Source: Phenylobacterium haematophilum | Lineage (GTDB): Bacteria; Pseudomonadota; Alphaproteobacteria; Caulobacterales; Caulobacteraceae | DNA: 64,000 nucleotides | Direction: 5' to 3' | Assembly: GCF_014196295.1 (NCBI RefSeq) | Contig: NZ_JACIDK010000001.1 | Coordinates: 662,785 to 726,784, forward strand | Part shown: positions 1 to 64,000 of the stretch, in pieces | Layout: each line of letters starts with the position of its first letter | Position numbering within the stretch: the stretch's first letter is position 1 | Notes under the pieces: model-generated | What the model was told of the DNA's origin: nothing | Databases searched by the model: none | What the model saw: the letters and a program-made list of their open reading frames with translations, nothing else | Translations under genes and position numbers: made by a program

Positions 1-990
1 TTCAAGGAGCGGCCGTGGGCAAGCGATCCGGCCTGGATGGCGGCCCATCGCGTCTCGCCCTACGACGGCTCGGCCGGCTTCCTCAACAAGTGGGAGCACG
101 CCTTCCTGCAGTGGGCCGAGCGCGAAGGCTACGTCTTCGACGTCTTCACCGACTATGACCTCGAGGCGGAGCCGGACGTCCTGAAGGACTACGCCTCGGC
201 GTTCTTCGTGGGCCACAGCGAATACTGGTCGGGCGGCCAGCGGGCGCAGGTCGAGCGCTTCGTGGACGCCGGCGGCAAGGTCGGGATCCTGTCGGGCAAT
301 ACCTGCTTCTGGAAAGTCCGCTGGGAGAACGACGGCAAGACCCTGATCTGCCACAAGTGGCGCGGCTTCGAGGCCGAGGACGTCCCGGCCAGGGACGCGA
401 CGCACCTGTGGTCGCACGCCGCCTTCGAGCAGCCGGAAGCGGCGCTGACCGGCCTCAGCTTCGTGTTCGCCGGCTATCACCGCCTGGGCATGTGCGTCTC
501 GCGCGGGCAGGGCGGCTTCACCATCTACGACGACAAGCACTGGGCCCTGGAAGGCTCGGACCTGTTCTACGGCGACATCCTTGGCGGCGACCTGCCGCTG
601 ATCGGCTACGAGAGCGACGGCTGCAAGTTCGAGTTCGGTCAGGACGGCCTGCCCAAGGCGATCCCCAGCGTCGGCGTCCCGGCCAACTTGGAGATCATCG
701 GCATCGCGCCGTGCGCCTTCGGCGAGGAGGCCGGTCGCGGCTACAACCCGATCATCCCCCCGGAGAAGCTGGACGTGATCGCCAACGTGGTGTTCGGCGA
801 CACGAGCGCGGAGGCTCAGGCCGCCGTCCTGCGCGGCCACGCTGTGCTCGCCAGCTTCAAGCGCGGCGAGGGCGAAGTGTTCAATACCGGCACCACGGAG
901 TGGGCCCACGGCCTGAAGGCCCAGGACCCGTTCGTCGCGACCATCACCCACAACGTTCTGCGACGCTTCGGCGTGACCCGGACGGCTTAG
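1..990 (+). CDS. N,N-dimethylformamidase beta-subunit-like protein, C-terminal part (5' truncated)
   Basis: The reading frame is open from the first base of the window, so the true start lies upstream; the internal ATG at 37 is not the start. The visible 329 residues resemble the C-terminal domain of the N,N-dimethylformamidase large subunit, which has a glutamine-amidotransferase-like fold. Recognisable segments are GHSEYWSGGQR, GGKVGILSGNTCFWKVRW and, near the end, FNTGTTEWAHGL. In this family the domain belongs to a large iron-dependent amidohydrolase, but many relatives have no tested substrate. The stop overlaps the stop of the convergent monooxygenase by 4 bp. The family call is fair; the substrate is unknown. 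Confidence 0.7.
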   Translation, partial: FKERPWASDPAWMAAHRVSPYDGSAGFLNKWEHAFLQWAEREGYVFDVFTDYDLEAEPDVLKDYASAFFVGHSEYWSGGQRAQVERFVDAGGKVGILSGNTCFWKVRWENDGKTLICHKWRGFEAEDVPARDATHLWSHAAFEQPEAALTGLSFVFAGYHRLGMCVSRGQGGFTIYDDKHWALEGSDLFYGDILGGDLPLIGYESDGCKFEFGQDGLPKAIPSVGVPANLEIIGIAPCAFGEEAGRGYNPIIPPEKLDVIANVVFGDTSAEAQAAVLRGHAVLASFKRGEGEVFNTGTTEWAHGLKAQDPFVATITHNVLRRFGVTRTA

Positions 991-2348
991 GCGGAGACCT
1001 CGGCTCGGGCGGGGATCGGCGGCGCATAACCGGCGGCCTTAGCCCGGGCCTCGCCGCGGACGATTTCCTTCAACAGGTCGGCGACGTAGACGCCGAAGTC
1101 GACCTGGATGGTGTGGCGCTTGGACCGGTAGTACTGACCCAGATGCGCCTCCTCGTCGCGCGCGGTCGTCTCGGTCATCTCGGCCGACGAGGGCGGCAGG
1201 TAGCGACCGCTCAGATAGGCCGCCGCCAGCTTGGCCTGCTGTTCGGCGAAGTTGACGAGGGTCGGCAGCGGCTGGGCCAAACCCATGTAGAAGAGGTTCG
1301 GCACGGCCGGGTTCATCATCCGCTTGAACAGCGGCAGCCGATGGTCGGCGTCCGGGACCAGAGCCGGATCGTCGAAGAACGGAAAGCGCATGTCGTAGCC
1401 GGTGGCGAAGATGATGGCGTCGACGTCCTCGACGCTGCCGTCGGCGAAGCGGACCTGGTCGCCCTCCAATCGCTCGATCGCCGGCTTGAACTTCACGTCG
1501 CCGCAGCCGGCCCGGGTCAGGAACTCGCCTGAGACAGACGGATGCGCCTCCAGCGGCTCGTGGTCGGGCTTGGGCAGGCCGTAATCCTCCATCTTGCCGA
1601 TCGACTTCTTGATGGCGGCGCGGGCCAGGGACAGCCCGAGCTTGCGCGGCATCCAGGACGGCATGGCCGATTTGTCGGCAGGGCGGCCGTTCATGTACTT
1701 GGGCAGCACCCAGACGCCGCGGCGGGCCGAGACCCAGAGGTTCTTGGCGATCGGCCGCTGGGAGAGTTCGGAGGCGATATCCATCGCCGAATTGCCCATC
1801 CCGACCACGACGATGTTCTTGCCGCGCATGTCGACAGGATCGAACGGGTCGCGATAGGCATGACTATGGAACGCCGCGCCGTTGAACTCGCCCTCATAGT
1901 CGGGGACGCGTGGGCTCCAATGGTGGCCGTTGCAGACGAACAATACATCGTAGAGCCGGGTCTCGCCGGTCGAGAGGCTGACCTCCCAGAGGCCGTCGTC
2001 CCTGCGCCGCGCCTTCTCGACCGCGGTGTTGAACGTGATGGTCTGACGCAGGCCGAAGTGGTCGACATAGTTCTTGAAGTACTGGAAGAGCTGGGCGTGG
2101 TGCGGGAAGTCGGGCCAGTCGGCCGGCACAGGATAATCCTCGAACGCCAGGCGCCACTTCGAGGTGTCGATGTGCAGGCTCTCGTAGCAGGCCGAAAGAC
2201 CGTTCGGGTTGCGATAGTACCAATTGCCGCCGATGTCGTCGGAGAGTTCGAAGCAGTCGTAAGGGATGCCGTGATCCTTGAGGCGCTTGGCGGTCGTGAA
2301 CCCCGAGCAGCCTGCGCCGATGATGCAGGCTTTTGGCGGCTGAGCCAC
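987..2348 (-). CDS. Flavin-containing monooxygenase (FAD/NADPH)
   Basis: This 453-residue protein has the FMO layout. An N-terminal FAD-binding Rossmann motif (GAGCSGFTTAKRLK, about residues 12-25) is followed by a central NADPH-binding motif (VVVGMGNSAMDIA, about 180) and the late FATGYD motif (about 315) typical of FMO and Baeyer-Villiger-type enzymes. It should oxygenate a soft nucleophile or ketone using NADPH and O2. The start is probably GTG at 2348, preceded by GGGAGAG. It converges on the dimethylformamidase-like gene, whose substrate could be related, but that link is only suggested by position. Confidence 0.85.
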   Translation of the reverse strand: MAQPPKACIIGAGCSGFTTAKRLKDHGIPYDCFELSDDIGGNWYYRNPNGLSACYESLHIDTSKWRLAFEDYPVPADWPDFPHHAQLFQYFKNYVDHFGLRQTITFNTAVEKARRRDDGLWEVSLSTGETRLYDVLFVCNGHHWSPRVPDYEGEFNGAAFHSHAYRDPFDPVDMRGKNIVVVGMGNSAMDIASELSQRPIAKNLWVSARRGVWVLPKYMNGRPADKSAMPSWMPRKLGLSLARAAIKKSIGKMEDYGLPKPDHEPLEAHPSVSGEFLTRAGCGDVKFKPAIERLEGDQVRFADGSVEDVDAIIFATGYDMRFPFFDDPALVPDADHRLPLFKRMMNPAVPNLFYMGLAQPLPTLVNFAEQQAKLAAAYLSGRYLPPSSAEMTETTARDEEAHLGQYYRSKRHTIQVDFGVYVADLLKEIVRGEARAKAAGYAPPIPARAEVSA

Positions 2349-2503
2349 GGTTCTCTCCCTCGAATGACATTGTTTGAATGAAGGCTAGCGCCGGACGGTC
2401 GGCGGCGCCTAGATTCACGTGGGGGAACCCGACGCGGCGGCGGCCATTAGCCCTCTACGGGGCGATAGTCCGCAGTAGGGTCAGTCGGGCTATGGGGGAA
2501 GAA

Positions 2504-4072
2504 ATGAAGCAGTCCGTCGAGACGCCGCCAGCGGCGGACGACCGCATATACGAGCGGCTGATCCAGTCGGTCGTCGACTATGCGATCTACATGCTCGACT
2601 TGGAAGGTCGCGTCATCAGCTGGAACGCCGGGGCGGAGAAGATCAAGGGCTATGCGGCCGCCGAGATCATCGGCGACAACTTTGCGCGGTTCTACACGCC
2701 CGAGGAGCGCGACGCGGGCGCGCCGCAGAACGCGCTGCGGCTCGCCGCCGCCGAAGGCCGCTTCGCAGCCGAGGGCTGGCGACTGCGCAAGGACGGCACC
2801 CGTTTCTGGGCGATGGTGGTCATCGATCCGGTTCGCGCCGACGGCGAACTGATCGGCTTCGCCAAGATCACCCGCGACATGACCGAACTGCGGGAGGCTC
2901 AACTGGAGCTGGAGCGCTCGCGACAGGCGCTGTTCCAAGCCCAGAAGATGGAGGCGGTCGGCCAGTTGACCGGCGGCCTGGCGCACGATTTCAACAACCT
3001 GCTGACCGGCGTGACCGGCAGTCTCGACCTCATGCGCCGGCGTCTCGACCAGGGCCGGATCAGCGAGCTGGACCGGTATATCACCGCCGCGCAGGGCGCG
3101 ACCTCGCGGGCTGCGGCGCTGACCCACCGGCTGCTGGCCTTCTCGCGCCGCCAAACCCTCGAGCCGAAGGCGGTCGACGCCAACAAGCTGGTCGCCGAGA
3201 TGGAAGAGCTGGTCCGCCGCACTGTCGGCCCGAGCATCCTCGTGCAGACCGATCTCAGCGACGAACTCTGGACCTGCTTTTGGGACCCAAATCAACTTGA
3301 GAACGCGATCCTCAACCTCTGCATCAACGGCCGCGATGCGATGGGGGACGGCGGCCGGCTGATCGTCGAAACCGCCAACGCCGTGATCGACGCCGACGCG
3401 GCCGCCCAGCGCGACATGCCGCCCGGCGAGTATGTCGCGGTGGCGGTCAGCGATACCGGTCGCGGGATCAGCCCCGAGCTGCTGCCGCGGGTGCTCGAGC
3501 CGTTTTTCACCACCAAGGCGGCGGGGAAGGGGACGGGACTTGGCCTGTCGATGATCTACGGCTTCGCCAAGCAGTCCGGCGGTCAGATCCGCATCTACTC
3601 TGAAATCGGGGAGGGGACGACCGTCCGCCTTTACCTGCCGCGTCACCGAGGCGATGCGCAAGCCGAACAGCCCAAGGAGCAACCGGCCAAGCCCCCGGCG
3701 GGGCGCGGCGAGACGGTGCTGATCGTCGATGACGAGCCGACCATCCGGATGCTGGTCAGCGACACGCTGGCCGACCTCGGCTACCAGGCCATCGAGGCGG
3801 CCGACGCGCCGACCGGGCTGAAGCTGCTGGAATCGGACGTCGCCATCGACCTGCTGATCACCGACGTCGGGCTGCCCGGGGGGATGAACGGCAAGCAGAT
3901 GGCCGACGTCGCCCGCCGGCGCCGCCCGGACCTCAAGGTGCTGTTCATCACGGGCTACACCGAGAACGCGGCGATCTCCAACGGGCGGCTGGAGCGCGGC
4001 ATGCATGTGCTGAGCAAGCCGTTCCCGATGGAGAAGCTGGCCACCCGCATCCGGGCGATCATTGAAGGCTAG
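2504..4072 (+). CDS. PAS-domain hybrid sensor histidine kinase/response regulator
   Basis: The protein has about 522 residues. A PAS domain (about residues 15-125) carries NAGAEKIKGY and GFAKITRDMTELREAQ. A dimerisation/phosphoacceptor segment follows with GGLAHDFNNLL (the His is the likely phosphorylation site), then a HATPase domain with N-box LNLCINGRDAM and G-box GTGLGLSMIYG. A C-terminal receiver domain begins VLIVDDEPTIRML and has its acceptor Asp in LLITDVGLPGG. No membrane segment is visible, so it should be cytoplasmic. The ATG at 2504 is preferred because GGGGGAAG lies just upstream; ATGs at 2492 and 2378 are alternatives. It sits alone with no partner regulator. Confidence 0.88.
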   Translation: MKQSVETPPAADDRIYERLIQSVVDYAIYMLDLEGRVISWNAGAEKIKGYAAAEIIGDNFARFYTPEERDAGAPQNALRLAAAEGRFAAEGWRLRKDGTRFWAMVVIDPVRADGELIGFAKITRDMTELREAQLELERSRQALFQAQKMEAVGQLTGGLAHDFNNLLTGVTGSLDLMRRRLDQGRISELDRYITAAQGATSRAAALTHRLLAFSRRQTLEPKAVDANKLVAEMEELVRRTVGPSILVQTDLSDELWTCFWDPNQLENAILNLCINGRDAMGDGGRLIVETANAVIDADAAAQRDMPPGEYVAVAVSDTGRGISPELLPRVLEPFFTTKAAGKGTGLGLSMIYGFAKQSGGQIRIYSEIGEGTTVRLYLPRHRGDAQAEQPKEQPAKPPAGRGETVLIVDDEPTIRMLVSDTLADLGYQAIEAADAPTGLKLLESDVAIDLLITDVGLPGGMNGKQMADVARRRRPDLKVLFITGYTENAAISNGRLERGMHVLSKPFPMEKLATRIRAIIEG

Positions 4073-5196
4073 AGCCTGGGCAGGCCGTCCATGATCGCCG
4101 TCAGCGCCAACGCGGTCTCACGCTCCATGGCGCTGTGGCCGGCGTTGGTCATCACGAACGTCGCCGGCGGCGCGCCGAGCTCTGCGAGGGCGGCGGCGAG
4201 GCGCGAGGCTTGCGGCAGCGGACAGACCTGGTCGAACCTGCCATGGACGATGTGGGTGGGCACGCCCGCGATCGCTGCGGCGTTGCGGATGATGTAATCC
4301 GGCTCCAGGAACAGCTGGTTCGCGAAGAAGTGGGCCTCGATCTGCGCAAAGCAGAGCGTGAAGTCGGCCTCACCGAACTTCCCCGAGTCCGCGTTGTCCG
4401 GGATCATGTTCGAGATCGTGCCTTCCCAGACCGACCAGGCCAGCGCCGCCTGCAACTGGCGCTCGCGTTCGGCGTCGCTCGCCGGGGTCATATCGAAGAT
4501 CGCCTTGTAGGCGCCCATCATGTCGGCGCGATCAGCCGGAGGGATGATCTCGACGAAGGCCTTCCACTCATCCGGATAGGTCACGTAGGAGCCGGGCTCA
4601 GAGAGCTCGAACGGCGTCTTCTCGAACACCGCCGCGTTGCCCTGGTACATGTAGAGCAGGTCCTCTCGCGTCCCGAGAAAGATCCCCCGCAGGATCAGCG
4701 ACGCGACGTTCTGCGGATGGCGGATGGCGTAGACCATCGCCAGGGTGCTGCCCCAGCTGCCGCCGAACACGTGCATTTTCCCGCTGATCGACAGCGCCTC
4801 GCGCAGCGCGTTGATGTCGTCGACCAGGTGATCGGTCGTATTCTCGGCCAGAGCGATCTTCGGACCGGCCGAGGCGACGGTCGGCTCGCTTTTCCCGCAG
4901 CCACGCTGGTCGAACAGGATCACCCGGTAGCGCGCCGGATCGAAGAACCGCGACATGACCGGCGCGCAGGCGCCGCCAGGCCCGCCGTGCAGGAACATCA
5001 CCGGTTCGCCGTCCGGGTTTCCGTATTCTTCCCAATAGAGCTTGTGGCCAGGCGAGACGGCCAGCAGGCCCGAGCGATTGGCCTGCGCCTGCGGATAGGA
5101 CCATTCGTCGGTGATCTTGCTGGTCGCCTGCAGTTTCGAGAAGTCCACGGGGGTGCTCCGGATCCGTCGCTTTCGATGCGCCTTGGACCCGCACAT
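4069..5196 (-). CDS. pip: Proline iminopeptidase (alpha/beta hydrolase, S33)
   Basis: The enzyme removes N-terminal proline from peptides. The alpha/beta hydrolase signature HGGPGG (oxyanion region) is followed by FDQRGCGKSEP and the nucleophile elbow GGSWGS, with a late HGRFDQVCP (Asp) and NAGHSAM (His) to complete the triad. This is the usual prolyl aminopeptidase arrangement. The N-terminal 20 or so residues are less typical, and a GTG at about 5148 is a possible alternative start; neither has a convincing ribosome-binding site. Its stop overlaps the stop of the convergent histidine kinase. Confidence 0.88.
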   Translation of the reverse strand: MCGSKAHRKRRIRSTPVDFSKLQATSKITDEWSYPQAQANRSGLLAVSPGHKLYWEEYGNPDGEPVMFLHGGPGGACAPVMSRFFDPARYRVILFDQRGCGKSEPTVASAGPKIALAENTTDHLVDDINALREALSISGKMHVFGGSWGSTLAMVYAIRHPQNVASLILRGIFLGTREDLLYMYQGNAAVFEKTPFELSEPGSYVTYPDEWKAFVEIIPPADRADMMGAYKAIFDMTPASDAERERQLQAALAWSVWEGTISNMIPDNADSGKFGEADFTLCFAQIEAHFFANQLFLEPDYIIRNAAAIAGVPTHIVHGRFDQVCPLPQASRLAAALAELGAPPATFVMTNAGHSAMERETALALTAIMDGLPRL

Positions 5197-5509
5197 GCCC
5201 TGAGGTCAACCCGTCCGTGCGGAAGCTCGGCCGGGTGGTCCGCGGCGCTGGGGTCGTGGATGCGAGTGTCCGCGCGGGGGCTGCTGAACGTCGGAGCAGG
5301 AGGACACGCATCGCTCAACAAGAACATCGCCTAAGGAATATTATCGGCAATTAATAGCTCCGGTCTGTTGGCCCGGGACGCTACATCCTTAGGCCGACGC
5401 TGACGGATTCGCCCCAGAGCGAGAAGCCGACTTGATCGACAGGCCGGTGCGCGGTGTCTTGGCGGTTCTGGCCAGAATCTCCTGGCCCAGGCGCAGACGG
5501 AAGCCGGGT
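5197..5509. other. Intergenic region between divergent pip and the acetyltransferase gene
   Basis: About 310 bp between two divergent genes must hold both promoters. A short AT-rich stretch (about 5335-5355) stands out from the GC-rich surroundings. I see no convincing RNA gene, repeat or terminator. Open frames running through it on both strands have no protein-like features. Confidence 0.4.
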
Positions 5510-8155
5510 ATGACGACGCGAAACCTTGATGCGCTGTTCCATCCCAACGCCATCGCCGTGATCGGCGCCAGCAACGCCCCGGGCTCCGTCGGCCAGGTCC
5601 TGTCGCGCAATCTGCTGGAAAGCGGCTTCTCCGGCCCCGTGCTGCCGGTGTCGCTGAGCGCACGCGCGATCCGCTCTTCCATCGCCTATCTCAGCGTCGC
5701 CGAACTGCCGATGGTCCCGGACCTGGCCGTGATCGCCACGCCGGCGCCATCGGTTCCTGGCATGGTCGCCGAACTGGCCCGGGCCGGCTGCCGCGCGGCG
5801 ATCGTGATCAGCGCCGGCGTCGATGCGACGCTGCGCCAGCAGATGCTGGACGCCGCCAAACCGACCCTGATGCGGATCCTAGGGCCCAACTGCCTGGGAT
5901 TTATGTCGCCGCGCCAAGGCATTAACGCCAGTTTCGCACACCTGTCGCCGGCGCCTGGCGGCTTGGCGCTGGTCTCCCAGTCCGGCGCGGTGGCGGCCGC
6001 GGCCATTGACTGGGCCCACGCCCGCGGCGTCGGCTTTTCGCACGTCCTGACCATCGGCGACGCGGCCGACATCGATTTTGGGGATCTGCTCGACTATCTG
6101 GCCCTCGACTACGACACGCATGGCGTTCTGCTCTATGTCGAGAGCATCACTGATGCGCGCAAGTTCATGACCGCCGGCCGCATCGCCTCGCGCGCCAAGC
6201 CGGTCGTCGTGGTCAAGGCCGGCCGCAGCAAGGCCGGCGCTCAGGCCGCCTTCTCGCACACCGGCGCGCTGGCCGGCGCCGACCTCGTCTATGAAGCCGC
6301 CTTCCGTCGCGCCGGGATGCTCCGCGTCGGCGGTCTGCGCGAGCTCTTCGATGCGGTGTCGACCCTCGGCGCCGGCATGCGGGTCTACGGCGACCGCCTG
6401 GCGATCCTGACCAATGGCGGCGGGGCTGGCGTCATGGCCGCCGACGCGCTGGAAGCCCGCGACGGCCGGCTGGCCGAACTGTCGCCCGAGACCATGGAGA
6501 AGCTCGCCGTAACCGCGCCGAAATATTGGTCCGGCGCCAATCCCGTCGACATCCTGGGCGACACGCATGCCCCGGTTTATGCCCGGGCGCTGGAGATCAT
6601 GCTGGAGGACCGCAATGCCGACGCCGTGCTGGTGATGAACTGCCCGACGGCGGTCGAAGACAGCACCGCAGCGGCCGACGCCGTGGTCGAGGTGCTGAAG
6701 GCCAAGCGCTACCATCGCCCCGTGCTCAGCGCCTGGATGGGCCAGACCGCCGTCGCCGAGGGCCGACGCCGGCTGGCGGCCGCCGGCGTGCCGGCCCACG
6801 AGACCCCGGACGAAGCGGTCCGCGCCTTCATGCACCTGGTCGATCACCGCAAGAACCAGGAAGCCCTGATCCGCACCCCCGGCGCCACAGCCGCGCCCAA
6901 CGGCGCCACAGCACGCGCGGTGATCGCCAATGCCCGCGCCGATGGGCGCCTCACCCTCACCGACCCGGAGGCGCGCGAGGTGCTCAAGGCCTACGGCGTG
7001 CCAGCGCTGGAGGGCCGTGACGCGGCGACGCCTGAAGAGGCGGGCCGCATCGCCGAGGAGATCGGCGGTCCTGTGGCGCTGAAGATCCTGTCGCCGGACG
7101 TCAGCCACAAATCCGAGCTCGGCGGCGTCGTGCTCGGCCTCGAGGGCGCGCTGGAGACCCAGATCGAGGCCCAGGCGATGATGGCGCGGATCGCCAAGGC
7201 GCGGCCCCATGCGCGGATCGAAGGCCTGGTCGTCGAGCCGCTGGTGCATCGGCCCGAGGCGCGCGAGCTGCTGGTCGGGATCGCACAGGACAGCCTGTTC
7301 GGACCGATCGTGATGTTCGGCGCCGGCGGGATCAGCGTCGAGGTCACCGCCGACCACGTGATCGGCCTGCCGCCGCTCGACGACGTGCTGGCCCGCGACA
7401 TGGTCGGCCGCACGCGGGTTTCAAGGCTGCTGCAGGGCTTCCGCGACCACACCGCCGCAGACCTCGACGCCATCGCCGACGTCATCGTCCGGGTCTCGCA
7501 GATCGCCGCCGGCGAACCGGAAATCGCCGAACTCGACATCAACCCCCTGCTCGCCGACGCGTCCGGGGCCCTGGCCCTGGCGGCCCGGATCCGGCTGCGG
7601 GCGCCTGACGAGCCGTCGCGGAGGATGGCCATCCTCCCCTACCCCGACCGTCTGCAACGCCAAATCGAGGTTGGCGGCCAGCAGGTGACGCTGCGCGCGA
7701 TCCGCCCGCAGGACGGCCCGGCGATCGCCGCCATGGTCGAGGCCAGCAGCGCCGAGGACGTGCGCCTGCGCTTCCGGTCCGGCTTCCGGACCTTGCCCCC
7801 AGGCTGGCCCGAGCGCCTGTCGCAGATCGACTATGACCGTGAAATGGCGTTGGTCGTCGATGACGGCGAGAAGATCATCGGCGTCTCGCGCCTGGCCGGC
7901 GATCCCCAGGGCGAAACCGCCGAGTTCGCGCTGATGGTCCGCACCGACCAACAGCACAAGGGCCTGGGGCGGCTGCTGCTCGGCGAAATCCTCGACTACG
8001 CGGCGGCCAAGGGTCTGTCGGAGGTCTGGGGCGACGTCGCGCGTGAAAACACCGCGATGCTCACGACGGCCAAGTCCTTCGGCTTCGAGCGGCGTGCGGC
8101 CGAGGACTTCACGCGAGTGAAGATCGTGAAAACCCTGGCGAAGGACGCCGGCTAG
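5510..8155 (+). CDS. Two-domain acyl-CoA synthetase (NDP-forming)-like/GNAT protein acetyltransferase
   Basis: This 881-residue protein has the layout of Pat-type lysine acetyltransferases: a CoA-binding domain at the N-terminus (AIAVIGASNAPGSVGQ), succinyl-CoA ligase-like domains (GPNCLGFMSP, SQSGAVAAAA), an ATP-grasp domain from about residue 480 (VALKILSPDVSHKSELGG) and a C-terminal GNAT domain (about 720-880; QQHKGLGRLLLGEIL is the acetyl-CoA loop). Such proteins acetylate acetyl-CoA synthetases and other enzymes; in many the synthetase half is only a sensor. I could not confirm the catalytic His of the ligase half. The ATG at 5510 is chosen because the family begins just before the FHPNAIAVIG segment. 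Confidence 0.82.
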   Translation: MTTRNLDALFHPNAIAVIGASNAPGSVGQVLSRNLLESGFSGPVLPVSLSARAIRSSIAYLSVAELPMVPDLAVIATPAPSVPGMVAELARAGCRAAIVISAGVDATLRQQMLDAAKPTLMRILGPNCLGFMSPRQGINASFAHLSPAPGGLALVSQSGAVAAAAIDWAHARGVGFSHVLTIGDAADIDFGDLLDYLALDYDTHGVLLYVESITDARKFMTAGRIASRAKPVVVVKAGRSKAGAQAAFSHTGALAGADLVYEAAFRRAGMLRVGGLRELFDAVSTLGAGMRVYGDRLAILTNGGGAGVMAADALEARDGRLAELSPETMEKLAVTAPKYWSGANPVDILGDTHAPVYARALEIMLEDRNADAVLVMNCPTAVEDSTAAADAVVEVLKAKRYHRPVLSAWMGQTAVAEGRRRLAAAGVPAHETPDEAVRAFMHLVDHRKNQEALIRTPGATAAPNGATARAVIANARADGRLTLTDPEAREVLKAYGVPALEGRDAATPEEAGRIAEEIGGPVALKILSPDVSHKSELGGVVLGLEGALETQIEAQAMMARIAKARPHARIEGLVVEPLVHRPEARELLVGIAQDSLFGPIVMFGAGGISVEVTADHVIGLPPLDDVLARDMVGRTRVSRLLQGFRDHTAADLDAIADVIVRVSQIAAGEPEIAELDINPLLADASGALALAARIRLRAPDEPSRRMAILPYPDRLQRQIEVGGQQVTLRAIRPQDGPAIAAMVEASSAEDVRLRFRSGFRTLPPGWPERLSQIDYDREMALVVDDGEKIIGVSRLAGDPQGETAEFALMVRTDQQHKGLGRLLLGEILDYAAAKGLSEVWGDVARENTAMLTTAKSFGFERRAAEDFTRVKIVKTLAKDAG

Positions 8156-8757
8156 TCCGGCAGTCGCAGGTCGCCCGAGGCGATGCGAGCCAGGGTCTCG
8201 ACGAAGAACCCCGGCTCCATAGCCGCCACCCGCGCTTCAAGCGCCTCGGCCGTGTCGCCGGGCAGCACCGGCACGGTCCGCCGCTCGATCACCGGACCGT
8301 GGTCGTAGATCTCGTCGACCGCATGGATGGTGGCGCCGCTCTCGGTGACACCGGCGGCGATCACCGCCTCGTGGACGCGACGGCCGTACATCCCTTCCCC
8401 GCCGAAGGCCGGCAGCAAGCCTGGATGTATGTTCAGGATGCGGTTGCGATAGCGGCCCAGGGTCCGTGGTCCCAGGTGGCGGAGATAGCCCGACAGGATC
8501 ACCAGTTCGACGCCCGCCGCCTCCAGCGCCTCGCAGAGCGCTGCATCTGCGGCGGCAGGATCCGACTGGGTCGGGATCAAGAGGCTCGGTACGCCGCGCT
8601 CGGCAGCGAACTCCAGCGCCGCGGCCTTGCGGTTGTTGCTGACGACCAACCGAGGCTCGGCCGGCAAAGCTCCGGCGCGGGCGGCGTCCACGATGACGCG
8701 CATGCTAGTGCCGTTCTTAGACGCCAAAAAGCCAAGCTTAAGCGGCGAGGAAGTCAT
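8152..8757 (-). CDS. PurN-like phosphoribosylglycinamide formyltransferase
   Basis: PurN transfers a formyl group from 10-formyl-tetrahydrofolate to GAR in purine synthesis. The catalytic Asn and His are in NIHPGLLPAFGG and the Asp in AVDEIYDHGPVI, matching the known triad. The N-terminal glycine-rich phosphate loop, usually like GNGSN, is here SKNGTSM, so the GAR site differs and another formyl acceptor is possible. It overlaps the MBL hydrolase stop by 4 nt (ATGA) and is the last gene of the rlpA-tmk-holB-tatD operon, not beside purM. Its stop overlaps that of the convergent acetyltransferase. Confidence 0.72.
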   Translation of the reverse strand: MTSSPLKLGFLASKNGTSMRVIVDAARAGALPAEPRLVVSNNRKAAALEFAAERGVPSLLIPTQSDPAAADAALCEALEAAGVELVILSGYLRHLGPRTLGRYRNRILNIHPGLLPAFGGEGMYGRRVHEAVIAAGVTESGATIHAVDEIYDHGPVIERRTVPVLPGDTAEALEARVAAMEPGFFVETLARIASGDLRLPD

Positions 8758-9578
8758 GACAAATCGCCACTCAGTTCATGTTCGAAGCGCAGGCCGTCGA
8801 AAGCTGGCTCGACCCCCTGCGGCAGCTTCGCAGCCAGCTCGGCGTAGTCGAGGTCGATGTGCATGTTGGTCAGGATCGCCCGGCGCGGGCGCACCCGCGC
8901 GATCCATTCCAGCGCCAGGTCGACATGGGCGTGGGTCGGATGCGGCCGCCAGCGCAGCGCATCGAGGATCCAGACGTCCAGGCCGCTTAAGGCCTCGAAG
9001 GCCGCCTCGTCCAATCCGACCACATCGCTGGAATACGCCACGTTTCCAAAGCGATATCCGATAGACCTCACACCGCCATGGTCCTGATCGAAGGTCTTCA
9101 CCGGGATCGCGCCGGACGGGCCGTCGATCGCCCAGAGCTGGCCGTGGGGCGCCAGCGGGGTGATGTCGCCGATGGCCGGATAGCCGTTCTCGCCCTGGAA
9201 CACATAGCCGAACCGGCGCTGCATGCTGAGCGCGGTCGGCGGGTCCATGTAGCAGGGGATCCGCGCCCGCTGGCGGATGAAAAAGGCGCGGATGTCGTCG
9301 ATGCCGTGGGTCTGGTCGGCGTGATCGTGCGTCAGCAGCACCGCATCCAGCCGCTTGGCGCCCGCTTCCGACGTCTGCCAGACCAGATCGGGCGAGGTGT
9401 CGACGATAAGGGTGGTGTCGCTCTCGCGCCCCTGCCCCAGCCGCCGCACCAAGAGCGAGCAGCGGCGACGACGGTTCTTCGGCTCAGCTGGATCGCACGC
9501 GCCCCAGTCGCCGTCCGCCCGCGGCACTCCGCCGGACGATCCGCAGCCCAGGATCGTGAACTCCAGCCGCCCGCTCAT
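8754..9578 (-). CDS. MBL-fold metal-dependent hydrolase (PhnP-like)
   Basis: The 274-residue protein opens with FTILGCGSSGGVPR and carries the metal motif THDHADQTHGID (HxHxDH), with a later YSSDVVGLDE and TNMHIDLDY. This pattern is seen in PhnP-type cyclic phosphodiesterases and their relatives. It is regularly found directly after tatD in proteobacteria, as here, where the ATG overlaps the tatD stop by 4 nt. A phosphodiesterase role is inferred from the family; no phosphonate genes are nearby. Confidence 0.82.
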   Translation of the reverse strand: MSGRLEFTILGCGSSGGVPRADGDWGACDPAEPKNRRRRCSLLVRRLGQGRESDTTLIVDTSPDLVWQTSEAGAKRLDAVLLTHDHADQTHGIDDIRAFFIRQRARIPCYMDPPTALSMQRRFGYVFQGENGYPAIGDITPLAPHGQLWAIDGPSGAIPVKTFDQDHGGVRSIGYRFGNVAYSSDVVGLDEAAFEALSGLDVWILDALRWRPHPTHAHVDLALEWIARVRPRRAILTNMHIDLDYAELAAKLPQGVEPAFDGLRFEHELSGDLS

Positions 9579-10351
9579 GGCCGCGGGATCCGGTCGAACA
9601 GGGCGAAGAACGCGTCCTCGGTCCGCTTTTCGGCGTCGTGCTTCGACCAGCCGCGGATCTGCGCGAGCTTGTTCAGCACGTCCGGCAGGAAGGCCGGCTC
9701 ATTGCGGCGTCCTCGGTGCGGCACCGGGGCTAGATAGGGGCAGTCGGTTTCGACGATGATGCGGTCGGCCGGCATCTCGCGGACGACCGCGCGAACATCC
9801 TCGGCGGCCTTGAACGTCGCGATGCCCGACACCGAGAACCAGGCGCCCAGCGCCGCCGCCCGCGCCGCCAGCTCCGCGCCGGACGTGTAGCAGTGCATCA
9901 GCATCTTGAACGGGCCGGCGGCGTACTCCTCCTCGAGGATGTCGCCTATCAGCTCGTCAGCCTCGCGGGTGTGAACCACAAGCGGCAGGCCGGTTTCGCG
10001 CGCCGCAGCCACGTGCTGTCGGAACACCTTGGCCTGGATGTCGCGGGGGCTGAGGTCGTAGTGGAAATCGAGCCCGGTCTCGCCGATGCCGACCACGCGC
10101 GGATCGGCGGCGATGGCGATCAGGTCGGCCGCCGACAGGTCCGGGTTCTCCTTGGCCTCGTGCGGATGGGTGCCGACCGTGCACCAGATGTCGGGATGGT
10201 CGGCCAAGGCGCGCACGGCGGCGAAGCCGGAGACCTTGTCGCTGATGTTGACCATAAGCTCGATACCGGCGGCGCGCGCACGGGCGATCACCTCGTCGCG
10301 GTCTTCGTCGAACTGGTGCGCGTGCAGGTTTACGTGGCTGTCGATCAGCAT
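9575..10351 (-). CDS. tatD: TatD-family metal-dependent deoxyribonuclease
   Basis: The protein begins MLIDSHVNLHAHQFDEDRD, where the usual second metal-binding HxH is shifted to NLH. It has the TatD signatures GIGETGLDFHYD, QAKVFRQHVAAA, HTREAD and VETDCPYLAP. At 258 residues it is full length. TatD enzymes are 3'-5' exonucleases used in DNA repair and turnover. It lies 9 nt after holB and overlaps the MBL gene, so it is co-transcribed with them. Confidence 0.93.
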   Translation of the reverse strand: MLIDSHVNLHAHQFDEDRDEVIARARAAGIELMVNISDKVSGFAAVRALADHPDIWCTVGTHPHEAKENPDLSAADLIAIAADPRVVGIGETGLDFHYDLSPRDIQAKVFRQHVAAARETGLPLVVHTREADELIGDILEEEYAAGPFKMLMHCYTSGAELAARAAALGAWFSVSGIATFKAAEDVRAVVREMPADRIIVETDCPYLAPVPHRGRRNEPAFLPDVLNKLAQIRGWSKHDAEKRTEDAFFALFDRIPRP

Positions 10352-10360
10352 CCGGATATT

Positions 10361-11359
10361 TCAGGCGCGCGCGGCGGCGCGAAGCTCAGTGAGGGCCGTG
10401 AAGAACGCGTCCGCACGGTCGAGATTGACGGCCTCGACCTCCCGCGGGAGGCGCTGCAGCGTCTCCCATGCTCCGGCCCAACGATCAAGTCCGCCATAGC
10501 CCTCGGCCGCCAGGCGCATGGCATGGCCGTGCACGCGCTCGGCGAGCCGCTCCAGCAGCAGATTGAACTGAGCCGCGCCCTCCGCGCCGCGGAAGCGATC
10601 GGCCAGCGACAGCGCCAGGCCTTCGTCGACGTTCGGCAGCGACAAAAGGATCTCCTTCGCCGCGTCGTCGACAGCAACCGCGCCAGCGAGGGCGAGCGCC
10701 AGAGCCTTGCCAGGCGCGCCCTTCGACATCCGGGCCAGTCGGATGGCGTCCTCGGCGTTGGCCGTCGTTCGGGACTCCACGAACGCGGTGACCGCGTCTT
10801 CCGGCAACGGCTGGAAGCCCAGCCGCCGGCAGCGCGACTTGATCGTCGGCAGCAGGCCGCCCGGCGCATGTGAGACCAGCAGGATCACGCCGCGCGGCGG
10901 CGGCTCCTCCAGGGTCTTGAGGACCGCGTTGGCGGCATTGACGTTGAGGTCGTCGGCGGCGTCGATGATCGCCACGCGATGCGGGGCCGAGGCCGGCGAC
11001 TTGGAGAAGAAGTCGGTGAGCTTGCGCGCCTCGTCGACCGGGATCAGCTTCCGCGGCTTGCCGTCCTCGCCGATTTTCTCAAGCACCATCAGGTCCGGGT
11101 GCGAGCGGGCGATGATCTGGCGGCTGACGGGATGGTCCGGCGAGGCGCCCAGCACGCCGTAGGCGGCGTTCGGCGGCGCACCCAACAGCCGACGCGCGGC
11201 GCGGAAGGCGAAGGTGGCCTTGCCGACGCCCTCGGTCCCAGTGAGCAGCCAGGCGTGGTGCAGCCGGCCACGGCCTCTTGCCTCCTCGAAGGCGATTTCG
11301 GCCGCTTCATGGCCTTTCAGATCGAAGACCTGGCGTGGATGGGGCGCGGCGTCAGCCAT
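10361..11359 (-). CDS. holB: DNA polymerase III subunit delta'
   Basis: A clamp-loader AAA+ subunit of 332 residues. HHAWLLTGTEGVGKATFAF holds a Walker A-like loop, and the region with DAADDLNVNAANAVLKTLEEPP followed by SRCRRL is the delta' hallmark. It helps load the beta sliding clamp at the replication fork. The start overlaps the end of tmk by 8 nt, and the tmk-holB-tatD order is a conserved bacterial arrangement. The metG gene that often lies between holB and tatD is absent here. Confidence 0.92.
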   Translation of the reverse strand: MADAAPHPRQVFDLKGHEAAEIAFEEARGRGRLHHAWLLTGTEGVGKATFAFRAARRLLGAPPNAAYGVLGASPDHPVSRQIIARSHPDLMVLEKIGEDGKPRKLIPVDEARKLTDFFSKSPASAPHRVAIIDAADDLNVNAANAVLKTLEEPPPRGVILLVSHAPGGLLPTIKSRCRRLGFQPLPEDAVTAFVESRTTANAEDAIRLARMSKGAPGKALALALAGAVAVDDAAKEILLSLPNVDEGLALSLADRFRGAEGAAQFNLLLERLAERVHGHAMRLAAEGYGGLDRWAGAWETLQRLPREVEAVNLDRADAFFTALTELRAAARA

Positions 11360-12005
11360 GGACCAGCCGGCTCTCGACTGCGCGCCAGACCTGGCCCTCC
11401 ACCTCGTCCATGTCCTGGGCGGCGTCGATCAGCGTGCAGCGGTCGGGTTCGGCCGCCGCGATGGCGCGGAATGCGGCGCGTAGCCGCTCATGGAAGGCCA
11501 CGCCCTTGGATTCGAAGCGCGTCTCGGCATGGCCTTCGGCCTGAGCGAAGGCCTCTGCGCGGGCCAGACCGACATCCACCGGCAAATCGAACACCAGCGT
11601 CAGGTCCGGCCGGACATCGGCCAGGACAAAGGCCTCCAGCGCGGTGATGAAGGCGGGATCGACCCCGCCGGCCCCGCCTTGATAGGCGCGGGTTGAATCG
11701 GCGAAGCGATCGCAGACCACCCAGGCGCCGCGCTCCAGCGCCGGCAGGATGGTCCGCTCGATATGGTCCCGGCGCGCGCCGTACATCAGCAGGGTCTCGG
11801 TCGCCGGGCTCCAACGGTCGGCGTCGCCCTTCAGGACCAGGTTGCGAATAGCCTCGGCGCCCGGCGAGCCGCCCGGCTCGCGCGTGGCGACCACGTCGTG
11901 GCCGGCGGCCTGCAGGCGCGCGACCAGGCGCCGGACCTGCGTCGACTTGCCCGCGCCCTCGCCGCCTTCGAAAGTGATGAACCGCCCACGCGTCACGCCG
12001 GCCAA
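11352..12005 (-). CDS. tmk: Thymidylate kinase
   Basis: dTMP kinase, making dTDP from dTMP with ATP. The P-loop is FITFEGGEGAGKSTQ, the DR motif is VVCDRFADSTRAYQG, and the REPGG motif (TREPGGSPGAEAIR) binds substrate. The 217-residue length is normal for the family. It is followed within the same transcript by holB with an 8-nt overlap, and rlpA lies 56 nt upstream. Confidence 0.95.
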   Translation of the reverse strand: MAGVTRGRFITFEGGEGAGKSTQVRRLVARLQAAGHDVVATREPGGSPGAEAIRNLVLKGDADRWSPATETLLMYGARRDHIERTILPALERGAWVVCDRFADSTRAYQGGAGGVDPAFITALEAFVLADVRPDLTLVFDLPVDVGLARAEAFAQAEGHAETRFESKGVAFHERLRAAFRAIAAAEPDRCTLIDAAQDMDEVEGQVWRAVESRLVHG

Positions 12006-12061
12006 AATGGCCGCTTCGGTCCGTTTGTCCAGCGCTCAACTGTCGCCGGCGGCGATGGGGC

Positions 12062-13015
12062 TCAGGCGCCCGGCCGCACCACCCGCGCCTCGGTGAAGCC
12101 GTAGGCCGCGACCCGGTCGCGCAGATCGAAGGCCTCGCCCTCGTCCGCCGTCCCGTCGACCATCACCCGATAGAGCGTCATGCCGTCGGCGCGCTGGAAC
12201 GGCTCCACCTTGGCGACGACGGCCGAGCCGAGTTGGCTGACCACGCGCTGCGCATTGGCCGGGTCGGAGAACGCGCCGGCCTGGACGCGATAGATCAGGC
12301 CGCCGCTCGCCGGCGGCGGCTGAACCGGGACCGAAGCGACCGGAGCCAGCGGCGCCAGCGGCTGCGACGCCACCGGCGTCTCGACTGGACCAGGGTTCAG
12401 GCCGGCGTACGGCGTCGGCGCCGGCGGCAGCTGCGATGGCGCGGGCGCCGGCGTGTAGGCGGAATGGCGCAGGCCGGCGTCCGGCGCGCCGAGCGGAGCC
12501 GGGCCGACATAGCGGACGCGCACGCGCGCCGTGCCCTGCTGCTCGAAGCCGAGTTGGCGCGCGGCCTCCTGCGAGACGTCGATCACCGCCCCGCCTTTGA
12601 ACGGGCCACGGTCGTTGACCCGGACCTGGACGGTCCGGTTGTTCTCGAGATTGGTCACCTCGACGATCGACGGGAGCGGCAGCGTCGTGTGAGCGCCCGA
12701 CAGCGCATAGCGATCGAACACCTCGCCGTTGGCCGTGGTCTTGAGGTGGTGCGATTGGCCGTACCACGTGGCGGTGCCTTCCTGGTCATAGCCAGGCTCC
12801 TCCTTCGGCACGTACCAGACGCCGCCGACCTCGTAGGGCGAACCGACCTTGTAGCGTCCTCCTGCCCCGTTCGGCAGCTGGCCAGGAGTCGGCCCGGCCG
12901 TAGGATGCTTGGCGGCGTAGCGCGGTTGCGGCGTGGCGCAGGCGGCGAGCGCCGCCGTTCCCATAAGCACGACAGCGACGCTGCGAACCGGCGTGCGCGA
13001 ACGGATGCGGGCCAT
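12062..13015 (-). CDS. rlpA: RlpA-family septal ring lytic transglycosylase with SPOR domain
   Basis: A lipoprotein of about 317 residues. The signal sequence ends in lipobox LAAC, followed by the double-psi beta-barrel RlpA domain (GTATWYGQSHHLKTTANGE, later RVNDRGPF) and a Pro/Ala-rich linker. The C-terminal SPOR domain (IYRVQAGAFSDPANAQR) binds denuded glycan at the septum. RlpA relatives cleave naked peptidoglycan strands. The ATG at 13015 is chosen over an upstream TTG because GAGGGGG lies at good spacing. It is the first gene of the tmk-holB-tatD operon. Confidence 0.9.
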   Translation of the reverse strand: MARIRSRTPVRSVAVVLMGTAALAACATPQPRYAAKHPTAGPTPGQLPNGAGGRYKVGSPYEVGGVWYVPKEEPGYDQEGTATWYGQSHHLKTTANGEVFDRYALSGAHTTLPLPSIVEVTNLENNRTVQVRVNDRGPFKGGAVIDVSQEAARQLGFEQQGTARVRVRYVGPAPLGAPDAGLRHSAYTPAPAPSQLPPAPTPYAGLNPGPVETPVASQPLAPLAPVASVPVQPPPASGGLIYRVQAGAFSDPANAQRVVSQLGSAVVAKVEPFQRADGMTLYRVMVDGTADEGEAFDLRDRVAAYGFTEARVVRPGA

Positions 13016-13166
13016 GGCCGCCCCCTCTTTCAAACCTACGCTCCCCAGCGCTGGCGGCCATGTTCGCGCGCGAGACTTGAGCCATGGTTAACGCCAGGGC
13101 GAATTTCATTAAGCATCCACGATGGGTGGAGACGTCGCGCGACGCCTGCTATAGCCCCCTCGTTCC

Positions 13167-13256
13167 GGAAGGGTGGCCGAGTGGTTTAAGGCAGCGGTCT
13201 TGAAAACCGCCGTAGGTGAAAGCCTACCGTGGGTTCGAATCCCACCCCTTCCGCCA
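13167..13256 (+). tRNA. tRNA-Ser(UGA)
   Basis: A 90-nt class II tRNA. The acceptor stem GGAAGGG pairs with CCCTTCC, followed by discriminator G and encoded CCA. The anticodon loop CTTGAAA sits on a GCGGT/ACCGC stem, giving anticodon TGA. The variable arm is long (about 13211-13229), and GGTTCGAATCC forms the T arm. It is the chromosomal landmark at the left end of the ICE. The recombinase gene on the other strand ends inside it. Confidence 0.96.
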
Positions 13257-14891
13257 CTTTGGAACCCCTCTGGGCACGCCAGCCACCGCCGATTGCCGCA
13301 CTTGGCCAGCAATAAGCGTCCTTAGCAGCTCCGTCTTCGATCCCATGATGCGAATTGCGTCGTCGGCGACCTCGACACGCTGCGCCAGTGAGCGCAGATG
13401 ATCCCGCCGATAGCCGCCCTCGCTGCCCCGGATGCGCTCGCGTGCGCGACGCGCAAATCCCCGGATCATGGTCGGGGTGATGGCGCTGTGGCCGGGGCTG
13501 TCGAGCAAGGCTTGCGCCCGGTCGGCGTCGGCCCTGGCCTGATCGCGGATGACCTTGAGGCCGGCGATGCGCTCCTTGAGCGCCGGGTCGTCAAGATCGG
13601 CGACGCCCGCCTCGATGGCGTCGTAGAGGCGCTTGAGGCGCAATTCCGATTCGGTCGAGCGCCGCTCCAGTTCGGCGATGTGCTGCCGGCGACGCTCGGC
13701 CTGATCGTCGCGACGGCCGAGCACGGTGCCAAGCAAGTCCTCCAGCCGGTCGGCATCAAGCAAGCGTTCCTCGATATGCCCGACCACCATGCGGTCGAGC
13801 TTATCCATCGGGATCGCGCGGCCCTTGCAGCCGGTTTCGCCCTGCCGGGCCTTGATCGAGCACGCATAGTAGCGATAGCGCCCGCCCTTGCCGGTGCGGA
13901 TCGTCATAGCGCCTCCGCAATTGCCGCAATAGCAGATGCCCGTTAGCAGCGTCGGCCCGATCACGACGCGCGCGGGCAGCTCGGTCTTGGGATTGCGGGC
14001 CTGCAATAGCTTCTGCACCGCGTCGAACGTCTCCCGCTCGATAAGCGCCGGCACCTGAACGGTGATAACCTCATCCTCGAGCTTCACCTCTCCCTTGTTG
14101 GAACGGCGATTGAACCGATGCTCGCCGATATAGGTGCGCCGGGTCAGGATGCGGTGAACCTGACCGATGCCCCAACGCCCGCCGTCGCGCGTGAAAATGC
14201 CCTTGCCATTGAGATACTTGACGATGGCCTTCACGCCCATCTGGCCGGATGAACCTTCACCCTCCAGCGCAAGGCGATAGATGAGCCGGATCGTCTCGGC
14301 GTGCAGCGGGTCGATTTCCAGCTTCTTCTTGACCTTCGCGCCGCGCTGCTCGGCCGCGACGACGCGGTAGCCGATGGGCGGCAGCGAGCCGTTCCAGAAG
14401 CCTTGCCGGGCGTTTTCCTTCAAGGCGCGCAGGACGTGCTTGGCGTTCTCCTTGGACTGGTATTCGTCGAATAGCGACATGATCCGTCGCATCATGTCGT
14501 GGATCGGATCATCGCCAAGCTCCTGCGTGATCGAAACCAGCTTCACACCGTTCTTCGCCAGCTTGCGGTAATAGAACTCCATTTCAAATTCGTCGCGGAA
14601 GAAGCGTGAGAAGCTGTGAACCACGACGACATCGAACGATGCCGGCTTAGCGGTGGCAGCCTCTATCATCCGCTGGAACTCCGGGCGGCGGTCGTTGGTC
14701 GCGCTGTTGCCCGGCTCCACGAATGTTTCGACAAGCTGATAGCCGCGCGCCTCGCAATAGGCTTCGCCCTGGCGCTTCTGGTCGGGGATCGACACGTCAT
14801 GCTCGGCCTGCCGCGTCGTCGAGACGCGCAGATAGAGGGCGGCGCGCAGCGTGACGTTGGGATTGTGGACGGTGGGACTATGGACGTTCAT
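13224..14891 (-). CDS. Large serine recombinase (site-specific integrase)
   Basis: The protein has about 555 residues. The N-terminal resolvase domain has catalytic Ser in YLRVSTTRQ and Arg residues in HSFSRFFRDEFEME. A recombinase domain (about 170-300, starting near GFWNGSLPPIGYRV) precedes a zinc ribbon (GICYCGNCGG ... YYACS) and a coiled-coil-rich tail. It should integrate and excise the ICE. The ATG at 14891 overlaps the tumA stop by 4 nt; longer frames upstream only cover tumA. The last ten or so codons (ending GWDSNPR) are read from the antisense of the tRNA-Ser 3' half, so the C-terminus depends on the integrated state. A serine recombinase beside a tRNA is less usual than a tyrosine one. 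Confidence 0.9.
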   Translation of the reverse strand: MNVHSPTVHNPNVTLRAALYLRVSTTRQAEHDVSIPDQKRQGEAYCEARGYQLVETFVEPGNSATNDRRPEFQRMIEAATAKPASFDVVVVHSFSRFFRDEFEMEFYYRKLAKNGVKLVSITQELGDDPIHDMMRRIMSLFDEYQSKENAKHVLRALKENARQGFWNGSLPPIGYRVVAAEQRGAKVKKKLEIDPLHAETIRLIYRLALEGEGSSGQMGVKAIVKYLNGKGIFTRDGGRWGIGQVHRILTRRTYIGEHRFNRRSNKGEVKLEDEVITVQVPALIERETFDAVQKLLQARNPKTELPARVVIGPTLLTGICYCGNCGGAMTIRTGKGGRYRYYACSIKARQGETGCKGRAIPMDKLDRMVVGHIEERLLDADRLEDLLGTVLGRRDDQAERRRQHIAELERRSTESELRLKRLYDAIEAGVADLDDPALKERIAGLKVIRDQARADADRAQALLDSPGHSAITPTMIRGFARRARERIRGSEGGYRRDHLRSLAQRVEVADDAIRIMGSKTELLRTLIAGQVRQSAVAGVPRGVPKWRKGWDSNPR

Positions 14892-15286
14892 TGCCGGCCT
14901 CCTGCCGCCTTGCGCGGCCCTGCGCGCTCGGTCAGCGGCAGGTCTAGTTCTACTCGGTCGTGGATGACCTTGGGCGTGAGCTTGCGGCCTTCGCCCTTCT
15001 CCATGCGGACAAGGCCGTAACTGGCCATCCGTTTCAGAGTGCGGGACAGGTTGGACTTGGCCCGGCCGGTGATCTCGGCCAGTTCCTCCAGCGAACCCGG
15101 CGCTTGCTGGTCGATGACGCGCAGCAATTCGCGATTGCCCGCCGACAGCACCTTGGCGAAGGATTCCATGGATGTGAACCACACCTTCGGATCGCCGGGC
15201 GCGGGCTTTTCCTCGCCCTTGGCAATCCGCATGGTGCGGGCCTTCATTTCGTCGTAGCCGGCAATCCCGACTTTCAATGTGGTCAT
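14888..15286 (-). CDS. tumA: TumA-like antitoxin, HTH DNA-binding protein
   Basis: This 132-residue protein has a winged-HTH of MarR/ArsR type near its C-terminus (SLEELAEITGRAKSNLSRTL, then YGLVRMEKGEGR). It matches the putative DNA-binding partner of TumE toxins. In such pairs the HTH protein neutralises the toxin and represses the operon. The start overlaps the tumE stop by 4 nt and its stop overlaps the recombinase start by 4 nt, so toxin, antitoxin and recombinase are coupled. The family assignment comes from memory of sequence and gene order. Confidence 0.78.
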   Translation of the reverse strand: MTTLKVGIAGYDEMKARTMRIAKGEEKPAPGDPKVWFTSMESFAKVLSAGNRELLRVIDQQAPGSLEELAEITGRAKSNLSRTLKRMASYGLVRMEKGEGRKLTPKVIHDRVELDLPLTERAGPRKAAGGRQ

Positions 15287-15636
15287 GTTACGCCTCGCTC
15301 CTTCAACACCGCGTCCACCGCCTGCCAGAAGTCGGCCAGCAGCGTGGCCGCACCCTCGTAGGCGTAGGGCTTCACGGTCTGGAGGCGGTGCCGATGGTCC
15401 ATCGGCTCGCCGCGCCTGCCTCGGCCGACTGGATGGGCGTTGTCGAAGCCGACCAGCCGTTCGCCCGAAGGCCCGTGAAGCGTGAGCGAGTAATCGAGGC
15501 CGTGCGGCTTCTCCGGCGATGCCGGAACGCGGGTGACGATGAACTTCACCCAATGGCCGCCCTCGGGATCGACAACGAGCACCTGGCCGTCGAGGTCCAG
15601 AAGCGTGTCGAGGTTCGGATCACGATCCTCGCTCAT
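15283..15636 (-). CDS. tumE: TumE-family toxin (DUF6516-like)
   Basis: A 117-residue protein with LLDLDGQVLVVDPEGGHWVKF near the N-terminus, the central YSLTLHGPSGERLVGFDNAH and a C-terminal helical part. This resembles TumE/DUF6516 toxins, which are always found just upstream of a small HTH antitoxin, as here. Members are reported to arrest growth and to stabilise mobile elements. It sits between a small acidic hypothetical protein and tumA, with 4-nt overlaps on both sides. Confidence 0.78.
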   Translation of the reverse strand: MSEDRDPNLDTLLDLDGQVLVVDPEGGHWVKFIVTRVPASPEKPHGLDYSLTLHGPSGERLVGFDNAHPVGRGRRGEPMDHRHRLQTVKPYAYEGAATLLADFWQAVDAVLKERGVT

Positions 15637-15947
15637 GGCTTTTTGTTATCAGATGAAGATAACTTAGTCAAGCCCGGCACGGTTGGAAGTGGGCCGAACA
15701 TCTCGTCGAAGACATCGGCAAACCATCGCTCGAACACCTGAATCTCTGCCTCGGTGATCGGCACTTTCTCCGGCCAGTCGTCGATGACGGGCAGCTTCTC
15801 CACGTCGAAGGCATCGGGCGGGCTTCCGCGCGCCGGGCTGATACGCGGCGCGGGATCGTCGTCATAGTCGTAAAGGTCATCGGGAAGCGTCTGCGGAGCC
15901 GGCTGTCGTGGGCGGCCCCTTTGGGTATGGCGGCGTCTCGCGCACAT
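15633..15947 (-). CDS. Small hypothetical protein heading the recombinase operon
   Basis: This 104-residue protein has a basic, Pro/Gln-rich N-terminus and an acidic centre and C-terminus (DLYDYDDDPAP, then VFERWFADVFDEMFGPLP). I do not recognise the family. Reality is supported by a good ribosome-binding site (GGAGG) before the ATG at 15947, a stop overlapping the tumE start by 4 nt, and a leader shared with the rdfS operon. A small acidic protein here could act in toxin or recombinase control, but nothing in the sequence proves that. Confidence 0.6.
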   Translation of the reverse strand: MCARRRHTQRGRPRQPAPQTLPDDLYDYDDDPAPRISPARGSPPDAFDVEKLPVIDDWPEKVPITEAEIQVFERWFADVFDEMFGPLPTVPGLTKLSSSDNKKP

Positions 15948-16002
15948 GGAATCCTCCGTGGTTCGTTGCTGGATTCCGGGTGGCTGGAAGCCCCGGAATT
16001 AG

Positions 16003-16070
16003 GCGAAGCATGGAGGGGGATCGGCGGCCTGTAGCGTGCCGCATTTGCGCTCACGCGCTGGCGGCACCCC
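16003..16070 (-). promoter_or_regulatory. Duplicated leader element upstream of the recombinase operon (copy 1)
   Basis: About 68 bp nearly identical to 44096-44165. The shared core reads GTAGCGTGCCGCATTTGCG on the plus strand. It starts 86 bp from the start codon of the first gene of the recombinase operon; the other copy starts 87 bp from the rdfS start codon. The fixed spacing points to a common promoter or operator, not a chance repeat. No clear -35/-10 pair stands out, which would suit an activator-dependent promoter. Confidence 0.75.
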
Positions 16071-16087
16071 TGCTGTCGGGTGCCGCC
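16060..16087 (-). terminator. Stem-loop after the trb operon
   Basis: A perfect 10-bp stem (GGCGGCACCC / GGGTGCCGCC) with an 8-nt loop begins 8 bp after the stop of the last trb gene. It lacks a T-tract, so it may slow or end transcription only with Rho. It overlaps the far edge of the duplicated leader and could instead be part of an operator. Confidence 0.5.
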
Positions 16088-16094
16088 AACTAGG

Positions 16095-16313
16095 TTAGCT
16101 GGCCGCGCGGCGGGCCTTCTGAAACTCTCGATCCGTGGCGAGGAAGCGTTCCAGCATCGGCACAATCAGCTTTTCCGGCTCTATTGGCGGCTGCCCTGGC
16201 TGCGCCAGCAATCGGCCATAAAGTTGCAAGTCCCGAAAGAGTGTCGCGGGAAACTCGCGCGACACCTTGACGGGCTTGTCGTCGGCGAGCGTGCCGAGTT
16301 TCAGCTTGCTCAT
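16095..16313 (-). CDS. DUF2274 domain protein
   Basis: This 72-residue protein, beginning MSKLKLGTLADDKPVKVSRE, matches the small DUF2274 family that closes trb operons in alphaproteobacterial ICEs. Its function is unknown. It lies 2 nt after the trbI stop and is the last gene of the trb operon, followed by a stem-loop. The full-length call follows from the conserved position and size. Confidence 0.8.
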   Translation of the reverse strand: MSKLKLGTLADDKPVKVSREFPATLFRDLQLYGRLLAQPGQPPIEPEKLIVPMLERFLATDREFQKARRAAS

Positions 16314-16315
16314 GG

Positions 16316-17479
16316 TCAACCTCTGTATGGTTCGAGCACAAGGTCGCGGGTGACAATCACGCGGACGGGGAAGCCCGGCCTGATCGTGAGCGTCGGCGCA
16401 ACCTGCAACTGGCGGCGGATGATCTGCTGGCCGGCGTCGTTGATGGTGTCCTGCGCCCCGTCGCGGATGGCGCGCACAAGGCGGTCCTCGTCGCTGACGG
16501 CCAGCTCCGTGCCGACCGCAAGCAACGTCGAAAGGCCGGCGGCCTTCGCCAAATCCCACCAATGATAATCGACGCCATCCTCAAGACCGGCGTAGCCCTG
16601 GCTATCCGCGCCCGGCTGGCGCTCCAGAACGATAGAGCGGCCATTGGGGAGGATCAGCCGATTCCAGACGAGCAGCACGCGGCGCTGGCCGAACTGAACG
16701 CTATTGTCATACTGCCCGATGATCCGCGTCCCCTGCGGGATCAGGAGCAGGCTGCCGGTCGGGCTGTCATAGATGTGCTGCGTCACCTGGGCGGTGATCT
16801 GGCCCGGAAGATCGGAACGGATGCCGGTAATGAGCGCAGCCGGGATCACGGCCCCGGCCTGGAGCACGAAGGGCGAGGCTGGAGCCATGACGCGATCCGA
16901 CGACGTGGTGCGGCGATCGACGGGTGCATTGAGGAACGCAAGCTGCTTGTCCTGCGCGGTCTGCTGGCCGGGCTGCCCTGTCAGGCCGGCAAGGTCGAGG
17001 CCGGGAAGTCCCGGCGTGGTCGCGCCGCCCGGCGTTGCGGCCGGGCTGCCGGTGCGGGCCTCGGTCTGGAAGAACACGCGGCTGACGCGCGCGGCTTCTT
17101 CCTCGGCAAGCCGGCGTTCCTCGGCGCGATCCACGGGCGGCGTGGTGATCGTCGGCGGCACGACGGGCTGGCCCCTGTTCTGCGCGTCCAAGATGGGTCT
17201 GCCGAGGTCGCCCGGCAGCGGCGGCCCCAGGACCGGGCCGGTATAGTCGCGCGGCAGGCCGGCAAGCCCATCGGCAGGCTGGCGGTTGTTGGTGGAAAAC
17301 AGTTCTTCGCCGCCCGTGCCGCCGTCACGGGTCTGGAGCGCGTAGATCAGCGCGCCGCCGACGCCGACCAGGGCGACGGCCGCCACGCTGGCGAGCACCT
17401 TGCGGGACAGGCGGGTGACGCGCGGGGCTTCCGCGCGAAGCCGCATTGGCGTGGCGGTATTGGTGTCATTCTCACTCAT
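16316..17479 (-). CDS. trbI: Conjugal transfer protein TrbI (VirB10-like)
   Basis: This 387-residue inner-to-outer membrane bridge of the type IV secretion system has one N-terminal membrane segment (VLASVAAVALVGVGGALIYA), a Pro-rich periplasmic linker and the VirB10 C-terminal domain (GAVIPAALITGIRSDLPGQ, SLLLIPQGTRIIGQYDN). It forms the channel core with TrbG and TrbF. The start overlaps the trbG stop by 4 nt. Confidence 0.95.
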   Translation of the reverse strand: MSENDTNTATPMRLRAEAPRVTRLSRKVLASVAAVALVGVGGALIYALQTRDGGTGGEELFSTNNRQPADGLAGLPRDYTGPVLGPPLPGDLGRPILDAQNRGQPVVPPTITTPPVDRAEERRLAEEEAARVSRVFFQTEARTGSPAATPGGATTPGLPGLDLAGLTGQPGQQTAQDKQLAFLNAPVDRRTTSSDRVMAPASPFVLQAGAVIPAALITGIRSDLPGQITAQVTQHIYDSPTGSLLLIPQGTRIIGQYDNSVQFGQRRVLLVWNRLILPNGRSIVLERQPGADSQGYAGLEDGVDYHWWDLAKAAGLSTLLAVGTELAVSDEDRLVRAIRDGAQDTINDAGQQIIRRQLQVAPTLTIRPGFPVRVIVTRDLVLEPYRG

Positions 17480-18432
17480 GACGATGGCCTCCCGTCCGTG
17501 CGGACAATCCTGACGGTCTGTTGGCGGTCGCCGCTGCCAAGGCGCAGCTCGGCCGCGCCGAACAGGCGGTCCACGATCAGGATGTGTTGATGGATGCGGC
17601 TGTTGACGATCTGCGCCTCGCCGTCCGCGCCGAGCACGAAGATCGGCGGCATTTCGCCTTGAACGATGCCGCGCGGAAACTCGACATAGACGCGCCTGCC
17701 GTCGTCATAGACGGCGACGGGCTTCCAAGCTGGATTGTCGCCTGTCAGTCCATAGCGATAGTTGCGCGCGGCGACGGCCGGGATGACCGGCGTGGCCGGC
17801 ACCGCCTGCCGCTGCCCGGCCGGCTGCTGCGGATAGGCCCAGGCAACAGCCGGCATATAGGGCTTCTCGCCCGAGCGCAGCTCGAGCATGTAAACGCGCC
17901 GGTCGGTCGTCACGACAAGGTTCGTGGTGATGTCCGGCCGGCTTGGCTTCACGAGGATATGGACGCGGCGCATGACGCCCGAACCGGATTCCGTATCGCC
18001 GATAATCCAGCGTGCCGTGTCGCCGGCCGCTATCGGCCCCGCGCCGGTCAGGCTTTCGCCTGGCTCCAGGGCGATGTTCGTGATCTGGCCCGGCGCGGCA
18101 TAGACCTGATAGAGCGCGCCGTCGCTCCACGGGTAAATCTGGATGGAGTTGTAATAGCCCTCGCGGCGCGGCTGCACGCGGGCGGCGGCATTGGCGTTCT
18201 CGACGCGCGCGGTCGGTGTGCCAGCGGCGGTGCCGCCGCGTGCGACGGTCCAGGCGGGCGGGATATGGATCGGCCGCGGCCGGTCGTCGGTGACGGCCGC
18301 GGGGACGGCCGGCAACGGCGGCACGCTCGCATCGTAGCTGATCTGCGGCGGTTTGTAGGTCGCGCAGCCGGCAAGCATGGTTGCGGAAAGTAGGACGGCG
18401 GGAATCGCCGGGGTGCGGATGATCGTCCTCAT
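17476..18432 (-). CDS. trbG: Conjugal transfer protein TrbG (VirB9-like)
   Basis: A 318-residue lipoprotein with lipobox MLAGC after a short signal sequence. The VirB9/CagX C-terminal domain includes GDTARWIIGDTESG, VYMLELRSGEKPYMP and RVYVEFPRG. It lies at the outer-membrane core of the secretion channel. The ATG at 18432 is chosen because it precedes the signal peptide and overlaps the trbF stop by 4 nt; the frame extends further upstream without features. Confidence 0.94.
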   Translation of the reverse strand: MRTIIRTPAIPAVLLSATMLAGCATYKPPQISYDASVPPLPAVPAAVTDDRPRPIHIPPAWTVARGGTAAGTPTARVENANAAARVQPRREGYYNSIQIYPWSDGALYQVYAAPGQITNIALEPGESLTGAGPIAAGDTARWIIGDTESGSGVMRRVHILVKPSRPDITTNLVVTTDRRVYMLELRSGEKPYMPAVAWAYPQQPAGQRQAVPATPVIPAVAARNYRYGLTGDNPAWKPVAVYDDGRRVYVEFPRGIVQGEMPPIFVLGADGEAQIVNSRIHQHILIVDRLFGAAELRLGSGDRQQTVRIVRTDGRPSS

Positions 18433-19118
18433 TGGCTCATCTCCCGCGACCACGAAATTGCATTGACGTAGATTCCCAACGGATTGGCGCGCAGCCGTTC
18501 GGTATCGCGCGGCGGCTGGATTGCGATGGTCAGGATCGCGGTCCATCGCTCGGTTGTTGAAAGCTGGCCGGATTCGTAGTGGCGTTCGGTCCAGGCGACG
18601 CGGAAGGAATCCGGCGAGGCGCGAATAACGCTCGACACCTCGACCGCGACCTGTTGCTTTCCGACTTTGGTGAACGGGTCGTTGGCGCGGGCATAGTCGT
18701 TGAGCGCCGCCGCGCCCCTGTCAGTCGTCCACTCGTAAGCGCGTAGCCAGTTCTGGCGGACGATGATGGGATCGGCGGGGATGCTCCTGACCTGTTCGAT
18801 AAAGCGCCCAAGGTGCCATGCCACTTGCGGATCGGTCGGGCGATAGTCGGCCGTGGCAGGCGCGACGGCCTGCGCCTGGCCGAGCCGATCAACTTGGACT
18901 ACCCAGGGCACAACGGTCCCGCGCGCCGATTGCCAGACAAGCGCGGCGGCGAAGCCGGCCGAAAGGATCAGGCTGCCGAACGCCATGTAGCGCCAGTTCC
19001 TCGCCTGCACGCGGGCCGAGCCTATGCGCTCGTCCCAAACCTGCGCGGCGCGCTGATAAGGCGTTTCGGGTTGTGGGGTCTTGCCGTAATGCACGGCGGG
19101 TCGCTTGAAGATGCTCAT
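18429..19118 (-). CDS. trbF: Conjugal transfer protein TrbF (VirB8-like)
   Basis: This 229-residue protein has one membrane segment (YMAFGSLILSAGFAAALVW) and a periplasmic VirB8-like domain (VDRLGQAQAV; FIEQVRSIPADPIIVRQNW). VirB8 proteins nucleate assembly of the channel. Overlaps with trbL and trbG by 4 nt show one transcript. Confidence 0.94.
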   Translation of the reverse strand: MSIFKRPAVHYGKTPQPETPYQRAAQVWDERIGSARVQARNWRYMAFGSLILSAGFAAALVWQSARGTVVPWVVQVDRLGQAQAVAPATADYRPTDPQVAWHLGRFIEQVRSIPADPIIVRQNWLRAYEWTTDRGAAALNDYARANDPFTKVGKQQVAVEVSSVIRASPDSFRVAWTERHYESGQLSTTERWTAILTIAIQPPRDTERLRANPLGIYVNAISWSREMSQ

Positions 19119-20428
19119 GTGCGGTCGCTTTCAGAGAGGTTGACGGAAGAACCAGAGGCGTGGCTGTCGCCAGAGCGGACGGCGTGCGCGGCCGTCTGGA
19201 CGGCATGGCCGGTGTGGCCGGATTGGCGCATCCGCTGCGCCCAGCCGGGCGATGTGCCAGCGGCCGGCGCGGATGCGGATGTGCTGCCGGCCGATCCCAT
19301 GGAGGATGTGCCGCCGGTCGCGCCGAACCCGGCTTTCACGCCATCGGAAAAGCTGGATTTGACGCTTGCCGCCGCGCGGCGCAGCGGCGATGTGGCTGTG
19401 CTGCCTGCCGCCCGCGCCACGCCGCCCAGGCCGGACGCGACGCCCGCCGCGCCGGACTGGCCGAGCGAGCCAAGGCTATAGGCGGCGGATGCTGCGCCGG
19501 CTGCGGTCGCGCCTCCGCGCACGGCGGCAGCGCCTCCCTTTGCGGCAAGCCCGGCTGCACCGCCTGCGGCCAGCGCCGCGCCACCAACGGCAAGGCCGGT
19601 GCCGACCGCCGCGCCCGCGCCGAGCTGCGGGCCGCCGCTGACAAGGCCGGAAGCGATGCCGGGTCCGAAGATGCCCAGCCCGACGAGCGAAAGCGCCGCG
19701 AGCACGATGGCCATGGCGTCGTCGATGCTAGGAGTCTGACCGCCGAAGCCTTGCGTGAATTGCGAAAACAGCGTCGAGCCGATGCCGACGATGACGGCGA
19801 GCACCAGCACTTTGATGCCGCTGGAAATCACATTGCCAAGCACGCGCTCGGCCATGAAGGCGGTCTTGCCGAACAGGCCGAACGGGATCAGCACGAAGCC
19901 TGCCAGCGTGCTCAATTTGAACTCGATCAGCGTCACGAAAAGCTGGATGGCGAGGATGAAGAAGGCTAGGATGACGAGCGCCCAGGCGAACAGCAGGCAC
20001 GCGATCTGAATGAAGTTCTCGAAGAAGGCGACCCAGCCCATAAGGTTGGAAATGGAGTCGAGCAGCGGACGCGCTGCGTCGAGGCCGGTTTGCGCCACCT
20101 TGCCGGGCCGCATCAAATCCTGCGCGGTGAAGCCCGTGCCGGATGCTTTCAGGCCCAGGCCGGCGAAACTGTCGAAGACGATCTTCGCGAGGTTGTTCCA
20201 GTTGCCAATAAGATAGGCGAAGACGCCGACGAACAGCGTCTTCTTCACCAGCCGCGCAATGATGTCGTCGTCTGCGCTCCAGCTCCAGAACAGCGCTGCG
20301 AGCGTCACGTCGATGACGATGAGCGTGGTGGCGATGAACGCCACCTCGCCACCCAACAGGCCGAAGCCGGAGTCGATGTATTGCGTGAACGTGCCGAGAA
20401 AATTGTCGATGACGCCTGCGCCGCCCAT
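19115..20428 (-). CDS. trbL: Conjugal transfer protein TrbL (VirB6-like)
   Basis: A polytopic inner-membrane channel protein of 437 residues. Several hydrophobic segments fill the first 260 residues (for example FIATTLIVIDVTLAALFW and LVILAFFILAIQLFVTLIE). They are followed by a long Ala/Gly/Ser-rich tail typical of TrbL. It is placed between trbK and trbF as in known trb clusters. Confidence 0.93.
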   Translation of the reverse strand: MGGAGVIDNFLGTFTQYIDSGFGLLGGEVAFIATTLIVIDVTLAALFWSWSADDDIIARLVKKTLFVGVFAYLIGNWNNLAKIVFDSFAGLGLKASGTGFTAQDLMRPGKVAQTGLDAARPLLDSISNLMGWVAFFENFIQIACLLFAWALVILAFFILAIQLFVTLIEFKLSTLAGFVLIPFGLFGKTAFMAERVLGNVISSGIKVLVLAVIVGIGSTLFSQFTQGFGGQTPSIDDAMAIVLAALSLVGLGIFGPGIASGLVSGGPQLGAGAAVGTGLAVGGAALAAGGAAGLAAKGGAAAVRGGATAAGAASAAYSLGSLGQSGAAGVASGLGGVARAAGSTATSPLRRAAASVKSSFSDGVKAGFGATGGTSSMGSAGSTSASAPAAGTSPGWAQRMRQSGHTGHAVQTAAHAVRSGDSHASGSSVNLSESDRT

Positions 20429-20431
20429 GCG

Positions 20432-20707
20432 TCACCGCCCTTCCGGTGCGGCCGGCGCGCGCGTCCGGCCGAGAAAGCGGTCACGGGTTTCGGCCCATAC
20501 ACGTAGGCATTCCGCGTCGTCGGCGGCTTGCTGGCCAAGCTGCTGGCACCGGCGCTGCCCTTCGCGCAGCGGGTCACGTTCGGGCTGGAGAAGACGCGGC
20601 GGTGATGCCGGCGCGTCTTCCTTGCGGGTCATTTCGATGGCTGTCGCCGTGATGGCGATGGCCACGAATACGATTGCGCCCAGCCGGGCCAGCATCTTGC
20701 CGTCCAT
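20432..20707 (-). CDS. trbK: TrbK-like entry-exclusion-type protein
   Basis: A 91-residue protein with an N-terminal hydrophobic segment (LGAIVFVAIAITATAIEM) and a soluble tail with two Cys residues (RRCQQLG, AECLRVW). This is the alternative TrbK type found between trbJ and trbL in alphaproteobacteria. It is presumed to limit redundant transfer, by analogy to TrbK of RP4; sequence likeness to RP4 TrbK itself is slight. Confidence 0.78.
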   Translation of the reverse strand: MDGKMLARLGAIVFVAIAITATAIEMTRKEDAPASPPRLLQPERDPLREGQRRCQQLGQQAADDAECLRVWAETRDRFLGRTRAPAAPEGR

Positions 20708-20717
20708 GGCCGCGCCC

Positions 20718-21491
20718 TCAATTGCCGTTGTTGAACATTTGCGCGTTGCCGGGCTGGTAGCCGTTGCCGGGCGTGAGGAAGCGGCGGCGCTGCTCGCGCC
20801 CCTGTTCTGCTGCCGCTGCGCGTTCGGCCTCGGTCAGCGCGCCCGCCCGGCCGTTGGCTGCGAGCAACGCAACAAGGTCGGAAAGCTGCTGCGACTGGAG
20901 GGCTAGAAGCTGGTTGCCGGCTTGCGTCGCCTGGAGTGCGCCGGTCGCGTTCTGGCTCTGGCCGACCAGCTCCGACATCTGCGTGCGGTTGCTGTCGATG
21001 TTGCCGACGACGCCGGCCTGAACGCGCATAGCGTCCTGCAAGCCGCCTACGGTGTTCTGCCAGCGCGTGCGAGCGTTGGCGACGAGCTGCTGATCCGTCG
21101 CCGACATCGACACGTTGCCGTATTGCTGCTGGAACGCCTGGTCGATGCGCTGCACGTCGAAGGCGATGTTCTGCGCCTGGCTCAAAAGCTGCTGCGTGCG
21201 CTGGACGTTCTGTTGAAGCTGCTGGAGCGACGAGAACGGCAGGCTCGCCAGATTGCGCGCCTGGTTCATCAACATGGTCGCCTCGTTCTGGAGCGAGGTG
21301 ATCTGATGATTGATCTGCTCCAGCGTGCGCGCGGCCGTGAGGATGTTTTGCGCATAGTTCGACGGGTCGAAGACGATCCTTCCGAATTGCGCATGTGCCG
21401 GCGTTGCCAGCATGGACGAAACGGCCAGCGGGGCGGCGAGCATCGTTGCGGCCATGACGATGGCGCGCGAGCGGAAAACACGAATGGTCAT
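20718..21491 (-). CDS. trbJ: Conjugal transfer protein TrbJ (VirB5-like)
   Basis: This 257-residue secreted protein has a cleavable signal (ATPAHAQ) followed by FGRIVFDPSNYAQNILTAAR and long Gln-rich coiled-coil helices. TrbJ is a minor pilus component like VirB5. The start overlaps the trbE stop by 4 nt. Confidence 0.94.
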   Translation of the reverse strand: MTIRVFRSRAIVMAATMLAAPLAVSSMLATPAHAQFGRIVFDPSNYAQNILTAARTLEQINHQITSLQNEATMLMNQARNLASLPFSSLQQLQQNVQRTQQLLSQAQNIAFDVQRIDQAFQQQYGNVSMSATDQQLVANARTRWQNTVGGLQDAMRVQAGVVGNIDSNRTQMSELVGQSQNATGALQATQAGNQLLALQSQQLSDLVALLAANGRAGALTEAERAAAAEQGREQRRRFLTPGNGYQPGNAQMFNNGN

Positions 21492-23944
21492 GGTTGGGAC
21501 TCCTTTTCGGTTTGGGGGATCAGCGTCGGGAAGTTCGGAAGAAGATCGACGGCCCAGCCGACATCGCGGGTCGTGAGCCAGGCCGCGAGAAAGCCGTCGC
21601 GGCCGTGTTCGGCGACAATCTGCGCAATGAGCGTCTGATCGGATTTGGCGGATGCGGCGCAGAGCGCGAGGCCGATTTCGGACAGGCCCAGCTCGAACAG
21701 GCGATTGCCGCGCCGCGACTGGCAGTAGTAATCCCGCTTCGGCGTAGCGCGGGCGATCAACTCTATCTGGCGGTCATTGAGTCCGAAGCGCCGATAGATG
21801 GCGGTGATCTGCGGCTCGATGGCCCGCTCGTTCGGCAAAAGCAGCCGCGTCGGGCAGCTCTCGATGATCGCAGGCGCAATATTGCTGCCGTCGATGTCGG
21901 ACAGGCTTTGCGTGGCGAAGATGACGCTGGCGTTCTTCTTGCGCAGCGTTTTAAGCCACTCGCGGAGCTGGCCGGCAAAGCCTTCATCGTCGAGCGCAAG
22001 CCAACCCTCGTCGATGATGAGCAGCGTCGGCCGTCCGTCCAACCTGTCGCCGATGCGGTGAAACAGGTAGGCTAGAACGGCGGGCGCGGCTCCCGTGCCG
22101 ACAAGCCCCTCGATCTCGAACGCCTGCACGTCGGCCGAGCCGAGATGTTCGGCTTCGGCGTCGAGCAGCCGGCCATAGGGACCGCCGACGCAATACGGCC
22201 GAAGGGCTTGTTTGAGGTCGTTGGATTGCAGCAGCACCGCGAGGCCGGTGATGGTGCGTTCCCCGACTGGCGCGGAGGCAAGCGAGGTCAGCGCCGTCCA
22301 GATATGTTCCTTCACCTCCGGCGTGATCGCCATGCCTTCGCGCATGAGGATGGCCACGATCCAGTCGGCGGCCCAGGCGCGTTCATAGGTGTCGTGAATG
22401 CGGGCAAGTGGCTGGAGCGATACGGAAGCGTCGGAACCTTCGGTCAGGCCGCCGCCCAGGTCGTGCCAGTCGCCGCCCATTGCGAGCGACGCGGCGCGGA
22501 TGCTGCCGCCGAAGTCGAACGCGAAGACTTGGCTGCGGACGTAGCGCCGGAACTGTAAGGCCATGAGCGCGAGCAGCACTGACTTGCCCGCGCCGGTCGG
22601 GCCGACGACGAGCGTATGGCCGACATCGCCAACGTGAAGGGAAAACCGGAACGGGGTGGAGCCTTCGGTCTTTGCATAAAGCAGAGGGGGCGCACCGAAA
22701 TGCTCGTCCCGTTCCGGCCCCGCCCACACCGCTGAAAGCGGGATCATGTGGGCGAGATTCAAAGTGCTGATGGGCGGCTGCCGGACGTTCGCGTAGGCGT
22801 GGCCGGGCAAGCTGCCGAGCCATGCGTCAACCGCGTTGACCGTCTCCACCATGGCGGTGAAGTCGCGGCCCTGGATGACCTTTTCGGCCAGCCGCAATTT
22901 TTCGTCGGCAATCCTGGGGTCCGCGTCCCATACGGTGATGGTGGCGGTGACGTAGGCCATGCCGGCGACATCGGCCCCAAGCTCCTGCAAGGCCATGTCG
23001 GCGTCGGCGGCCTTGTTGGCGGCGTCCGTATCGACGAGAACGGATGCCTCGTTGGTCATCACCTCTTTCAAGATCGCGGCGATGCTTTTGCGCTTCGCGA
23101 ACCATTGCCGCCTGATCCTGGTGAGCAGCTTCGTCGCGTCGGTCTTGTCGAGCAGGACCGCGCGCGTGCTCCAGCGATACGGGAAGGCGAGCCGGTTCAA
23201 GTCGTCGAGCAGGCCGGGCGTTGTCGCGGTGGGAAAGCCGGTGACGGTCAGGACGCGGAGATGCTGGTCGCCAAGGCGCGGCTCCAGCCCGCCGGTCAAC
23301 GGCTGGTCGGCGAGCAGCGCGTCGAGATAGATCGGCGTTTCGGGAACGCGGACGCGATGCCGGTTGGTCGAGACGGTGGAATGGAGGTAGGTCAGCGTTT
23401 CGCTGTCGTCGAGCCACCGGCAGGACGGCATGAAGCCGTCGAGCAATGCGAGCACGCGGTCGGTGCGGTCGATGAAACCGCGCAACACTTCATAGGGATC
23501 GACGCCGGATTGCTCGCGGCCTTCATAGAGCCAGGTTTCGGCGCGGGCGGCTTCCTCGGCCGGCGGCATATAGAGGAAGGTCAGGAAATAGCCCGACACG
23601 AAATGCGCGCCAGCTTCCTCGAAGGCGGCCTTGCGCTCGGCGTCGAGCAAGGCCGACGCGGGATCGGGAAAGGTGCTGTCGGGATAAGTCGCGGCTTCGC
23701 TGCGCTGCGCCTCGACGAAAATCGCCCAGCCCGATCCGAGACGGCGGAAGGCGTTGTTGATGCGACCGGCGACGGCAACCAGCTCGGCCGCAACGGCGGA
23801 ATCCAAATCGGGACCGCGAAACCTGGCCGTGCGCTGGAACGAGCCGTCCTTGTTCAAGACGACGCCAGAGCCGACCAGCGCGGCCCAGGGCAGAAAGTCG
23901 GCAAGGCGACTGGCGGTGCGGCGATATTCGGCGAGGTTCATCAT
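21488..23944 (-). CDS. trbE: Conjugal transfer ATPase TrbE (VirB4-like)
   Basis: This 818-residue protein is the energising ATPase of the mating channel. Walker A is VVGPTGAGKSVLLALM and Walker B is PTLLIIDEGWLALDD, with RKKNASVIFATQSLSDI downstream. The N-terminal half (MMNLAEYRRTASRLADFLPW) is the CagE/VirB4 domain. The ATG at 23944, tandem with one at 23941, fits the family start; a longer frame upstream overlaps trbD without homology. Confidence 0.95.
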   Translation of the reverse strand: MMNLAEYRRTASRLADFLPWAALVGSGVVLNKDGSFQRTARFRGPDLDSAVAAELVAVAGRINNAFRRLGSGWAIFVEAQRSEAATYPDSTFPDPASALLDAERKAAFEEAGAHFVSGYFLTFLYMPPAEEAARAETWLYEGREQSGVDPYEVLRGFIDRTDRVLALLDGFMPSCRWLDDSETLTYLHSTVSTNRHRVRVPETPIYLDALLADQPLTGGLEPRLGDQHLRVLTVTGFPTATTPGLLDDLNRLAFPYRWSTRAVLLDKTDATKLLTRIRRQWFAKRKSIAAILKEVMTNEASVLVDTDAANKAADADMALQELGADVAGMAYVTATITVWDADPRIADEKLRLAEKVIQGRDFTAMVETVNAVDAWLGSLPGHAYANVRQPPISTLNLAHMIPLSAVWAGPERDEHFGAPPLLYAKTEGSTPFRFSLHVGDVGHTLVVGPTGAGKSVLLALMALQFRRYVRSQVFAFDFGGSIRAASLAMGGDWHDLGGGLTEGSDASVSLQPLARIHDTYERAWAADWIVAILMREGMAITPEVKEHIWTALTSLASAPVGERTITGLAVLLQSNDLKQALRPYCVGGPYGRLLDAEAEHLGSADVQAFEIEGLVGTGAAPAVLAYLFHRIGDRLDGRPTLLIIDEGWLALDDEGFAGQLREWLKTLRKKNASVIFATQSLSDIDGSNIAPAIIESCPTRLLLPNERAIEPQITAIYRRFGLNDRQIELIARATPKRDYYCQSRRGNRLFELGLSEIGLALCAASAKSDQTLIAQIVAEHGRDGFLAAWLTTRDVGWAVDLLPNFPTLIPQTEKESQP

Positions 23945-23954
23945 GGCCACGCCC

Positions 23955-24236
23955 TCACGCTGCAAGGTTTGCGGGGATGCGCAGATGCCGCCGCCCCACC
24001 TCGACAAAGAGCGGGTCGCGCTTCGCCGCCCATACGGCCGCGAAATGGCCGATGGCCCATATGGCGAGGCCCACAAGCCAGAGGCGCAGGCCAAGGCCCA
24101 CGGCCCCGGCGAGAGTGCCGTTCATGATGGCGATGGAGCGAGGTGCGCCGCCGAGCATGATGTGCTCGGTCAGCGCCCGATGGACCGGGACCGAAAATCC
24201 CGGCACGGCGTCGAGTTGTTCGAGGACGGCGGCCAT
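23955..24236 (-). CDS. trbD: Conjugal transfer protein TrbD (VirB3-like)
   Basis: This 93-residue protein begins near residue 12 with PGFSVPVHRALTEHIMLGGA, the VirB3 signature, followed by a membrane region around GLGLRLWLVGLAIWAIGHF. It is an inner-membrane partner of TrbE. Its ATG overlaps the trbC stop by one base (TGATG). It is shorter than the surrounding open frame, which extends upstream without meaning. Confidence 0.92.
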   Translation of the reverse strand: MAAVLEQLDAVPGFSVPVHRALTEHIMLGGAPRSIAIMNGTLAGAVGLGLRLWLVGLAIWAIGHFAAVWAAKRDPLFVEVGRRHLRIPANLAA

Positions 24237-24568
24237 CAAACGAGCGCCCCGCCGCCGAACGAGAAGAACGACAGGAAGAAGCTCGATGCCGCGAACGCGA
24301 TGGACAGACCGAATACGATCTGGATCAGGCGACGGAAGCCGCCCGACGTATCGCCGAACGCCAGGGTCAGGCCGGTTGCGATGATGATGATAACGGCCAC
24401 CACCTTGGCAACCGGCCCTTCGATGGATTGAAGGACTTGTTGAAGCGGTTGCTCCCACGGCATTGACGAGCCGGACGCATGAGCGGCCGGGGCGAGGATC
24501 ATGCTGATGAAAACAGCGGCGGTTGCGGTCGCCATGGTGCGGTAGCCGCGCGAAAGCGTGCGGATCAT
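24236..24568 (-). CDS. trbC: Conjugal transfer pilin TrbC (VirB2-like)
   Basis: This 110-residue prepilin has a signal sequence ending LAPAAHASGSS, then two hydrophobic helices (VVAVIIIIATGLTLAFG and LIQIVFGLSIAFAASSFFLSFF) separated by a short loop. This is the VirB2/TrbC major pilin pattern. In RP4 the pilin is processed and cyclised by TraF, which is also encoded here (41568-42113). Confidence 0.94.
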   Translation of the reverse strand: MIRTLSRGYRTMATATAAVFISMILAPAAHASGSSMPWEQPLQQVLQSIEGPVAKVVAVIIIIATGLTLAFGDTSGGFRRLIQIVFGLSIAFAASSFFLSFFSFGGGALV

Positions 24569-25548
24569 TTGGGTTCTCCTGTGCTGTTGGGGATTGCGGG
24601 GGTGATGCGGTAATCGCCGTCCGGCCCCAGCCCTTCGACGTGGGCGAGTTCGGCCAGCCGGCGCGCGGAACCGCGCCCGGAAAGGACGGCAACAAGGTCG
24701 ATGGTTTCCGCGATCAGAGCGCGCGGGACCGTGACGACAGCCTCTTGAATGAGCTGTTCAAGGCGACGGAGCGCGCCGATGCCGGTGCCGGCATGGATGG
24801 TGCCGATGCCGCCCGGATGGCCCGTGCCCCAGGCTTTGAGTAGGTCGAGGGCTTCCGCGCCGCGCACCTCGCCGATGGGGATGCGGTCGGGGCGCAGGCG
24901 AAGCGAGGACCGCACAAGATCGGATAGCGTCGCCACGCCGTCTTTCGTCCGCATGGCGACAAGGTTGGGCGCGGCGCATTGCAGCTCGCGCGTATCCTCG
25001 ATGATGACGACGCGATCCGCGCCCTTCGCCACCTCGGCGAGCAGCGCATTGGTCAGCGTCGTTTTGCCGGTGCTCGTGCCGCCCGCGACAAGGATGTTCG
25101 CACGCGATGCGACGGCGGTGCGCAACGTCACGGCCTGGTCGGCGGACATGATGCCGGCAGCTACATAGTCGTCGAGGCTGAACACCGCGACGGCGGGCTT
25201 CCTGATCGCAAATGCCGGTGCAGCGACGACGGGCGGCAAAAGTCCCTCGAACCGCTCGCCGGTTTCGGGAAGCTCTGCCGAGACGCGCGGGGATCGCGCG
25301 TGAACCTCTGCGCCGACGTGGTGAGCGACAAGACGGACGATGCGTTCGCCATCGGCCGGCGACATCGTTTCGCCCGTGTCGGCCAGCCCTTCGGAAAGTC
25401 GGTCGATCCAGATTCGCCCGTCTGGATTCAGCATGACCTCAACCACGGCCGGGTCTTCCAGAAACCGGGCGATGGCCGCGCCGAGCGCGGTGCGCAACAT
25501 GCGCGCGCCGCGCTGTATCGCTTCCGGCTTATGGTGTGTGGATGTCAT
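24565..25548 (-). CDS. trbB: Conjugal transfer ATPase TrbB (VirB11-like)
   Basis: A 327-residue hexameric secretion ATPase. Walker A is [18 protein letters not shown], the Asp box is [11 protein letters not shown], and Walker B and the His box are in [18 protein letters not shown] and GTIHAGTG. It is the first gene of the trb operon, followed by trbC with a 4-nt overlap. A 26-bp repeat shared with the traG leader lies 115 bp upstream of its start. Confidence 0.95.
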
Positions 25549-25662
25549 ATCGGCCCCGATTCCTGACGGGGCGCGACAGACCGTCCCCGCAACGGGGTCG
25601 ATTAAAGGAGCCTGAAATCAGGCTGATTCAACAAGTATCGAAGAGGATGCGGTGATCGGCGG

Positions 25663-25688
25663 CTATCGGCGGCGAATAGGACGGGTTG
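25663..25688 (-). promoter_or_regulatory. 26-bp repeat upstream of trbB (copy 1)
   Basis: On the plus strand this reads CTATCGGCGGC-G-AATAGGACGGGTTG. The same 26 bp with one change (A for G) occurs at 28250-28275 upstream of traG. Both copies lie about 95-115 bp before the first gene of a conjugation operon and in the same direction. A shared operator or activator site is the simplest reading. Confidence 0.68.
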
Positions 25689-25693
25689 GAAAT

Positions 25694-26155
25694 TCAGGTT
25701 ACGCTGCCATCGGCCTCGAACTGATCTTGCGATGGACTATCGGGAAGCGAATCGACATCGCGCGACAACTCTTTGAGGAACCTGTCGCCGGTCGCAAGAC
25801 GCCGGCCGAGCGTCTGCATGAAACCCTCGAACCGTTCGGCACCTTTCGCGCGGGCGGCGGCCTGCGCGCTCTCCGGCAGCGGCGGCGTGGCGGAAAGCCA
25901 GATGTTGACGAACAGCGAGACGGTTTCGCCGAGCACGGCAAGATCCTCGTCGAGCGCGTGGATCTCGCGGCCGAGCTTGTCGAGGCGGCGCGACATGGCC
26001 GCCTCCAGCCGATCCGAACTGTCGCCGGACAGGAAGGAAGCGACGGCTGCCTCGACGATGGCGGATTTCGACACTTGGCGGCGCAGCGCCAGCGCCTCGA
26101 CCTGGGCGAGCAAGTCCGGGGCGAAATAGACGTTCATGCGGGTTCGGGTGGTCAT
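25694..26155 (-). CDS. CopG/ribbon-helix-helix-like protein downstream of traG
   Basis: The protein has 153 residues. Its N-terminus (TRTRMNVYFAPDLLAQVEAL then RRQVSKSAIVEAAVASFL) is a ribbon-helix-helix DNA-binding fold, followed by a long helical region. Such proteins commonly follow traG in this ICE group and may be accessory relaxosome or regulatory proteins. The ATG at 26155 lies 10 nt after the traG stop. The role is inferred. Confidence 0.8.
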   Translation of the reverse strand: MTTRTRMNVYFAPDLLAQVEALALRRQVSKSAIVEAAVASFLSGDSSDRLEAAMSRRLDKLGREIHALDEDLAVLGETVSLFVNIWLSATPPLPESAQAAARAKGAERFEGFMQTLGRRLATGDRFLKELSRDVDSLPDSPSQDQFEADGSVT

Positions 26156-26165
26156 GGGCGTATCC

Positions 26166-28154
26166 TCAAAGCTCGATGCCGTCGCCGGGGTCCAGCGACG
26201 CTTGCCGCGCGACCATCCGCATACGCTGGCGCAGCGCGCGGGCTTTGGCGGCGTCAACGTCCGGTTCATCGTCCAGAATGTCGAACTCCTGTTCGGGCGG
26301 ACGTGGCGGCGCGACGATTTCCTCATGCTCCGGCAATTCCGGCTCGCGGCGGATACCGGCATTGGCCGGATCGCCTTCGGTCCCGCCGGCCGTGGCCGGG
26401 GCCGCTGCTTTCGTCGCCGCGACGATGCGGCTCGACCAATCGTCGGATGACGGGTTCGCGGCGGCGGGATCGGCTGCCGGATCGGGCGGGGTCAGGATGC
26501 GTTCCATGAACCGCGCATCCTCGAAATAGCGAGCCTTGGTCGCGCGGATGGGCGGCGTGCCGGCGACCATCACGATTTCGTCGCTCGGCGGAAGCTGCAT
26601 CACCTCTCCAGGCGTGAGCAGCGGCCGTGCCGTCTCCTGCCGCGAAACCATCAAATGCCCTAGCCACGGCGCAAGCCGGTGGCCGGCATAGTTGGTAGAA
26701 TCGCGCAGCTCGGTCGCGGTGCCGAGCGCATCGCTGATCCTTTTCGCCGTCCGCTCGTCGTTCGTCGCGAAGGCGACGCGGACGTGACAATTATCCAATA
26801 CGCTGTTGTTCGCCCCGTAAGCCTTTTCGATCTGGTTGAGGCTCTGCGCGATCAAAAAGCTTTTGAGGCCATATCCGGCCATGAAGGCGAGCGCGGATTC
26901 AAAAAAATCGAGCCGGCCGAGCGCAGGAAACTCGTCGAGCATCAAGAGCAGCCGATGCCGCTTGCCGGACGTGTGCAATTCCTCCGTCAACCGCCTGCCA
27001 ATCTGATTGAGGATCAGGCGAATGAGCGGCTTGGTGCGGTTGATGTCGGACGGCGGCACGACAAGGTAGAGGCTGACCGGCTTCTTGCTGCCAACAAGAT
27101 CGGCAATGCGCCAGTCGCACCGCGCCGTGACGCGCGCCACGACGGGATCGCGATACAAACCCAGGAACGACATGGCGGTGGACAACACGCCGCTGCGCTC
27201 GTTCTCGCTCTTGTTCAACAGCTCGCGGGCCGATGACGCGATGACGGGGTGAACGCCGGCTTCGCCCAGGTGCGGCGTATCCATCATCGCGCGCAAGGTC
27301 GCCTCGACGGGGCGCTTCGGATCGGAAAGGAAGCTGGCGACGCCGGCCAGCGTCTTGTCGGGTTCGGCATAGAGGACGTGCAGGATTGCGCCGACAAGCA
27401 GGCTGTGGCTCGTCTTCTCCCAATGGTTTCTTCGATCCAAGCTCCCTTCGGGATCGACGAGAATATCCGCGATGTTCTGCACGTCGCGGACTTCCCATTC
27501 GCCTTGCCGGACTTCCAGCAGCGGATTGTAGGCAGAGGATTTCGCGTTCGTAGGGTCGAACAGCAGGACGCGACCGTGCTTCGCGCGGAAGCCGGCTGTC
27601 AGCGTCCAATTCTCCCCTTTTATGTCATGAACGATGCAGCTTCCCGGCCAGGTTAGCAGCGTCGGCACCACGAGGCCGACGCCTTTGCCTGACCGCGTAG
27701 GTGCGAAGCAAAGCACATGCTCCGGCCCATCATGGCGCAGATAGTCGCCGTCGTGCCGGCCGAGCACGACGCCGTCGGGACCGAGCAGACCAGCGGCGCG
27801 GATTTCCTTGTCCTCGGCCCATCGTGCCGATCCATAGGTGGCGACGTTGCGCGCCTCCCGCGCCCGGATGATCGACATCATGATTGCGGCGGCGATGGCC
27901 ATAAGCCCGCCCGACGCTGCGATGACGCCACCCTCGACAAAAATCGAAGGCGCATAGGCGTCGAAGGCATACCACCACCAGAACAGCGCGGGTGGGTAGT
28001 AGATCGGCCAGCCAGCCAGCTCGAACCATGGATTGCCGAGTTGCGCCTGAAAGCCGAGACGCCATGCGGTCCATTGCGTCGCCGCCCAGGTCATCACCAG
28101 AACGATGGTGAAGACGACGGCGATCTGACCCCAAAGGATTCGGCCTCCGCGCAT
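26166..28154 (-). CDS. traG: Type IV coupling protein TraG (VirD4-like)
   Basis: A 662-residue coupling ATPase that hands the relaxase-DNA complex to the channel. Two or three N-terminal membrane segments (VVFTIVLVMTWAATQW and neighbours) precede Walker A in APTRSGKGVGLVVPTLL and Walker B in RLLLMLDEFPALG. The typical YGLKSFLIAQSLNQIEKAYG follows. It leads a short operon with the CopG-like gene, and a 26-bp repeat lies 96 bp upstream. Confidence 0.95.
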   Translation of the reverse strand: MRGGRILWGQIAVVFTIVLVMTWAATQWTAWRLGFQAQLGNPWFELAGWPIYYPPALFWWWYAFDAYAPSIFVEGGVIAASGGLMAIAAAIMMSIIRAREARNVATYGSARWAEDKEIRAAGLLGPDGVVLGRHDGDYLRHDGPEHVLCFAPTRSGKGVGLVVPTLLTWPGSCIVHDIKGENWTLTAGFRAKHGRVLLFDPTNAKSSAYNPLLEVRQGEWEVRDVQNIADILVDPEGSLDRRNHWEKTSHSLLVGAILHVLYAEPDKTLAGVASFLSDPKRPVEATLRAMMDTPHLGEAGVHPVIASSARELLNKSENERSGVLSTAMSFLGLYRDPVVARVTARCDWRIADLVGSKKPVSLYLVVPPSDINRTKPLIRLILNQIGRRLTEELHTSGKRHRLLLMLDEFPALGRLDFFESALAFMAGYGLKSFLIAQSLNQIEKAYGANNSVLDNCHVRVAFATNDERTAKRISDALGTATELRDSTNYAGHRLAPWLGHLMVSRQETARPLLTPGEVMQLPPSDEIVMVAGTPPIRATKARYFEDARFMERILTPPDPAADPAAANPSSDDWSSRIVAATKAAAPATAGGTEGDPANAGIRREPELPEHEEIVAPPRPPEQEFDILDDEPDVDAAKARALRQRMRMVARQASLDPGDGIEL

Positions 28155-28249
28155 ACGGGCTCCAGTCGGAAAAAGAGACGGAGCCGATCAGAGAGTAGGC
28201 AATTATGGGACAGGCAACAGTAAAGGTGGAGCGGGAGGGCTGTCGGATA

Positions 28250-28275
28250 CTATCGGCGGCAAATAGGACGGGTTG
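28250..28275 (-). promoter_or_regulatory. 26-bp repeat upstream of traG (copy 2)
   Basis: CTATCGGCGGC-A-AATAGGACGGGTTG on the plus strand, one base different from the copy upstream of trbB. It lies between the LysR gene stop and the traG start. It probably belongs to the traG promoter. Confidence 0.68.
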
Positions 28276-28339
28276 CGTCCACTCATTTATCTGCGCGGAT
28301 GTCTGTCGCGGGAAGACAGTAACGAATCGCGGACGAGAC

Positions 28340-29281
28340 TCAATCCGCCGGGGTAGTTCGCCCCATTTCTCTTGCGAGGGTGAGCAAATTGCGAAGCGCC
28401 GCGCTACAGTTGAATGGCGACCAGACGGCCGAGAAAGGAACCGGCTCCGGTTCGTCCGCGACCGGAAGGAAAGTAACGTCGGAAGTTCGTAGCAGCGACG
28501 TAGCCGCGCCGACGATGGTGACGCCGAAGCCCTGTCCGACCATGGAAAGCAGCGTGCCGCGCTCGACATCGAAGCGTTGGATGGATGATGCCGGCCAGCG
28601 TCCGGCAAGGCGCAGCACGATATGGTCATGGACTTGTGGGCCGGTGCCGCCGTGCCGGGCAAGGAACGTCTCGCCCGCTAGATCGGCCCAGGTGACGGCG
28701 GCTTGCTTGGCGAGCCGATGCCTATCCGGCAGCGCGGCGACCAGCGGTTCGGTCCATATCCGCCGCGTGTGGCAGTCGGGTAGCTCGGGCGTGCCTGCCA
28801 TGAATACGATGTCCAGACGGTCGGCGCGCAATTGCATAACCGCATCGCGTGCCGTGCCTTCCGTGATCTCGACTTCGATGCCGGGATAGTCTGCGCGATA
28901 CTGTCCGATCAGTCCTGCGAGGAAGCTGCGAGGGATCAGGGCATGGACGCCGATGCGCAGGCGTCCGCACTCTCCTGACGCCGCCATGCCGGCGGTCTTC
29001 ACGGCATGGTCGAGTTGATCGACGCCGGCAGAAACATGCTCGACGAACTGGCGACCGGCCTCTGTCAGCCGGACGCCTCGCGCATGGCGCTCGAACAGCA
29101 AAACGCCAAGGTCTTGCTCCAGCGTCTTCACGCGAGCACTGACGCTCGACAGGCTGACGCCGAGTGCGTTCGCAGCGTGCCGGAAGTTCAGATATTCGGC
29201 GACGGCGAGCGTTTGAATGAGGGACGCGAGGGGAATGCGTGAACCCAACGAGGTCGGCACTCCCCATTTGCGGTCGATCAT
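28340..29281 (-). CDS. LysR-family transcriptional regulator
   Basis: This regulator of about 313 residues has an N-terminal winged HTH (LNFRHAANALGVSLSSVSAR, LEQDLGVLLFERHARGVRLT) and a substrate-binding domain (RLRIGVHALIPRSFLAGLIG). It lies upstream of traG on the same strand, a frequent position in this ICE group. The start at 29281 is the ATG nearest the HTH. Its ligand is unknown, and whether it controls conjugation or the nearby efflux cargo cannot be told from sequence. Confidence 0.87.
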   Translation of the reverse strand: MIDRKWGVPTSLGSRIPLASLIQTLAVAEYLNFRHAANALGVSLSSVSARVKTLEQDLGVLLFERHARGVRLTEAGRQFVEHVSAGVDQLDHAVKTAGMAASGECGRLRIGVHALIPRSFLAGLIGQYRADYPGIEVEITEGTARDAVMQLRADRLDIVFMAGTPELPDCHTRRIWTEPLVAALPDRHRLAKQAAVTWADLAGETFLARHGGTGPQVHDHIVLRLAGRWPASSIQRFDVERGTLLSMVGQGFGVTIVGAATSLLRTSDVTFLPVADEPEPVPFSAVWSPFNCSAALRNLLTLAREMGRTTPAD

Positions 29282-29398
29282 GGGTGTTGAACGCCGCCGC
29301 CGCACCGTTTCACCTGTGCTCGGTCAATCGACGGCGACCGTCGCGCCGGACACCGGGAACATTGTGAATGTCTGACCGGAAAATCAGTGGCAGACCGA

Positions 29399-30808
29399 TC
29401 ATGAGACGGCGGCCTCCCATCCGCCCCCTAGTGCCTTGTAGAGAGCGACAACGGCCATCAGTTCGCCGACGCGAGCATCAAGGCTCGCACGCTCCGCAGC
29501 GCTGTATGCGGATTGCGCGTCCAGCAATATCGTTAGGTCGTCCTCGCCAGCTTGGTAGCGCTGGCGGGCAAGATCGACCGCAGCGGCCGCCTGCGTTGTC
29601 GCCCCCTCCGCTTTCCGGCGCATGATCTGTGCGGCGGCATATCGGTTAAGCGCCGTCTCACTGTCAGTAAGCGCGCCCGTTACGCTCCGCTCGTAGCGGA
29701 TCATGGCTGCATCGGCTCGGGCATCCGCCGCCCGAATCTGCGCTCGGATGCGCCCCATGGAGAATATGGGCCAATGGAAGCTCGGCCCAACTTGCAATCG
29801 TGTGCTCGCCCCCGATGCCAGATCGCCCGCGCTCTGAGCTTGCTGACCAATCGACCCAATGAGCGATAGTCGCGGAAAGAGGTGAGCCGTGGCCACGCCA
29901 ACGTCAGCGGTGAACGCCGCCAATTCGCGCTCTGCCTGACGTATATCCGGGCGTCGCCTTAACAGTTCGGATGGAAGCCCAGCCGTAATCTGCGATGGAG
30001 CAACCGGAAGCGACCCAGGGTTCAACAGCCGAAGTGAAGTGGCCCCCGGTGCTTGGCCAGTTAGCAAGGATAAGCGATAGGCTGCCGCGCGCGCGTCGGC
30101 CTCAATCCCATCAAGGCTTACGCTGGCTGCCCGAGCCTGTGTGTCGGCACGAGCAAAGTCGAAGCGCGACGCCTCGCCGGACCTAAACCGTCTTTCGACC
30201 AGGCTGGCGATGGCCTGCTGTGCGTTGGCGTCTGCGCGAGCAACCAACAGCCTAGTTTGGGAGCCGCGTAGATCGACATAGCTTCGGACAACCTCTGCGA
30301 TCACCTGTAAGATGACATTGCGCCGGGCTTCCTGCATTGCCTCTGCACGGGCGTCCGCCGCTTCGATGCTACGCCGTGTTCGGCCCCATAGGTCGATTTC
30401 CCACGACGCATCGAATCCGAAATCGAAAAGGGAAAATTGAGGATCGAACCCCGGAACATTGGCAACCGGCAATTGACCGTTTCCGCTGACGCGGTTCGCC
30501 GTGGCCGCGCCGGATAGTGCTGCATCTGGACCGGCGCGACCGCGTGCGGCGTCGCGTAGCGCCCGCGCTTCGCGTAGGCGCGCTTCCGCCTCCCGAACGT
30601 CGTGGTTGCTGGTTACAGCCAATTCCACAAGTTCAACGAGTTGTGGATCATTGAACGAGCGCCACCAATCTTCATCAATCGGATGTGGAGTGGCAGCGGA
30701 AATCCAGCCGGGCGCCACCGCCGGGCTGGATTCGACATAGCTTGGTCCGACCGTGCAGGCCGCAACGCTAAGAGAGGCTAGTAGTGCCGGGAACGGGGGA
30801 TGACGCAT
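29399..30808 (-). CDS. Outer-membrane efflux lipoprotein (NodT/OprM family)
   Basis: A 469-residue TolC-type channel. The lipobox SVAAC follows a short signal sequence, and two outer-membrane efflux repeats are present (EIDLWGRTRRSIEAADARAE; QAERELAAFTADVGVATAHL). It is the last gene of the cargo operon, 3 nt after the second permease. It should provide the outer-membrane exit for the HlyD-ABC complex. Confidence 0.92.
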   Translation of the reverse strand: MRHPPFPALLASLSVAACTVGPSYVESSPAVAPGWISAATPHPIDEDWWRSFNDPQLVELVELAVTSNHDVREAEARLREARALRDAARGRAGPDAALSGAATANRVSGNGQLPVANVPGFDPQFSLFDFGFDASWEIDLWGRTRRSIEAADARAEAMQEARRNVILQVIAEVVRSYVDLRGSQTRLLVARADANAQQAIASLVERRFRSGEASRFDFARADTQARAASVSLDGIEADARAAAYRLSLLTGQAPGATSLRLLNPGSLPVAPSQITAGLPSELLRRRPDIRQAERELAAFTADVGVATAHLFPRLSLIGSIGQQAQSAGDLASGASTRLQVGPSFHWPIFSMGRIRAQIRAADARADAAMIRYERSVTGALTDSETALNRYAAAQIMRRKAEGATTQAAAAVDLARQRYQAGEDDLTILLDAQSAYSAAERASLDARVGELMAVVALYKALGGGWEAAVS

Positions 30809-30811
30809 GGG

Positions 30812-31936
30812 CTACTCCATCCGAGCGCGGAAAAGAATTGCCGAAACGGTCAGCGTGACGGACGCGATAGCCGCCAGCGGCCATGTGTTCGCGAGAATGA
30901 CCGCCGCAGGCATGTCTTTCAGGAAGACGCCTTCGGAGACGACGAGGAAATGCCGACAGGGATTGGCGAAAGCGATCACCTGTAGCCAGCCGGGCATGTT
31001 ATCGACTGGAGTGGCGAAGCCGGACAGCAGGATTAGCGGCACCGTCACCAGAAACATGCCGAGAAAGGCTTGTTGCTGGGTTTGCGACAACGTGGATACC
31101 AGCATTCCGACGCCGATCAGCGACACTACATAGAAGAACAGAGAGAAGTAGAACGACGCCACGGAGCCGGTAAGCGGCACTCCGAAGACCGTGGGGATAA
31201 GGATCACATAGAGCGTGGCATTGAAGAATCCGATCAGCAAAGGCGGTGCCATCTTGCCAATGAGGATTTCGTGGACCCTCAACGGCGAAACCATAAGCTG
31301 ATCGAAGGTGCCTAGCTCCCGCTCGCGGGCAACGGATTGAGCCGTAATCGACAAGGTGCCGGTTGCGCCCAGGGTCACAAGCAACGCCGGCATCACGAAC
31401 CAAAGGTATATCAGCGCGGGATTGAACCAGTTGGTGACGACGGTTCGGGTAGTGGGCTGCCCTGGAGTTGCGGCGGGGCGCGCTTCGGCTGCGACCTGGC
31501 CAATGATCTGTTGCAGGTATGAGGAAACGATCTGCGATGCGTTCGAGCGTCGCCCGTCTAGGACGATCTGAACCTCGCCAATCTGCCCGCCCTCGATAGC
31601 CGCGCTGAATCGCGAATCGAAACTGAGAACGGCGATGACCTGCTGATTGTTGATTGCCTCCCGCATGTCGTCGGGCGAGGCGAGCGGCACCATGCGGCCG
31701 ACGTTGGGGCTGCCTGCCACCCGCGAAACAATTTCATGGCTCCAGATGCCGGAATCGCGGTCTAGCACGCCAACGTCGAAGTTGCGCACTTCCAGCGTCG
31801 CCGCGAATCCGAACAGGACGAGTTGAAGTAACGGAGGCGCAATAAGGGTGATGCGAGCCCTGGGGTCGCGAAAGACCGCCCATAGCTCTTTCACGATGAT
31901 CGCAGATAGTCGCGCGAAGCTGGCGGAACTCATCAT
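30812..31936 (-). CDS. ABC-2 type transporter permease (second)
   Basis: This permease has about 374 residues. A first membrane helix follows KELWAVFRDPRARITLIAPP, then a large extracytoplasmic domain. The C-terminal ABC-2 membrane block contains GTFDQLMVSPLRVHEILIGK. It resembles YbhR/YhiI-type permeases of drug and lipid exporters. The ATG at 31936 overlaps the first permease stop by 4 nt. Confidence 0.9.
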   Translation of the reverse strand: MMSSASFARLSAIIVKELWAVFRDPRARITLIAPPLLQLVLFGFAATLEVRNFDVGVLDRDSGIWSHEIVSRVAGSPNVGRMVPLASPDDMREAINNQQVIAVLSFDSRFSAAIEGGQIGEVQIVLDGRRSNASQIVSSYLQQIIGQVAAEARPAATPGQPTTRTVVTNWFNPALIYLWFVMPALLVTLGATGTLSITAQSVARERELGTFDQLMVSPLRVHEILIGKMAPPLLIGFFNATLYVILIPTVFGVPLTGSVASFYFSLFFYVVSLIGVGMLVSTLSQTQQQAFLGMFLVTVPLILLSGFATPVDNMPGWLQVIAFANPCRHFLVVSEGVFLKDMPAAVILANTWPLAAIASVTLTVSAILFRARME

Positions 31937-33060
31937 GCGATCCTCCGGCGCGTCACTCGGAAGGCGAGGCCGAAGAACAGGAGGCCGAAACCCAGCATCG
32001 CCAGGATGCTGCGAACGAACATCGGCCAAAGATCGCCCACCACGAAAACGCTGGTCAGGGGCGGGATGAAGTAGCGGGCTGGAACCGCATAGGTCATCCC
32101 CTGAATGAATTTCGGCATCGAGCCGATCTCGAACAGAAATCCAGACAGCAGCAGGCCCGGCAAAAATGCCGTTAGCAACGCAACCTGGCTGGCCACGAAC
32201 TGATTCTTCGTCGCCGCCGAAATCAGCAAGCCTTGGCCCAATGCTGGCATGAGGAAGGCCGCGCCAACCGCATACAGCGCGAGGATCGACCCTCTAAAGG
32301 GCACGCCGAACAGGAAGACGGCGACGATGACGCAGAGCGTCATCGAACCGAGCCCGAGCACAAAATAGGGAATGATTTTCGTGGCCAGGAACTCGCCCAT
32401 GCTGACGGGCGTAGCCATCAACGCTTCGAGCGTGCCGCGCTCCCATTCCCGCGCGACGACGAGCGCGGTCAGAAGCGTCCCGATCATCGTCATGACAATG
32501 CTGATCGAGCCGGGAATGAGAGCGAACCGACTTTCGAGGCCCGGATTGAACCAGAAGCGGGGCAGCGGGGCGATTGCGGGAGCTAGTCGCACGCCACGAT
32601 CCAATGCACGGCCTTCCGCCCAGGTGGCCCGCACACCTTCGGCATAGGCGGCGACAAAGGATGCCGTGTTCGGCAGCGAGCCATCGGTAATCACCTGGAT
32701 CGGCGCGTCGATCCCGGCTGCGACCCTCTGGCCGAAATCACTCGGAATGACCACGATGCCCCGGATATGCCCAGCGATCAGTTCATCCTTGAGCGAAGTC
32801 ACGTCGCGCCGGGATTGAACCTCAAACCACCGGGATGATCGGTAGGCCCCCGCCAGGCTGGCCGCCGCTTCGCTGGAATCTTGAACCGCCAAGCCGATCC
32901 GCGTCCTCGCCGTATCGAGAGACACGCCGTATCCAAACAGGAAAAGCAGGAGCAGCGGCAGCACAAAGGCGATCAGCATCGTCGAGGGGTCGCGGAGAAT
33001 CTGTAGCGACTCCTTGACGAGCAGGGCCATGAAGCGTCGAGGATAGAAGCGGTCGTTCAT
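31933..33060 (-). CDS. ABC-2 type transporter permease (first)
   Basis: A 375-residue permease related to YbhS. It has the N-terminal LVKESLQILRDPSTMLIAFV, an extracytoplasmic domain (about 60-170) and the motif REWERGTLEALMATPVSMGE before five C-terminal helices. With the other permease it should form the heterodimeric membrane part. It overlaps both neighbouring genes by 4 nt. Confidence 0.91.
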   Translation of the reverse strand: MNDRFYPRRFMALLVKESLQILRDPSTMLIAFVLPLLLLFLFGYGVSLDTARTRIGLAVQDSSEAAASLAGAYRSSRWFEVQSRRDVTSLKDELIAGHIRGIVVIPSDFGQRVAAGIDAPIQVITDGSLPNTASFVAAYAEGVRATWAEGRALDRGVRLAPAIAPLPRFWFNPGLESRFALIPGSISIVMTMIGTLLTALVVAREWERGTLEALMATPVSMGEFLATKIIPYFVLGLGSMTLCVIVAVFLFGVPFRGSILALYAVGAAFLMPALGQGLLISAATKNQFVASQVALLTAFLPGLLLSGFLFEIGSMPKFIQGMTYAVPARYFIPPLTSVFVVGDLWPMFVRSILAMLGFGLLFFGLAFRVTRRRIA

Positions 33061-34787
33061 GCGGCCTCCCGCTTTCGATCCGTTTCCTCGATCAGCGCAA
33101 TGAAAGCGTCCTCCATCGTAAGGTCTGTGCCGCCACTGATTTCAGCCGCGCGGATTTTGAGGTCTTCGGGCGTGCCTTGGGCGATTTCCTGTGCGCGATA
33201 GATCAGCGCTATGCGGTCGCAATATTCCGCTTCTTCCATAAAGTGGGTGGTGACGAGCACCGTCACGCCGCGTTGCACGAGGCCGTTGATGTGCAACCAG
33301 AACTCGCGGCGGGTGATAGGGTCCACGCCCGATGTCGGCTCATCCAAGAAAAGCACGGGCGGTTGATGGAGCACGGCGCAGGCAAGCGAGAGCCGTTGCT
33401 TGAAGCCTAGCGGCAATGTTCCGCTGTTCACCGGCAGATGACGTTCAAGCTGGAAAATGTCGATGACGCGCGCAACGGCCTCGGCCCGCTGGCGTCGATT
33501 CAAGCCATAGGCTCCGGCGAAGAAGTCCAGATTTTGTTTGACGCTAAGATCGCCATACAAGGAAAATTTCTGCGCCATGTAGCCGAGAGACTGACGCGCC
33601 TCCGCGCTGGCGGTGCGAAGATCATGGCCGGCAACGCGGCCTTCGCCCGCTGTCGGCGTGAGAAGCCCGCAAAGCATCTTGAAGGTCGTGGATTTGCCCG
33701 CGCCGTTCGGCCCGAGAAGGCCGAATATCCGGCCTTGCGGCACGGAGAATGTGATGTCGCCTGCCGCCGTGAACGTCCCAAACACCTTGGTAAGCCCTCG
33801 CGCCTCGATGGCCGGCGCGTCGGACTTTTCGATGGGCTTGTAGCTCGCGGCGAGTTGGCTGACGCCTTTCGGTCCTCCACCAAGGATGTCAATGAACGCA
33901 TCCTCAAATCGCGGCTGCACGGCTTCGATTCGGTCGCCCTGCGACATTCCGAATCGTTCTGTGGTCGGCGCAGCAGCGCCTTCGTCCATGAGGACGCGAA
34001 CGGAAGCGCCCTGAATGGTGGCGTCCTTTACATCGTCGCGAAGGACAAGGCTGGCGAGTAAAGACCGCCGGCTTTCGGAAGGACCAAACAGACGATAGGT
34101 CCGACCTTCGACACGGGATGTCAGCCGCTTCGGCGGTCCACTGAACAGCAGCTTGCCTTCGTTCAGCAGGAATACCGTATCGCACTTCTCGGCCTCGTCG
34201 AGATAGGCGGTGGACCAGACGACGCCCATGCCCTCCGTCGTGAGCTGGCGGACCATCGCCCATAGTTCCCGTCTGGCCACGGGATCGACGCCAACGCCAG
34301 GCTCATCAAGCAGCAGCACGCGAGGGGGCCGCACCAGTGCGCAGGCCAGGCCCAGCTTTTGCTTCATGCCGCCCGATAGACGGCCAGCCAACCGGGGGCG
34401 GAATCGCTCAAGGTCCGTGAAAGACAGGAGTTGGGAAAAGCGCTCCGTGCGTTCTTTCCCTGGGGGTAAACCGCGAAGATCAGCGTAGAGTGAAAGGTTC
34501 TCGATAACCGACAGGTCTTCGTAGAGTCCGAAGCGTTGCGGCATGTAGCCTAGTGCCGATCTATCGGCCGCGATGGCGGGCTCGCCGAGAAGGGTAACTT
34601 CCCCTTCATCCGGGTCGAGCAATCCAGCGAGCAAACGGATCAGGGTTGTCTTGCCCGCGCCATCAGGGCCGACCAAGCCCGTCATCACGCCGCCCATCAC
34701 CTCCATGCTCACGGCATCAAGTGCCGGGGCTGCATTGGGCGCGAAGCGTTTGGTGACATCTACAGCGTGGGCAACTGCCTCTGTCAT
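33057..34787 (-). CDS. Tandem ABC transporter ATPase (YbhF-like)
   Basis: The protein has 576 residues and two nucleotide-binding domains. The first has Walker A GPDGAGKTTL, signature GRLSGGMKQK and Walker B LLLDEPGVGVDP. The second has GPNGAGKSTT and LFLDEPTSGVDP, but its signature is LPLGFKQR in place of LSGGQ, so the two ATP sites are probably unequal. This is the YbhF arrangement of tripartite exporters with two ABC-2 permeases and a HlyD adaptor. Confidence 0.92.
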   Translation of the reverse strand: MTEAVAHAVDVTKRFAPNAAPALDAVSMEVMGGVMTGLVGPDGAGKTTLIRLLAGLLDPDEGEVTLLGEPAIAADRSALGYMPQRFGLYEDLSVIENLSLYADLRGLPPGKERTERFSQLLSFTDLERFRPRLAGRLSGGMKQKLGLACALVRPPRVLLLDEPGVGVDPVARRELWAMVRQLTTEGMGVVWSTAYLDEAEKCDTVFLLNEGKLLFSGPPKRLTSRVEGRTYRLFGPSESRRSLLASLVLRDDVKDATIQGASVRVLMDEGAAAPTTERFGMSQGDRIEAVQPRFEDAFIDILGGGPKGVSQLAASYKPIEKSDAPAIEARGLTKVFGTFTAAGDITFSVPQGRIFGLLGPNGAGKSTTFKMLCGLLTPTAGEGRVAGHDLRTASAEARQSLGYMAQKFSLYGDLSVKQNLDFFAGAYGLNRRQRAEAVARVIDIFQLERHLPVNSGTLPLGFKQRLSLACAVLHQPPVLFLDEPTSGVDPITRREFWLHINGLVQRGVTVLVTTHFMEEAEYCDRIALIYRAQEIAQGTPEDLKIRAAEISGGTDLTMEDAFIALIEETDRKREAA

Positions 34788-34788
34788 T

Positions 34789-35796
34789 TCACTGGCCCGC
34801 CCCTGGGTCCGGGCTCTGCTGGAGCCTCACGGTCACGGGCTGACCTTGACGGAGACGGTCATCGGGATCGGTGACGTTGATCCTCAAACGATAAACGAGG
34901 TCGGCGCGCAGTTGTTCGGTCTGAACCGTCCTCGGCGTAAATTCGGCGGTTGGTGAAATGAAGCCGATGACACCACGATAGACTTTGGGGTTGCCGTCAG
35001 TGGTTACGAACACGGTCATGCCGGGCGCGATCCGCCCAAGGTCGGGTTCGGCAACATAGGCGCGCACCCGGATCGGCCGATTGATGGTGAGCGTGAAGAT
35101 AGTTGCGCCGGATTGGACGATGGCACCGGGCTCGGCCGCTCGCGTGAGGATCGTGCCAGCGTCCGGTGCTTTAAGCGTCGTGTCGGCCAGATTGGTTTTC
35201 ACCCTATCGCGTTCCGCTATCGCGGCCGCGAGTTGCGCCTCCGCAGCCGCGATGTCTTCGACGCGAGAGCCGGCGCGCAGCAGCGCCAAGGCTTCCTCCG
35301 CCGCGCGAAGCTGCGCTTCGGCGGCGCGGTATTCAGCCTCGGCGGCCTCGAAAACCGATTGGGATACAGCGCCGGTAGCAACCAGCGCCCGGCGACGCTG
35401 GAAGGCTTTTCGGGTTCGCACCATGTCCGCCCTTCGGACGGCGACCGCAGCCTCCGCCTGGGCAATTTCCTGGGGTCGATTCCCGTTGCGCCGTTTTTCG
35501 AGTTCGGCGCGAGCGGTCGCAACCTGCGCTTCCGCACCCGCCAGCGCGTCGATGAATGGCTGTTGGTCAAGCTGCGCCAGAGTTGCCCCAGCCTCGACCG
35601 AAGCACCTTCATCAATCGGCATTTCGGCGATACGACCCGCAACGCGAAACCCGAGATTCACCTGACGAATATCGACATTCCCATAAAGGACCAGCCCCTC
35701 GTTGGGCTTGTCCAAGAAGCCGAAGCCGCGAGTGTAGTATCCCGCCGCTGCGACGCCCGCGATGATGACTGCCAGGATGATGATGCGGCGGGACAC
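34789..35796 (-). CDS. HlyD-family membrane fusion protein (YbhG-like)
   Basis: This 335-residue periplasmic adaptor has an N-terminal anchor (IIILAVIIAGVAAAGYY), a biotinyl-lipoyl-like half motif (GRIAEMPIDEGASVEAGATL), a long Ala/Glu-rich coiled coil (about 90-210) and a beta-barrel region. It bridges the ABC permeases and the NodT channel. The start is GTG at 35796, overlapping the tetR stop by one base. Confidence 0.9.
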   Translation of the reverse strand: MSRRIIILAVIIAGVAAAGYYTRGFGFLDKPNEGLVLYGNVDIRQVNLGFRVAGRIAEMPIDEGASVEAGATLAQLDQQPFIDALAGAEAQVATARAELEKRRNGNRPQEIAQAEAAVAVRRADMVRTRKAFQRRRALVATGAVSQSVFEAAEAEYRAAEAQLRAAEEALALLRAGSRVEDIAAAEAQLAAAIAERDRVKTNLADTTLKAPDAGTILTRAAEPGAIVQSGATIFTLTINRPIRVRAYVAEPDLGRIAPGMTVFVTTDGNPKVYRGVIGFISPTAEFTPRTVQTEQLRADLVYRLRINVTDPDDRLRQGQPVTVRLQQSPDPGAGQ

Positions 35797-36482
35797 TATG
35801 CGCCCCCCACATTCGGGGAGGCAGGCGCAATGGACCCGACGAGTTCAACCACCAAAGCCTCAATGGCTGCGAGGCCCTTGTCGTCTATCGTCTCCCAATC
35901 GAGCGCGGCGAGGACCGAAGCGCGCCCCACCCTGAACATGAGGACGCTTCCAACCAATGCGAGGGTTCTGAGGCGCACATGCTCGGAAGCAGAGTCTTCG
36001 TCGAGCAAGGTTCCAATTAGATGGTCACATATATTGAGCAGCGGTCCCATCAAGTCGTCGTAGAGGCAACGAAAGGCCGTAGTCGGCTGCATCTGCTCGC
36101 GGATAATGAAGCGCGCCCAAGGCTCGGAACGGCTGCTCACGAATAGCGCCGCCATCCGCTGAATGATCTCGGTCAGCAGGCGGCGTGCCTCATCCGTGCC
36201 AAGCGGCGTTCCCGAGCGCGCTTCTTCGACACGGGCAAAGACGAGGCTTCGCAGCGGGGCGATATGATCCTTGATGCCATCCCCGATGGAGGTGGCCGCA
36301 GCGAGGTAAAGGCCCTCCTTGTTCCCGAAGTAGTAGGCGATTGCCTGCTGGTTTGCCCCGGCCTTCTCGCAAAGCATCCGGGTCGTCGCGCCGTCGAAAC
36401 CGACACGCCCGAAAACATCCACGGCTGCGATAAGCAGCTTCTCGCGAGTTTGATCGCCGCGTTCGATCTTTCGTCCCGACAT
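35796..36482 (-). CDS. TetR/AcrR-family repressor (CecR-like)
   Basis: This repressor of about 228 residues has the N-terminal HTH RVGFDGATTRMLCEKAGANQ then IAYYFGNKEGLYL, and a DUF1956-type C-terminal domain as in CecR/YbiH. CecR relatives control ybhG-ybhFSR exporters, the same layout as here. It is the first gene of the efflux operon. A palindrome over its own promoter (36586-36607) recurs at the nearby hydrolase gene, suggesting autorepression and joint control. The ATG at 36482 is preferred over an earlier in-frame start. Confidence 0.9.
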   Translation of the reverse strand: MSGRKIERGDQTREKLLIAAVDVFGRVGFDGATTRMLCEKAGANQQAIAYYFGNKEGLYLAAATSIGDGIKDHIAPLRSLVFARVEEARSGTPLGTDEARRLLTEIIQRMAALFVSSRSEPWARFIIREQMQPTTAFRCLYDDLMGPLLNICDHLIGTLLDEDSASEHVRLRTLALVGSVLMFRVGRASVLAALDWETIDDKGLAAIEALVVELVGSIAPASPNVGGA

Positions 36483-36585
36483 GACGCCCGTGCTCCATCC
36501 TTCATCTTGGGAACCGAAAGCCGCCCTGCGCTCCCTCGCGGCGAGTCGGCTCCATCCCACGATCAAACCTAGCGTGGACCAGAGA

Positions 36586-36607
36586 CTAAATCAATCATCT
36601 GATTTAG
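36586..36607 (-). promoter_or_regulatory. Palindromic operator/promoter of the tetR-efflux operon
   Basis: CTAAATCA-N6-TGATTTAG is a perfect 8-bp inverted repeat. On the minus strand its TTGATT forms a -35 that, with a 17-bp spacer, meets TAGGTT as -10. The palindrome therefore covers the -35 box. A matching site with the same promoter layout stands at 37861-37882. Confidence 0.78.
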
Positions 36608-36641
36608 TTAAGGCTTGATGGATAGACGGCTGCGAGAACTG

Positions 36642-37772
36642 TCATTGCGATCCAGCGATAATTCGCGCCGTCTGGTTGAACGGCCCTGACAGGAGGCGGC
36701 CTGTGGTGTCGAGCAGATAGACGCCAGCCTGTCGGACGCCGCTAGCAACATGACCATCTTGGGCAGCCGCGAAATAGCGTGCCGCGAAGGTGGCGAAGCG
36801 GTCATGGTTGAAGGCATTGCCTGCTGGTAGGGTCGTGATGTCGATGATCCGTATGCCACCCCGGCGAGAAATCTCCTGTATCTCCGGGTCATCGACGCGG
36901 GCCGCACCAAGGCGGGGCCTGCCATTGGCAAGCCGACTCGACGCGGCAAGTGCCCGGTCGTCTTCGGATACAAGGACAGTTAGCGGCGGTGACAGTCGGC
37001 CGACCAAAGCAGCCTGTGTGCGGAAGACATCCACATCAATATCAGGGGCGGCAAGCCCGACCTGTAGGCGAGAGATAACACCGTCCCGTCCCTGGAGGCG
37101 AAGCTGTCGAAGCGCTTCCATGACCAGCCATGCGCCCAAGCTATGGCCGATCATGATCACGCGCCGCTCTGTGCGTGAACGGCTCAACGTGGCGAGCAAA
37201 TGAACTAGATCGTCCCGCGCATAGGTGGCGGAGTCCCGGTCGGCGACGTAGCCTCTAACGCTGGCCTGCGAAGGCCAAGAAAAGAGGATTGGCACAACTC
37301 GCCCATCGACCTCGGCGCTCAACTGCGCAAGGCGGAAAACCGCCTCCTGATAACTGTAGTTATAGCCATGGACGAACACCGCGACCGTGCCGCCAGCATC
37401 TTTCTGCATACGGTTGACGCTATCCTCGAACGCTTTTTCATCGAGTTCGCGCCGTCCGACTGTGATAAAGTCTTTTGAGGGATCGCTGCTGCGAGCGTTG
37501 ACAACCGCGCCCGCTCTGCCGCCGTCCGCTGATGCCGCCTGCATTGTGAACTGTTCGTAGCGCAGGATGCCGCGCCCGCTTCCTAAGACGGGGCGCACCA
37601 AATCTGTCGAAGAACGATCTGTCGCCGTGAGGACCGTGATGCTGCTAGTGTTCCCTGCTGCGCGCCGGCCAGCGGGATCAAGCGTCTCTGGTCCGGGCCG
37701 CGCTGCGCACCCTGCAAGCGCAGTCGCGAGGACCAGAACCAACGGGATGAAAGCCGCTCGTGCTCGTGGCAT
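36642..37772 (-). CDS. Alpha/beta hydrolase lipoprotein (DUF900-like esterase)
   Basis: This lipoprotein of about 376 residues has lipobox ALAGC. The hydrolase domain has VAVFVHGYNYSYQEAVFR (oxyanion loop), a nucleophile elbow in MIGHSLGAWLV, and a late His probably in AFNHDRF. This is the DUF900 pattern. Its own promoter carries the same palindrome as the tetR operon, so it should be induced together with the exporter. It may modify or hydrolyse the exported compound; the substrate is unknown. Confidence 0.84.
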   Translation of the reverse strand: MPRARAAFIPLVLVLATALAGCAARPGPETLDPAGRRAAGNTSSITVLTATDRSSTDLVRPVLGSGRGILRYEQFTMQAASADGGRAGAVVNARSSDPSKDFITVGRRELDEKAFEDSVNRMQKDAGGTVAVFVHGYNYSYQEAVFRLAQLSAEVDGRVVPILFSWPSQASVRGYVADRDSATYARDDLVHLLATLSRSRTERRVIMIGHSLGAWLVMEALRQLRLQGRDGVISRLQVGLAAPDIDVDVFRTQAALVGRLSPPLTVLVSEDDRALAASSRLANGRPRLGAARVDDPEIQEISRRGGIRIIDITTLPAGNAFNHDRFATFAARYFAAAQDGHVASGVRQAGVYLLDTTGRLLSGPFNQTARIIAGSQ

Positions 37773-37860
37773 CGTTCTGGTTCCGCACAAAGGTCAATGA
37801 GAGGGACAAGCCAGGCGCTTCCTGCCAGCGTCCAACAATCAGTCTAGCGTGACGTAAAAA

Positions 37861-37882
37861 CTAAATCAATCATATGATTTAG
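37861..37882 (-). promoter_or_regulatory. Palindromic operator/promoter of the hydrolase gene
   Basis: CTAAATCA-N6-TGATTTAG, one base different from the tetR site and only in the spacer. TTGATT plus a 17-bp spacer plus TAGACT gives a promoter towards the hydrolase. The flanking CTAGCGTG is also shared between the two sites. Confidence 0.78.
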
Positions 37883-37926
37883 TGCCTATCCGGTTCCTGC
37901 GTTGCCAGCGCCTCGGTTGGACAGCG

Positions 37927-39978
37927 CTACAGCCCCAAACCCTTCTGCCGGCCCAATTGCCACGACACCGAACCGCCCTGCACGACGCCCGCGATTTCAC
38001 GGCCGAGCTGGCGGTCGATGACAGGTCGCCATGGGACAAGGGTAAACTCGTGCGCTTTCTCGACGATGGCGAACTTGCCGCTGGTTAGCTGCACGGTGCC
38101 AGTGAACTTGCCGCTGACGGTTTCGCCATCGGCGACGGCGCGGAACGGCAGCGACTTGTTCGCCGCCATCGCCGTGCCGAAGCTGGCAACCTCGCGCTCG
38201 CGCAGCGTCGCGAGAAGATTGCGCCGATAGAAGATTCGGCCGTCCCGGCTGCGCGTGGCGTCGCCATGCTCGACGTGATGCTCGCGGCGCTGGTCCATCG
38301 CCTCGCGCACCTGCTGGCCGAAGCCGGCCGATGCAAGGTCGGTTGCGTCGGGCGTAACCAAGCGCCGGTCGAGCCAGGTCGCGCCGTCCGCGCCGATCTG
38401 CTTTTCAAGGTCGAGCACCGAAAGGACGCGAACGCTGGCTTGCCGGTTGCGGCCGGCGTCGTAGGCAGTGGCGCGGCTCTCGAAATCCTCGGGGATGCGC
38501 CATTGGTCGGCGTCGATCCGCGCGACAATGCCGGCCCGGCGCAATGCCTCCAGCCGGCGCACATGAGCATCGACATATCCCTCATAGTCGCCGCCCGGAA
38601 CGCGGCCCTCGAACTTCGCCTGTTCCAGATGGCGGCTCGGCCGATAGACGCCATCCTCGGCGATGGCGGCAATGGTCCGGTCGGACGGACGGCTTGCCGT
38701 TTCGGCCGGGCCGATCTCGACGACGCTGCCTATCCGCGCGTCCTCAACGCGGGCCGGGTCGATGCCGGCGACATGGTGGGTCCGGCCGTCGATCCCGTCC
38801 ACCACGACGGTCAGGTTCTCGCCCAGCTCGTCGGACAGATACTTATCGACGACGCGGCCGACGATGGGCTTTTCGGGCGGCCCGTCATGGACTTGGAAGG
38901 TCAGCGGGTCGCGCTCCAGGCCATCGGCCTTCAACGCCTTGTGCATGTTGCGGATGATGTCGCCGCGCTCGCCCATCTCGCGCAAGGTCGGCTCCATGCG
39001 CTCGCTCATTTCCCAAACGCCCGGCGCGTGCTCGGTCGCCAACCCCATCTTGTCTAGCTTGGCGAGACGGCGCAGGCGCAGGGCGCGATTGAACTGGCGG
39101 CGCGGCTCGGCCGGCTCTTGGCGAAGGTCGAGGAACCTGTCGTCGGCTTCCTCGACCATCGCCCGGTCGATGCGGGTGAAACGGTCCTGGTCGATCTCGG
39201 CCGACAGCTTACGGGTCTGCTCGATCTCGGAGACGGGGCCAAGCTCCAGCGTGGTCAATTCGCTTGCCCGCTCGCGTATGCCGTTGGCGAGATAGTCGCC
39301 GTTGATGACAAGGTTCTCGCCCAGGTCGTCCTTGCCGCGCACGATGACATGCACATGGGGATGGCCGGTGTTGTGGTGATTGACCGCAACCCAATCCAGT
39401 TTCGTGCCAAGGTCGGCTTCCATCTGGCGCATGAGGTCGCGGGTATAGGCTGTCAGGTCCGACAGGTCCGCGCCGTCCTCCGGCGAGACGATGAATCTGA
39501 ATTGGTGGCGATCCTCCTGGCCGCGCTCAAGGAATGCAGCGCCATCGGCGCGGTCCTCGGTCGCCGAATAGAGCTGCCCGCGCTCGCCGTCGCGCGATGT
39601 GCCGTCGCGCTGGATGTAGCGCAGATGGGCGGCCGCCCTTCCGTTCCTGCCCGCCTCCTTGACGTAGCGGGTCTTGACGACGACGCGGCGCATTCCGGGC
39701 GCGCTGTGACGCCAGCCGCCCGACAGGGTGCGAGCGCGCACGAAGGCCGCGCCGCGTCCGCGCCGGACGCCCGGTCCTCCTGACGAACGCGCGCCCTTGC
39801 CGCCCTTGGCGGTCGGGGTCTTGCCTGGGCGCGGCGACGATCTGGATGACGTGGTGCTGTGCTGCCGCGCGATCTTCTTCGCCTGCGTGAGAAAGCTCTT
39901 GGTCTTGCCGCCCTTCGGCGCGTCGGATCGGATGCGACCGGGCTTCGGGCGGAAGCGGGTTTCGTCGTCGGCGCTCAT
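37927..39978 (-). CDS. rlxS: Relaxase (RlxS/DUF3363 type, MOBP/VirD2-like)
   Basis: This 683-residue DNA-nicking protein has a basic N-terminal tail (GRIRSDAPKGGKTKSF) followed by the relaxase domain. Its metal-binding His cluster is NTGHPHVHVIVRGKDD (about 205-220), and the C-terminal half is DUF3363. It should nick oriT and pilot the strand through TraG. The ATG at 39978 overlaps the preceding small gene by 4 nt. It ends the rdfS-repA-traF operon, next to the cargo block. Confidence 0.92.
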   Translation of the reverse strand: MSADDETRFRPKPGRIRSDAPKGGKTKSFLTQAKKIARQHSTTSSRSSPRPGKTPTAKGGKGARSSGGPGVRRGRGAAFVRARTLSGGWRHSAPGMRRVVVKTRYVKEAGRNGRAAAHLRYIQRDGTSRDGERGQLYSATEDRADGAAFLERGQEDRHQFRFIVSPEDGADLSDLTAYTRDLMRQMEADLGTKLDWVAVNHHNTGHPHVHVIVRGKDDLGENLVINGDYLANGIRERASELTTLELGPVSEIEQTRKLSAEIDQDRFTRIDRAMVEEADDRFLDLRQEPAEPRRQFNRALRLRRLAKLDKMGLATEHAPGVWEMSERMEPTLREMGERGDIIRNMHKALKADGLERDPLTFQVHDGPPEKPIVGRVVDKYLSDELGENLTVVVDGIDGRTHHVAGIDPARVEDARIGSVVEIGPAETASRPSDRTIAAIAEDGVYRPSRHLEQAKFEGRVPGGDYEGYVDAHVRRLEALRRAGIVARIDADQWRIPEDFESRATAYDAGRNRQASVRVLSVLDLEKQIGADGATWLDRRLVTPDATDLASAGFGQQVREAMDQRREHHVEHGDATRSRDGRIFYRRNLLATLREREVASFGTAMAANKSLPFRAVADGETVSGKFTGTVQLTSGKFAIVEKAHEFTLVPWRPVIDRQLGREIAGVVQGGSVSWQLGRQKGLGL

Positions 39979-40295
39979 GGACGCGCCTCCGGCCAAAATC
40001 CAAGGAAATCGGGCACTCGGCGGTCATGGTGCCGGTCGAAACCCAGCAAAGCCAAGGCTTTGCGCAACATCGCGGCACGCGGGATTAAAAAGCATGGTGC
40101 CGCTCGCGGCTCCCCTAACCAGTGTGCAGACAACAACAATTTCAGAAATCCGGCCGACCTAGTGCCGGTTTCCTTTATCTTGCCCTCCGCTCTTTCGTCC
40201 TTCTCTGCCTCTCCGGCCCGGTATGCTGCCAGACGCGAACCCGCCTGACTGCACACCGGATCGTCCGCCGCCGAGCGCGGGAATGCCACCTTCAT
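39975..40295 (-). CDS. Small hypothetical protein between lytic transglycosylase and relaxase
   Basis: A 106-residue frame beginning MKVAFPRSAADDPVCSQ with a Trp/Phe/Arg-rich C-terminus. I do not recognise it. Its start overlaps the transglycosylase stop by 4 nt and its stop overlaps the relaxase start by 4 nt, which strongly supports translation. Codon use is not clearly different from neighbours. It may be a relaxosome accessory factor, or it may be translated only to couple rlxS. oriT could also lie in or near this stretch. Confidence 0.55.
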   Translation of the reverse strand: MKVAFPRSAADDPVCSQAGSRLAAYRAGEAEKDERAEGKIKETGTRSAGFLKLLLSAHWLGEPRAAPCFLIPRAAMLRKALALLGFDRHHDRRVPDFLGFWPEARP

Positions 40296-41197
40296 GGCGT
40301 ATCTCCGACGCTCGCGCGGGCTACAAAAATGCTGCCGTCTTGCGGTTCCATAGCGGCGGGATCGCGCACCGGAACGGTCGCGCGAGCGTCGCCGGATTGC
40401 GCGTCGGACGGCTGCGCGGCGATTGCCCGGCTGTCATTCGGCCGCATGATAAAGAGCGGTGCGTCGCGCCAGTCGGGCGGCGGTGGCGGTGCCGATGACG
40501 GCGCTTCCGATGCAGCCGCACCGCCAAGGATCGGCGCGAGCGCGGCGACATAGGCGCGTGTCTCGGCCGGTAGCGGACGGCCGGTCGAACGGTGCTCGTC
40601 GTAGCGGCCGGGGCCGGCATTGTAGGCCGCGAGCATCGCGCCGACATTGCCGTAGCGATCCCACATCTCGCGCAGATAGGCCGTGCCTGCGAGGATGTTG
40701 TCGCGGGGCTGATAGGGATCGCGGCCGAGCCGGTGACGGGCACGCAGGCCCGCCCAGGTGTCGGGCATAACCTGCATCAATCCCATCGCGCCGGCCGACG
40801 AAATCGCGCGCACGTCGCCCGCGCTCTCGGCGCGCAGGACGGCGCGAATCCAGTGTTCGGGGATGCCGAACCGCTGCGACGCCTCGGTGATGTGCGCGGC
40901 ATAGGGATCGACGGCAACCGGGCGCACGACCGACGCGGATTGCGCGACCGCGACGCCCGATCCGGCGCTGACTGATAGTGCGCCGGCCAGCAACAGGACG
41001 GCATAGCGCCATGGCTTCCTGTCGCCGCTATGACGCCAGCCTGCCAGCGTGCTCGCTACGGTAAAGGGTGCGCGCAAAGCGCCGGCCGGTGGCCGCCCTT
41101 GACCTTCGCTGCGCGCGCCGGCCGTCTTGTCGCCGAGCGGGACGAAGGGATGCGAGTGCGTTCCCGCGAACAAAGGGATGATCGGAACGCGCACCAA
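40292..41197 (-). CDS. Lytic transglycosylase (SLT domain)
   Basis: A 301-residue frame. A hydrophobic export signal lies around residues 66-85 (YAVLLLAGALSVSAGSGVAV), so the true start may be internal. The SLT domain has catalytic Glu in RAVLRAESAGD, then SSAGAMGLMQVMPDTW and AAYNAGPGRYDE. It locally opens peptidoglycan for the secretion channel, like TrbN/VirB1. It directly follows the DUF736 stop. Confidence 0.9.
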   Translation of the reverse strand: MVRVPIIPLFAGTHSHPFVPLGDKTAGARSEGQGRPPAGALRAPFTVASTLAGWRHSGDRKPWRYAVLLLAGALSVSAGSGVAVAQSASVVRPVAVDPYAAHITEASQRFGIPEHWIRAVLRAESAGDVRAISSAGAMGLMQVMPDTWAGLRARHRLGRDPYQPRDNILAGTAYLREMWDRYGNVGAMLAAYNAGPGRYDEHRSTGRPLPAETRAYVAALAPILGGAAASEAPSSAPPPPPDWRDAPLFIMRPNDSRAIAAQPSDAQSGDARATVPVRDPAAMEPQDGSIFVARASVGDTP

Positions 41198-41530
41198 TTA
41201 GCTCCGATCCTCGCGCGCCTTCGGCCGCTTCCACGCGAGCCGGAAGGTGCGTGCCTCGTCGTCGGCCTGGAACAGCGCCGGGCGAAACAGCGCAGGGAAA
41301 AGCGGGCTGTCGATCTCCAGGGCGATGTAATCCCCCGCGCGTTCGCCGACACGTTTCCAAGCCCCGCCGATCTCGGGGCCGTCCTCGTCGTCAAGGTGGA
41401 TGCGATAGGCCGGCGTGTTCTCGCCGTCGCCCGGCTCGATGGCGACGAGCACGATTGCCTCGTCAATGCCGAACAGCCGGACGCGGCCGGCGTAACCGTT
41501 GGCGGTGGGTTCAAAGATATTGGCGGGCAT
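41198..41530 (-). CDS. DUF736 family protein
   Basis: This 110-residue protein starts MPANIFEPTANGYAGRVRLF, the DUF736 pattern, here with the C-terminus FRLAWKRPKARED. DUF736 genes are near-universal companions of traF and the relaxase in alphaproteobacterial ICEs and plasmids; the function is unknown. AAGGAGA before the ATG at 41530 fixes the start. The larger open frame upstream is not coding. Confidence 0.88.
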   Translation of the reverse strand: MPANIFEPTANGYAGRVRLFGIDEAIVLVAIEPGDGENTPAYRIHLDDEDGPEIGGAWKRVGERAGDYIALEIDSPLFPALFRPALFQADDEARTFRLAWKRPKAREDRS

Positions 41531-41567
41531 TGTAAGTCTCCTTGCGATTGGTTGGGGAAGCGCGAAG

Positions 41568-42113
41568 TCAGTGCGTCGGCGCGCGCCACTCGAAGCGGCC
41601 GACGCCTTCCTCATCGGTCCAGAGCGGGACCGCTCGGCCGATGACGGAGCTTGCGGGGATGGGTCCGAAGTAACGGCCGTCTAGGCTGTCGCGGACATCC
41701 CAATTCATGAGGAAGATTTCGCCGGGCGCGATGACGCGGCAGCCCTGCCAGGCAGGCAGTTCACGGCCGATCCGGTCGCGCTCCAGCGCCTCGCCCATCT
41801 CGATCCCGTCAACCGTGATCGTGCGGCCGGCGCGGCAAACCCACTGCCCTGGAAGGCCGACGACGCGCTTCAACAGCGGCACGCCGCGTCCGACATAGCC
41901 GCGCTGCACCATGAAGGCGGCGAGCGGTTCGGGCGGCATGACCGCGACCAGCTCGGGCACCTCGATCCGGTCGGCCGGCTCGACGGTGTAGAAGCCTACC
42001 GGCGCGCTGGCCGTGGCGTTCCAAATGAGTTTCGTCGGCGTCTCGATGGCGCTTGCGACGGCAACGCCCATCGCGGCCAGCGCCGTGACGGCGAGATAGC
42101 GGCGGCGCGTCAC
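41568..42113 (-). CDS. traF: TraF, S26-family signal peptidase for pilin maturation
   Basis: A protein of about 181 residues with an N-terminal membrane segment (YLAVTALAAMGVAVASAI). The S26 pattern follows, with Ser in NATASAPVGFY and Lys in VPLLKRVVGLPG, and the late GEIFLMNWDVRDSLDGRYFG. In RP4, TraF cleaves and cyclises TrbC. The start is GTG at 42113, overlapping the DUF2840 stop by 4 nt; the long N-terminal extension in the open frame is an artefact. Confidence 0.91.
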   Translation of the reverse strand: MTRRRYLAVTALAAMGVAVASAIETPTKLIWNATASAPVGFYTVEPADRIEVPELVAVMPPEPLAAFMVQRGYVGRGVPLLKRVVGLPGQWVCRAGRTITVDGIEMGEALERDRIGRELPAWQGCRVIAPGEIFLMNWDVRDSLDGRYFGPIPASSVIGRAVPLWTDEEGVGRFEWRAPTH

Positions 42114-42628
42114 GGGTCGATCCTCCGACGCCCAATCCACGCCGCATGTCGTTCCGGCGTGTAGTCGCTCGGCTCCAGATTGGCGGCTAGGCGGTTGTGC
42201 GCGTGTCGCCAGTAGTCCGGTGACACGTCGGCCGGGTCGAGTCCCAGCGCCTCCACGGCGTCGATGACGGCAAGTGCGCGCTGCACTTTCGGCCAGCCGT
42301 CCAGGCGTAAAAGGATGTCGCCCCCAGGCCGGACGAAGGGCAATGTCTGGAACGGCTCGCCCCGACCGATGGCCCGCGCGATGTCGATGCGTGAAATGAT
42401 CGTGCCGTGCTCGCCGGCCGCCCAACGGACGAAGGCGAAGATGTTGTTCGGCGCGAAGCCGACGACGCTTCGGCGACGGTCGATGATCTGTTCGTAGCTC
42501 TTGCGGCCGAAGCGTATCCAGTGCTCGACCTTGCGTTTCTCGAAAGTCAATTCGACAAGCGTGGTGAAGGGCGCGGGTCCGTCCGGCAGCGGACGGCCGT
42601 GCGCGCTGCGATGGGCGCGACGGGTCAT
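42110..42628 (-). CDS. DUF2840 family protein
   Basis: The protein has 172 residues with the conserved stretch TLVELTFEKRKVEHWIRFGR and later FVRWAAGEHGTIISRIDIAR and PGGDILLRLDGWPKVQRAL. DUF2840 is found beside traF and repA in this ICE family; no function is established. The ATG at 42628 is preferred to an upstream start that lies inside the end of repA. Translationally coupled to traF. Confidence 0.86.
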   Translation of the reverse strand: MTRRAHRSAHGRPLPDGPAPFTTLVELTFEKRKVEHWIRFGRKSYEQIIDRRRSVVGFAPNNIFAFVRWAAGEHGTIISRIDIARAIGRGEPFQTLPFVRPGGDILLRLDGWPKVQRALAVIDAVEALGLDPADVSPDYWRHAHNRLAANLEPSDYTPERHAAWIGRRRIDP

Positions 42629-42686
42629 TGTTCGTCTCCGGTGATGGCTTGGGGGTTGCGCGGGCGCACCGCGTCGAGCGCGGGCG

Positions 42687-43766
42687 TCATGGTTCGCCTC
42701 GCTCGGCGGCACCGGCACCACGCCTCGCGTGTGCGCGCGTCAAAGAAGAAAAGTTAGATTCTCTGTTAGACTCTAAGTTAGCGGTCGGATTGCGCGTTTC
42801 AGGCCAAAGCGTTAGCTGGGGTTCGTGCGCCTGATCTGCCGATAGGGTTGCGCCTGATGTGCCGATACCCCGTGCGCCTGATGTGCCGATGGCATTCACA
42901 CCGTTATCAACAGGCACTGTGGACAGGTTTACCGGGCAGATGCGAAGCAGCTCACGGCCGTCTTCCCGCTCGATCTGGAGTCGATAGCCAGGAAGCGGCT
43001 GGCGGGCCGCGATGCGGCGCAAGTCGAGCGCAAAATCGGACAGCCGTGCGAGGCTGCCGGATTTCTGATGAAGGTGCGCAAACTCGAACAGCCAGCCATG
43101 GCGCTGGCGGCCGGCGTGCTTACGGGCGACGCGGTAAAGCCAACGCTCGATGCCGCCTGTCAGCCGGAAATAGGCCGGGTCGATGGTCAGGACCAACGAG
43201 CGGTCGATGACGCTGTTGTAGAACCATTCGGGCAAGACAAATTCCATGCCCTCGACGCGGCCGGCGCGCGTCGTCATTTCCTCCCACTCGTTGATCCATG
43301 AGAATTGCCGGCGACGCCAATGCGGGCCGTTGCGGATGGTGGTGGCGATGACGGTCGATTGCAGTCGCGCCAGCGCGGCTTTCAGCAGCAGGTATTGATG
43401 GTTGCCGGTCGGCCGCCCGATGGCGCGCAGCAGATGGTAAGGCGTGAAGCGGACGAAGCGTGACGTGGTGAGGCCGTTGTTTTCGGCCGCGACGATCTGC
43501 GAGGCCGCCCATATCAGCACGTCGGCGTCCCATATCGTCGCCATGCCGTGCTCGGGCATCCCGAACACCTGCACCTCGACATCGGCGGCCTTGTAGAAAA
43601 TAGGCTTGGTGCGCGGCGTCTTCGCCAGGGAGAAGAACGGCCGCTCCATCAAATCGCGCTGGTCGCGCGGTGCGGCGTCGCCGGTCGCGACCACGAAGGG
43701 GTCGAGTCGGCTGCGTTCGCTGGCGTCGGCCGGCTGCGCGGGGCTATGGTCGTCCTCGCGTAGCAT
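42687..43766 (-). CDS. repA: Replication initiator protein A (RepA/RPA family)
   Basis: This 359-residue protein starts immediately after the rdfS stop. ERPFFSLAKTPRTKPIFY, VEVQVFGMPEHGMATIWDAD and HQYLLLKAALARLQSTVI are typical of the RPA family, which initiates replication of plasmids and some ICEs. The last third is low in conservation and contains GIGTSGA repeats. These are encoded by three iteron-like 17-bp repeats, next to DnaA-box-like sites. It may support replication of the excised circle. Confidence 0.9.
   Translation of the reverse strand: MLREDDHSPAQPADASERSRLDPFVVATGDAAPRDQRDLMERPFFSLAKTPRTKPIFYKAADVEVQVFGMPEHGMATIWDADVLIWAASQIVAAENNGLTTSRFVRFTPYHLLRAIGRPTGNHQYLLLKAALARLQSTVIATTIRNGPHWRRRQFSWINEWEEMTTRAGRVEGMEFVLPEWFYNSVIDRSLVLTIDPAYFRLTGGIERWLYRVARKHAGRQRHGWLFEFAHLHQKSGSLARLSDFALDLRRIAARQPLPGYRLQIEREDGRELLRICPVNLSTVPVDNGVNAIGTSGARGIGTSGATLSADQAHEPQLTLWPETRNPTANLESNRESNFSSLTRAHARRGAGAAERGEP
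42827..42890 (+). repeat. Three iteron-like 17-bp repeats within repA
   Basis: GCGCCTGATSTGCCGAT occurs at 42827-42843, 42850-42866 and 42874-42890, with a period of 23-24 bp; only one base differs between copies. Close by are TTATCAACA (42904-42912, one base from the DnaA box) and TGTGGACAG (42918-42926, partial DnaA match). The spacing, about two helical turns, fits binding of an initiator such as RepA. Confidence 0.65.
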
Positions 43767-44039
43767 TCAGCAATCGCCCAGCTCTTTGGGCGTGAGCGGA
43801 CGCGCGGGAAAAACCGTGCCGGCGTTCTTGTCGCGCGTGGATTTGCGGGTGCCGACCGCGCTCCAGGCTTCAAGGTCGCGGACGGTATAGAGGACGCGCC
43901 CGCCGATCTTGCGATAGGTCGGGCCGGTGCCGTATGTGCGATGCTTCTCAAGGGTGCGGACGGACAGGCCGAGAAAGCGCGCGGCTTCCTGTGTGCGAAG
44001 CAGGCGCGGCGGCAGGTCCGCGTTGCGGCGGATGGCCAT
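43767..44039 (-). CDS. rdfS: RdfS-like excisionase (AlpA-type HTH recombination directionality factor)
   Basis: This 90-residue winged HTH protein has the sequence LLRTQEAARFLGLSVRTLEK then GPTYRKIGGRVLYTVRDLEA, the MerR/AlpA-like excisionase pattern. In ICEMlSym, RdfS has this form, lies upstream of traF and rlxS, and drives excision; the same order is seen here. The ATG at 44039 has AGGTGA upstream; the longer frame runs into the duplicated leader. It is the first gene of the excision-replication-transfer operon and probably the target of FseA. Confidence 0.85.
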   Translation of the reverse strand: MAIRRNADLPPRLLRTQEAARFLGLSVRTLEKHRTYGTGPTYRKIGGRVLYTVRDLEAWSAVGTRKSTRDKNAGTVFPARPLTPKELGDC

Positions 44040-44095
44040 AAGATCACCTCTGGTTCGTCGGTTGATGTGGCCGCCGAAAACTTCGGCGGGCTGTG

Positions 44096-44165
44096 GCGAA
44101 CCATGGCGAGGGATCGGCGGCGCGTAGCGTGCCGCATTTGCGCCTATGCGCTGGCGGCACCCCTT
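44096..44165 (-). promoter_or_regulatory. Duplicated leader element upstream of rdfS (copy 2)
   Basis: About 70 bp nearly identical to 16003-16070, ahead of the recombinase operon. The core GTAGCGTGCCGCATTTGCG is identical and starts 87 bp from the rdfS start codon. A shorter TGGTTCGT near the ribosome-binding site is also shared, while the stretch between differs. Confidence 0.75.
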
Positions 44166-44267
44166 GGGGAGCGTCGGCAAGCTGAAAAGACGAAGAAAAT
44201 CCGTGCGTCATGCCTGCCGCACCGAATTGGCGAAGACATTCGCGTGCGGGTCGGCTAAGACTGAACG

Positions 44268-44436
44268 CGGAGCAGACGCGCTGCTCCGGGGCGTAGTAAC
44301 CCCTGGTTAGCGGTTGGTGCCGGCCGTGACGGCATCAAACTCCTTGACCTTATGGTCGGGGAGCCTGTGGCGTATACAACAGGCTCTCCGAGCTAAAGGC
44401 CATAGGGCCGTCTAACCACGGTTACTAACTCCCCGA
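44268..44436 (+). promoter_or_regulatory. Nested inverted repeats in the rdfS/qseM intergenic region
   Basis: The 370-bp gap between rdfS and the divergent QseM-like gene is full of dyads. There is an 8-bp hairpin at 44268-44288 (CGGAGCAG/CTGCTCCG) and long near-complementary arms at 44295-44313 and 44408-44426. A central stem GAGCCTGT/ACAGGCTC lies at 44361-44386, with small stems GACC-TTAT-GGTC (44346-44357) and GGCC-ATAG-GGCC (44398-44409). TCGGGGAG (44356-44363) can also pair with CTCCCCGA (44429-44436), which excludes the central stem. It could be an operator array, att-like or origin site, or an attenuator ahead of qseM. Confidence 0.55.
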
Positions 44437-44508
44437 TCACCAGAGTCAGAGAGCATCGTTTGCGGGGGCGCACCGCGAACAAACCCTCTCGGATACGGGG
44501 AAACGGCC

Positions 44509-44796
44509 ATGCAAGTGCCCGTCGAACTCGATCCCGATGTGGACGACGAAGCCCCAACGGGAAACGACATAACGCCTTATGACGAACGGCATTACGTCAC
44601 CTATCTGCGCCTTCTCGACGCGAAGGCCGAAGGGGCGGACTGGATGGAAGTCGCGCGAATCGTGCTGCATCGCGATCCGGTCGGCGATGAAGCGCGGACC
44701 CGGCGATGCTGGGAAAGTCACCTTGCCCGCGCCCAATGGCTTTCACGCGAAGGCTATCGGCGAATCTTGGAACAGGCGGTCGCGGCCGGGCGCTGA
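44509..44796 (+). CDS. qseM: QseM-like DUF2285 protein (putative antiactivator)
   Basis: This 95-residue protein is the only plus-strand gene in the ICE. Its C-terminal half (WMEVARIVL ... RRCWESHLARAQWLSREGYR) aligns by eye with the end of FseA (YRTIAEVLL ... RRLVAHGLKMMRGGYR), so both share the DUF2285 HTH-like domain. In ICEMlSym, QseM is a small DUF2285 protein that binds and blocks FseA and TraR. Here there is no TraR or TraI, so FseA is the likely partner. It converges on fseA with 13 bp between the stops. The symbol is by analogy. Confidence 0.72.
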   Translation: MQVPVELDPDVDDEAPTGNDITPYDERHYVTYLRLLDAKAEGADWMEVARIVLHRDPVGDEARTRRCWESHLARAQWLSREGYRRILEQAVAAGR

Positions 44797-44809
44797 TCGT
44801 TGCCGGTTT

Positions 44810-45593
44810 TCACTCGGCAGGCGATTTGATCGGATAGTGCAGCAATAGGCGGTAGCCGCCCCTCATCATCTTCAGGCCGTGCGCGACCAATCGGCGGGCC
44901 TGGTTCTTGCGCGGGTCGGCTTCCCAATCCTCCTTGGTCCCGCGAAAGCCAAGCAGGACTTCCGCGATGGTGCGATAGCTTTCGCCTCGCAAGCGGGCGT
45001 CGAGCGCGCGCAGGGACAGGATATGAAACTTGCGGAGCTGCGCCGGCAGGGTGCGGAAGTCCGCGCCGGGCGCTCGCCCATTGAGGGACCGCCAAAGTCG
45101 GCGGGCGGCATGGGCGCGAAGCTCCATGAAAGAATCCATCGGAAGGGATACGGCATAGAAGGCCGCTGCGTCGGGCACGGCCTGGGGCAGCCAGAATTGA
45201 TGCGCGACGCCATCCACATTCCAGATGCCATGCCACCCATCCGCTGCGTGCCGTAGGTCGAGGCCGGACAGGTGCGCCAGCGTCACTATAGGTTCCGTCG
45301 CCCCGTCGCGATGCTGCACCGGGGACAAGAGAACCGCTTGCGGCTGGAGACTTGGAATCCAGAACAGGGATTGCCGATCAGGCGGCGTTTCGGGATCGCA
45401 CGGGAAATCGCAAACCCCAACGCTGCGAGAATCCGTCAAGCTGGTCGCCAGCCGGCTCCTTCACCTGGGATATTGTTTGGAAGTCGCGATGATAGTCCTC
45501 ATGGCGACGAAGATACTCCCAGGCGAAACCGGCGGGGGGAATAGCTTTCGCGTGCCCGTAAGCCGCCGGCGCACGCCAATCAATGCTAAGCAT
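44810..45593 (-). CDS. fseA: FseA-like excision activator, DUF6499 + DUF2285, in two frames (+1 frameshift)
   Basis: Frame 1 (45593-45378) encodes a 71-residue DUF6499-like part with FAWEYLRRHEDYHRDFQ and a very strong AGGGAGGTGA ribosome-binding site. Frame 2 (45460-44810) encodes the DUF2285 part (LPAQLRKFHILSLRALDARL, then GGYRLLLHYP). It has no good start, only TTG at 45439. Frame 2 is +1 to frame 1. Both are open between 45460 and 45381. Slipping UUU to UUC at 45405-45407 would give one protein of about 260 residues. In ICEMlSym, the same two domains are joined by programmed +1 frameshifting into FseA, the activator of rdfS. Confidence 0.82.
45402..45407 (-). promoter_or_regulatory. Candidate +1 ribosomal frameshift site in fseA
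   Basis: On the coding strand the codons read CGA-UUU-CCC-GUG in frame 1. Moving one base forward gives UUC-CCG-UGC, which is frame 2. tRNA-Phe(GAA) pairs better with UUC than UUU, a common basis for +1 slipping. It is one plausible site in the 80-nt overlap; the exact site is inferred. Confidence 0.55.
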
Positions 45594-45685
45594 GGCGTCA
45601 CCTCCCTATACCGGACGGCGCAGGGCAACGCCCGGATAGAGAGTTTCCGGAATCGCCAACACTGGATATAGCTGGAGTTATACGG

Positions 45686-45738
45686 AATGTTGTTCGTGAA
45701 GGCCGCACATTTATAGTTATTTTCTTCTTAACAACATT
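45686..45738. promoter_or_regulatory. AT-rich region with spaced inverted repeat upstream of fseA
   Basis: AATGTTGTT (45686-45694) and AACAACATT (45730-45738) are perfect inverted arms 35 bp apart in an AT-rich stretch within the fseA-ardA gap (45594-45810). It is probably the fseA promoter area; the arms could bind a regulator. No gene is seen in this gap. Confidence 0.4.
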
Positions 45739-45810
45739 TCTGTGATTTTACTAGTCTGCGAGGTCGTGCGTGTTGCCTTGCCCGCTGGCGCAGGCAAGGC
45801 AACCCAAGTC

Positions 45811-46338
45811 TCACCTGTTGGAAAAGACATGCACCTCGTCGCGTGCTGTTTCTATCGTGAAGAACTCGCCGCCCATTTCAGCGTCGCGGGCCATTGCCTC
45901 CCAATCGACATAGTAGCGCAGGGCTTCGGGGATCGTGACGCTCTCGGCGGTCAGCTCCTCCATGTAGTCCGCAAGGCTCGCGTGCTGTCCATGATAGCAA
46001 TCCTGCAAGGCACTTTCGGCCTGGTCGATGTCACCGACGAACTGCTCCAGCAAACCCGCGCCTAGTGCGCCGTGCTCGGCGATGAAAGCGCCCATCCGCG
46101 CCACGCCCTCGATGCTGGCGTATTCCCTGACGGTGACGCCCTCGAAGCCTTCATAGTCATGGATGGCATATTCTTCCGCGCCCTTGATCGGGGAACGCGC
46201 AAGCATCGCGGCAATCTCGTCTCTGATGTCGTCGGCGTCCTGATCCGCGTCGATCCAGGCACCATGCAGATAGCCGTTGTTATAGGCTGCAAGGCAGGCA
46301 ACATAGATGCGGGGATTGGTGTCGGTTGCGCTGGTCAT
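45811..46338 (-). CDS. ardA: Anti-restriction protein ArdA
   Basis: This 175-residue acidic protein, rich in Asp and Glu, is of the DNA-mimic type. It begins with PRIYVACLAAYNNGYLHGAW, and contains EEYAIHDYEGF and the C-terminal ALRYYVDWEAMARDAEMGG. ArdA blocks type I restriction when conjugative DNA enters a new host. The ATG at 46338 fits the family. Its leader contains several stem-loops that could act as a single-strand promoter. Confidence 0.93.
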   Translation of the reverse strand: MTSATDTNPRIYVACLAAYNNGYLHGAWIDADQDADDIRDEIAAMLARSPIKGAEEYAIHDYEGFEGVTVREYASIEGVARMGAFIAEHGALGAGLLEQFVGDIDQAESALQDCYHGQHASLADYMEELTAESVTIPEALRYYVDWEAMARDAEMGGEFFTIETARDEVHVFSNR

Positions 46339-46752
46339 GTCTCTGTTCCTTCGGGTGTTGGGTTCAGAGCAGCGAAGCGCCGCTCCTGAACCCCTGCCCG
46401 TCGGCGAGACTGGGGTAGTAAGGTGCCAGACAAGTCTTTGGCACCGTGGAATAAATGGAGGGGACCCGCTTGCGGGGAGCGGGCCGTTTATGCCGCGAAA
46501 GGGCAAAGAGTTTTCTTGCGCCGCGCGAGGGCAACGCCCTTAGCAATCTCTCGAACAAGAAAATCAGCAGGCCGGACTACCATGCGCCCGGTTCTCCATA
46601 TTTCCAGGCGGTAGGTGTCGAACGACGCGGCGACAGCCGCGCCGACCCGGAGGCGAACGCGCTTCCAAATTGCGCCGTAGTGAGCCGGAGGGTCGCCAGT
46701 GACAAAGCCCCGGCGCTTTAGCGCCGGGTCAATTTGATATTACGCCGTTGGA
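46339..46752. promoter_or_regulatory. Stem-loop-rich leader upstream of ardA, no gene seen
   Basis: The 414-bp gap carries GGGTTCAG/CTGAACCC (46360-46367/46386-46393) with an inner stem. GGTGCCA/TGGCACC follows (46422-46428/46439-46445), then a GC hairpin near 46469-46488. In several plasmids ardA is driven by promoters formed by folded single-stranded DNA soon after transfer, and this layout would suit that. The far end holds the terminator-like hairpin after the membrane protein gene. Short frames here look non-coding. Confidence 0.45.
46709..46728 (-). terminator. Terminator-like hairpin after the membrane protein gene
   Basis: A perfect 8-bp stem CCCGGCGC/GCGCCGGG with loop TTTA lies 24 bp after the stop of the 46753 gene. 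On the minus strand it is followed by GGGCTTT, a weak T-tract. Confidence 0.55.
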
Positions 46753-47178
46753 TTAGCGAACGGGCGTGGGTCCGCTGGCCGAAGGTGCTGCCAGTCGCAG
46801 CAAGGCCGAAATCCCGACAAAGCCGCCGCCGATGATGCAGAAGATTTGCCGCCAGATTTCGGATGGGACCGATTCCTTGGTGACGCCGTGGACCAGCGCA
46901 TAGCCGGCCACGGCAGCGGGTGCAGCGAAGATCAGCGCCACGGCGAGGCGCAGGATCGGGGAGCGTAGCGAGTCAAAGAGAAGCGCCAGGACGCCGAAGG
47001 CTGCGCCGGCCGCGACCAAGCCGACCAAGCCCGCGCCGATCAAGCCGGAGCCGGTCTGATAGGCGAACTGCGCGGCCGTCAATCCGAGCATGAAGGGCAG
47101 CGCATAGACCGCGAGCGTATAGGCCGCGACGCAAAGCATTGCGATCAATACAACGCTCATTATCATTACGACGGCCAT
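46753..47178 (-). CDS. Small multi-pass membrane protein of unknown function
   Basis: A 141-residue protein with about four hydrophobic segments (VVMIMSVVLIAMLCVAAYTL, AGLVGLVAAGAAFGVLALLF, LRLAVALIFAAPAAVAGYAL, IFCIIGGGFVGISALL). I do not recognise the family. It is the outermost gene on the right side of the ICE, with its own terminator-like hairpin. An exclusion or stress role is possible, but nothing visible supports one. Confidence 0.65.
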   Translation of the reverse strand: MAVVMIMSVVLIAMLCVAAYTLAVYALPFMLGLTAAQFAYQTGSGLIGAGLVGLVAAGAAFGVLALLFDSLRSPILRLAVALIFAAPAAVAGYALVHGVTKESVPSEIWRQIFCIIGGGFVGISALLRLAAPSASGPTPVR

Positions 47179-47326
47179 GGCTCTGCTCCTTTACGACTGG
47201 CGCGGTTCGCTCTTTCTTGCTCCTTCGCGTGGCGATGCGCCTATGATGACGGTCCTCGTTTATTCTGTCGACCGTGAACATGGCTTTCTCGCGCAAGCCT
47301 GCGAAACAAGCGTGATTAAACAGAAG

Positions 47327-47365
47327 CGGCCGGAAACCTGCTGAGATTTCAGCAGATTCCGGCCG
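47327..47365. terminator. Strong stem-loop near the right end of the ICE
   Basis: Outer stem CGGCCGGAA/TTCCGGCCG (47327-47335/47357-47365) and inner stem CTGCTGA/TCAGCAG (47338-47344/47349-47355) with loop GATT form 16 base pairs interrupted by a small bulge. On the plus strand it is followed by ATTTT. It lies in the 261-bp gap (47179-47439) that must contain the ICE-chromosome junction, and may be a terminator or part of the attachment site. Confidence 0.6.
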
Positions 47366-47439
47366 ATTTTCATGGTTCATTTTGGAGGGCTATGGAGTAA
47401 ACGTAGTGCTCATCGGTATCCCGCACGTCCCGCCAAGCC

Positions 47440-48330
47440 TCATCCCGCCGGGGCGACGAGGACGAGCTCTAGCCCCTTGTAATCGATGATGGTGCGGTAG
47501 CGGCCCAACTGGTCCATGCCCAGGATCATCGCCGGCCTGTCGGCCAGCCCGACCACCTCGAACACCGGCAGGTCCGCAATCCGAAGCTCGGGCCTCTCGA
47601 TGAGCGCCCCCGCCACCTCCAGCTTGCGGGCGATATGGACAGCGTTGGCGCTCGCATGGCTGCTGACGCCCTTCACGGCGCTGCCCGCGCGCAGGCCTTC
47701 GCTCTGCGGCGTCAAGCCGAGCAGGCTCGCCGCGCGCCAGTTGATGATCGTCGCCCGCGCGCCGGTGTCGACGACCGCATCGATCGGGTAGCTGTCGATC
47801 CAGACCGTCACCCGCGGCGCCAATGCGTCGTCGAGGGTGATCGCAGTCCGATGATTCTGGGCCGAAATCGGCAGACTGGGCATCGCATCCCGCAGCGCCC
47901 AGCGCCGCTGCGCCAGATCGACGTCGAGCACCCCTTGGGCGAGCACGTCCGCGCCAAGGATGCCGTGGACCTGCAGCGCATCGACGGGCCCGGCCGGCAT
48001 GTCGAACGCGGTCAGCCCCGTGAACCGCCGGCCCTGCGTGTCCAGCGTCCGGATAGCGACGGTGGCGACCTCCGCACTCCCCGCTGCGCCGTTGACCTCC
48101 AATTCGCCCCTCTTCTCGAGCTTCACCGGCAAGGCGGCGTGCAGGCTGGGCAGCACGACGGTGCTGCTGGCCGCGGTGTCGATCACGAACCGATAAGGGC
48201 CGTGACCTTCGATCGTGACTTCGGTGACCGGCAGTCCGCTGCTGTGAACCATCAGCGGCGTGGTCGGCCGCTCGGCCAGCGCGCCCGCCGACGTCAGCGC
48301 GAGCGCCAGAGCGTAGATCGCATGCATCAT
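47440..48330 (-). CDS. Retropepsin-like aspartic protease, periplasmic
   Basis: The protein has about 296 residues, with a signal peptide (MMHAIYALALALTSAGALA). Two retropepsin-type half sites are present: FVIDTAASSTVVL (about residue 50) and AVVDTGARATIINW (about 180). This makes it a single-chain tandem aspartyl protease. The first site has DTA in place of DTG, which may weaken catalysis. The ATG pair at 48330/48327 precedes the signal peptide. It is the first chromosomal gene beyond the ICE. Confidence 0.83.
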   Translation of the reverse strand: MMHAIYALALALTSAGALAERPTTPLMVHSSGLPVTEVTIEGHGPYRFVIDTAASSTVVLPSLHAALPVKLEKRGELEVNGAAGSAEVATVAIRTLDTQGRRFTGLTAFDMPAGPVDALQVHGILGADVLAQGVLDVDLAQRRWALRDAMPSLPISAQNHRTAITLDDALAPRVTVWIDSYPIDAVVDTGARATIINWRAASLLGLTPQSEGLRAGSAVKGVSSHASANAVHIARKLEVAGALIERPELRIADLPVFEVVGLADRPAMILGMDQLGRYRTIIDYKGLELVLVAPAG

Positions 48331-48466
48331 TCTGAAGTCTCCAGCCTTGCGCCGCGGTGAAGACCCTAACGCCCAGGGCCGCCCAGGCGACGCGTCGTCG
48401 CCCAAAACTGATTTCATCGCGGCAAGCACGACCAAACCGACGTTCGGCGCGACGAAGGCGGACCTT

Positions 48467-49225
48467 TCAGGCGCGACCGGTGGGACGGCGCTCGCCGACA
48501 TAGCCAAGCACCGAGGCGCGGTGGACCGCCTGCGGCCGGCCCGCCACGCCCATCTTGTCGGCGGCGTTGCGCATGTGGAAGCGGACCGTCGGCATCGAAA
48601 TCTTCACGATCTCGGCGATCTCGCCGTCCGTCTTGCCCTTGGCCGCCCACTTAAGACACTGGATTTCGCGACGAGTCAGGTGGACGAGGCCGTTCGGGGA
48701 CGGGCCGCGGTCATTGTAGGCGGCCATGAAGCGCAGTGAGAGGACCGACAGCTCGGCCGCGCGCTGTTCGAACACCGGCCGCACGTCGAAGACCTCGGGC
48801 GAAGCCCAGACGATCGCCCCGATCACCCCGCCGGGCAGATGCGCCGGCGCGATGATCGCCGTGCCGATCTCCACCGTCTCGGCGCTCTGCACCACGTCGA
48901 TCGCCGCCAGTCGGCGCGACGGCCGCCAGGCCCCGAAGCGTCCGTCCTGAAAGTAGAAGGGCTCGGCCGTGTAGCGGCATGCGAGCACGAAGGTCGAGCG
49001 CAGGGCGAAGCCTCGATCCTTCCAGTACTGCAATCCAGGGTCGAGCCACTGAAACAGCGTCTCGGCGAACGGCCGGCCATGCCGGTCGCGCATCGGCTCA
49101 GGATCGCCGATGTCGGCGCTGACTGCGACATAGGGCAGGCCGATCTCGCGGCCACCGTCGCGGACCTGCCCCGCCAAGGCCTCGATCAGCTCGTACTCCT
49201 CGTGAGACTCAGCGCTCAACGCCAC
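48467..49225 (-). CDS. LuxR-family regulator with autoinducer-binding-like domain
   Basis: This 252-residue protein has a C-terminal LuxR HTH (LTRREIQCLKWAAKGKTDGE, then MPTVRFHMRNAADKMGV). Its N-terminal domain (about 1-165) resembles autoinducer-binding domains, including WxPSRRLAAID near 115. No LuxI gene is present, so it is a LuxR solo; the ligand may not be a homoserine lactone. Divergent from the TonB receptor gene, which it might control. Confidence 0.83.
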   Translation of the reverse strand: MALSAESHEEYELIEALAGQVRDGGREIGLPYVAVSADIGDPEPMRDRHGRPFAETLFQWLDPGLQYWKDRGFALRSTFVLACRYTAEPFYFQDGRFGAWRPSRRLAAIDVVQSAETVEIGTAIIAPAHLPGGVIGAIVWASPEVFDVRPVFEQRAAELSVLSLRFMAAYNDRGPSPNGLVHLTRREIQCLKWAAKGKTDGEIAEIVKISMPTVRFHMRNAADKMGVAGRPQAVHRASVLGYVGERRPTGRA

Positions 49226-49364
49226 GACGGCCTGCCTCCCCTGCGGCGCCTATCACATCCGTTAGCTTGTCCCTCAAAGCCTGGTTCTGCAAGCATTCCC
49301 GCCTCGCCGCGACAAGACGGCGACGTGCAAGAACGCTTCGCCGGCGCGGCCGGCGACGGGAGGG

Positions 49365-51743
49365 ATGATGAAACAAGCACTGACGACCGCCTCGTGGGCG
49401 GTGATCGCGCTCGCCTGCGCGGCAGGTCCAGCCATCGCACAGGAATCGGGGACCGTCGCCGAACTCGTGGTCACGGCCCAGAAGCGCGAGCAGAACCTGC
49501 AGGACGTGCCGATCGTGGTCACCACCCTTCCGCAACGGCAACTTCAGGATGCGGGCGTTCGGGACATCAAGGACCTGCAGGTCCTCGCCCCGGGCCTCAG
49601 CGTGACCTCGTCGACCAGCGAGGCGCAGACGTCGGCCCGGATTCGCGGCGTCGGCACCATCGGCGACAACCCAGGCCTGGAATCGTCGGTCGGCACGGTC
49701 ATCGACGGCGTCTATCGCGCCCGCAGCGGCGTGGCCTTCGGCGATCTCGGTGAACTGGAGCGCGTCGAGATCCTCAAGGGTCCGCAAGGCACGCTGTTCG
49801 GCAAGAATACGTCGGCGGGCGTCATAAACGTCCTGACCAAGGCCCCCTCGTTCGACTTCGAAGCGGCGGGCGAACTGACGGTCGGCAACTATGGCGCGCT
49901 CGGCGTGGCCGGCAGCGTCACCGGCCCGATCGTTGCCGACAAGCTGGCCGGGCGCCTGTACGCGGCCAAGCGCGAGCGCGACGGCTTCGCCGACGTCCAC
50001 GTCGCGGCCGGGCCGCGCACCCGCACCGACGACACCGACCAGAACTACTACACCATCCGCGGCCAGCTGCTGTTCACACCGACCGAGGCCCTCAGCATCA
50101 AGCTGCTGGCCGACTATTCGAACCGTGACGAGCATTGCTGCGTGAACTTCGTCACCGTCGCCGGCCCGACCGCCGCGCTGGTCGACGCCCTGGCCGCCGA
50201 CGAAGGCGTCCTGCGCCCGCCGACCCCCGGCGCGCGGATCGCCAACGCCAACCGCGACATGGGCTCGAAGATCATTGACCAGGGCGTCTCGGCGCAGATC
50301 GACTGGGACATCAACGACGACATGGTCCTGACCTCAATCACCGCCTACCGCGACTGGCGGGCGGAGAACGGCTCGGACATCGACTTCTCGTCGGCGGACA
50401 TCTGGTATCGCCCGGCCGACGGCTCGAGCTTCAATCAGATCAAAGCATTCTCGCAGGAAGTTCGCCTGGCCGGGGCCACCGAGACGGTGAACTGGCTGAT
50501 CGGCGCCTTCTATTCGGACGAGGACCTGACGGCCGCCGCGGCCACCACCTTCGGCAGCGCCTACGAGCCCTATTTCGGCCTGTTGCTGTCGGCGGCGACC
50601 GGCAGCCCCAACCCGGCCTTCGTCTCGGCGCTGACCGGCCTGCCGTTCGGAACCAACTTCCCGGCCGGCGCGGGGCCGCGCGACAGCTATGACCACAGCT
50701 CCAAGGGCTGGGCGCTGTTCACCAACAACAGCTGGAAGGTCACCGAGGCGCTCGAGCTGACCATGGGCCTGCGCTACTCCGACGACGAGAAGTCGGTCCG
50801 CAGCCACTACACCAACTCCGCGCCGGCCAACGCCTGCGCCGCAGCGCTGGTGCGACCTATTCCGGCCGCCGCTCGCGGAGCGATCTGCGCTCCCCACTCC
50901 GACCCCGCCTTCAACAACGTGGTCACCAACCAGGACCAGAGCGAGGGCCGCTGGAGCGGAACCCTCAAGGCCAGCTATCGCTTCAACGAGGGGGTGATGG
51001 CCTACGCCTCCTACGCCGAAGGCTTCAAGAGCGGCGGCTTCAATCTCGATCGCGCGCGCTTGGCCGCCGGGGTGATCAATCCCGACACCAGCTTCCCGGC
51101 GGAAACTGTGGTCAGCTACGAGTTCGGCGTGAAGACCAACACCGCCGACTACGGCCTGGTCGCCAACGCCGCCCTGTTCCACCAGACCTACGAGGACTTC
51201 CAGCTCAACACCTACACAGGCATCAGCTGGCTGGTGGCCTCGATCCCGGAAGTGATCTCGCGCGGCGTAGACGTCGACCTGATGTGGCGCCCGCCGATCG
51301 AGGGCCTCAGCTTCTCGGGCGGTGCGACCTACGCAGAGACCCAGTTCGGCGACTTCGTCCCGCCAGCCGGCATCTCGCCGCGCCTGCCGAACACCCGCCT
51401 CTCCTACGCGCCGCTATGGTCGGCGGCCGGAACCGTCAGCTACGAGCGCCCGGTCAACGAGACCCTCGAATTCCGGGCCAGCCTTTCGGCCAAGTACACC
51501 TCGGAGTACAACACCGGCTCCAACCTCGACCCGCTGAAGTCCCAGCCGCCGCTGACCCTGGTCAACGCCCGCCTGGTTCTGGCCAGCCAGGATGAGCGTT
51601 GGTCGGCCGAGCTCTGGGCCCAGAATCTGACCGACGAGGACTACAACCAGGTCGTCGTCGACCAACCGCTGCAGACCGGCACCTTCGCGACTTTCCTTGC
51701 GCCGCCGCGGACTTACGGCGTTACCCTGCGCGGACGTTTCTAG
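49365..51743 (+). CDS. TonB-dependent outer-membrane receptor
   Basis: This 792-residue protein has a signal peptide (ending AAGPAIAQ), a TonB box-like ELVVTAQKREQNLQDVP and a plug domain (IRGVGTIGDNPGLESSVGTV; GPQGTLFGKNTSAGVINV). A 22-strand-type barrel ends in TYGVTLRGRF with the terminal Phe. It takes up an unknown large substrate. GGGAGGG precedes the start. It leads directly to acyl-CoA dehydrogenase and ligase genes, pointing to a lipid-like or steroid-like carbon source. Confidence 0.93.
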   Translation: MMKQALTTASWAVIALACAAGPAIAQESGTVAELVVTAQKREQNLQDVPIVVTTLPQRQLQDAGVRDIKDLQVLAPGLSVTSSTSEAQTSARIRGVGTIGDNPGLESSVGTVIDGVYRARSGVAFGDLGELERVEILKGPQGTLFGKNTSAGVINVLTKAPSFDFEAAGELTVGNYGALGVAGSVTGPIVADKLAGRLYAAKRERDGFADVHVAAGPRTRTDDTDQNYYTIRGQLLFTPTEALSIKLLADYSNRDEHCCVNFVTVAGPTAALVDALAADEGVLRPPTPGARIANANRDMGSKIIDQGVSAQIDWDINDDMVLTSITAYRDWRAENGSDIDFSSADIWYRPADGSSFNQIKAFSQEVRLAGATETVNWLIGAFYSDEDLTAAAATTFGSAYEPYFGLLLSAATGSPNPAFVSALTGLPFGTNFPAGAGPRDSYDHSSKGWALFTNNSWKVTEALELTMGLRYSDDEKSVRSHYTNSAPANACAAALVRPIPAAARGAICAPHSDPAFNNVVTNQDQSEGRWSGTLKASYRFNEGVMAYASYAEGFKSGGFNLDRARLAAGVINPDTSFPAETVVSYEFGVKTNTADYGLVANAALFHQTYEDFQLNTYTGISWLVASIPEVISRGVDVDLMWRPPIEGLSFSGGATYAETQFGDFVPPAGISPRLPNTRLSYAPLWSAAGTVSYERPVNETLEFRASLSAKYTSEYNTGSNLDPLKSQPPLTLVNARLVLASQDERWSAELWAQNLTDEDYNQVVVDQPLQTGTFATFLAPPRTYGVTLRGRF

Positions 51744-51755
51744 GACGCCCGCCAA

Positions 51756-52940
51756 GTGAACCTGGATCTGACCGCCGAAGAACTGGCCTTCCGCGACGAG
51801 GTGCGCGCCTTCCTGGAGGAGGCGCTTCTCCCCGATCTGCGGGAGGCCGGACGCCGCGCCACCAGCGTCTTCATCGACAAGCGCTACAGTCTGCCCTGGC
51901 AGAAGATCCTGCACGCCAAGGGCTGGGCCGCGCCGAGTTGGCCCAAGGCCTACGGCGGCCCCGGCTGGAACGAGATGCAGCGGCACATCTTCGCGGCCGA
52001 ATGCGCCCGGGCCGGCGCGCCCAGCCTCGCCCCAATGGGCCTGCGCATGGTCGGGCCGGTGATCATGGGCTATGGCAGCGAGGCGCAGAAGGCCCACTAC
52101 CTGCCCCGAATCCTGTCCGGCGAGGACTACTGGTGCCAGGGTTATTCCGAACCCGGCGCAGGTTCGGACCTGGCCGCGCTGCAGCTGCGCGCCGAACGCG
52201 ACGGCGACGACTACGTCCTGAATGGGTCGAAGCTGTGGACCACTCATGCGCATTGGGCAAACCGCATGTTCTGCCTGGTCCGGACGTTGGCCGAGGGCAA
52301 GCCGCAGGCCGGGATCACCTTCCTGCTGCTCGACATGCAGACGCCAGGGATCAAGGTCCGCCCGATCATCACCCTGGCCGGTGAGCACGAGGTCAACGAG
52401 GTGTTCTTCGAGAACGTCCGGGTCCCGGTCTCCGGGCGGCTGGGGGAGGAGAACCAGGGCTGGACGGTCGCCAAGTACCTGCTCGAGTTCGAACGCGGCG
52501 GCGGCTCGGCGCCGGGCCTGAAGGTCATGCTGGAACGGCTGCGCAAAACCGCCCGTGACGCCGGCCTGCTGGATGAGGCGAGCTTCCGCCGCCAGCTGGT
52601 GGAGACCGAGATCGCCGTTCAGTCCATCGAGGTCTCCGAGCAACGGATCCTCGCCGAGTTGTCGTCCGGCAAAAACCCCGGCCCCGCCTCCTCGATGTTG
52701 AAGACCCAGGGCGGCGAAGCCATGCAGCGCATCGACGAACTGCTGCTGCAGGTCGCCGGCGTCTACGCCGCGCCCGACCAGCCGGCCGCCCGCGAAGCCG
52801 GGTCGAACATTACGCCGATCGGGCCGGACGCCGTCCTGACCGCGATGCCCCGTTACCTGAATAATCGCGCCGCCTCGATCTACGGCGGCTCCAACGAGAT
52901 CCAGCGGGACATCATCGCCCGCCTGGTGCTCGGGCTCTAG
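51756..52940 (+). CDS. Acyl-CoA dehydrogenase
   Basis: This 394-residue flavoenzyme oxidises acyl-CoA to enoyl-CoA. YSEPGAGSDLAALQ and SKLWTTHAHWANRMFCLVR are the FAD-contacting signatures, and IYGGSNEIQRDIIARLVLGL closes the protein. It begins with GTG at 51756, 12 nt after the TonB receptor, and is followed 11 nt later by an acyl-CoA ligase. Resembles dehydrogenases acting on branched or sterol side chains, but chain specificity cannot be read by eye. Confidence 0.93.
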   Translation: MNLDLTAEELAFRDEVRAFLEEALLPDLREAGRRATSVFIDKRYSLPWQKILHAKGWAAPSWPKAYGGPGWNEMQRHIFAAECARAGAPSLAPMGLRMVGPVIMGYGSEAQKAHYLPRILSGEDYWCQGYSEPGAGSDLAALQLRAERDGDDYVLNGSKLWTTHAHWANRMFCLVRTLAEGKPQAGITFLLLDMQTPGIKVRPIITLAGEHEVNEVFFENVRVPVSGRLGEENQGWTVAKYLLEFERGGGSAPGLKVMLERLRKTARDAGLLDEASFRRQLVETEIAVQSIEVSEQRILAELSSGKNPGPASSMLKTQGGEAMQRIDELLLQVAGVYAAPDQPAAREAGSNITPIGPDAVLTAMPRYLNNRAASIYGGSNEIQRDIIARLVLGL

Positions 52941-52951
52941 GGAGGCCGCCC

Positions 52952-54541
52952 GTGGCTCCAACGTCCGTGGACTTCAACGCCATCCCGACCCTGGCTGACG
53001 CGCCGCGCTTCCACGCCCGCGAGCGGCCGGACGCCGTCGCCCTGACCTTCGAGGGGCGGGAGACGACCTACGCCCAGTTCGACGCCGCCAGCAATCAGGC
53101 GGCCCAGGCGCTGCTCGCTGAGGGTCTCAAGAAGGGCGACCGCATCGCCTATCTCGGCAAGAACAGCGACCACTATTTCGAACTGTTGTTCGGCGCCGCC
53201 AAGATCGGGGTGATCATGGCCCCGATCGGCTGGCGGCTGGCCCCGCCCGAGGTCGCCTACATCGCCGGCGACGCCCAGGCTAGGATGCTGTTCGTCGGCC
53301 CCGAGGCTCTCGACACCGCCCGGAAGGTCGCCGCCGAACTGCCCGACATGAAGGTCGTGGCCATGGAGCCCGGCGCCGGCGAGTGGCCGACCTACGAGGC
53401 ATGGCGCGACGCGCAAGCCCCCCGCGATCCGGCCATCCAGATCGACGAGCGCGACGTCGCCGTCCAGCTCTACACCTCGGGCACCACGGGCCGCCCGAAG
53501 GGCGCGATGCTCAGCCACCTCAACATCCTGGGCGGCCGACGGCGGGCTCAGGAGTCGCCGATGGCCTGGAACCAGTGGGACCCGGAAGACATCAGCCTCG
53601 TCGCCATGCCGGTGGGCCATATCGGCGGCACTGGATGGGGCATCGTCGGCCTGGTGAATGGCGCCAAGGGCGTCGTCGCGCGCGAGTTCGATCCGTTCAA
53701 GGTGCTCGACTACATTGAGCATGACCGCATCTCGAAGATGTTCATGGTGCCGGCCGCGCTGCAGATCGTGGTGCGCCAGCCGCGGGCGCGCGAGGTCGAC
53801 TATTCGCGTCTGAAATACATCCTCTACGGCGCCAGCCCGATCCCGCTGGACCTGCTGCGCGAGTGCATGGAGGTGTTCGGCTGCGGATTCGTCCAGCAGT
53901 ACGGCATGACCGAGACCTGCGGCACGATCGTCTACCTGCCGCCGGAAGACCATGATCCCGCCGGCAACGCTCGGATGCGCGCCGCGGGCCTGCCGATGCC
54001 GGGGGTCGAGATCAAGGTGGTCGACGAGACCGGTGCCAGCCTGCCGCCGAACACCGTCGGCGAGGTCGCCGTCCGCTCGGTCTCAAACATGGCCGGCTAT
54101 TGGCGGCTGCCCGAAGCGACCGCCGCGACCGTGGCCGCCGACGGCTGGCTGCGCACCGGCGACGCCGGCTACCTCGACGAGGACGGTTACCTCTTCATCC
54201 ACGACCGGGTGAAGGACATGATCATTTCTGGGGCCGAGAACATCTATCCGGCCGAGGTCGAGAGCGCCGTCTATGGCCACCCGGACGTCGCCGAGGTCGC
54301 GGTGATCGGCGTGCCCGACGACAAGTGGGGCGAGTCGGTGAAAGCCATCGTCGCGCCGAAGCCTGGGACCAGCCCCGATCCAGAGGACATCATCGCCTTC
54401 GCCCGCACCCGCATCGCCGGCTTCAAGGTCCCCAAGAGCGTGGACTTCATCGAGGCCCTGCCCCGCAACGCCTCGGGCAAGATCCTGCGCCGCGAGCTGC
54501 GCGAGCCTTACTGGGCCGGCCGCACCCGCCGTGTGAACTGA
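52952..54541 (+). CDS. Acyl-CoA synthetase (AMP-forming)
   Basis: This 529-residue ANL-superfamily ligase activates a fatty or aromatic acid to its CoA ester. The P-loop is LYTSGTTGRPKGAMLSH, the A5 motif is QQYGMTETCG, and GWLRTGDAGYLDEDGYLF is the A7 hinge region. The catalytic Lys is in NASGKILRRELR. Begins with GTG at 52952 and is in one operon with the dehydrogenase. Confidence 0.93.
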   Translation: MAPTSVDFNAIPTLADAPRFHARERPDAVALTFEGRETTYAQFDAASNQAAQALLAEGLKKGDRIAYLGKNSDHYFELLFGAAKIGVIMAPIGWRLAPPEVAYIAGDAQARMLFVGPEALDTARKVAAELPDMKVVAMEPGAGEWPTYEAWRDAQAPRDPAIQIDERDVAVQLYTSGTTGRPKGAMLSHLNILGGRRRAQESPMAWNQWDPEDISLVAMPVGHIGGTGWGIVGLVNGAKGVVAREFDPFKVLDYIEHDRISKMFMVPAALQIVVRQPRAREVDYSRLKYILYGASPIPLDLLRECMEVFGCGFVQQYGMTETCGTIVYLPPEDHDPAGNARMRAAGLPMPGVEIKVVDETGASLPPNTVGEVAVRSVSNMAGYWRLPEATAATVAADGWLRTGDAGYLDEDGYLFIHDRVKDMIISGAENIYPAEVESAVYGHPDVAEVAVIGVPDDKWGESVKAIVAPKPGTSPDPEDIIAFARTRIAGFKVPKSVDFIEALPRNASGKILRRELREPYWAGRTRRVN

Positions 54542-54637
54542 CCTCCGTAGGAGTACGTAAGGGCGCACCCGTAAGGGACGATCCGAAATTTTCCGCCTGC
54601 CCGCCCCGTCCTAGTCAAAGGTCATCGGGAGTTGGGT

Positions 54638-55270
54638 ATGATTTGCAGCGAAACGATCCTCCGTGAAGACCACGACCTGATCAGCCGGATCGGCGTGCCG
54701 ATGACCTTCGCCAAGGACGAAGAGATCTATGGCCAGGGCGAGCGCGCCGATCTGGTCTATCGCATGATCAGCGGCACGGTGCGCACCTCGCGCTTCATGG
54801 CCGACGGCCGCCGCCCGATCGGCGACTTCTACTATCCCGGCGACGTGTTCGGGCTGGAGACGACCGGCAGCCACAGCATGGCCGCCGAAGCGCTCAGCGA
54901 TTGCGTGATCCTGGCCGCCAGCCGGCAGGCGATTCTGGCCGCAGGCGGCGAGGAAGAGCTCAAAGACCTGATGTGGGACGCCACCGTGCGTGACCTTGAA
55001 AGCGCCCGCGAGCACCTGACCCTCCTGGTCCGCAAAAGCGCCAGCGAGCGGGTCGCCAGCTTCCTGCTCGGCCTGGCCCAGCGTCGCGGCGAGACCGCCG
55101 TCGAGCTGGCCATGGGCCGCCAGGACATGGCGGACTATCTGGGTCTCACCATCGAGACGGTGTCTCGGATGATCACCCAGTTGCAGTCCTCCGGCGTGGT
55201 CGAGTTCGAAAGCTGCCGCCGCTTCCGCGTCCGCGACCGCGAGGCCCTTGAAGACCTCGCCGCCGCCTGA
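54638..55270 (+). CDS. Crp/Fnr-family regulator (FixK/Fnr-like)
   Basis: A 210-residue regulator with a cyclic-nucleotide-like sensor fold and a C-terminal HTH (RQDMADYLGLTIETVSRMITQL, in part E-SR as in FNR/FixK, which read TTGAT half sites). Only one Cys is near the N-terminus (ICSE), so the four-Cys FeS cluster of FNR is absent and it is more FixK-like. It converges on hemN and the cbb3 cluster, its probable targets. ATG at 54638 is preferred to TTG at 54632. Confidence 0.88.
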   Translation: MICSETILREDHDLISRIGVPMTFAKDEEIYGQGERADLVYRMISGTVRTSRFMADGRRPIGDFYYPGDVFGLETTGSHSMAAEALSDCVILAASRQAILAAGGEEELKDLMWDATVRDLESAREHLTLLVRKSASERVASFLLGLAQRRGETAVELAMGRQDMADYLGLTIETVSRMITQLQSSGVVEFESCRRFRVRDREALEDLAAA

Positions 55271-55294
55271 CTTTTCACCTCTACAGTTCTCCCC

Positions 55295-56674
55295 TCACAA
55301 CGCCTTGGCGTGCCGGCCTTGCTGGGCGTCGAAGTAGGCGTCCACCGCCGCGCAGATCGAGCGGATGACCAGCCGGCCGTGTCCGACCACATCGACGCGG
55401 CCGGCTTCGGCCTGCAACAGGCCTTCGCGCCGGAACGGCTCAAGCCGGGCCAGGATCAGCGCCAGGTCGGCCAAAGAGCGGCCGTGCCGGGCGCACATGG
55501 CATGCAGGTCGACAGCGAAGTCGCACATCAGCCGCTCGATGATCTCGCCGCGGAACCGGTCCTCGTCGGTGATCGCCACGCCGCGGGCGACCGGCAACTC
55601 CCCGCGCTCCAGCGCCGCGCGCCAGTCGAGTTCTCTCGTTACATTTTGCACGAAGCCTTGCGGGAAGGCGCCGATGGCCGACGCGCCCATGCCGATCAGG
55701 GTCTTGGCGGCGTCGGTCGTGTAGCCTTGGAAGTTCCGGCGCAGCCGGCCCTCGGCCAAGGCGATCGCAAGTTCGTCGCTCGGCAGGGCGAAGTGATCCA
55801 GGCCGATGCGGACATAACCCTCGGCGATCAGTCGATCGGCCGCGGTCTCGCTCTGGTCGAGGCGCTCGGCCGGCCCCGGCAGCGCGTCTTCAGCGATCAG
55901 TTGCTGGTGCGACTTCATCCACGGGACGTGAGCGTACCCGAATAGCGCCAGCCGTTCGGGCCGTAGCCCCAGAACCGCGTCGATAGTCGCCAGCGTGTTG
56001 GCGGTGGTCTGGTGCGGCAGGCCGTACATCAGGTCGAAATTGATCGAGGTGACGCCGGCCTCGCGGAGCCAGCCGACGCAGCGGGCCGCTTCCTCGATGG
56101 TGCCCTTGCGGTCGACGGCGGCCTGGACCTGCGGGTCGAGGTTCTGCACGCCCAGGCTCGCGCGCCGCAGGCCGTGGCCGGCGCAGGCCATGACCCAGTC
56201 GCGGGTCAGCGCCGGCGGATCGATCTCGGTCGCCACCTCGATGTCGGGTGCAAGCTCGAACACCTCGCCAAGGGCGGCGAACAGCACGTCGAGTTCCTCG
56301 ACCGCCAGCATGTTCGGGGTCCCGCCGCCGAAGTGCAGGGCGTTGGCCGGCAGCTTTGACGGCAGCGCTTGCCCCAGCAGCCGGAGCTCATCGAGCAGCT
56401 TGCCGACATAGGCCGCGATCGGCTCATGCCGGTTCACGGCCCGGGTGTTGCACCCGCAGTACCAGCACAGCCGCGCGCAGAACGGGATGTGCATGTAGAG
56501 CGAGACCGGATCACCCGCGGGCAGGTCCGCCAGCCAGCGCCGGTAGGCCGCCTCCCCGACGTCCGGCGTAAACTGCACGGCGGTCGGATAGCTGGTGTAG
56601 CGCGGGGCGCGGCCGTCGAAGCGGGCGACGAGGTCGGCCAGCGCCTGGGGGTCTCTGAGCGCGGTGAGTGTCAC
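55295..56674 (-). CDS. hemN: Oxygen-independent coproporphyrinogen III oxidase
   Basis: This 459-residue radical SAM enzyme makes protoporphyrinogen IX without oxygen. The cluster motif is PFCARLCWYCGCNT, with LHFGGGTPNML and RASLGVQNLDPQVQ downstream, and a HemN C-terminal domain. It lies just downstream of ccoS, supplying heme for cbb3 oxidase under low oxygen. An FNR-like box (56730-56743) precedes it. Confidence 0.94.
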   Translation of the reverse strand: MTLTALRDPQALADLVARFDGRAPRYTSYPTAVQFTPDVGEAAYRRWLADLPAGDPVSLYMHIPFCARLCWYCGCNTRAVNRHEPIAAYVGKLLDELRLLGQALPSKLPANALHFGGGTPNMLAVEELDVLFAALGEVFELAPDIEVATEIDPPALTRDWVMACAGHGLRRASLGVQNLDPQVQAAVDRKGTIEEAARCVGWLREAGVTSINFDLMYGLPHQTTANTLATIDAVLGLRPERLALFGYAHVPWMKSHQQLIAEDALPGPAERLDQSETAADRLIAEGYVRIGLDHFALPSDELAIALAEGRLRRNFQGYTTDAAKTLIGMGASAIGAFPQGFVQNVTRELDWRAALERGELPVARGVAITDEDRFRGEIIERLMCDFAVDLHAMCARHGRSLADLALILARLEPFRREGLLQAEAGRVDVVGHGRLVIRSICAAVDAYFDAQQGRHAKAL

Positions 56675-56729
56675 GGGCGGCTCCTGTCGTGTCTCTCAGG
56701 ACTTCTCGCCTGCTCCGCCGCAGCCCGCC

Positions 56730-56743
56730 GTGATATCCGTCAA
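56730..56743. promoter_or_regulatory. FNR/FixK-type box upstream of hemN
   Basis: TTGAC-GGAT-ATCAC on the minus strand matches TTGAT-N4-ATCAA at 8 of 10 positions. It lies 56 bp before hemN and overlaps the ccoS stop. The neighbouring Crp/Fnr regulator is the likely binder. Confidence 0.55.
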
Positions 56744-56889
56744 TCGGGCTGATCGTGATCCACCAGGATCCGCGACGCGTCGCCAACCGGGTCTTCGTAC
56801 TGACCGCTGCGCAGCGTCCACCAGAACGCGCCGAGACCGACCAGCGCCAGAGCCACTGAGGCCGGGGCCAGGAACATCAGGATATCCAT
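56740..56889 (-). CDS. ccoS: cbb3-type oxidase assembly protein CcoS
   Basis: A 49-residue protein, MDILMFLAPASVALALVGLG at the start, then FWWTLRSGQYEDPVGDASRI, the CcoS signature. It has one membrane helix and is needed to insert cofactors into cbb3 oxidase. Its ATG overlaps the ccoI stop by one base (TGATG). Confidence 0.93.
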   Translation of the reverse strand: MDILMFLAPASVALALVGLGAFWWTLRSGQYEDPVGDASRILVDHDQPD

Positions 56890-59060
56890 CAGGGTCTCCC
56901 CGCCCCCGTGCGTAGGGCGTTCAGGGTCACGACCAGCGACGAGCCGGACATCGCTAGGGCCGCGACGAACGGATTGACGAAGCCGAGCATCGCGGCCGGC
57001 GCCGCCACGAGGTTGTACAGAGCCGCGAACGAGAAGTTCTCCAGCGCCCGCCGACGGGCCGAGCGCGCAACATCGATCGCCTCGACGACCGCCTCTAACC
57101 GTTCGCCCGAGAACACCAGGTCGGCGGCGTTCTGGCTGGCGTCGAGCGCTGTGCCCGGCGCCATGCCCGCGTGCGCTCCGGCCAACGCGGCGGCGTCGTT
57201 CAGCCCGTCGCCGACCATCAGCACCTTGCGGCCTTCCGCCGTGCGTTCGGCGACGAGCGCTGCCTTTTCGGCCGGCGTCAGCGCCGCGCGCCAGACCTCG
57301 ATCCCGGCCTGCTCGGCCGCCCGCGACACCGCCGCGAAAGCGTCCCCCGACAGTATCTCGACGCTCAGGCCCCGCGCCTTCAGGGCCGCCACCGTCGCGG
57401 CCGCGTCGGCGCGCAACTGATCGGCGAACACGAAGCGGATCTTGGTCTCGCCTTCGATTCCGAACCAGAGTTCCGTCTCGCTGGCCGGCGCACCGGCGAC
57501 GCCGACGAAACTCGCGCGGCCAAGCCGGGCGCGGCGTCCGCCGATCAGGCCCTCGACCCCCTGCCCTGGCGTCTCCACGACGTCGTCAGCCAACAGGGTC
57601 GGCCCCGCATAAGCGGCCAGCGCGCGCGACAGCGGGTGGGCCGAGGCCTTGGCGAGCGGCGCAGCCATGGCGATGGCGGCCGGAACCGGGTCGATCAGCT
57701 GCGGCCTGCCCTCGGTCAGCACGCCGGTCTTGTCGAGCACGATATGGTCGACCTCGGCCAGCCGCTCCAGCGCCGCGCCGGACTTGACCAGGATCCCGCG
57801 CCGGAACAGCCGCGCCGAGGCGGTCACCTGCACCGCCGGGACCGCCAGCCCCAGCGCGCAGGGGCAGGTGATGATCAGCACGGCCACAGCGCGCAACAGC
57901 GCCTCGCGCGGCCCCAGGCCCAGCGCCCAGACGCCGACAAAGGTCAGCGCCGCCGCCGTATGGATGACCGGGACATAGAGCGCCGCCGCCCTATCGGCCA
58001 GTTGCACGTACTTCGAGCGTGACTGCGCCCCGGCCTCGACCAGGCGGGCGATCGCCGCGACGGCGGAGTCTTCCGAGCGGGCCACCGCACGCAGCCGCAG
58101 CACGCCGCCCAGGTTAAGCGCCCCGGCCTGGCAGGGTTCGCCGGCCGCCACGCGAACCGGCAACGTCTCGCCGGTCAGCATCGACTTGTCGAGTTCGGAG
58201 ACTCCAGCGGCGATCACGGCGTCGACCGGGATCCGCTCGCCCGGACGGACGATCAGCTCGTCTCCGGGCGCAACTTCGCTAAGCGGGATGCGGCGCTCGG
58301 CCCCGCCCTCTGCGACCAGGGTCGCGGACGGCGCCTGCATCGCGAGGAGGTCGGCGGCGGCGCTCCGCGCGCTGGCGCGCAGCCGGTGATCGAGCCAGCG
58401 GCCGATGAGCAGCAGGAACAGTAGCGTCACCGCCGCGTCGAAGTACGCGTCGCGGCCGCGCAGCACCGTCTCGATGAACGAGATCACCAGCGTCAGGATC
58501 ACCCCGATCGAGATCGGCACATCCATGTTGGCGCGCCCGGAGCGCAGCGAGCGCCAGGCGGACTCGAAGAACGGCATGCCGGCGTAGACGGCGCACGGCG
58601 CGCCGATCACGCCGCTCATCCACATCATCAGGGTGCGGGTGGCCGGGCCGAGCTCCTGGCCGAACAGCCCGGCCCAGATCGGCACCGAGAACATCATGGC
58701 GTTGCCGGCCCCGAAGGCCGCGACGCCGAGCGCCAGGGTCAGCTTGCGGCCCTCGGCGTCCCGGGCGGCCGCGGCCTTGCCGGGATCGTAGAGCGTCGCC
58801 GGATAGCCGAGCCCGTCGAGGCGCTCGAGCACCAGGCTCGGGTCGCCGGCGCCCGGCGCGAAGCCGACGGTCAGCTTGCCGGTCGTCAGGTTCAGCCGCG
58901 CCGACTCCACCGCGGGCAGAGCCCGGACCTCGGTCTCGATTTTGGAGAGACAGGCCGCGCAGCGCGCGCCCTTGACCAGCAGTTCCAGCGAACGGCCGCC
59001 GCTCTCCGATGGGCGCAGGAAGGCGGAGTAGTCGTGGCGATCGGCGGCGGTCATGGCCAT
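56889..59060 (-). CDS. ccoI: Copper-translocating P-type ATPase CcoI (FixI)
   Basis: The protein has 723 residues. An N-terminal heavy-metal domain has ARCAACLSKIE, and the CPC membrane motif is ITCPCALGLAVP. The phosphorylation site is LDKTGVLTEG (usually DKTGTLT) and the hinge is MVGDGLNDAAALAGA. It exports copper for CuB insertion into CcoN. The start may be ATG 59060 or 59054; the latter overlaps the ccoH stop by 4 nt. Confidence 0.94.
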   Translation of the reverse strand: MAMTAADRHDYSAFLRPSESGGRSLELLVKGARCAACLSKIETEVRALPAVESARLNLTTGKLTVGFAPGAGDPSLVLERLDGLGYPATLYDPGKAAAARDAEGRKLTLALGVAAFGAGNAMMFSVPIWAGLFGQELGPATRTLMMWMSGVIGAPCAVYAGMPFFESAWRSLRSGRANMDVPISIGVILTLVISFIETVLRGRDAYFDAAVTLLFLLLIGRWLDHRLRASARSAAADLLAMQAPSATLVAEGGAERRIPLSEVAPGDELIVRPGERIPVDAVIAAGVSELDKSMLTGETLPVRVAAGEPCQAGALNLGGVLRLRAVARSEDSAVAAIARLVEAGAQSRSKYVQLADRAAALYVPVIHTAAALTFVGVWALGLGPREALLRAVAVLIITCPCALGLAVPAVQVTASARLFRRGILVKSGAALERLAEVDHIVLDKTGVLTEGRPQLIDPVPAAIAMAAPLAKASAHPLSRALAAYAGPTLLADDVVETPGQGVEGLIGGRRARLGRASFVGVAGAPASETELWFGIEGETKIRFVFADQLRADAAATVAALKARGLSVEILSGDAFAAVSRAAEQAGIEVWRAALTPAEKAALVAERTAEGRKVLMVGDGLNDAAALAGAHAGMAPGTALDASQNAADLVFSGERLEAVVEAIDVARSARRRALENFSFAALYNLVAAPAAMLGFVNPFVAALAMSGSSLVVTLNALRTGAGRP

Positions 59061-59527
59061 GTCAGTCGGCGCTCCGCTTGGAAGACCTGGCCCTGCGTCT
59101 GGACGTGTACGTCCCAGGCCCCCGCGGCGGGCTTGGCAGGAGCGCGATAGCGGCCGGGCGCGGCCTCTTCGAACTTCAGCGGCAGTTCGCCTGCCTCGGT
59201 GGCCGGCCGCCGCAGCAGCCCGGTCAGTTTCAGGCCGGAGACCGGCTGGCCCTGGGCGTCGGCGACCTCGACCACGACGCCTCTGGCGTCCGTCGCCGCC
59301 GTCGCGGTCCAGCCCATCGCCGCCTGGGCCCGGCGCTGCGCGACGGCGCGGTTGTAGGCCAGCCCGTCCTCATAGGGGGTCACCGACACCTGGCCCGGGT
59401 GCGAGCGATAGGCCAGCACAAGGAACAGACTGTCGACCGCGATCACCACCCCGAAGAAGGCGACGACGGAGAACAGCACGTGCCACCCGGTGACCCGGAA
59501 CGGCTTCTTCACGGCGCGGTCGGTCAT
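59051..59527 (-). CDS. ccoH: cbb3 oxidase accessory protein CcoH (FixH)
   Basis: This 158-residue protein has one N-terminal membrane helix (WHVLFSVVAFFGVVIAVDSL) and a periplasmic domain containing YEDGLAYNRAVAQRRAQ, the FixH signature. It helps assembly of the oxidase. Overlaps ccoG by 4 nt. Confidence 0.93.
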   Translation of the reverse strand: MTDRAVKKPFRVTGWHVLFSVVAFFGVVIAVDSLFLVLAYRSHPGQVSVTPYEDGLAYNRAVAQRRAQAAMGWTATAATDARGVVVEVADAQGQPVSGLKLTGLLRRPATEAGELPLKFEEAAPGRYRAPAKPAAGAWDVHVQTQGQVFQAERRLTWP

Positions 59528-61029
59528 GGCGCGTTCGCAGCTCCTGACAGGAAGGTGGTCTCGGTGCGCGCCTGGGTCGCCGACGTGGCGACGACGAAGG
59601 CGGTGGACATGTTGGCGGCGTCGATGGCCTCCGGCGGCAGGGTTACGAACACGCGCACGGCGCGCACCTCGTTGGCCGGAACCTCGACCTTCAGAATGTC
59701 TCCGCTGGCGGCGTCGCCCGGCGTCTTCAGGATCGCGCCCTTGGGCCCGTCAAAGGCGACCGTGTAGGTCTGGGCCTGGAAGGTCCGGTTGGCGATCTTG
59801 ATCGTGTAGCCGTTGCGCACCGCCCCGTCGTGCAGCCGCACGAACACGGGGTTGCGGTCGTGCAGGACGTGGACGTCCAGGCTCGGACGGTTCAGCAGAC
59901 CCCAGGTCATCAGCGCGCCGACGACCGCCAGGGCGACCGCGTAGAACACGGTGCGCGAGCGGATCAGGCGATAAACCGCCGGCTTGCCGGCCGCCCGCGC
60001 CTCGACGGCCGCGTCGGTGTCGTAGGCGATCAGCCCCTTGGGCCGGTCGACCTTCAGCATGATCTCGTCGCAGGCGTCGATGCAGAGGCCGCAGTTGATG
60101 CATTCCAGTTGCGCGCCGTCGCGGATGTCGATGCCCATCGGACAGGCCGTGACGCACTGGTGGCAGTCGACGCAGTCGCCGCGGCCTTCCCAGCCGGCGC
60201 TCTTCTTGTGCGCGCCGCGCGGCTCACCGCGGTCGTAGCGATAGGTCACCTGCAGTGAGTTGGCGTCGAGCATCGCGCCCTGGATGCGCGGCCACGGGCA
60301 CATGTAGATGCAGACCTGCTCGCGCATGGTCCCGGCGAAGATATAGGTCGTGAAGGTAAGCAGGACGCAGAACACGTACCCGGTGACCGGTCCCTGCCCG
60401 ATCCAGAAATCCCGCAACAGGCTGGGCGCGTCGTGGAAGTAGAAGATCCAGGCCCCGCCGGTGGCGAACGCGATGCCCAGCCAGGTCGCGTGCTTGCCGA
60501 TCTTGCGCCAGGCCTTGTTCAGCGACCACGGCGCGGCGTCCAGGCGCATGCGCGCGTTGCGGTCGCCCTCGAACAGCCGCTCCACATAGATGAACAGGTC
60601 GGTCCAGACCGTCTGCGGACAGGCGTAGCCGCACCACAGCCGGCCGAACAGCGCGGTCACCAGGAACAGCGCCAGCGCCGACAGCACCAGCAGGCCGGTG
60701 ATGAAGTGCACCTCCTGCGGCCAGAGCTGGATGTCGAAGAAGTAGAACCGGCGGCCGGCGAAATCGACCAGCACGGCCTGGTCCGGCAGCACGCCTGGCC
60801 GATCCCAGCGGATCCACGGGGTGATGTAGTAGATCGCCAGGGTGACGATCATCACCGCCCACTTGATCGCGCGCCAGCGGCCGTGGACCAGCTTGGGATA
60901 GATCGGCGCGCGCGGCTTGTAGAGGCCGCCGCCCGGATCGGCGCTCTTGCGAGCCCGGGCGGCGGCCGAGACGGGACCCGCTTCGTGCTTGGGGGCGGAA
61001 GCTCGGGTCCTGTCTATGACGACGGTCAT
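59524..61029 (-). CDS. ccoG: cbb3 oxidase accessory ferredoxin-like protein CcoG (FixG)
   Basis: This 501-residue membrane protein has several helices in the first half (WAVMIVTLAIYYITPWIRW, WCGYACPQTVWTDLF) and two 4Fe-4S motifs (CVDCHQCVTACPMGID and CINCGLCIDACDE). A C-terminal Ig-like domain follows. CcoG is linked to copper reduction for oxidase assembly. It lies 4 nt after ccoP. Confidence 0.95.
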   Translation of the reverse strand: MTVVIDRTRASAPKHEAGPVSAAARARKSADPGGGLYKPRAPIYPKLVHGRWRAIKWAVMIVTLAIYYITPWIRWDRPGVLPDQAVLVDFAGRRFYFFDIQLWPQEVHFITGLLVLSALALFLVTALFGRLWCGYACPQTVWTDLFIYVERLFEGDRNARMRLDAAPWSLNKAWRKIGKHATWLGIAFATGGAWIFYFHDAPSLLRDFWIGQGPVTGYVFCVLLTFTTYIFAGTMREQVCIYMCPWPRIQGAMLDANSLQVTYRYDRGEPRGAHKKSAGWEGRGDCVDCHQCVTACPMGIDIRDGAQLECINCGLCIDACDEIMLKVDRPKGLIAYDTDAAVEARAAGKPAVYRLIRSRTVFYAVALAVVGALMTWGLLNRPSLDVHVLHDRNPVFVRLHDGAVRNGYTIKIANRTFQAQTYTVAFDGPKGAILKTPGDAASGDILKVEVPANEVRAVRVFVTLPPEAIDAANMSTAFVVATSATQARTETTFLSGAANAP

Positions 61030-61033
61030 GGCC

Positions 61034-61900
61034 CTACTGGCCTCCGGCGTTGGCGTGGATGTAGACGGCGAGCGCCTTCAGGGTTTCCGGATCGAACCGG
61101 GCCTTCCAGCTGGGCATGACCCCGTTGCGGCCGTTCCAGATCTGGGCGTGGATGTCGGCCCGCGCGGAGCCGTACAGCCACTCCTGGTCGGTCAGATTCG
61201 GAGCGCCCTGCTTCTGGTCGCCCGTCCCGGTCGGGCCGTGACAGGCCACGCACTGGGTCTGGTAGATCGGCGCGGCGCGGCGCACGGCCGCGGCGTTGGC
61301 CGGCCGGCCGGACAGCGCCACGACGTACTCCGTCAGGTCCGAGACCTCCGCGGCGGTCAGCATCTGGTCGCGACCGAAGGCCGGCATCTGCGAGAACCGC
61401 GTCTGCGGATGGTCCGCGCGAATGCCGACCTCGATGGTGTGGCGGATGTCCTCCAACGAACCGCCCCACAACCAGACGTCGTCGCGCAGGTTGGCGTAGC
61501 CCTTGGTCCCGACGCCGCCCGTGCCGTGGCAGGTCGCGCAGTTGTCCCCGAACACCGACTGGCCGACCTGCTGGGCGTAGGCCTGCAGTTCCGGATCGCG
61601 CTCGATCTCCTCGAGGCTCGCGGTCTTCAGGCGGGCGGCCTGTTCCCCGCGCAGGGTCTTCAGGTCGTTAAGGGCGACGACCACATCGGCGCGGTCCGAC
61701 TGCCCGAGCACGCCCTGGGTATAGCTGCGGACCCCGGGCCAGGCCGGCATCAGCACCCAGTAGACCGCCGCCACAGCGATGCCGGCCCAGAACATATAGA
61801 GCCACCAGCGCGGCAGCGGGTTGTCCAGTTCACGGATCCCGTCCCACTCGTGTCCCGTGGTTTCGACGCCCGTGACCTCGTCGGCTTCACGCTTGGACAT
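61034..61900 (-). CDS. ccoP: cbb3 cytochrome oxidase diheme subunit CcoP (FixP)
   Basis: The protein has about 288 residues, with one N-terminal membrane helix (WWLYMFWAGIAVAAVYW). Two cytochrome c motifs, CATCH and CVACH, lie in VFGDNCATCHGTGGVG and TQCVACHGPTGTG, with axial Met in FSQMPAF and NGVMPSW. It takes electrons from cytochrome c. The ATG at 61900 overlaps ccoQ by 14 nt; 61915 is possible. Confidence 0.95.
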   Translation of the reverse strand: MSKREADEVTGVETTGHEWDGIRELDNPLPRWWLYMFWAGIAVAAVYWVLMPAWPGVRSYTQGVLGQSDRADVVVALNDLKTLRGEQAARLKTASLEEIERDPELQAYAQQVGQSVFGDNCATCHGTGGVGTKGYANLRDDVWLWGGSLEDIRHTIEVGIRADHPQTRFSQMPAFGRDQMLTAAEVSDLTEYVVALSGRPANAAAVRRAAPIYQTQCVACHGPTGTGDQKQGAPNLTDQEWLYGSARADIHAQIWNGRNGVMPSWKARFDPETLKALAVYIHANAGGQ

Positions 61901-62066
61901 CGGGAGCCTCATCATCTTGCAAGGGAAGGCTGGCGAGGCGGTTGAACGCCTCGCGGTTGCGCGGCCAGAGCGCGTAGACGACGCCGCAGGCGAAGATCAG
62001 CCCGAAGTAGATCAGGCCGCCTTGCTGGGCGAAGCGCGCGACGGTCTCGTAAGTCAGGTCGCTCAT
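61887..62066 (-). CDS. ccoQ: cbb3 oxidase small subunit CcoQ (FixQ)
   Basis: The 59-residue protein starts [20 protein letters not shown], followed by one membrane helix ([15 protein letters not shown]) and [16 protein letters not shown]. This is the classic CcoQ form. Its start overlaps the ccoO stop by 4 nt. Confidence 0.94.
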
Positions 62067-62797
62067 CGACGGTTCTCCGGGGCCTTGGCCTCGTAGGTGC
62101 TGAAGTCGACGAGCGTGCCGAGCATCTGCAGGTAGGCGATCAGGGCGTCCATTTCGGACAGCCGGTCCGGCTCGCCGTCGAAGTCGCGTTGGATGACCTT
62201 GCCGCCGTAGCGGGCCTGGAACTTGCTGGCCGCCGCGAACGGATCGGCCTGGGTCTCCAGGTCGTCCTTGGCGTTGTCGATCATGTCCTGGGTGTAGGGC
62301 ACGCCGACCTTGGTCATCGCGCGGATCTTGTCCTGGATGTCGCGGTAGTCGAGCGCCTTCTCGGCCAGGAAGGCGTAGGGCGGCATGACCGACTCCGGCA
62401 CGACCGATCGCGGATCGACGAGGTGATCCTTGTGCCAGCCGTCCGAGTACTTGCCGCCGACCCGCGCCAGGTCGGGGCCCGTGCGCTTGGAACCCCACTG
62501 GAACGGGTGGTCGTACATGCTCTCGGCCGCCAGGCTGTAGTGGCCGTAGCGTTCGACCTCGTCGCGCAGCGGGCGGACCATCTGCGAGTGGCAGGTGTAG
62601 CAGCCCTCGCGGATGTAGATGTCGCGCCCCGCCAATTCGAGCGGGGTGTAAGGCCGCACGCCCTCCACCTCCTCGACGGTGCTTTCGAGCCAGAACAGCG
62701 GCGCGATCTCGACGATGCCCCCGATGGACACCACGATCAGGATCGCGATGACCAGCGGTAGGGAATGCTTCTCAAGCTTGGTGTGGTGCTTCCACAT
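62063..62797 (-). CDS. ccoO: cbb3 cytochrome oxidase monoheme subunit CcoO (FixO)
   Basis: This 244-residue subunit has an N-terminal anchor ([19 protein letters not shown]) and a single heme c motif in [15 protein letters not shown]. The later [12 protein letters not shown] holds the axial Met. It passes electrons from CcoP to CcoN. 13 nt after ccoN. Confidence 0.96.
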
Positions 62798-62810
62798 GGT
62801 CGGCCTCGCC

Positions 62811-64000
62811 TTACTGCGCCGCGACGAGCGCGGGGGCGGGACCGCTCAGGCTCTGGGCGCTGGGCGCAGAGCTGGGCATGCGGATCGTACGCCACAGGTT
62901 GTAGGACATGATCACCGCGCCGGCGAGGAACATGGCTCCGCCCAGGGTGCGGATGACGTTCTCGATATGCTTGGCGGCGACGGTTTCGACGAAGGAGTTC
63001 GCGAGGAAGCCCTGCGGCGTGTATTCGCGCCACATGAGGCCTTCCATGATCCCGGAAACCCACATCGCGCAGATGTAGAGAAGGATGCCGAGGGTCGCGA
63101 TCCAGAAGTGCCACTCGGCCAGCTTCAGCGAGTAGAGGCCGTCCTTCTTCCACAGCCACGGGACCATGCAGTAGACGGCGCCGAAGGTGATGAAGCCGAC
63201 CCAGCCGAGCGCGCCGGAATGCACGTGGCCGATGGTCCAGTCGGTGTAGTGGCTGAGCGCGTTGACCTCGCGGATCGACATCAGCGGGCCCTCGAACGTG
63301 GCCATGCCGTAGAAGGCGATCGCGACGGCCATCATCCGGATGACCGGGTCGGTGCGCAGCTTGTCCCACGCCCCCGAGAGGGTCATCAGGCCGTTGATCA
63401 TCCCGCCCCAGGACGGCATCCACAGCATGATCGAGAAGGTCATGCCCAGCGTCTGCGCCCACTGCGGCAGCGCCGTGTAGTGCAGGTGGTGCGGGCCGGC
63501 CCAGATGTAGATGAAGATCAGCGACCAGAAGTGGACGATCGACAGGCGGTACGAATAGACCGGCCGCTCCGCGCGCTTGGGCACGAAGTAGTACATCATC
63601 GCCAGGAAGCCGGCGGTCAGGAAGAAGCCGACCGCGTTATGGCCGTACCACCACTGCAGCAGGGCGTCCTGCACCCCGGCGAACAGCGAGTAGCTGCGGC
63701 TGTTCAGCGGACTAACCGGAACGGCCAGATTGTTGACGATGTGCAGCAGCGCGATGGTGACGATGAAGGCCAGGTAGAACCAGTTGGCCACATAGATATG
63801 CGGCTCCTTGCGCTTCCAGATCGTACCCAGGAAGACCAGGAAGTATGCGACCCAGACGATGGTCAGCCAGAGATCGACCAGCCATTCCGGCTCGGCGTAT
63901 TCCTTGGATTGGGTGATGCCGGCCACGTACCCGACCGCCGCCAACACGATGAACAGCTGGTAGCCCCAGAACACGAACCAGGGCCAGACTCCGCCGGCCA
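62811..64000 (-). CDS. ccoN: cbb3 cytochrome oxidase catalytic subunit CcoN (FixN), 5' part outside window
   Basis: The frame continues unbroken to the window edge (upstream codons read [10 protein letters not shown]), so the GTG at 63974 is not the start. About 396 residues are visible. The CuB and heme ligands fall in [15 protein letters not shown] and [14 protein letters not shown], and later [17 protein letters not shown]. It reduces O2 at high affinity and pumps protons. First gene of the ccoNOQP operon. Confidence 0.97.

Follow-up and report, generated by a model that had tools for sequence, protein, structure and literature searches.

A split fseA gene with a conserved, probable +1 frameshift site on a serine-integrase ICE of Phenylobacterium haematophilum

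FseA is thought to be the protein that switches on the transfer of a mobile element, and in ICEMlSymR7A a +1 frameshift that occurs at low frequency yields it, according to the available extracts of its description (PMC10359603). The stretch of Phenylobacterium haematophilum DNA analysed here – 64,000 nucleotides of contig NZ_JACIDK010000001.1, referred to below as the window – contains, at positions 44810–45593 of the minus strand, two overlapping open reading frames that resemble the two halves of such a protein. The question is whether they are expressed as one protein through ribosomal frameshifting, as a first-pass annotation of the same DNA proposed, or whether they represent a broken gene, an assembly error or two separate genes.

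The upstream frame (frame A; 45378–45593) starts at ATG 45593, 7 nt downstream of a Shine–Dalgarno sequence, GGGAGG (45601–45606, minus strand, read directly), and ends at UGA 45380–45378, thus encoding 71 residues if no frameshift occurs. It matches the entire DUF6499 profile (PF20109) with an E value of 3.7e-24. The good ribosome-binding site and the DUF6499-like frame of the first-pass annotation both hold; the AWEFLRRN-like motif of the FseA family is present as AWEYLRRH (residues 24–31), and DUF6499 is also the NCBI label of the counterpart on a related plasmid. Frame B, as read after a +1 shift, covers 44810–45403, with its stop at 44812–44810, and contains a match to DUF2285/RovC_DNA-bd (PF10074; E 1.1e-29; about 45145–44837, minus strand). 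This DUF2285 part is basic, with a net charge of +8 and a pI of 10.9 over residues 175–255 of the joined protein. Since frame B is opened by UGA 45463–45461, the interval in which both frames are open is 45460–45381 (80 nt), exactly as first annotated. Within it lies the sequence UGG GGU UUG CGA UUU C (45404–45419, minus strand), whose slip codon UUU (45407–45405) is followed by CCC (45404–45402); slipping to UUC, with one base skipped, joins 63 and 197 residues into a product of 260, again in agreement with the site and the approximate length already noted. The initial observation is, in short, correct in nearly every detail; the one reservation, concerning the start of frame B, is taken up below.

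In its domains and the order they stand in, in its +1 geometry and in its UUU-C core, the gene fits what is described of FseA of Mesorhizobium japonicum R7A (Msi172–Msi171), likewise two open reading frames joined by +1 frameshifting, the comparison being with the published description of R7A in its available parts. The same source, in the portion available, reports 4709 collected FseA homologues from throughout the proteobacteria, about 61% of them split (PMC10359603). The gene in the window fits this set, and no feature that would distinguish it was seen at the frameshift site. The observation is real and well supported, and of a kind already described. The support comes from the architecture, the conservation of the break, selection in both frames, constraint on UUU followed by a pyrimidine, and the neighbouring genes.

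A scan of genome contigs yielded eight close homologous loci, 79–99% identical in their best segment, from Pseudogemmobacter, Mesorhizobium, Devosia and metagenome-assembled genomes. All eight have the +1 break together with CGA UUU CCC, in a DNA alignment free of gaps, although L034–L036 are nearly one element and L038 closely resembles L039, which leaves about five independent cases among the eight. Substitutions among these relatives fall mostly at third positions of frame A before the slip site and at third positions of frame B after it. For the four relatives in which dN/dS was computed (L037, L038, L040 and L041), the values are 0.16–0.21 for frame A upstream and 0.10–0.17 for frame B downstream of the slip site, whereas reading the frames on the wrong side gives 1.3–1.4 for frame B upstream and 3.3 to 11.7 for frame A over a stretch downstream. 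Purifying selection thus tracks frame A before the slip site and frame B after it.

A wider set was assembled from searches for PF20109 in 100, 385 and 398 genomes, from which 30, 28 and 26 new loci, respectively, were examined among the matches listed. To these were added, among others, 20 stretches hand-picked from the 398-genome search, the loci of the close-relative scan and eight plasmid regions, fetched from 30 that were listed out of 75 matching records. The resulting 115 distinct rows comprise 69 split copies, 38 single-frame copies and eight without a recognised C-terminal part, the last being excluded from all counts. The break at the junction is +1 in every one of the 69 split copies: in 68 as determined by script and in L100 by reading the junction, the script having scored −1 for that copy because the gene breaks again at a later point. 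Of these copies, 67 have UUU as their slip codon and two (L033 and L048) have UGU, and the base that follows is C in 66 and U in three. A slippery UUU followed by a pyrimidine is the rule derived here, and the copy in the window, with UUU-C, conforms to it. The rule is not absolute, given the two UGU copies, as tRNA-Cys would hardly be able to re-pair in the +1 frame; in both (L033 at 1624 and L048 at 1684), GGAGG replaces a run of GGGGG, and these genes may have decayed or may shift in another way.

Reducing the set to 58 representatives that share less than 80% identity leaves 56 with UUU at the slip site, two with UGU and none with UUC, while the rest of these genes contains 395 Phe codons, 104 of them UUU and 291 UUC (p 4e-29 for UUU versus UUC at the slip site, a value that, like the others of its kind, overstates independence because the sampled sequences are related). 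Three more codon preferences stand out against the rest of the genes. GGG is used at the nearby Gly codon in 37 of 55 representatives, compared with 122 of 928 elsewhere; UUA or UUG in 34 of 48, compared with 193 of 1626; and CGA in 23 of the 29 representatives that encode Arg directly before UUU, compared with 180 of 1759 Arg codons elsewhere. The resulting 16-nt signature, UGG GGG UUG CGA UUU C, marks bases beyond UUU-C that are kept beyond what the protein needs. If one homologous place of shifting is assumed, the stop codons of all 69 copies restrict it to between −2 and +8 relative to the slip codon.

In prfB, an internal Shine–Dalgarno sequence acts as a frameshift stimulator. An element of this type is a possible stimulator in fseA too, given the GGG preference at the Gly codon; the window, however, has GGU instead, with a spacing of 6 nt to UUU, and around the slip site no 8-nt stretch passed a duplex-energy threshold of −6. 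Folding of the window's own sequence in this region likewise gave no downstream RNA structure attributable to the slip site.

The split copies can also be compared with homologues that carry the same domains in a single frame. When 18 of these were aligned with two joined proteins, the W-G-x-x-x-x-x-D-P spacing generated by the +1 product was found in 16, the exceptions being L141, which has N-P, and L060, without D-P at that place. The W-G motif occurs in 35 of the 38 single-frame copies; in 16 of these, the fourth or fifth residue past the W is Phe, encoded by UUC in 13 and by UUU in three. A single-frame protein from the Polaromonas plasmid pPNAP01 (L071) aligns in one piece with residues 3–254 of the joined query; unlike the gene in the window, it has CUG CUG in place of UUU CCC, and its locus has the order FseA–HTH–RepA–ParA–DUF2840. 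The best solved relative by sequence is RovC (PDB 6xz5), an activator of a type VI secretion system, as stated in the accessible part of PMC10359603. The match is weak – E 0.014 for the whole protein, which misses the default threshold, and 4.8 for residues 193–228 – and is in the same register over the latter stretch. In a tree of 93 rows (55 split and 38 single-frame; L033, L100 and L097 were left out, L097 on account of an early stop in its frame B), the state changes eight times between split and single-frame, at least six of the changes being forced by well-supported branches, and the gene in the window belongs to a supported clade of 12 split copies.

Several further observations concern the family as a whole. 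In the split copies L097 and L100, frame B is cut short or broken a second time past the slip site, and in L126 (from 1073) a DUF6499 frame close to that of the window runs, as judged by eye, into a transposase-like open reading frame, this fseA being apparently interrupted by an insertion. The host genome itself has two more split fseA genes, L002/L029 and L003 (contigs C1 and C2), both +1 with UUU-C. Searches for relatives gave no match in phage records (distant blastn) and no relative in viral contigs.

Could the break nonetheless be a sequencing error or a recent inactivating indel in what is functionally a single-frame gene? That such genes exist, and that the state has changed repeatedly on the tree, lends the idea some initial appeal, yet the same break recurs in all eight close homologues, which come from other assemblies, and selection is maintained in both frames, which makes this account of the gene vanishingly improbable; the finding that would have spoken for it, a majority of close homologues in one frame, was looked for, and all eight are split. 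Another reading is that two proteins are made, translation of DUF2285 beginning at a start codon of its own or re-initiating past the stop of frame A. NCBI annotates the halves as separate genes in four of the related plasmids that were fetched, and the first-pass annotation's statement that frame B has no credible start needs qualifying. Between 45451 and 45127, frame B offers 13 ATG, GTG, TTG or CTG codons, none of the ATG, GTG and TTG codons having an evident ribosome-binding site, and that part of the statement stands; CTG 45451, however, alone follows closely upon a purine-rich AAGGAG (both points assessed by eye). This CTG is kept in L040 and L041 but absent from the other six of the eight close relatives, and frame B is under protein selection only after the slip site, not upstream. 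Moreover, the residues right after the junction (DP and W) match those of the single-frame proteins, and UUU with its pyrimidine is conserved beyond its amino acid, so that translation as two proteins is most improbable. Overall, it is very improbable that the break reflects a sequencing error, a pseudogene or a pair of independent genes.

A variant closer to the favoured mechanism places the shift one codon earlier, with CGA in the P site and tRNA-Phe reading the +1 codon UUC in the A site, the first U being skipped; the product would be identical. The excess of CGA before UUU, described above, speaks for it. However, a base that is skipped should be unconstrained, and yet the slip codon begins with U in all 69 split copies, which favours slippage on UUU itself over the preceding codon; in addition, the codon before UUU is not CGA in 35 of the 58 representatives. 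We regard this earlier shift as improbable, with only a slim chance of being correct.

The FseA family is characterised by linkage to RdfS-like and QseM-like genes on conjugative elements, and both are found here, as they are in ICEMlSymR7A, to judge from what is available of its description. The QseM-like antiactivator (44509–44796, plus strand; PF10074 E 1.9e-7) consists of DUF2285 alone and, compared with two plasmid proteins that carry a DUF2285 annotation and lie beside fseA, shows 47 and 53% identity over ~76 residues. It is acidic, with a pI of 4.96 versus 10.9 for the DUF2285 part of FseA; the surface charges reported for R7A, in the accessible part of that work, agree with an acidic QseM and a basic FseA DUF2285, and QseM is said there to bind DUF6499 (PMC10359603). 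Unlike its counterpart in ICEMlSymR7A, the qseM-like gene is convergent with, and downstream of, fseA. Next comes, at 43767–44039 (minus strand), an RdfS-like winged-helix protein that matches the HTH_17 profile, has as its best PHROG an excisionase and transcriptional regulator, and is 68 and 72% identical to HTH proteins at the same place on two plasmids. It is followed on the minus strand by RepA (PF10134; 42687–43766), a DUF2840 protein with an S26 peptidase of the TraF type (41568–42721) and, at 37927–41614, a DUF736 protein, a lytic transglycosylase and an RlxS-like DUF3363 relaxase.

By analogy with R7A, where FseA is described, in the extracts available, as binding an inverted repeat beside the rdfS promoter (PMC10359603), the RdfS-like gene is a probable target of FseA. 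A weak candidate for the FseA box, GTGCCGC-N18-GCGGCAC (44129–44160, minus strand), lies upstream of it, with arms kept in five of seven aligned relatives; its spacer is longer than the reported 15–16 bp between hexamers, and taken alone it is not significant. A separate inverted repeat, GAGCCTGT-N10-ACAGGCTC (44361–44386), located between the qseM-like and rdfS-like genes, is identical in L038 and L039 and nearly identical in L034–L036 and L040, and is possibly an operator.

Taken together, we consider it highly probable that this is a split fseA in which a +1 slip on UUU produces an FseA that activates the rdfS-like operon and is opposed by the QseM-like protein; the slippage, its low frequency, the DNA binding by FseA and the action of QseM are carried over from the work on R7A. 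Ribosomes would start at ATG 45593, and most would stop at UGA 45380, releasing the 71-residue DUF6499 peptide. A fraction, with tRNA-Phe in the P site on UUU (45407–45405), would slip by +1, re-pair with UUC and read on in frame B, giving small amounts of the 260-residue FseA, in which DUF6499 is joined to DUF2285. FseA would then activate the promoter of the downstream operon (rdfS–repA–DUF2840–traF–relaxase), and the acidic QseM-like protein would oppose it by binding its DUF6499 part. A further, less likely possibility is that the peptide from non-shifting ribosomes is itself a decoy that titrates QseM.

The distinctive aspect of this case is where the gene sits, namely in an ICE of about 34.2 kb that occupies a tRNA-Ser gene and combines a large serine integrase with a QseM-like antiactivator and an RdfS-like gene. 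Its ends are placed at 13256 and 47435. At the right end, GTCCCGCCA (47427–47435, plus strand), position 47435 is the last one homologous to L034 and L036, and with L035 the homology extends by one more base; the left end is placed at the 3′ end of tRNA-Ser(UGA) (13167–13256, plus strand), on the grounds that CCGCCA is common to both ends, and is thus putative. The integrase (13224–15182, minus strand) matches the Resolvase, Recombinase and Zn_ribbon_recom profiles, which agrees with the earlier claim that it is of another class than that of R7A; its start may have been called too early, as the relative L094 matches only from residue 94. On its upstream side, the integrase gene is directly adjoined and overlapped by genes for a TumE-type toxin (15283–15636) and an HVO_A0114-like antitoxin, the latter an open reading frame. 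Genes for Trb-type conjugation and a coupling protein follow (16316–28154, minus strand), with trbK also present, as is ArdA, and the cargo (28340–36566) comprises LysR and TetR/CecR regulators, an outer membrane efflux protein, ABC-2 permeases with an ATPase, and an HlyD-type adaptor. The serine integrase at tRNA-Ser, repA, DUF2840 and trbK distinguish the element from ICEMlSymR7A.

Close relatives of the integrase (at least 69% identical) are found in five of the eight genomes with close fseA homologues, three of which (L034, L038 and L040) have it on the fseA contig and two (L035 and L039) on a different one; searching the genomes of L036, L037 and L041 for the integrase gave none or only distant ones. 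Six integrase regions were fetched, of which three lie beside tRNA-Ser genes (anticodons TGA, CGA and GCT) and one beside tRNA-Arg; of the other two, one had no tRNA found and one has tRNA-Phe ~1 kb off. In the genome of L040, Devosia equisanguinis, a serine integrase relative (L095, 2491–4334) that lies at a short distance from fseA is itself in two frames. The combination of fseA with a serine integrase is not unprecedented: the available part of a survey of 41 Mesorhizobium genomes states that all ICEs identified carry rdfS and fseA, and that one has a serine integrase (PMC8627217).

The element also differs from ICEMlSymR7A in its upper regulatory layer. A search of the host genome for PF00765 (Autoind_synth) found no LuxI synthase, although the same search was positive in five of eight other genomes, and the sole match to PF03472 (Autoind_bind) in the host genome lies outside the ICE. 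Likewise, a search for QseC with four queries, plasmid proteins that are encoded near fseA and annotated as regulators of the helix-turn-helix type, found none. From its gene content, the element thus appears to be missing the R7A-type quorum-sensing tier, TraR/TraI.

How might FseA relate to the integrase? The first-pass inference that this ICE uses the same brake as R7A is supported, and the brake may bear on excision by the serine integrase or on the downstream RdfS-like/repA/relaxase operon alone. RdfS is described with tyrosine recombinases, in those parts of PMC11963761 and PMC5882170 that are available. That a frameshifted FseA, acting through such a winged-helix protein, controls the direction of a large serine integrase is a tentative idea that we consider unlikely, though worth stating; if true, one recombinase class would have its direction set by a factor of the kind known from another, with frameshifting and antiactivation as the gate and no part for quorum sensing. 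In seven of the eight plasmid regions fetched, too, fseA is followed by an HTH gene, which makes a role of the RdfS-like protein in transfer alone possible.

Because related copies are annotated as two genes, a master regulator of transfer is easily missed. The window offers a small element of natural origin (34 kb) that combines the FseA/QseM brake with a serine integrase, and the search of its host's genome found no LuxI synthase; such a setting allows a test of whether RdfS-type proteins are directionality factors or regulators of transfer only.
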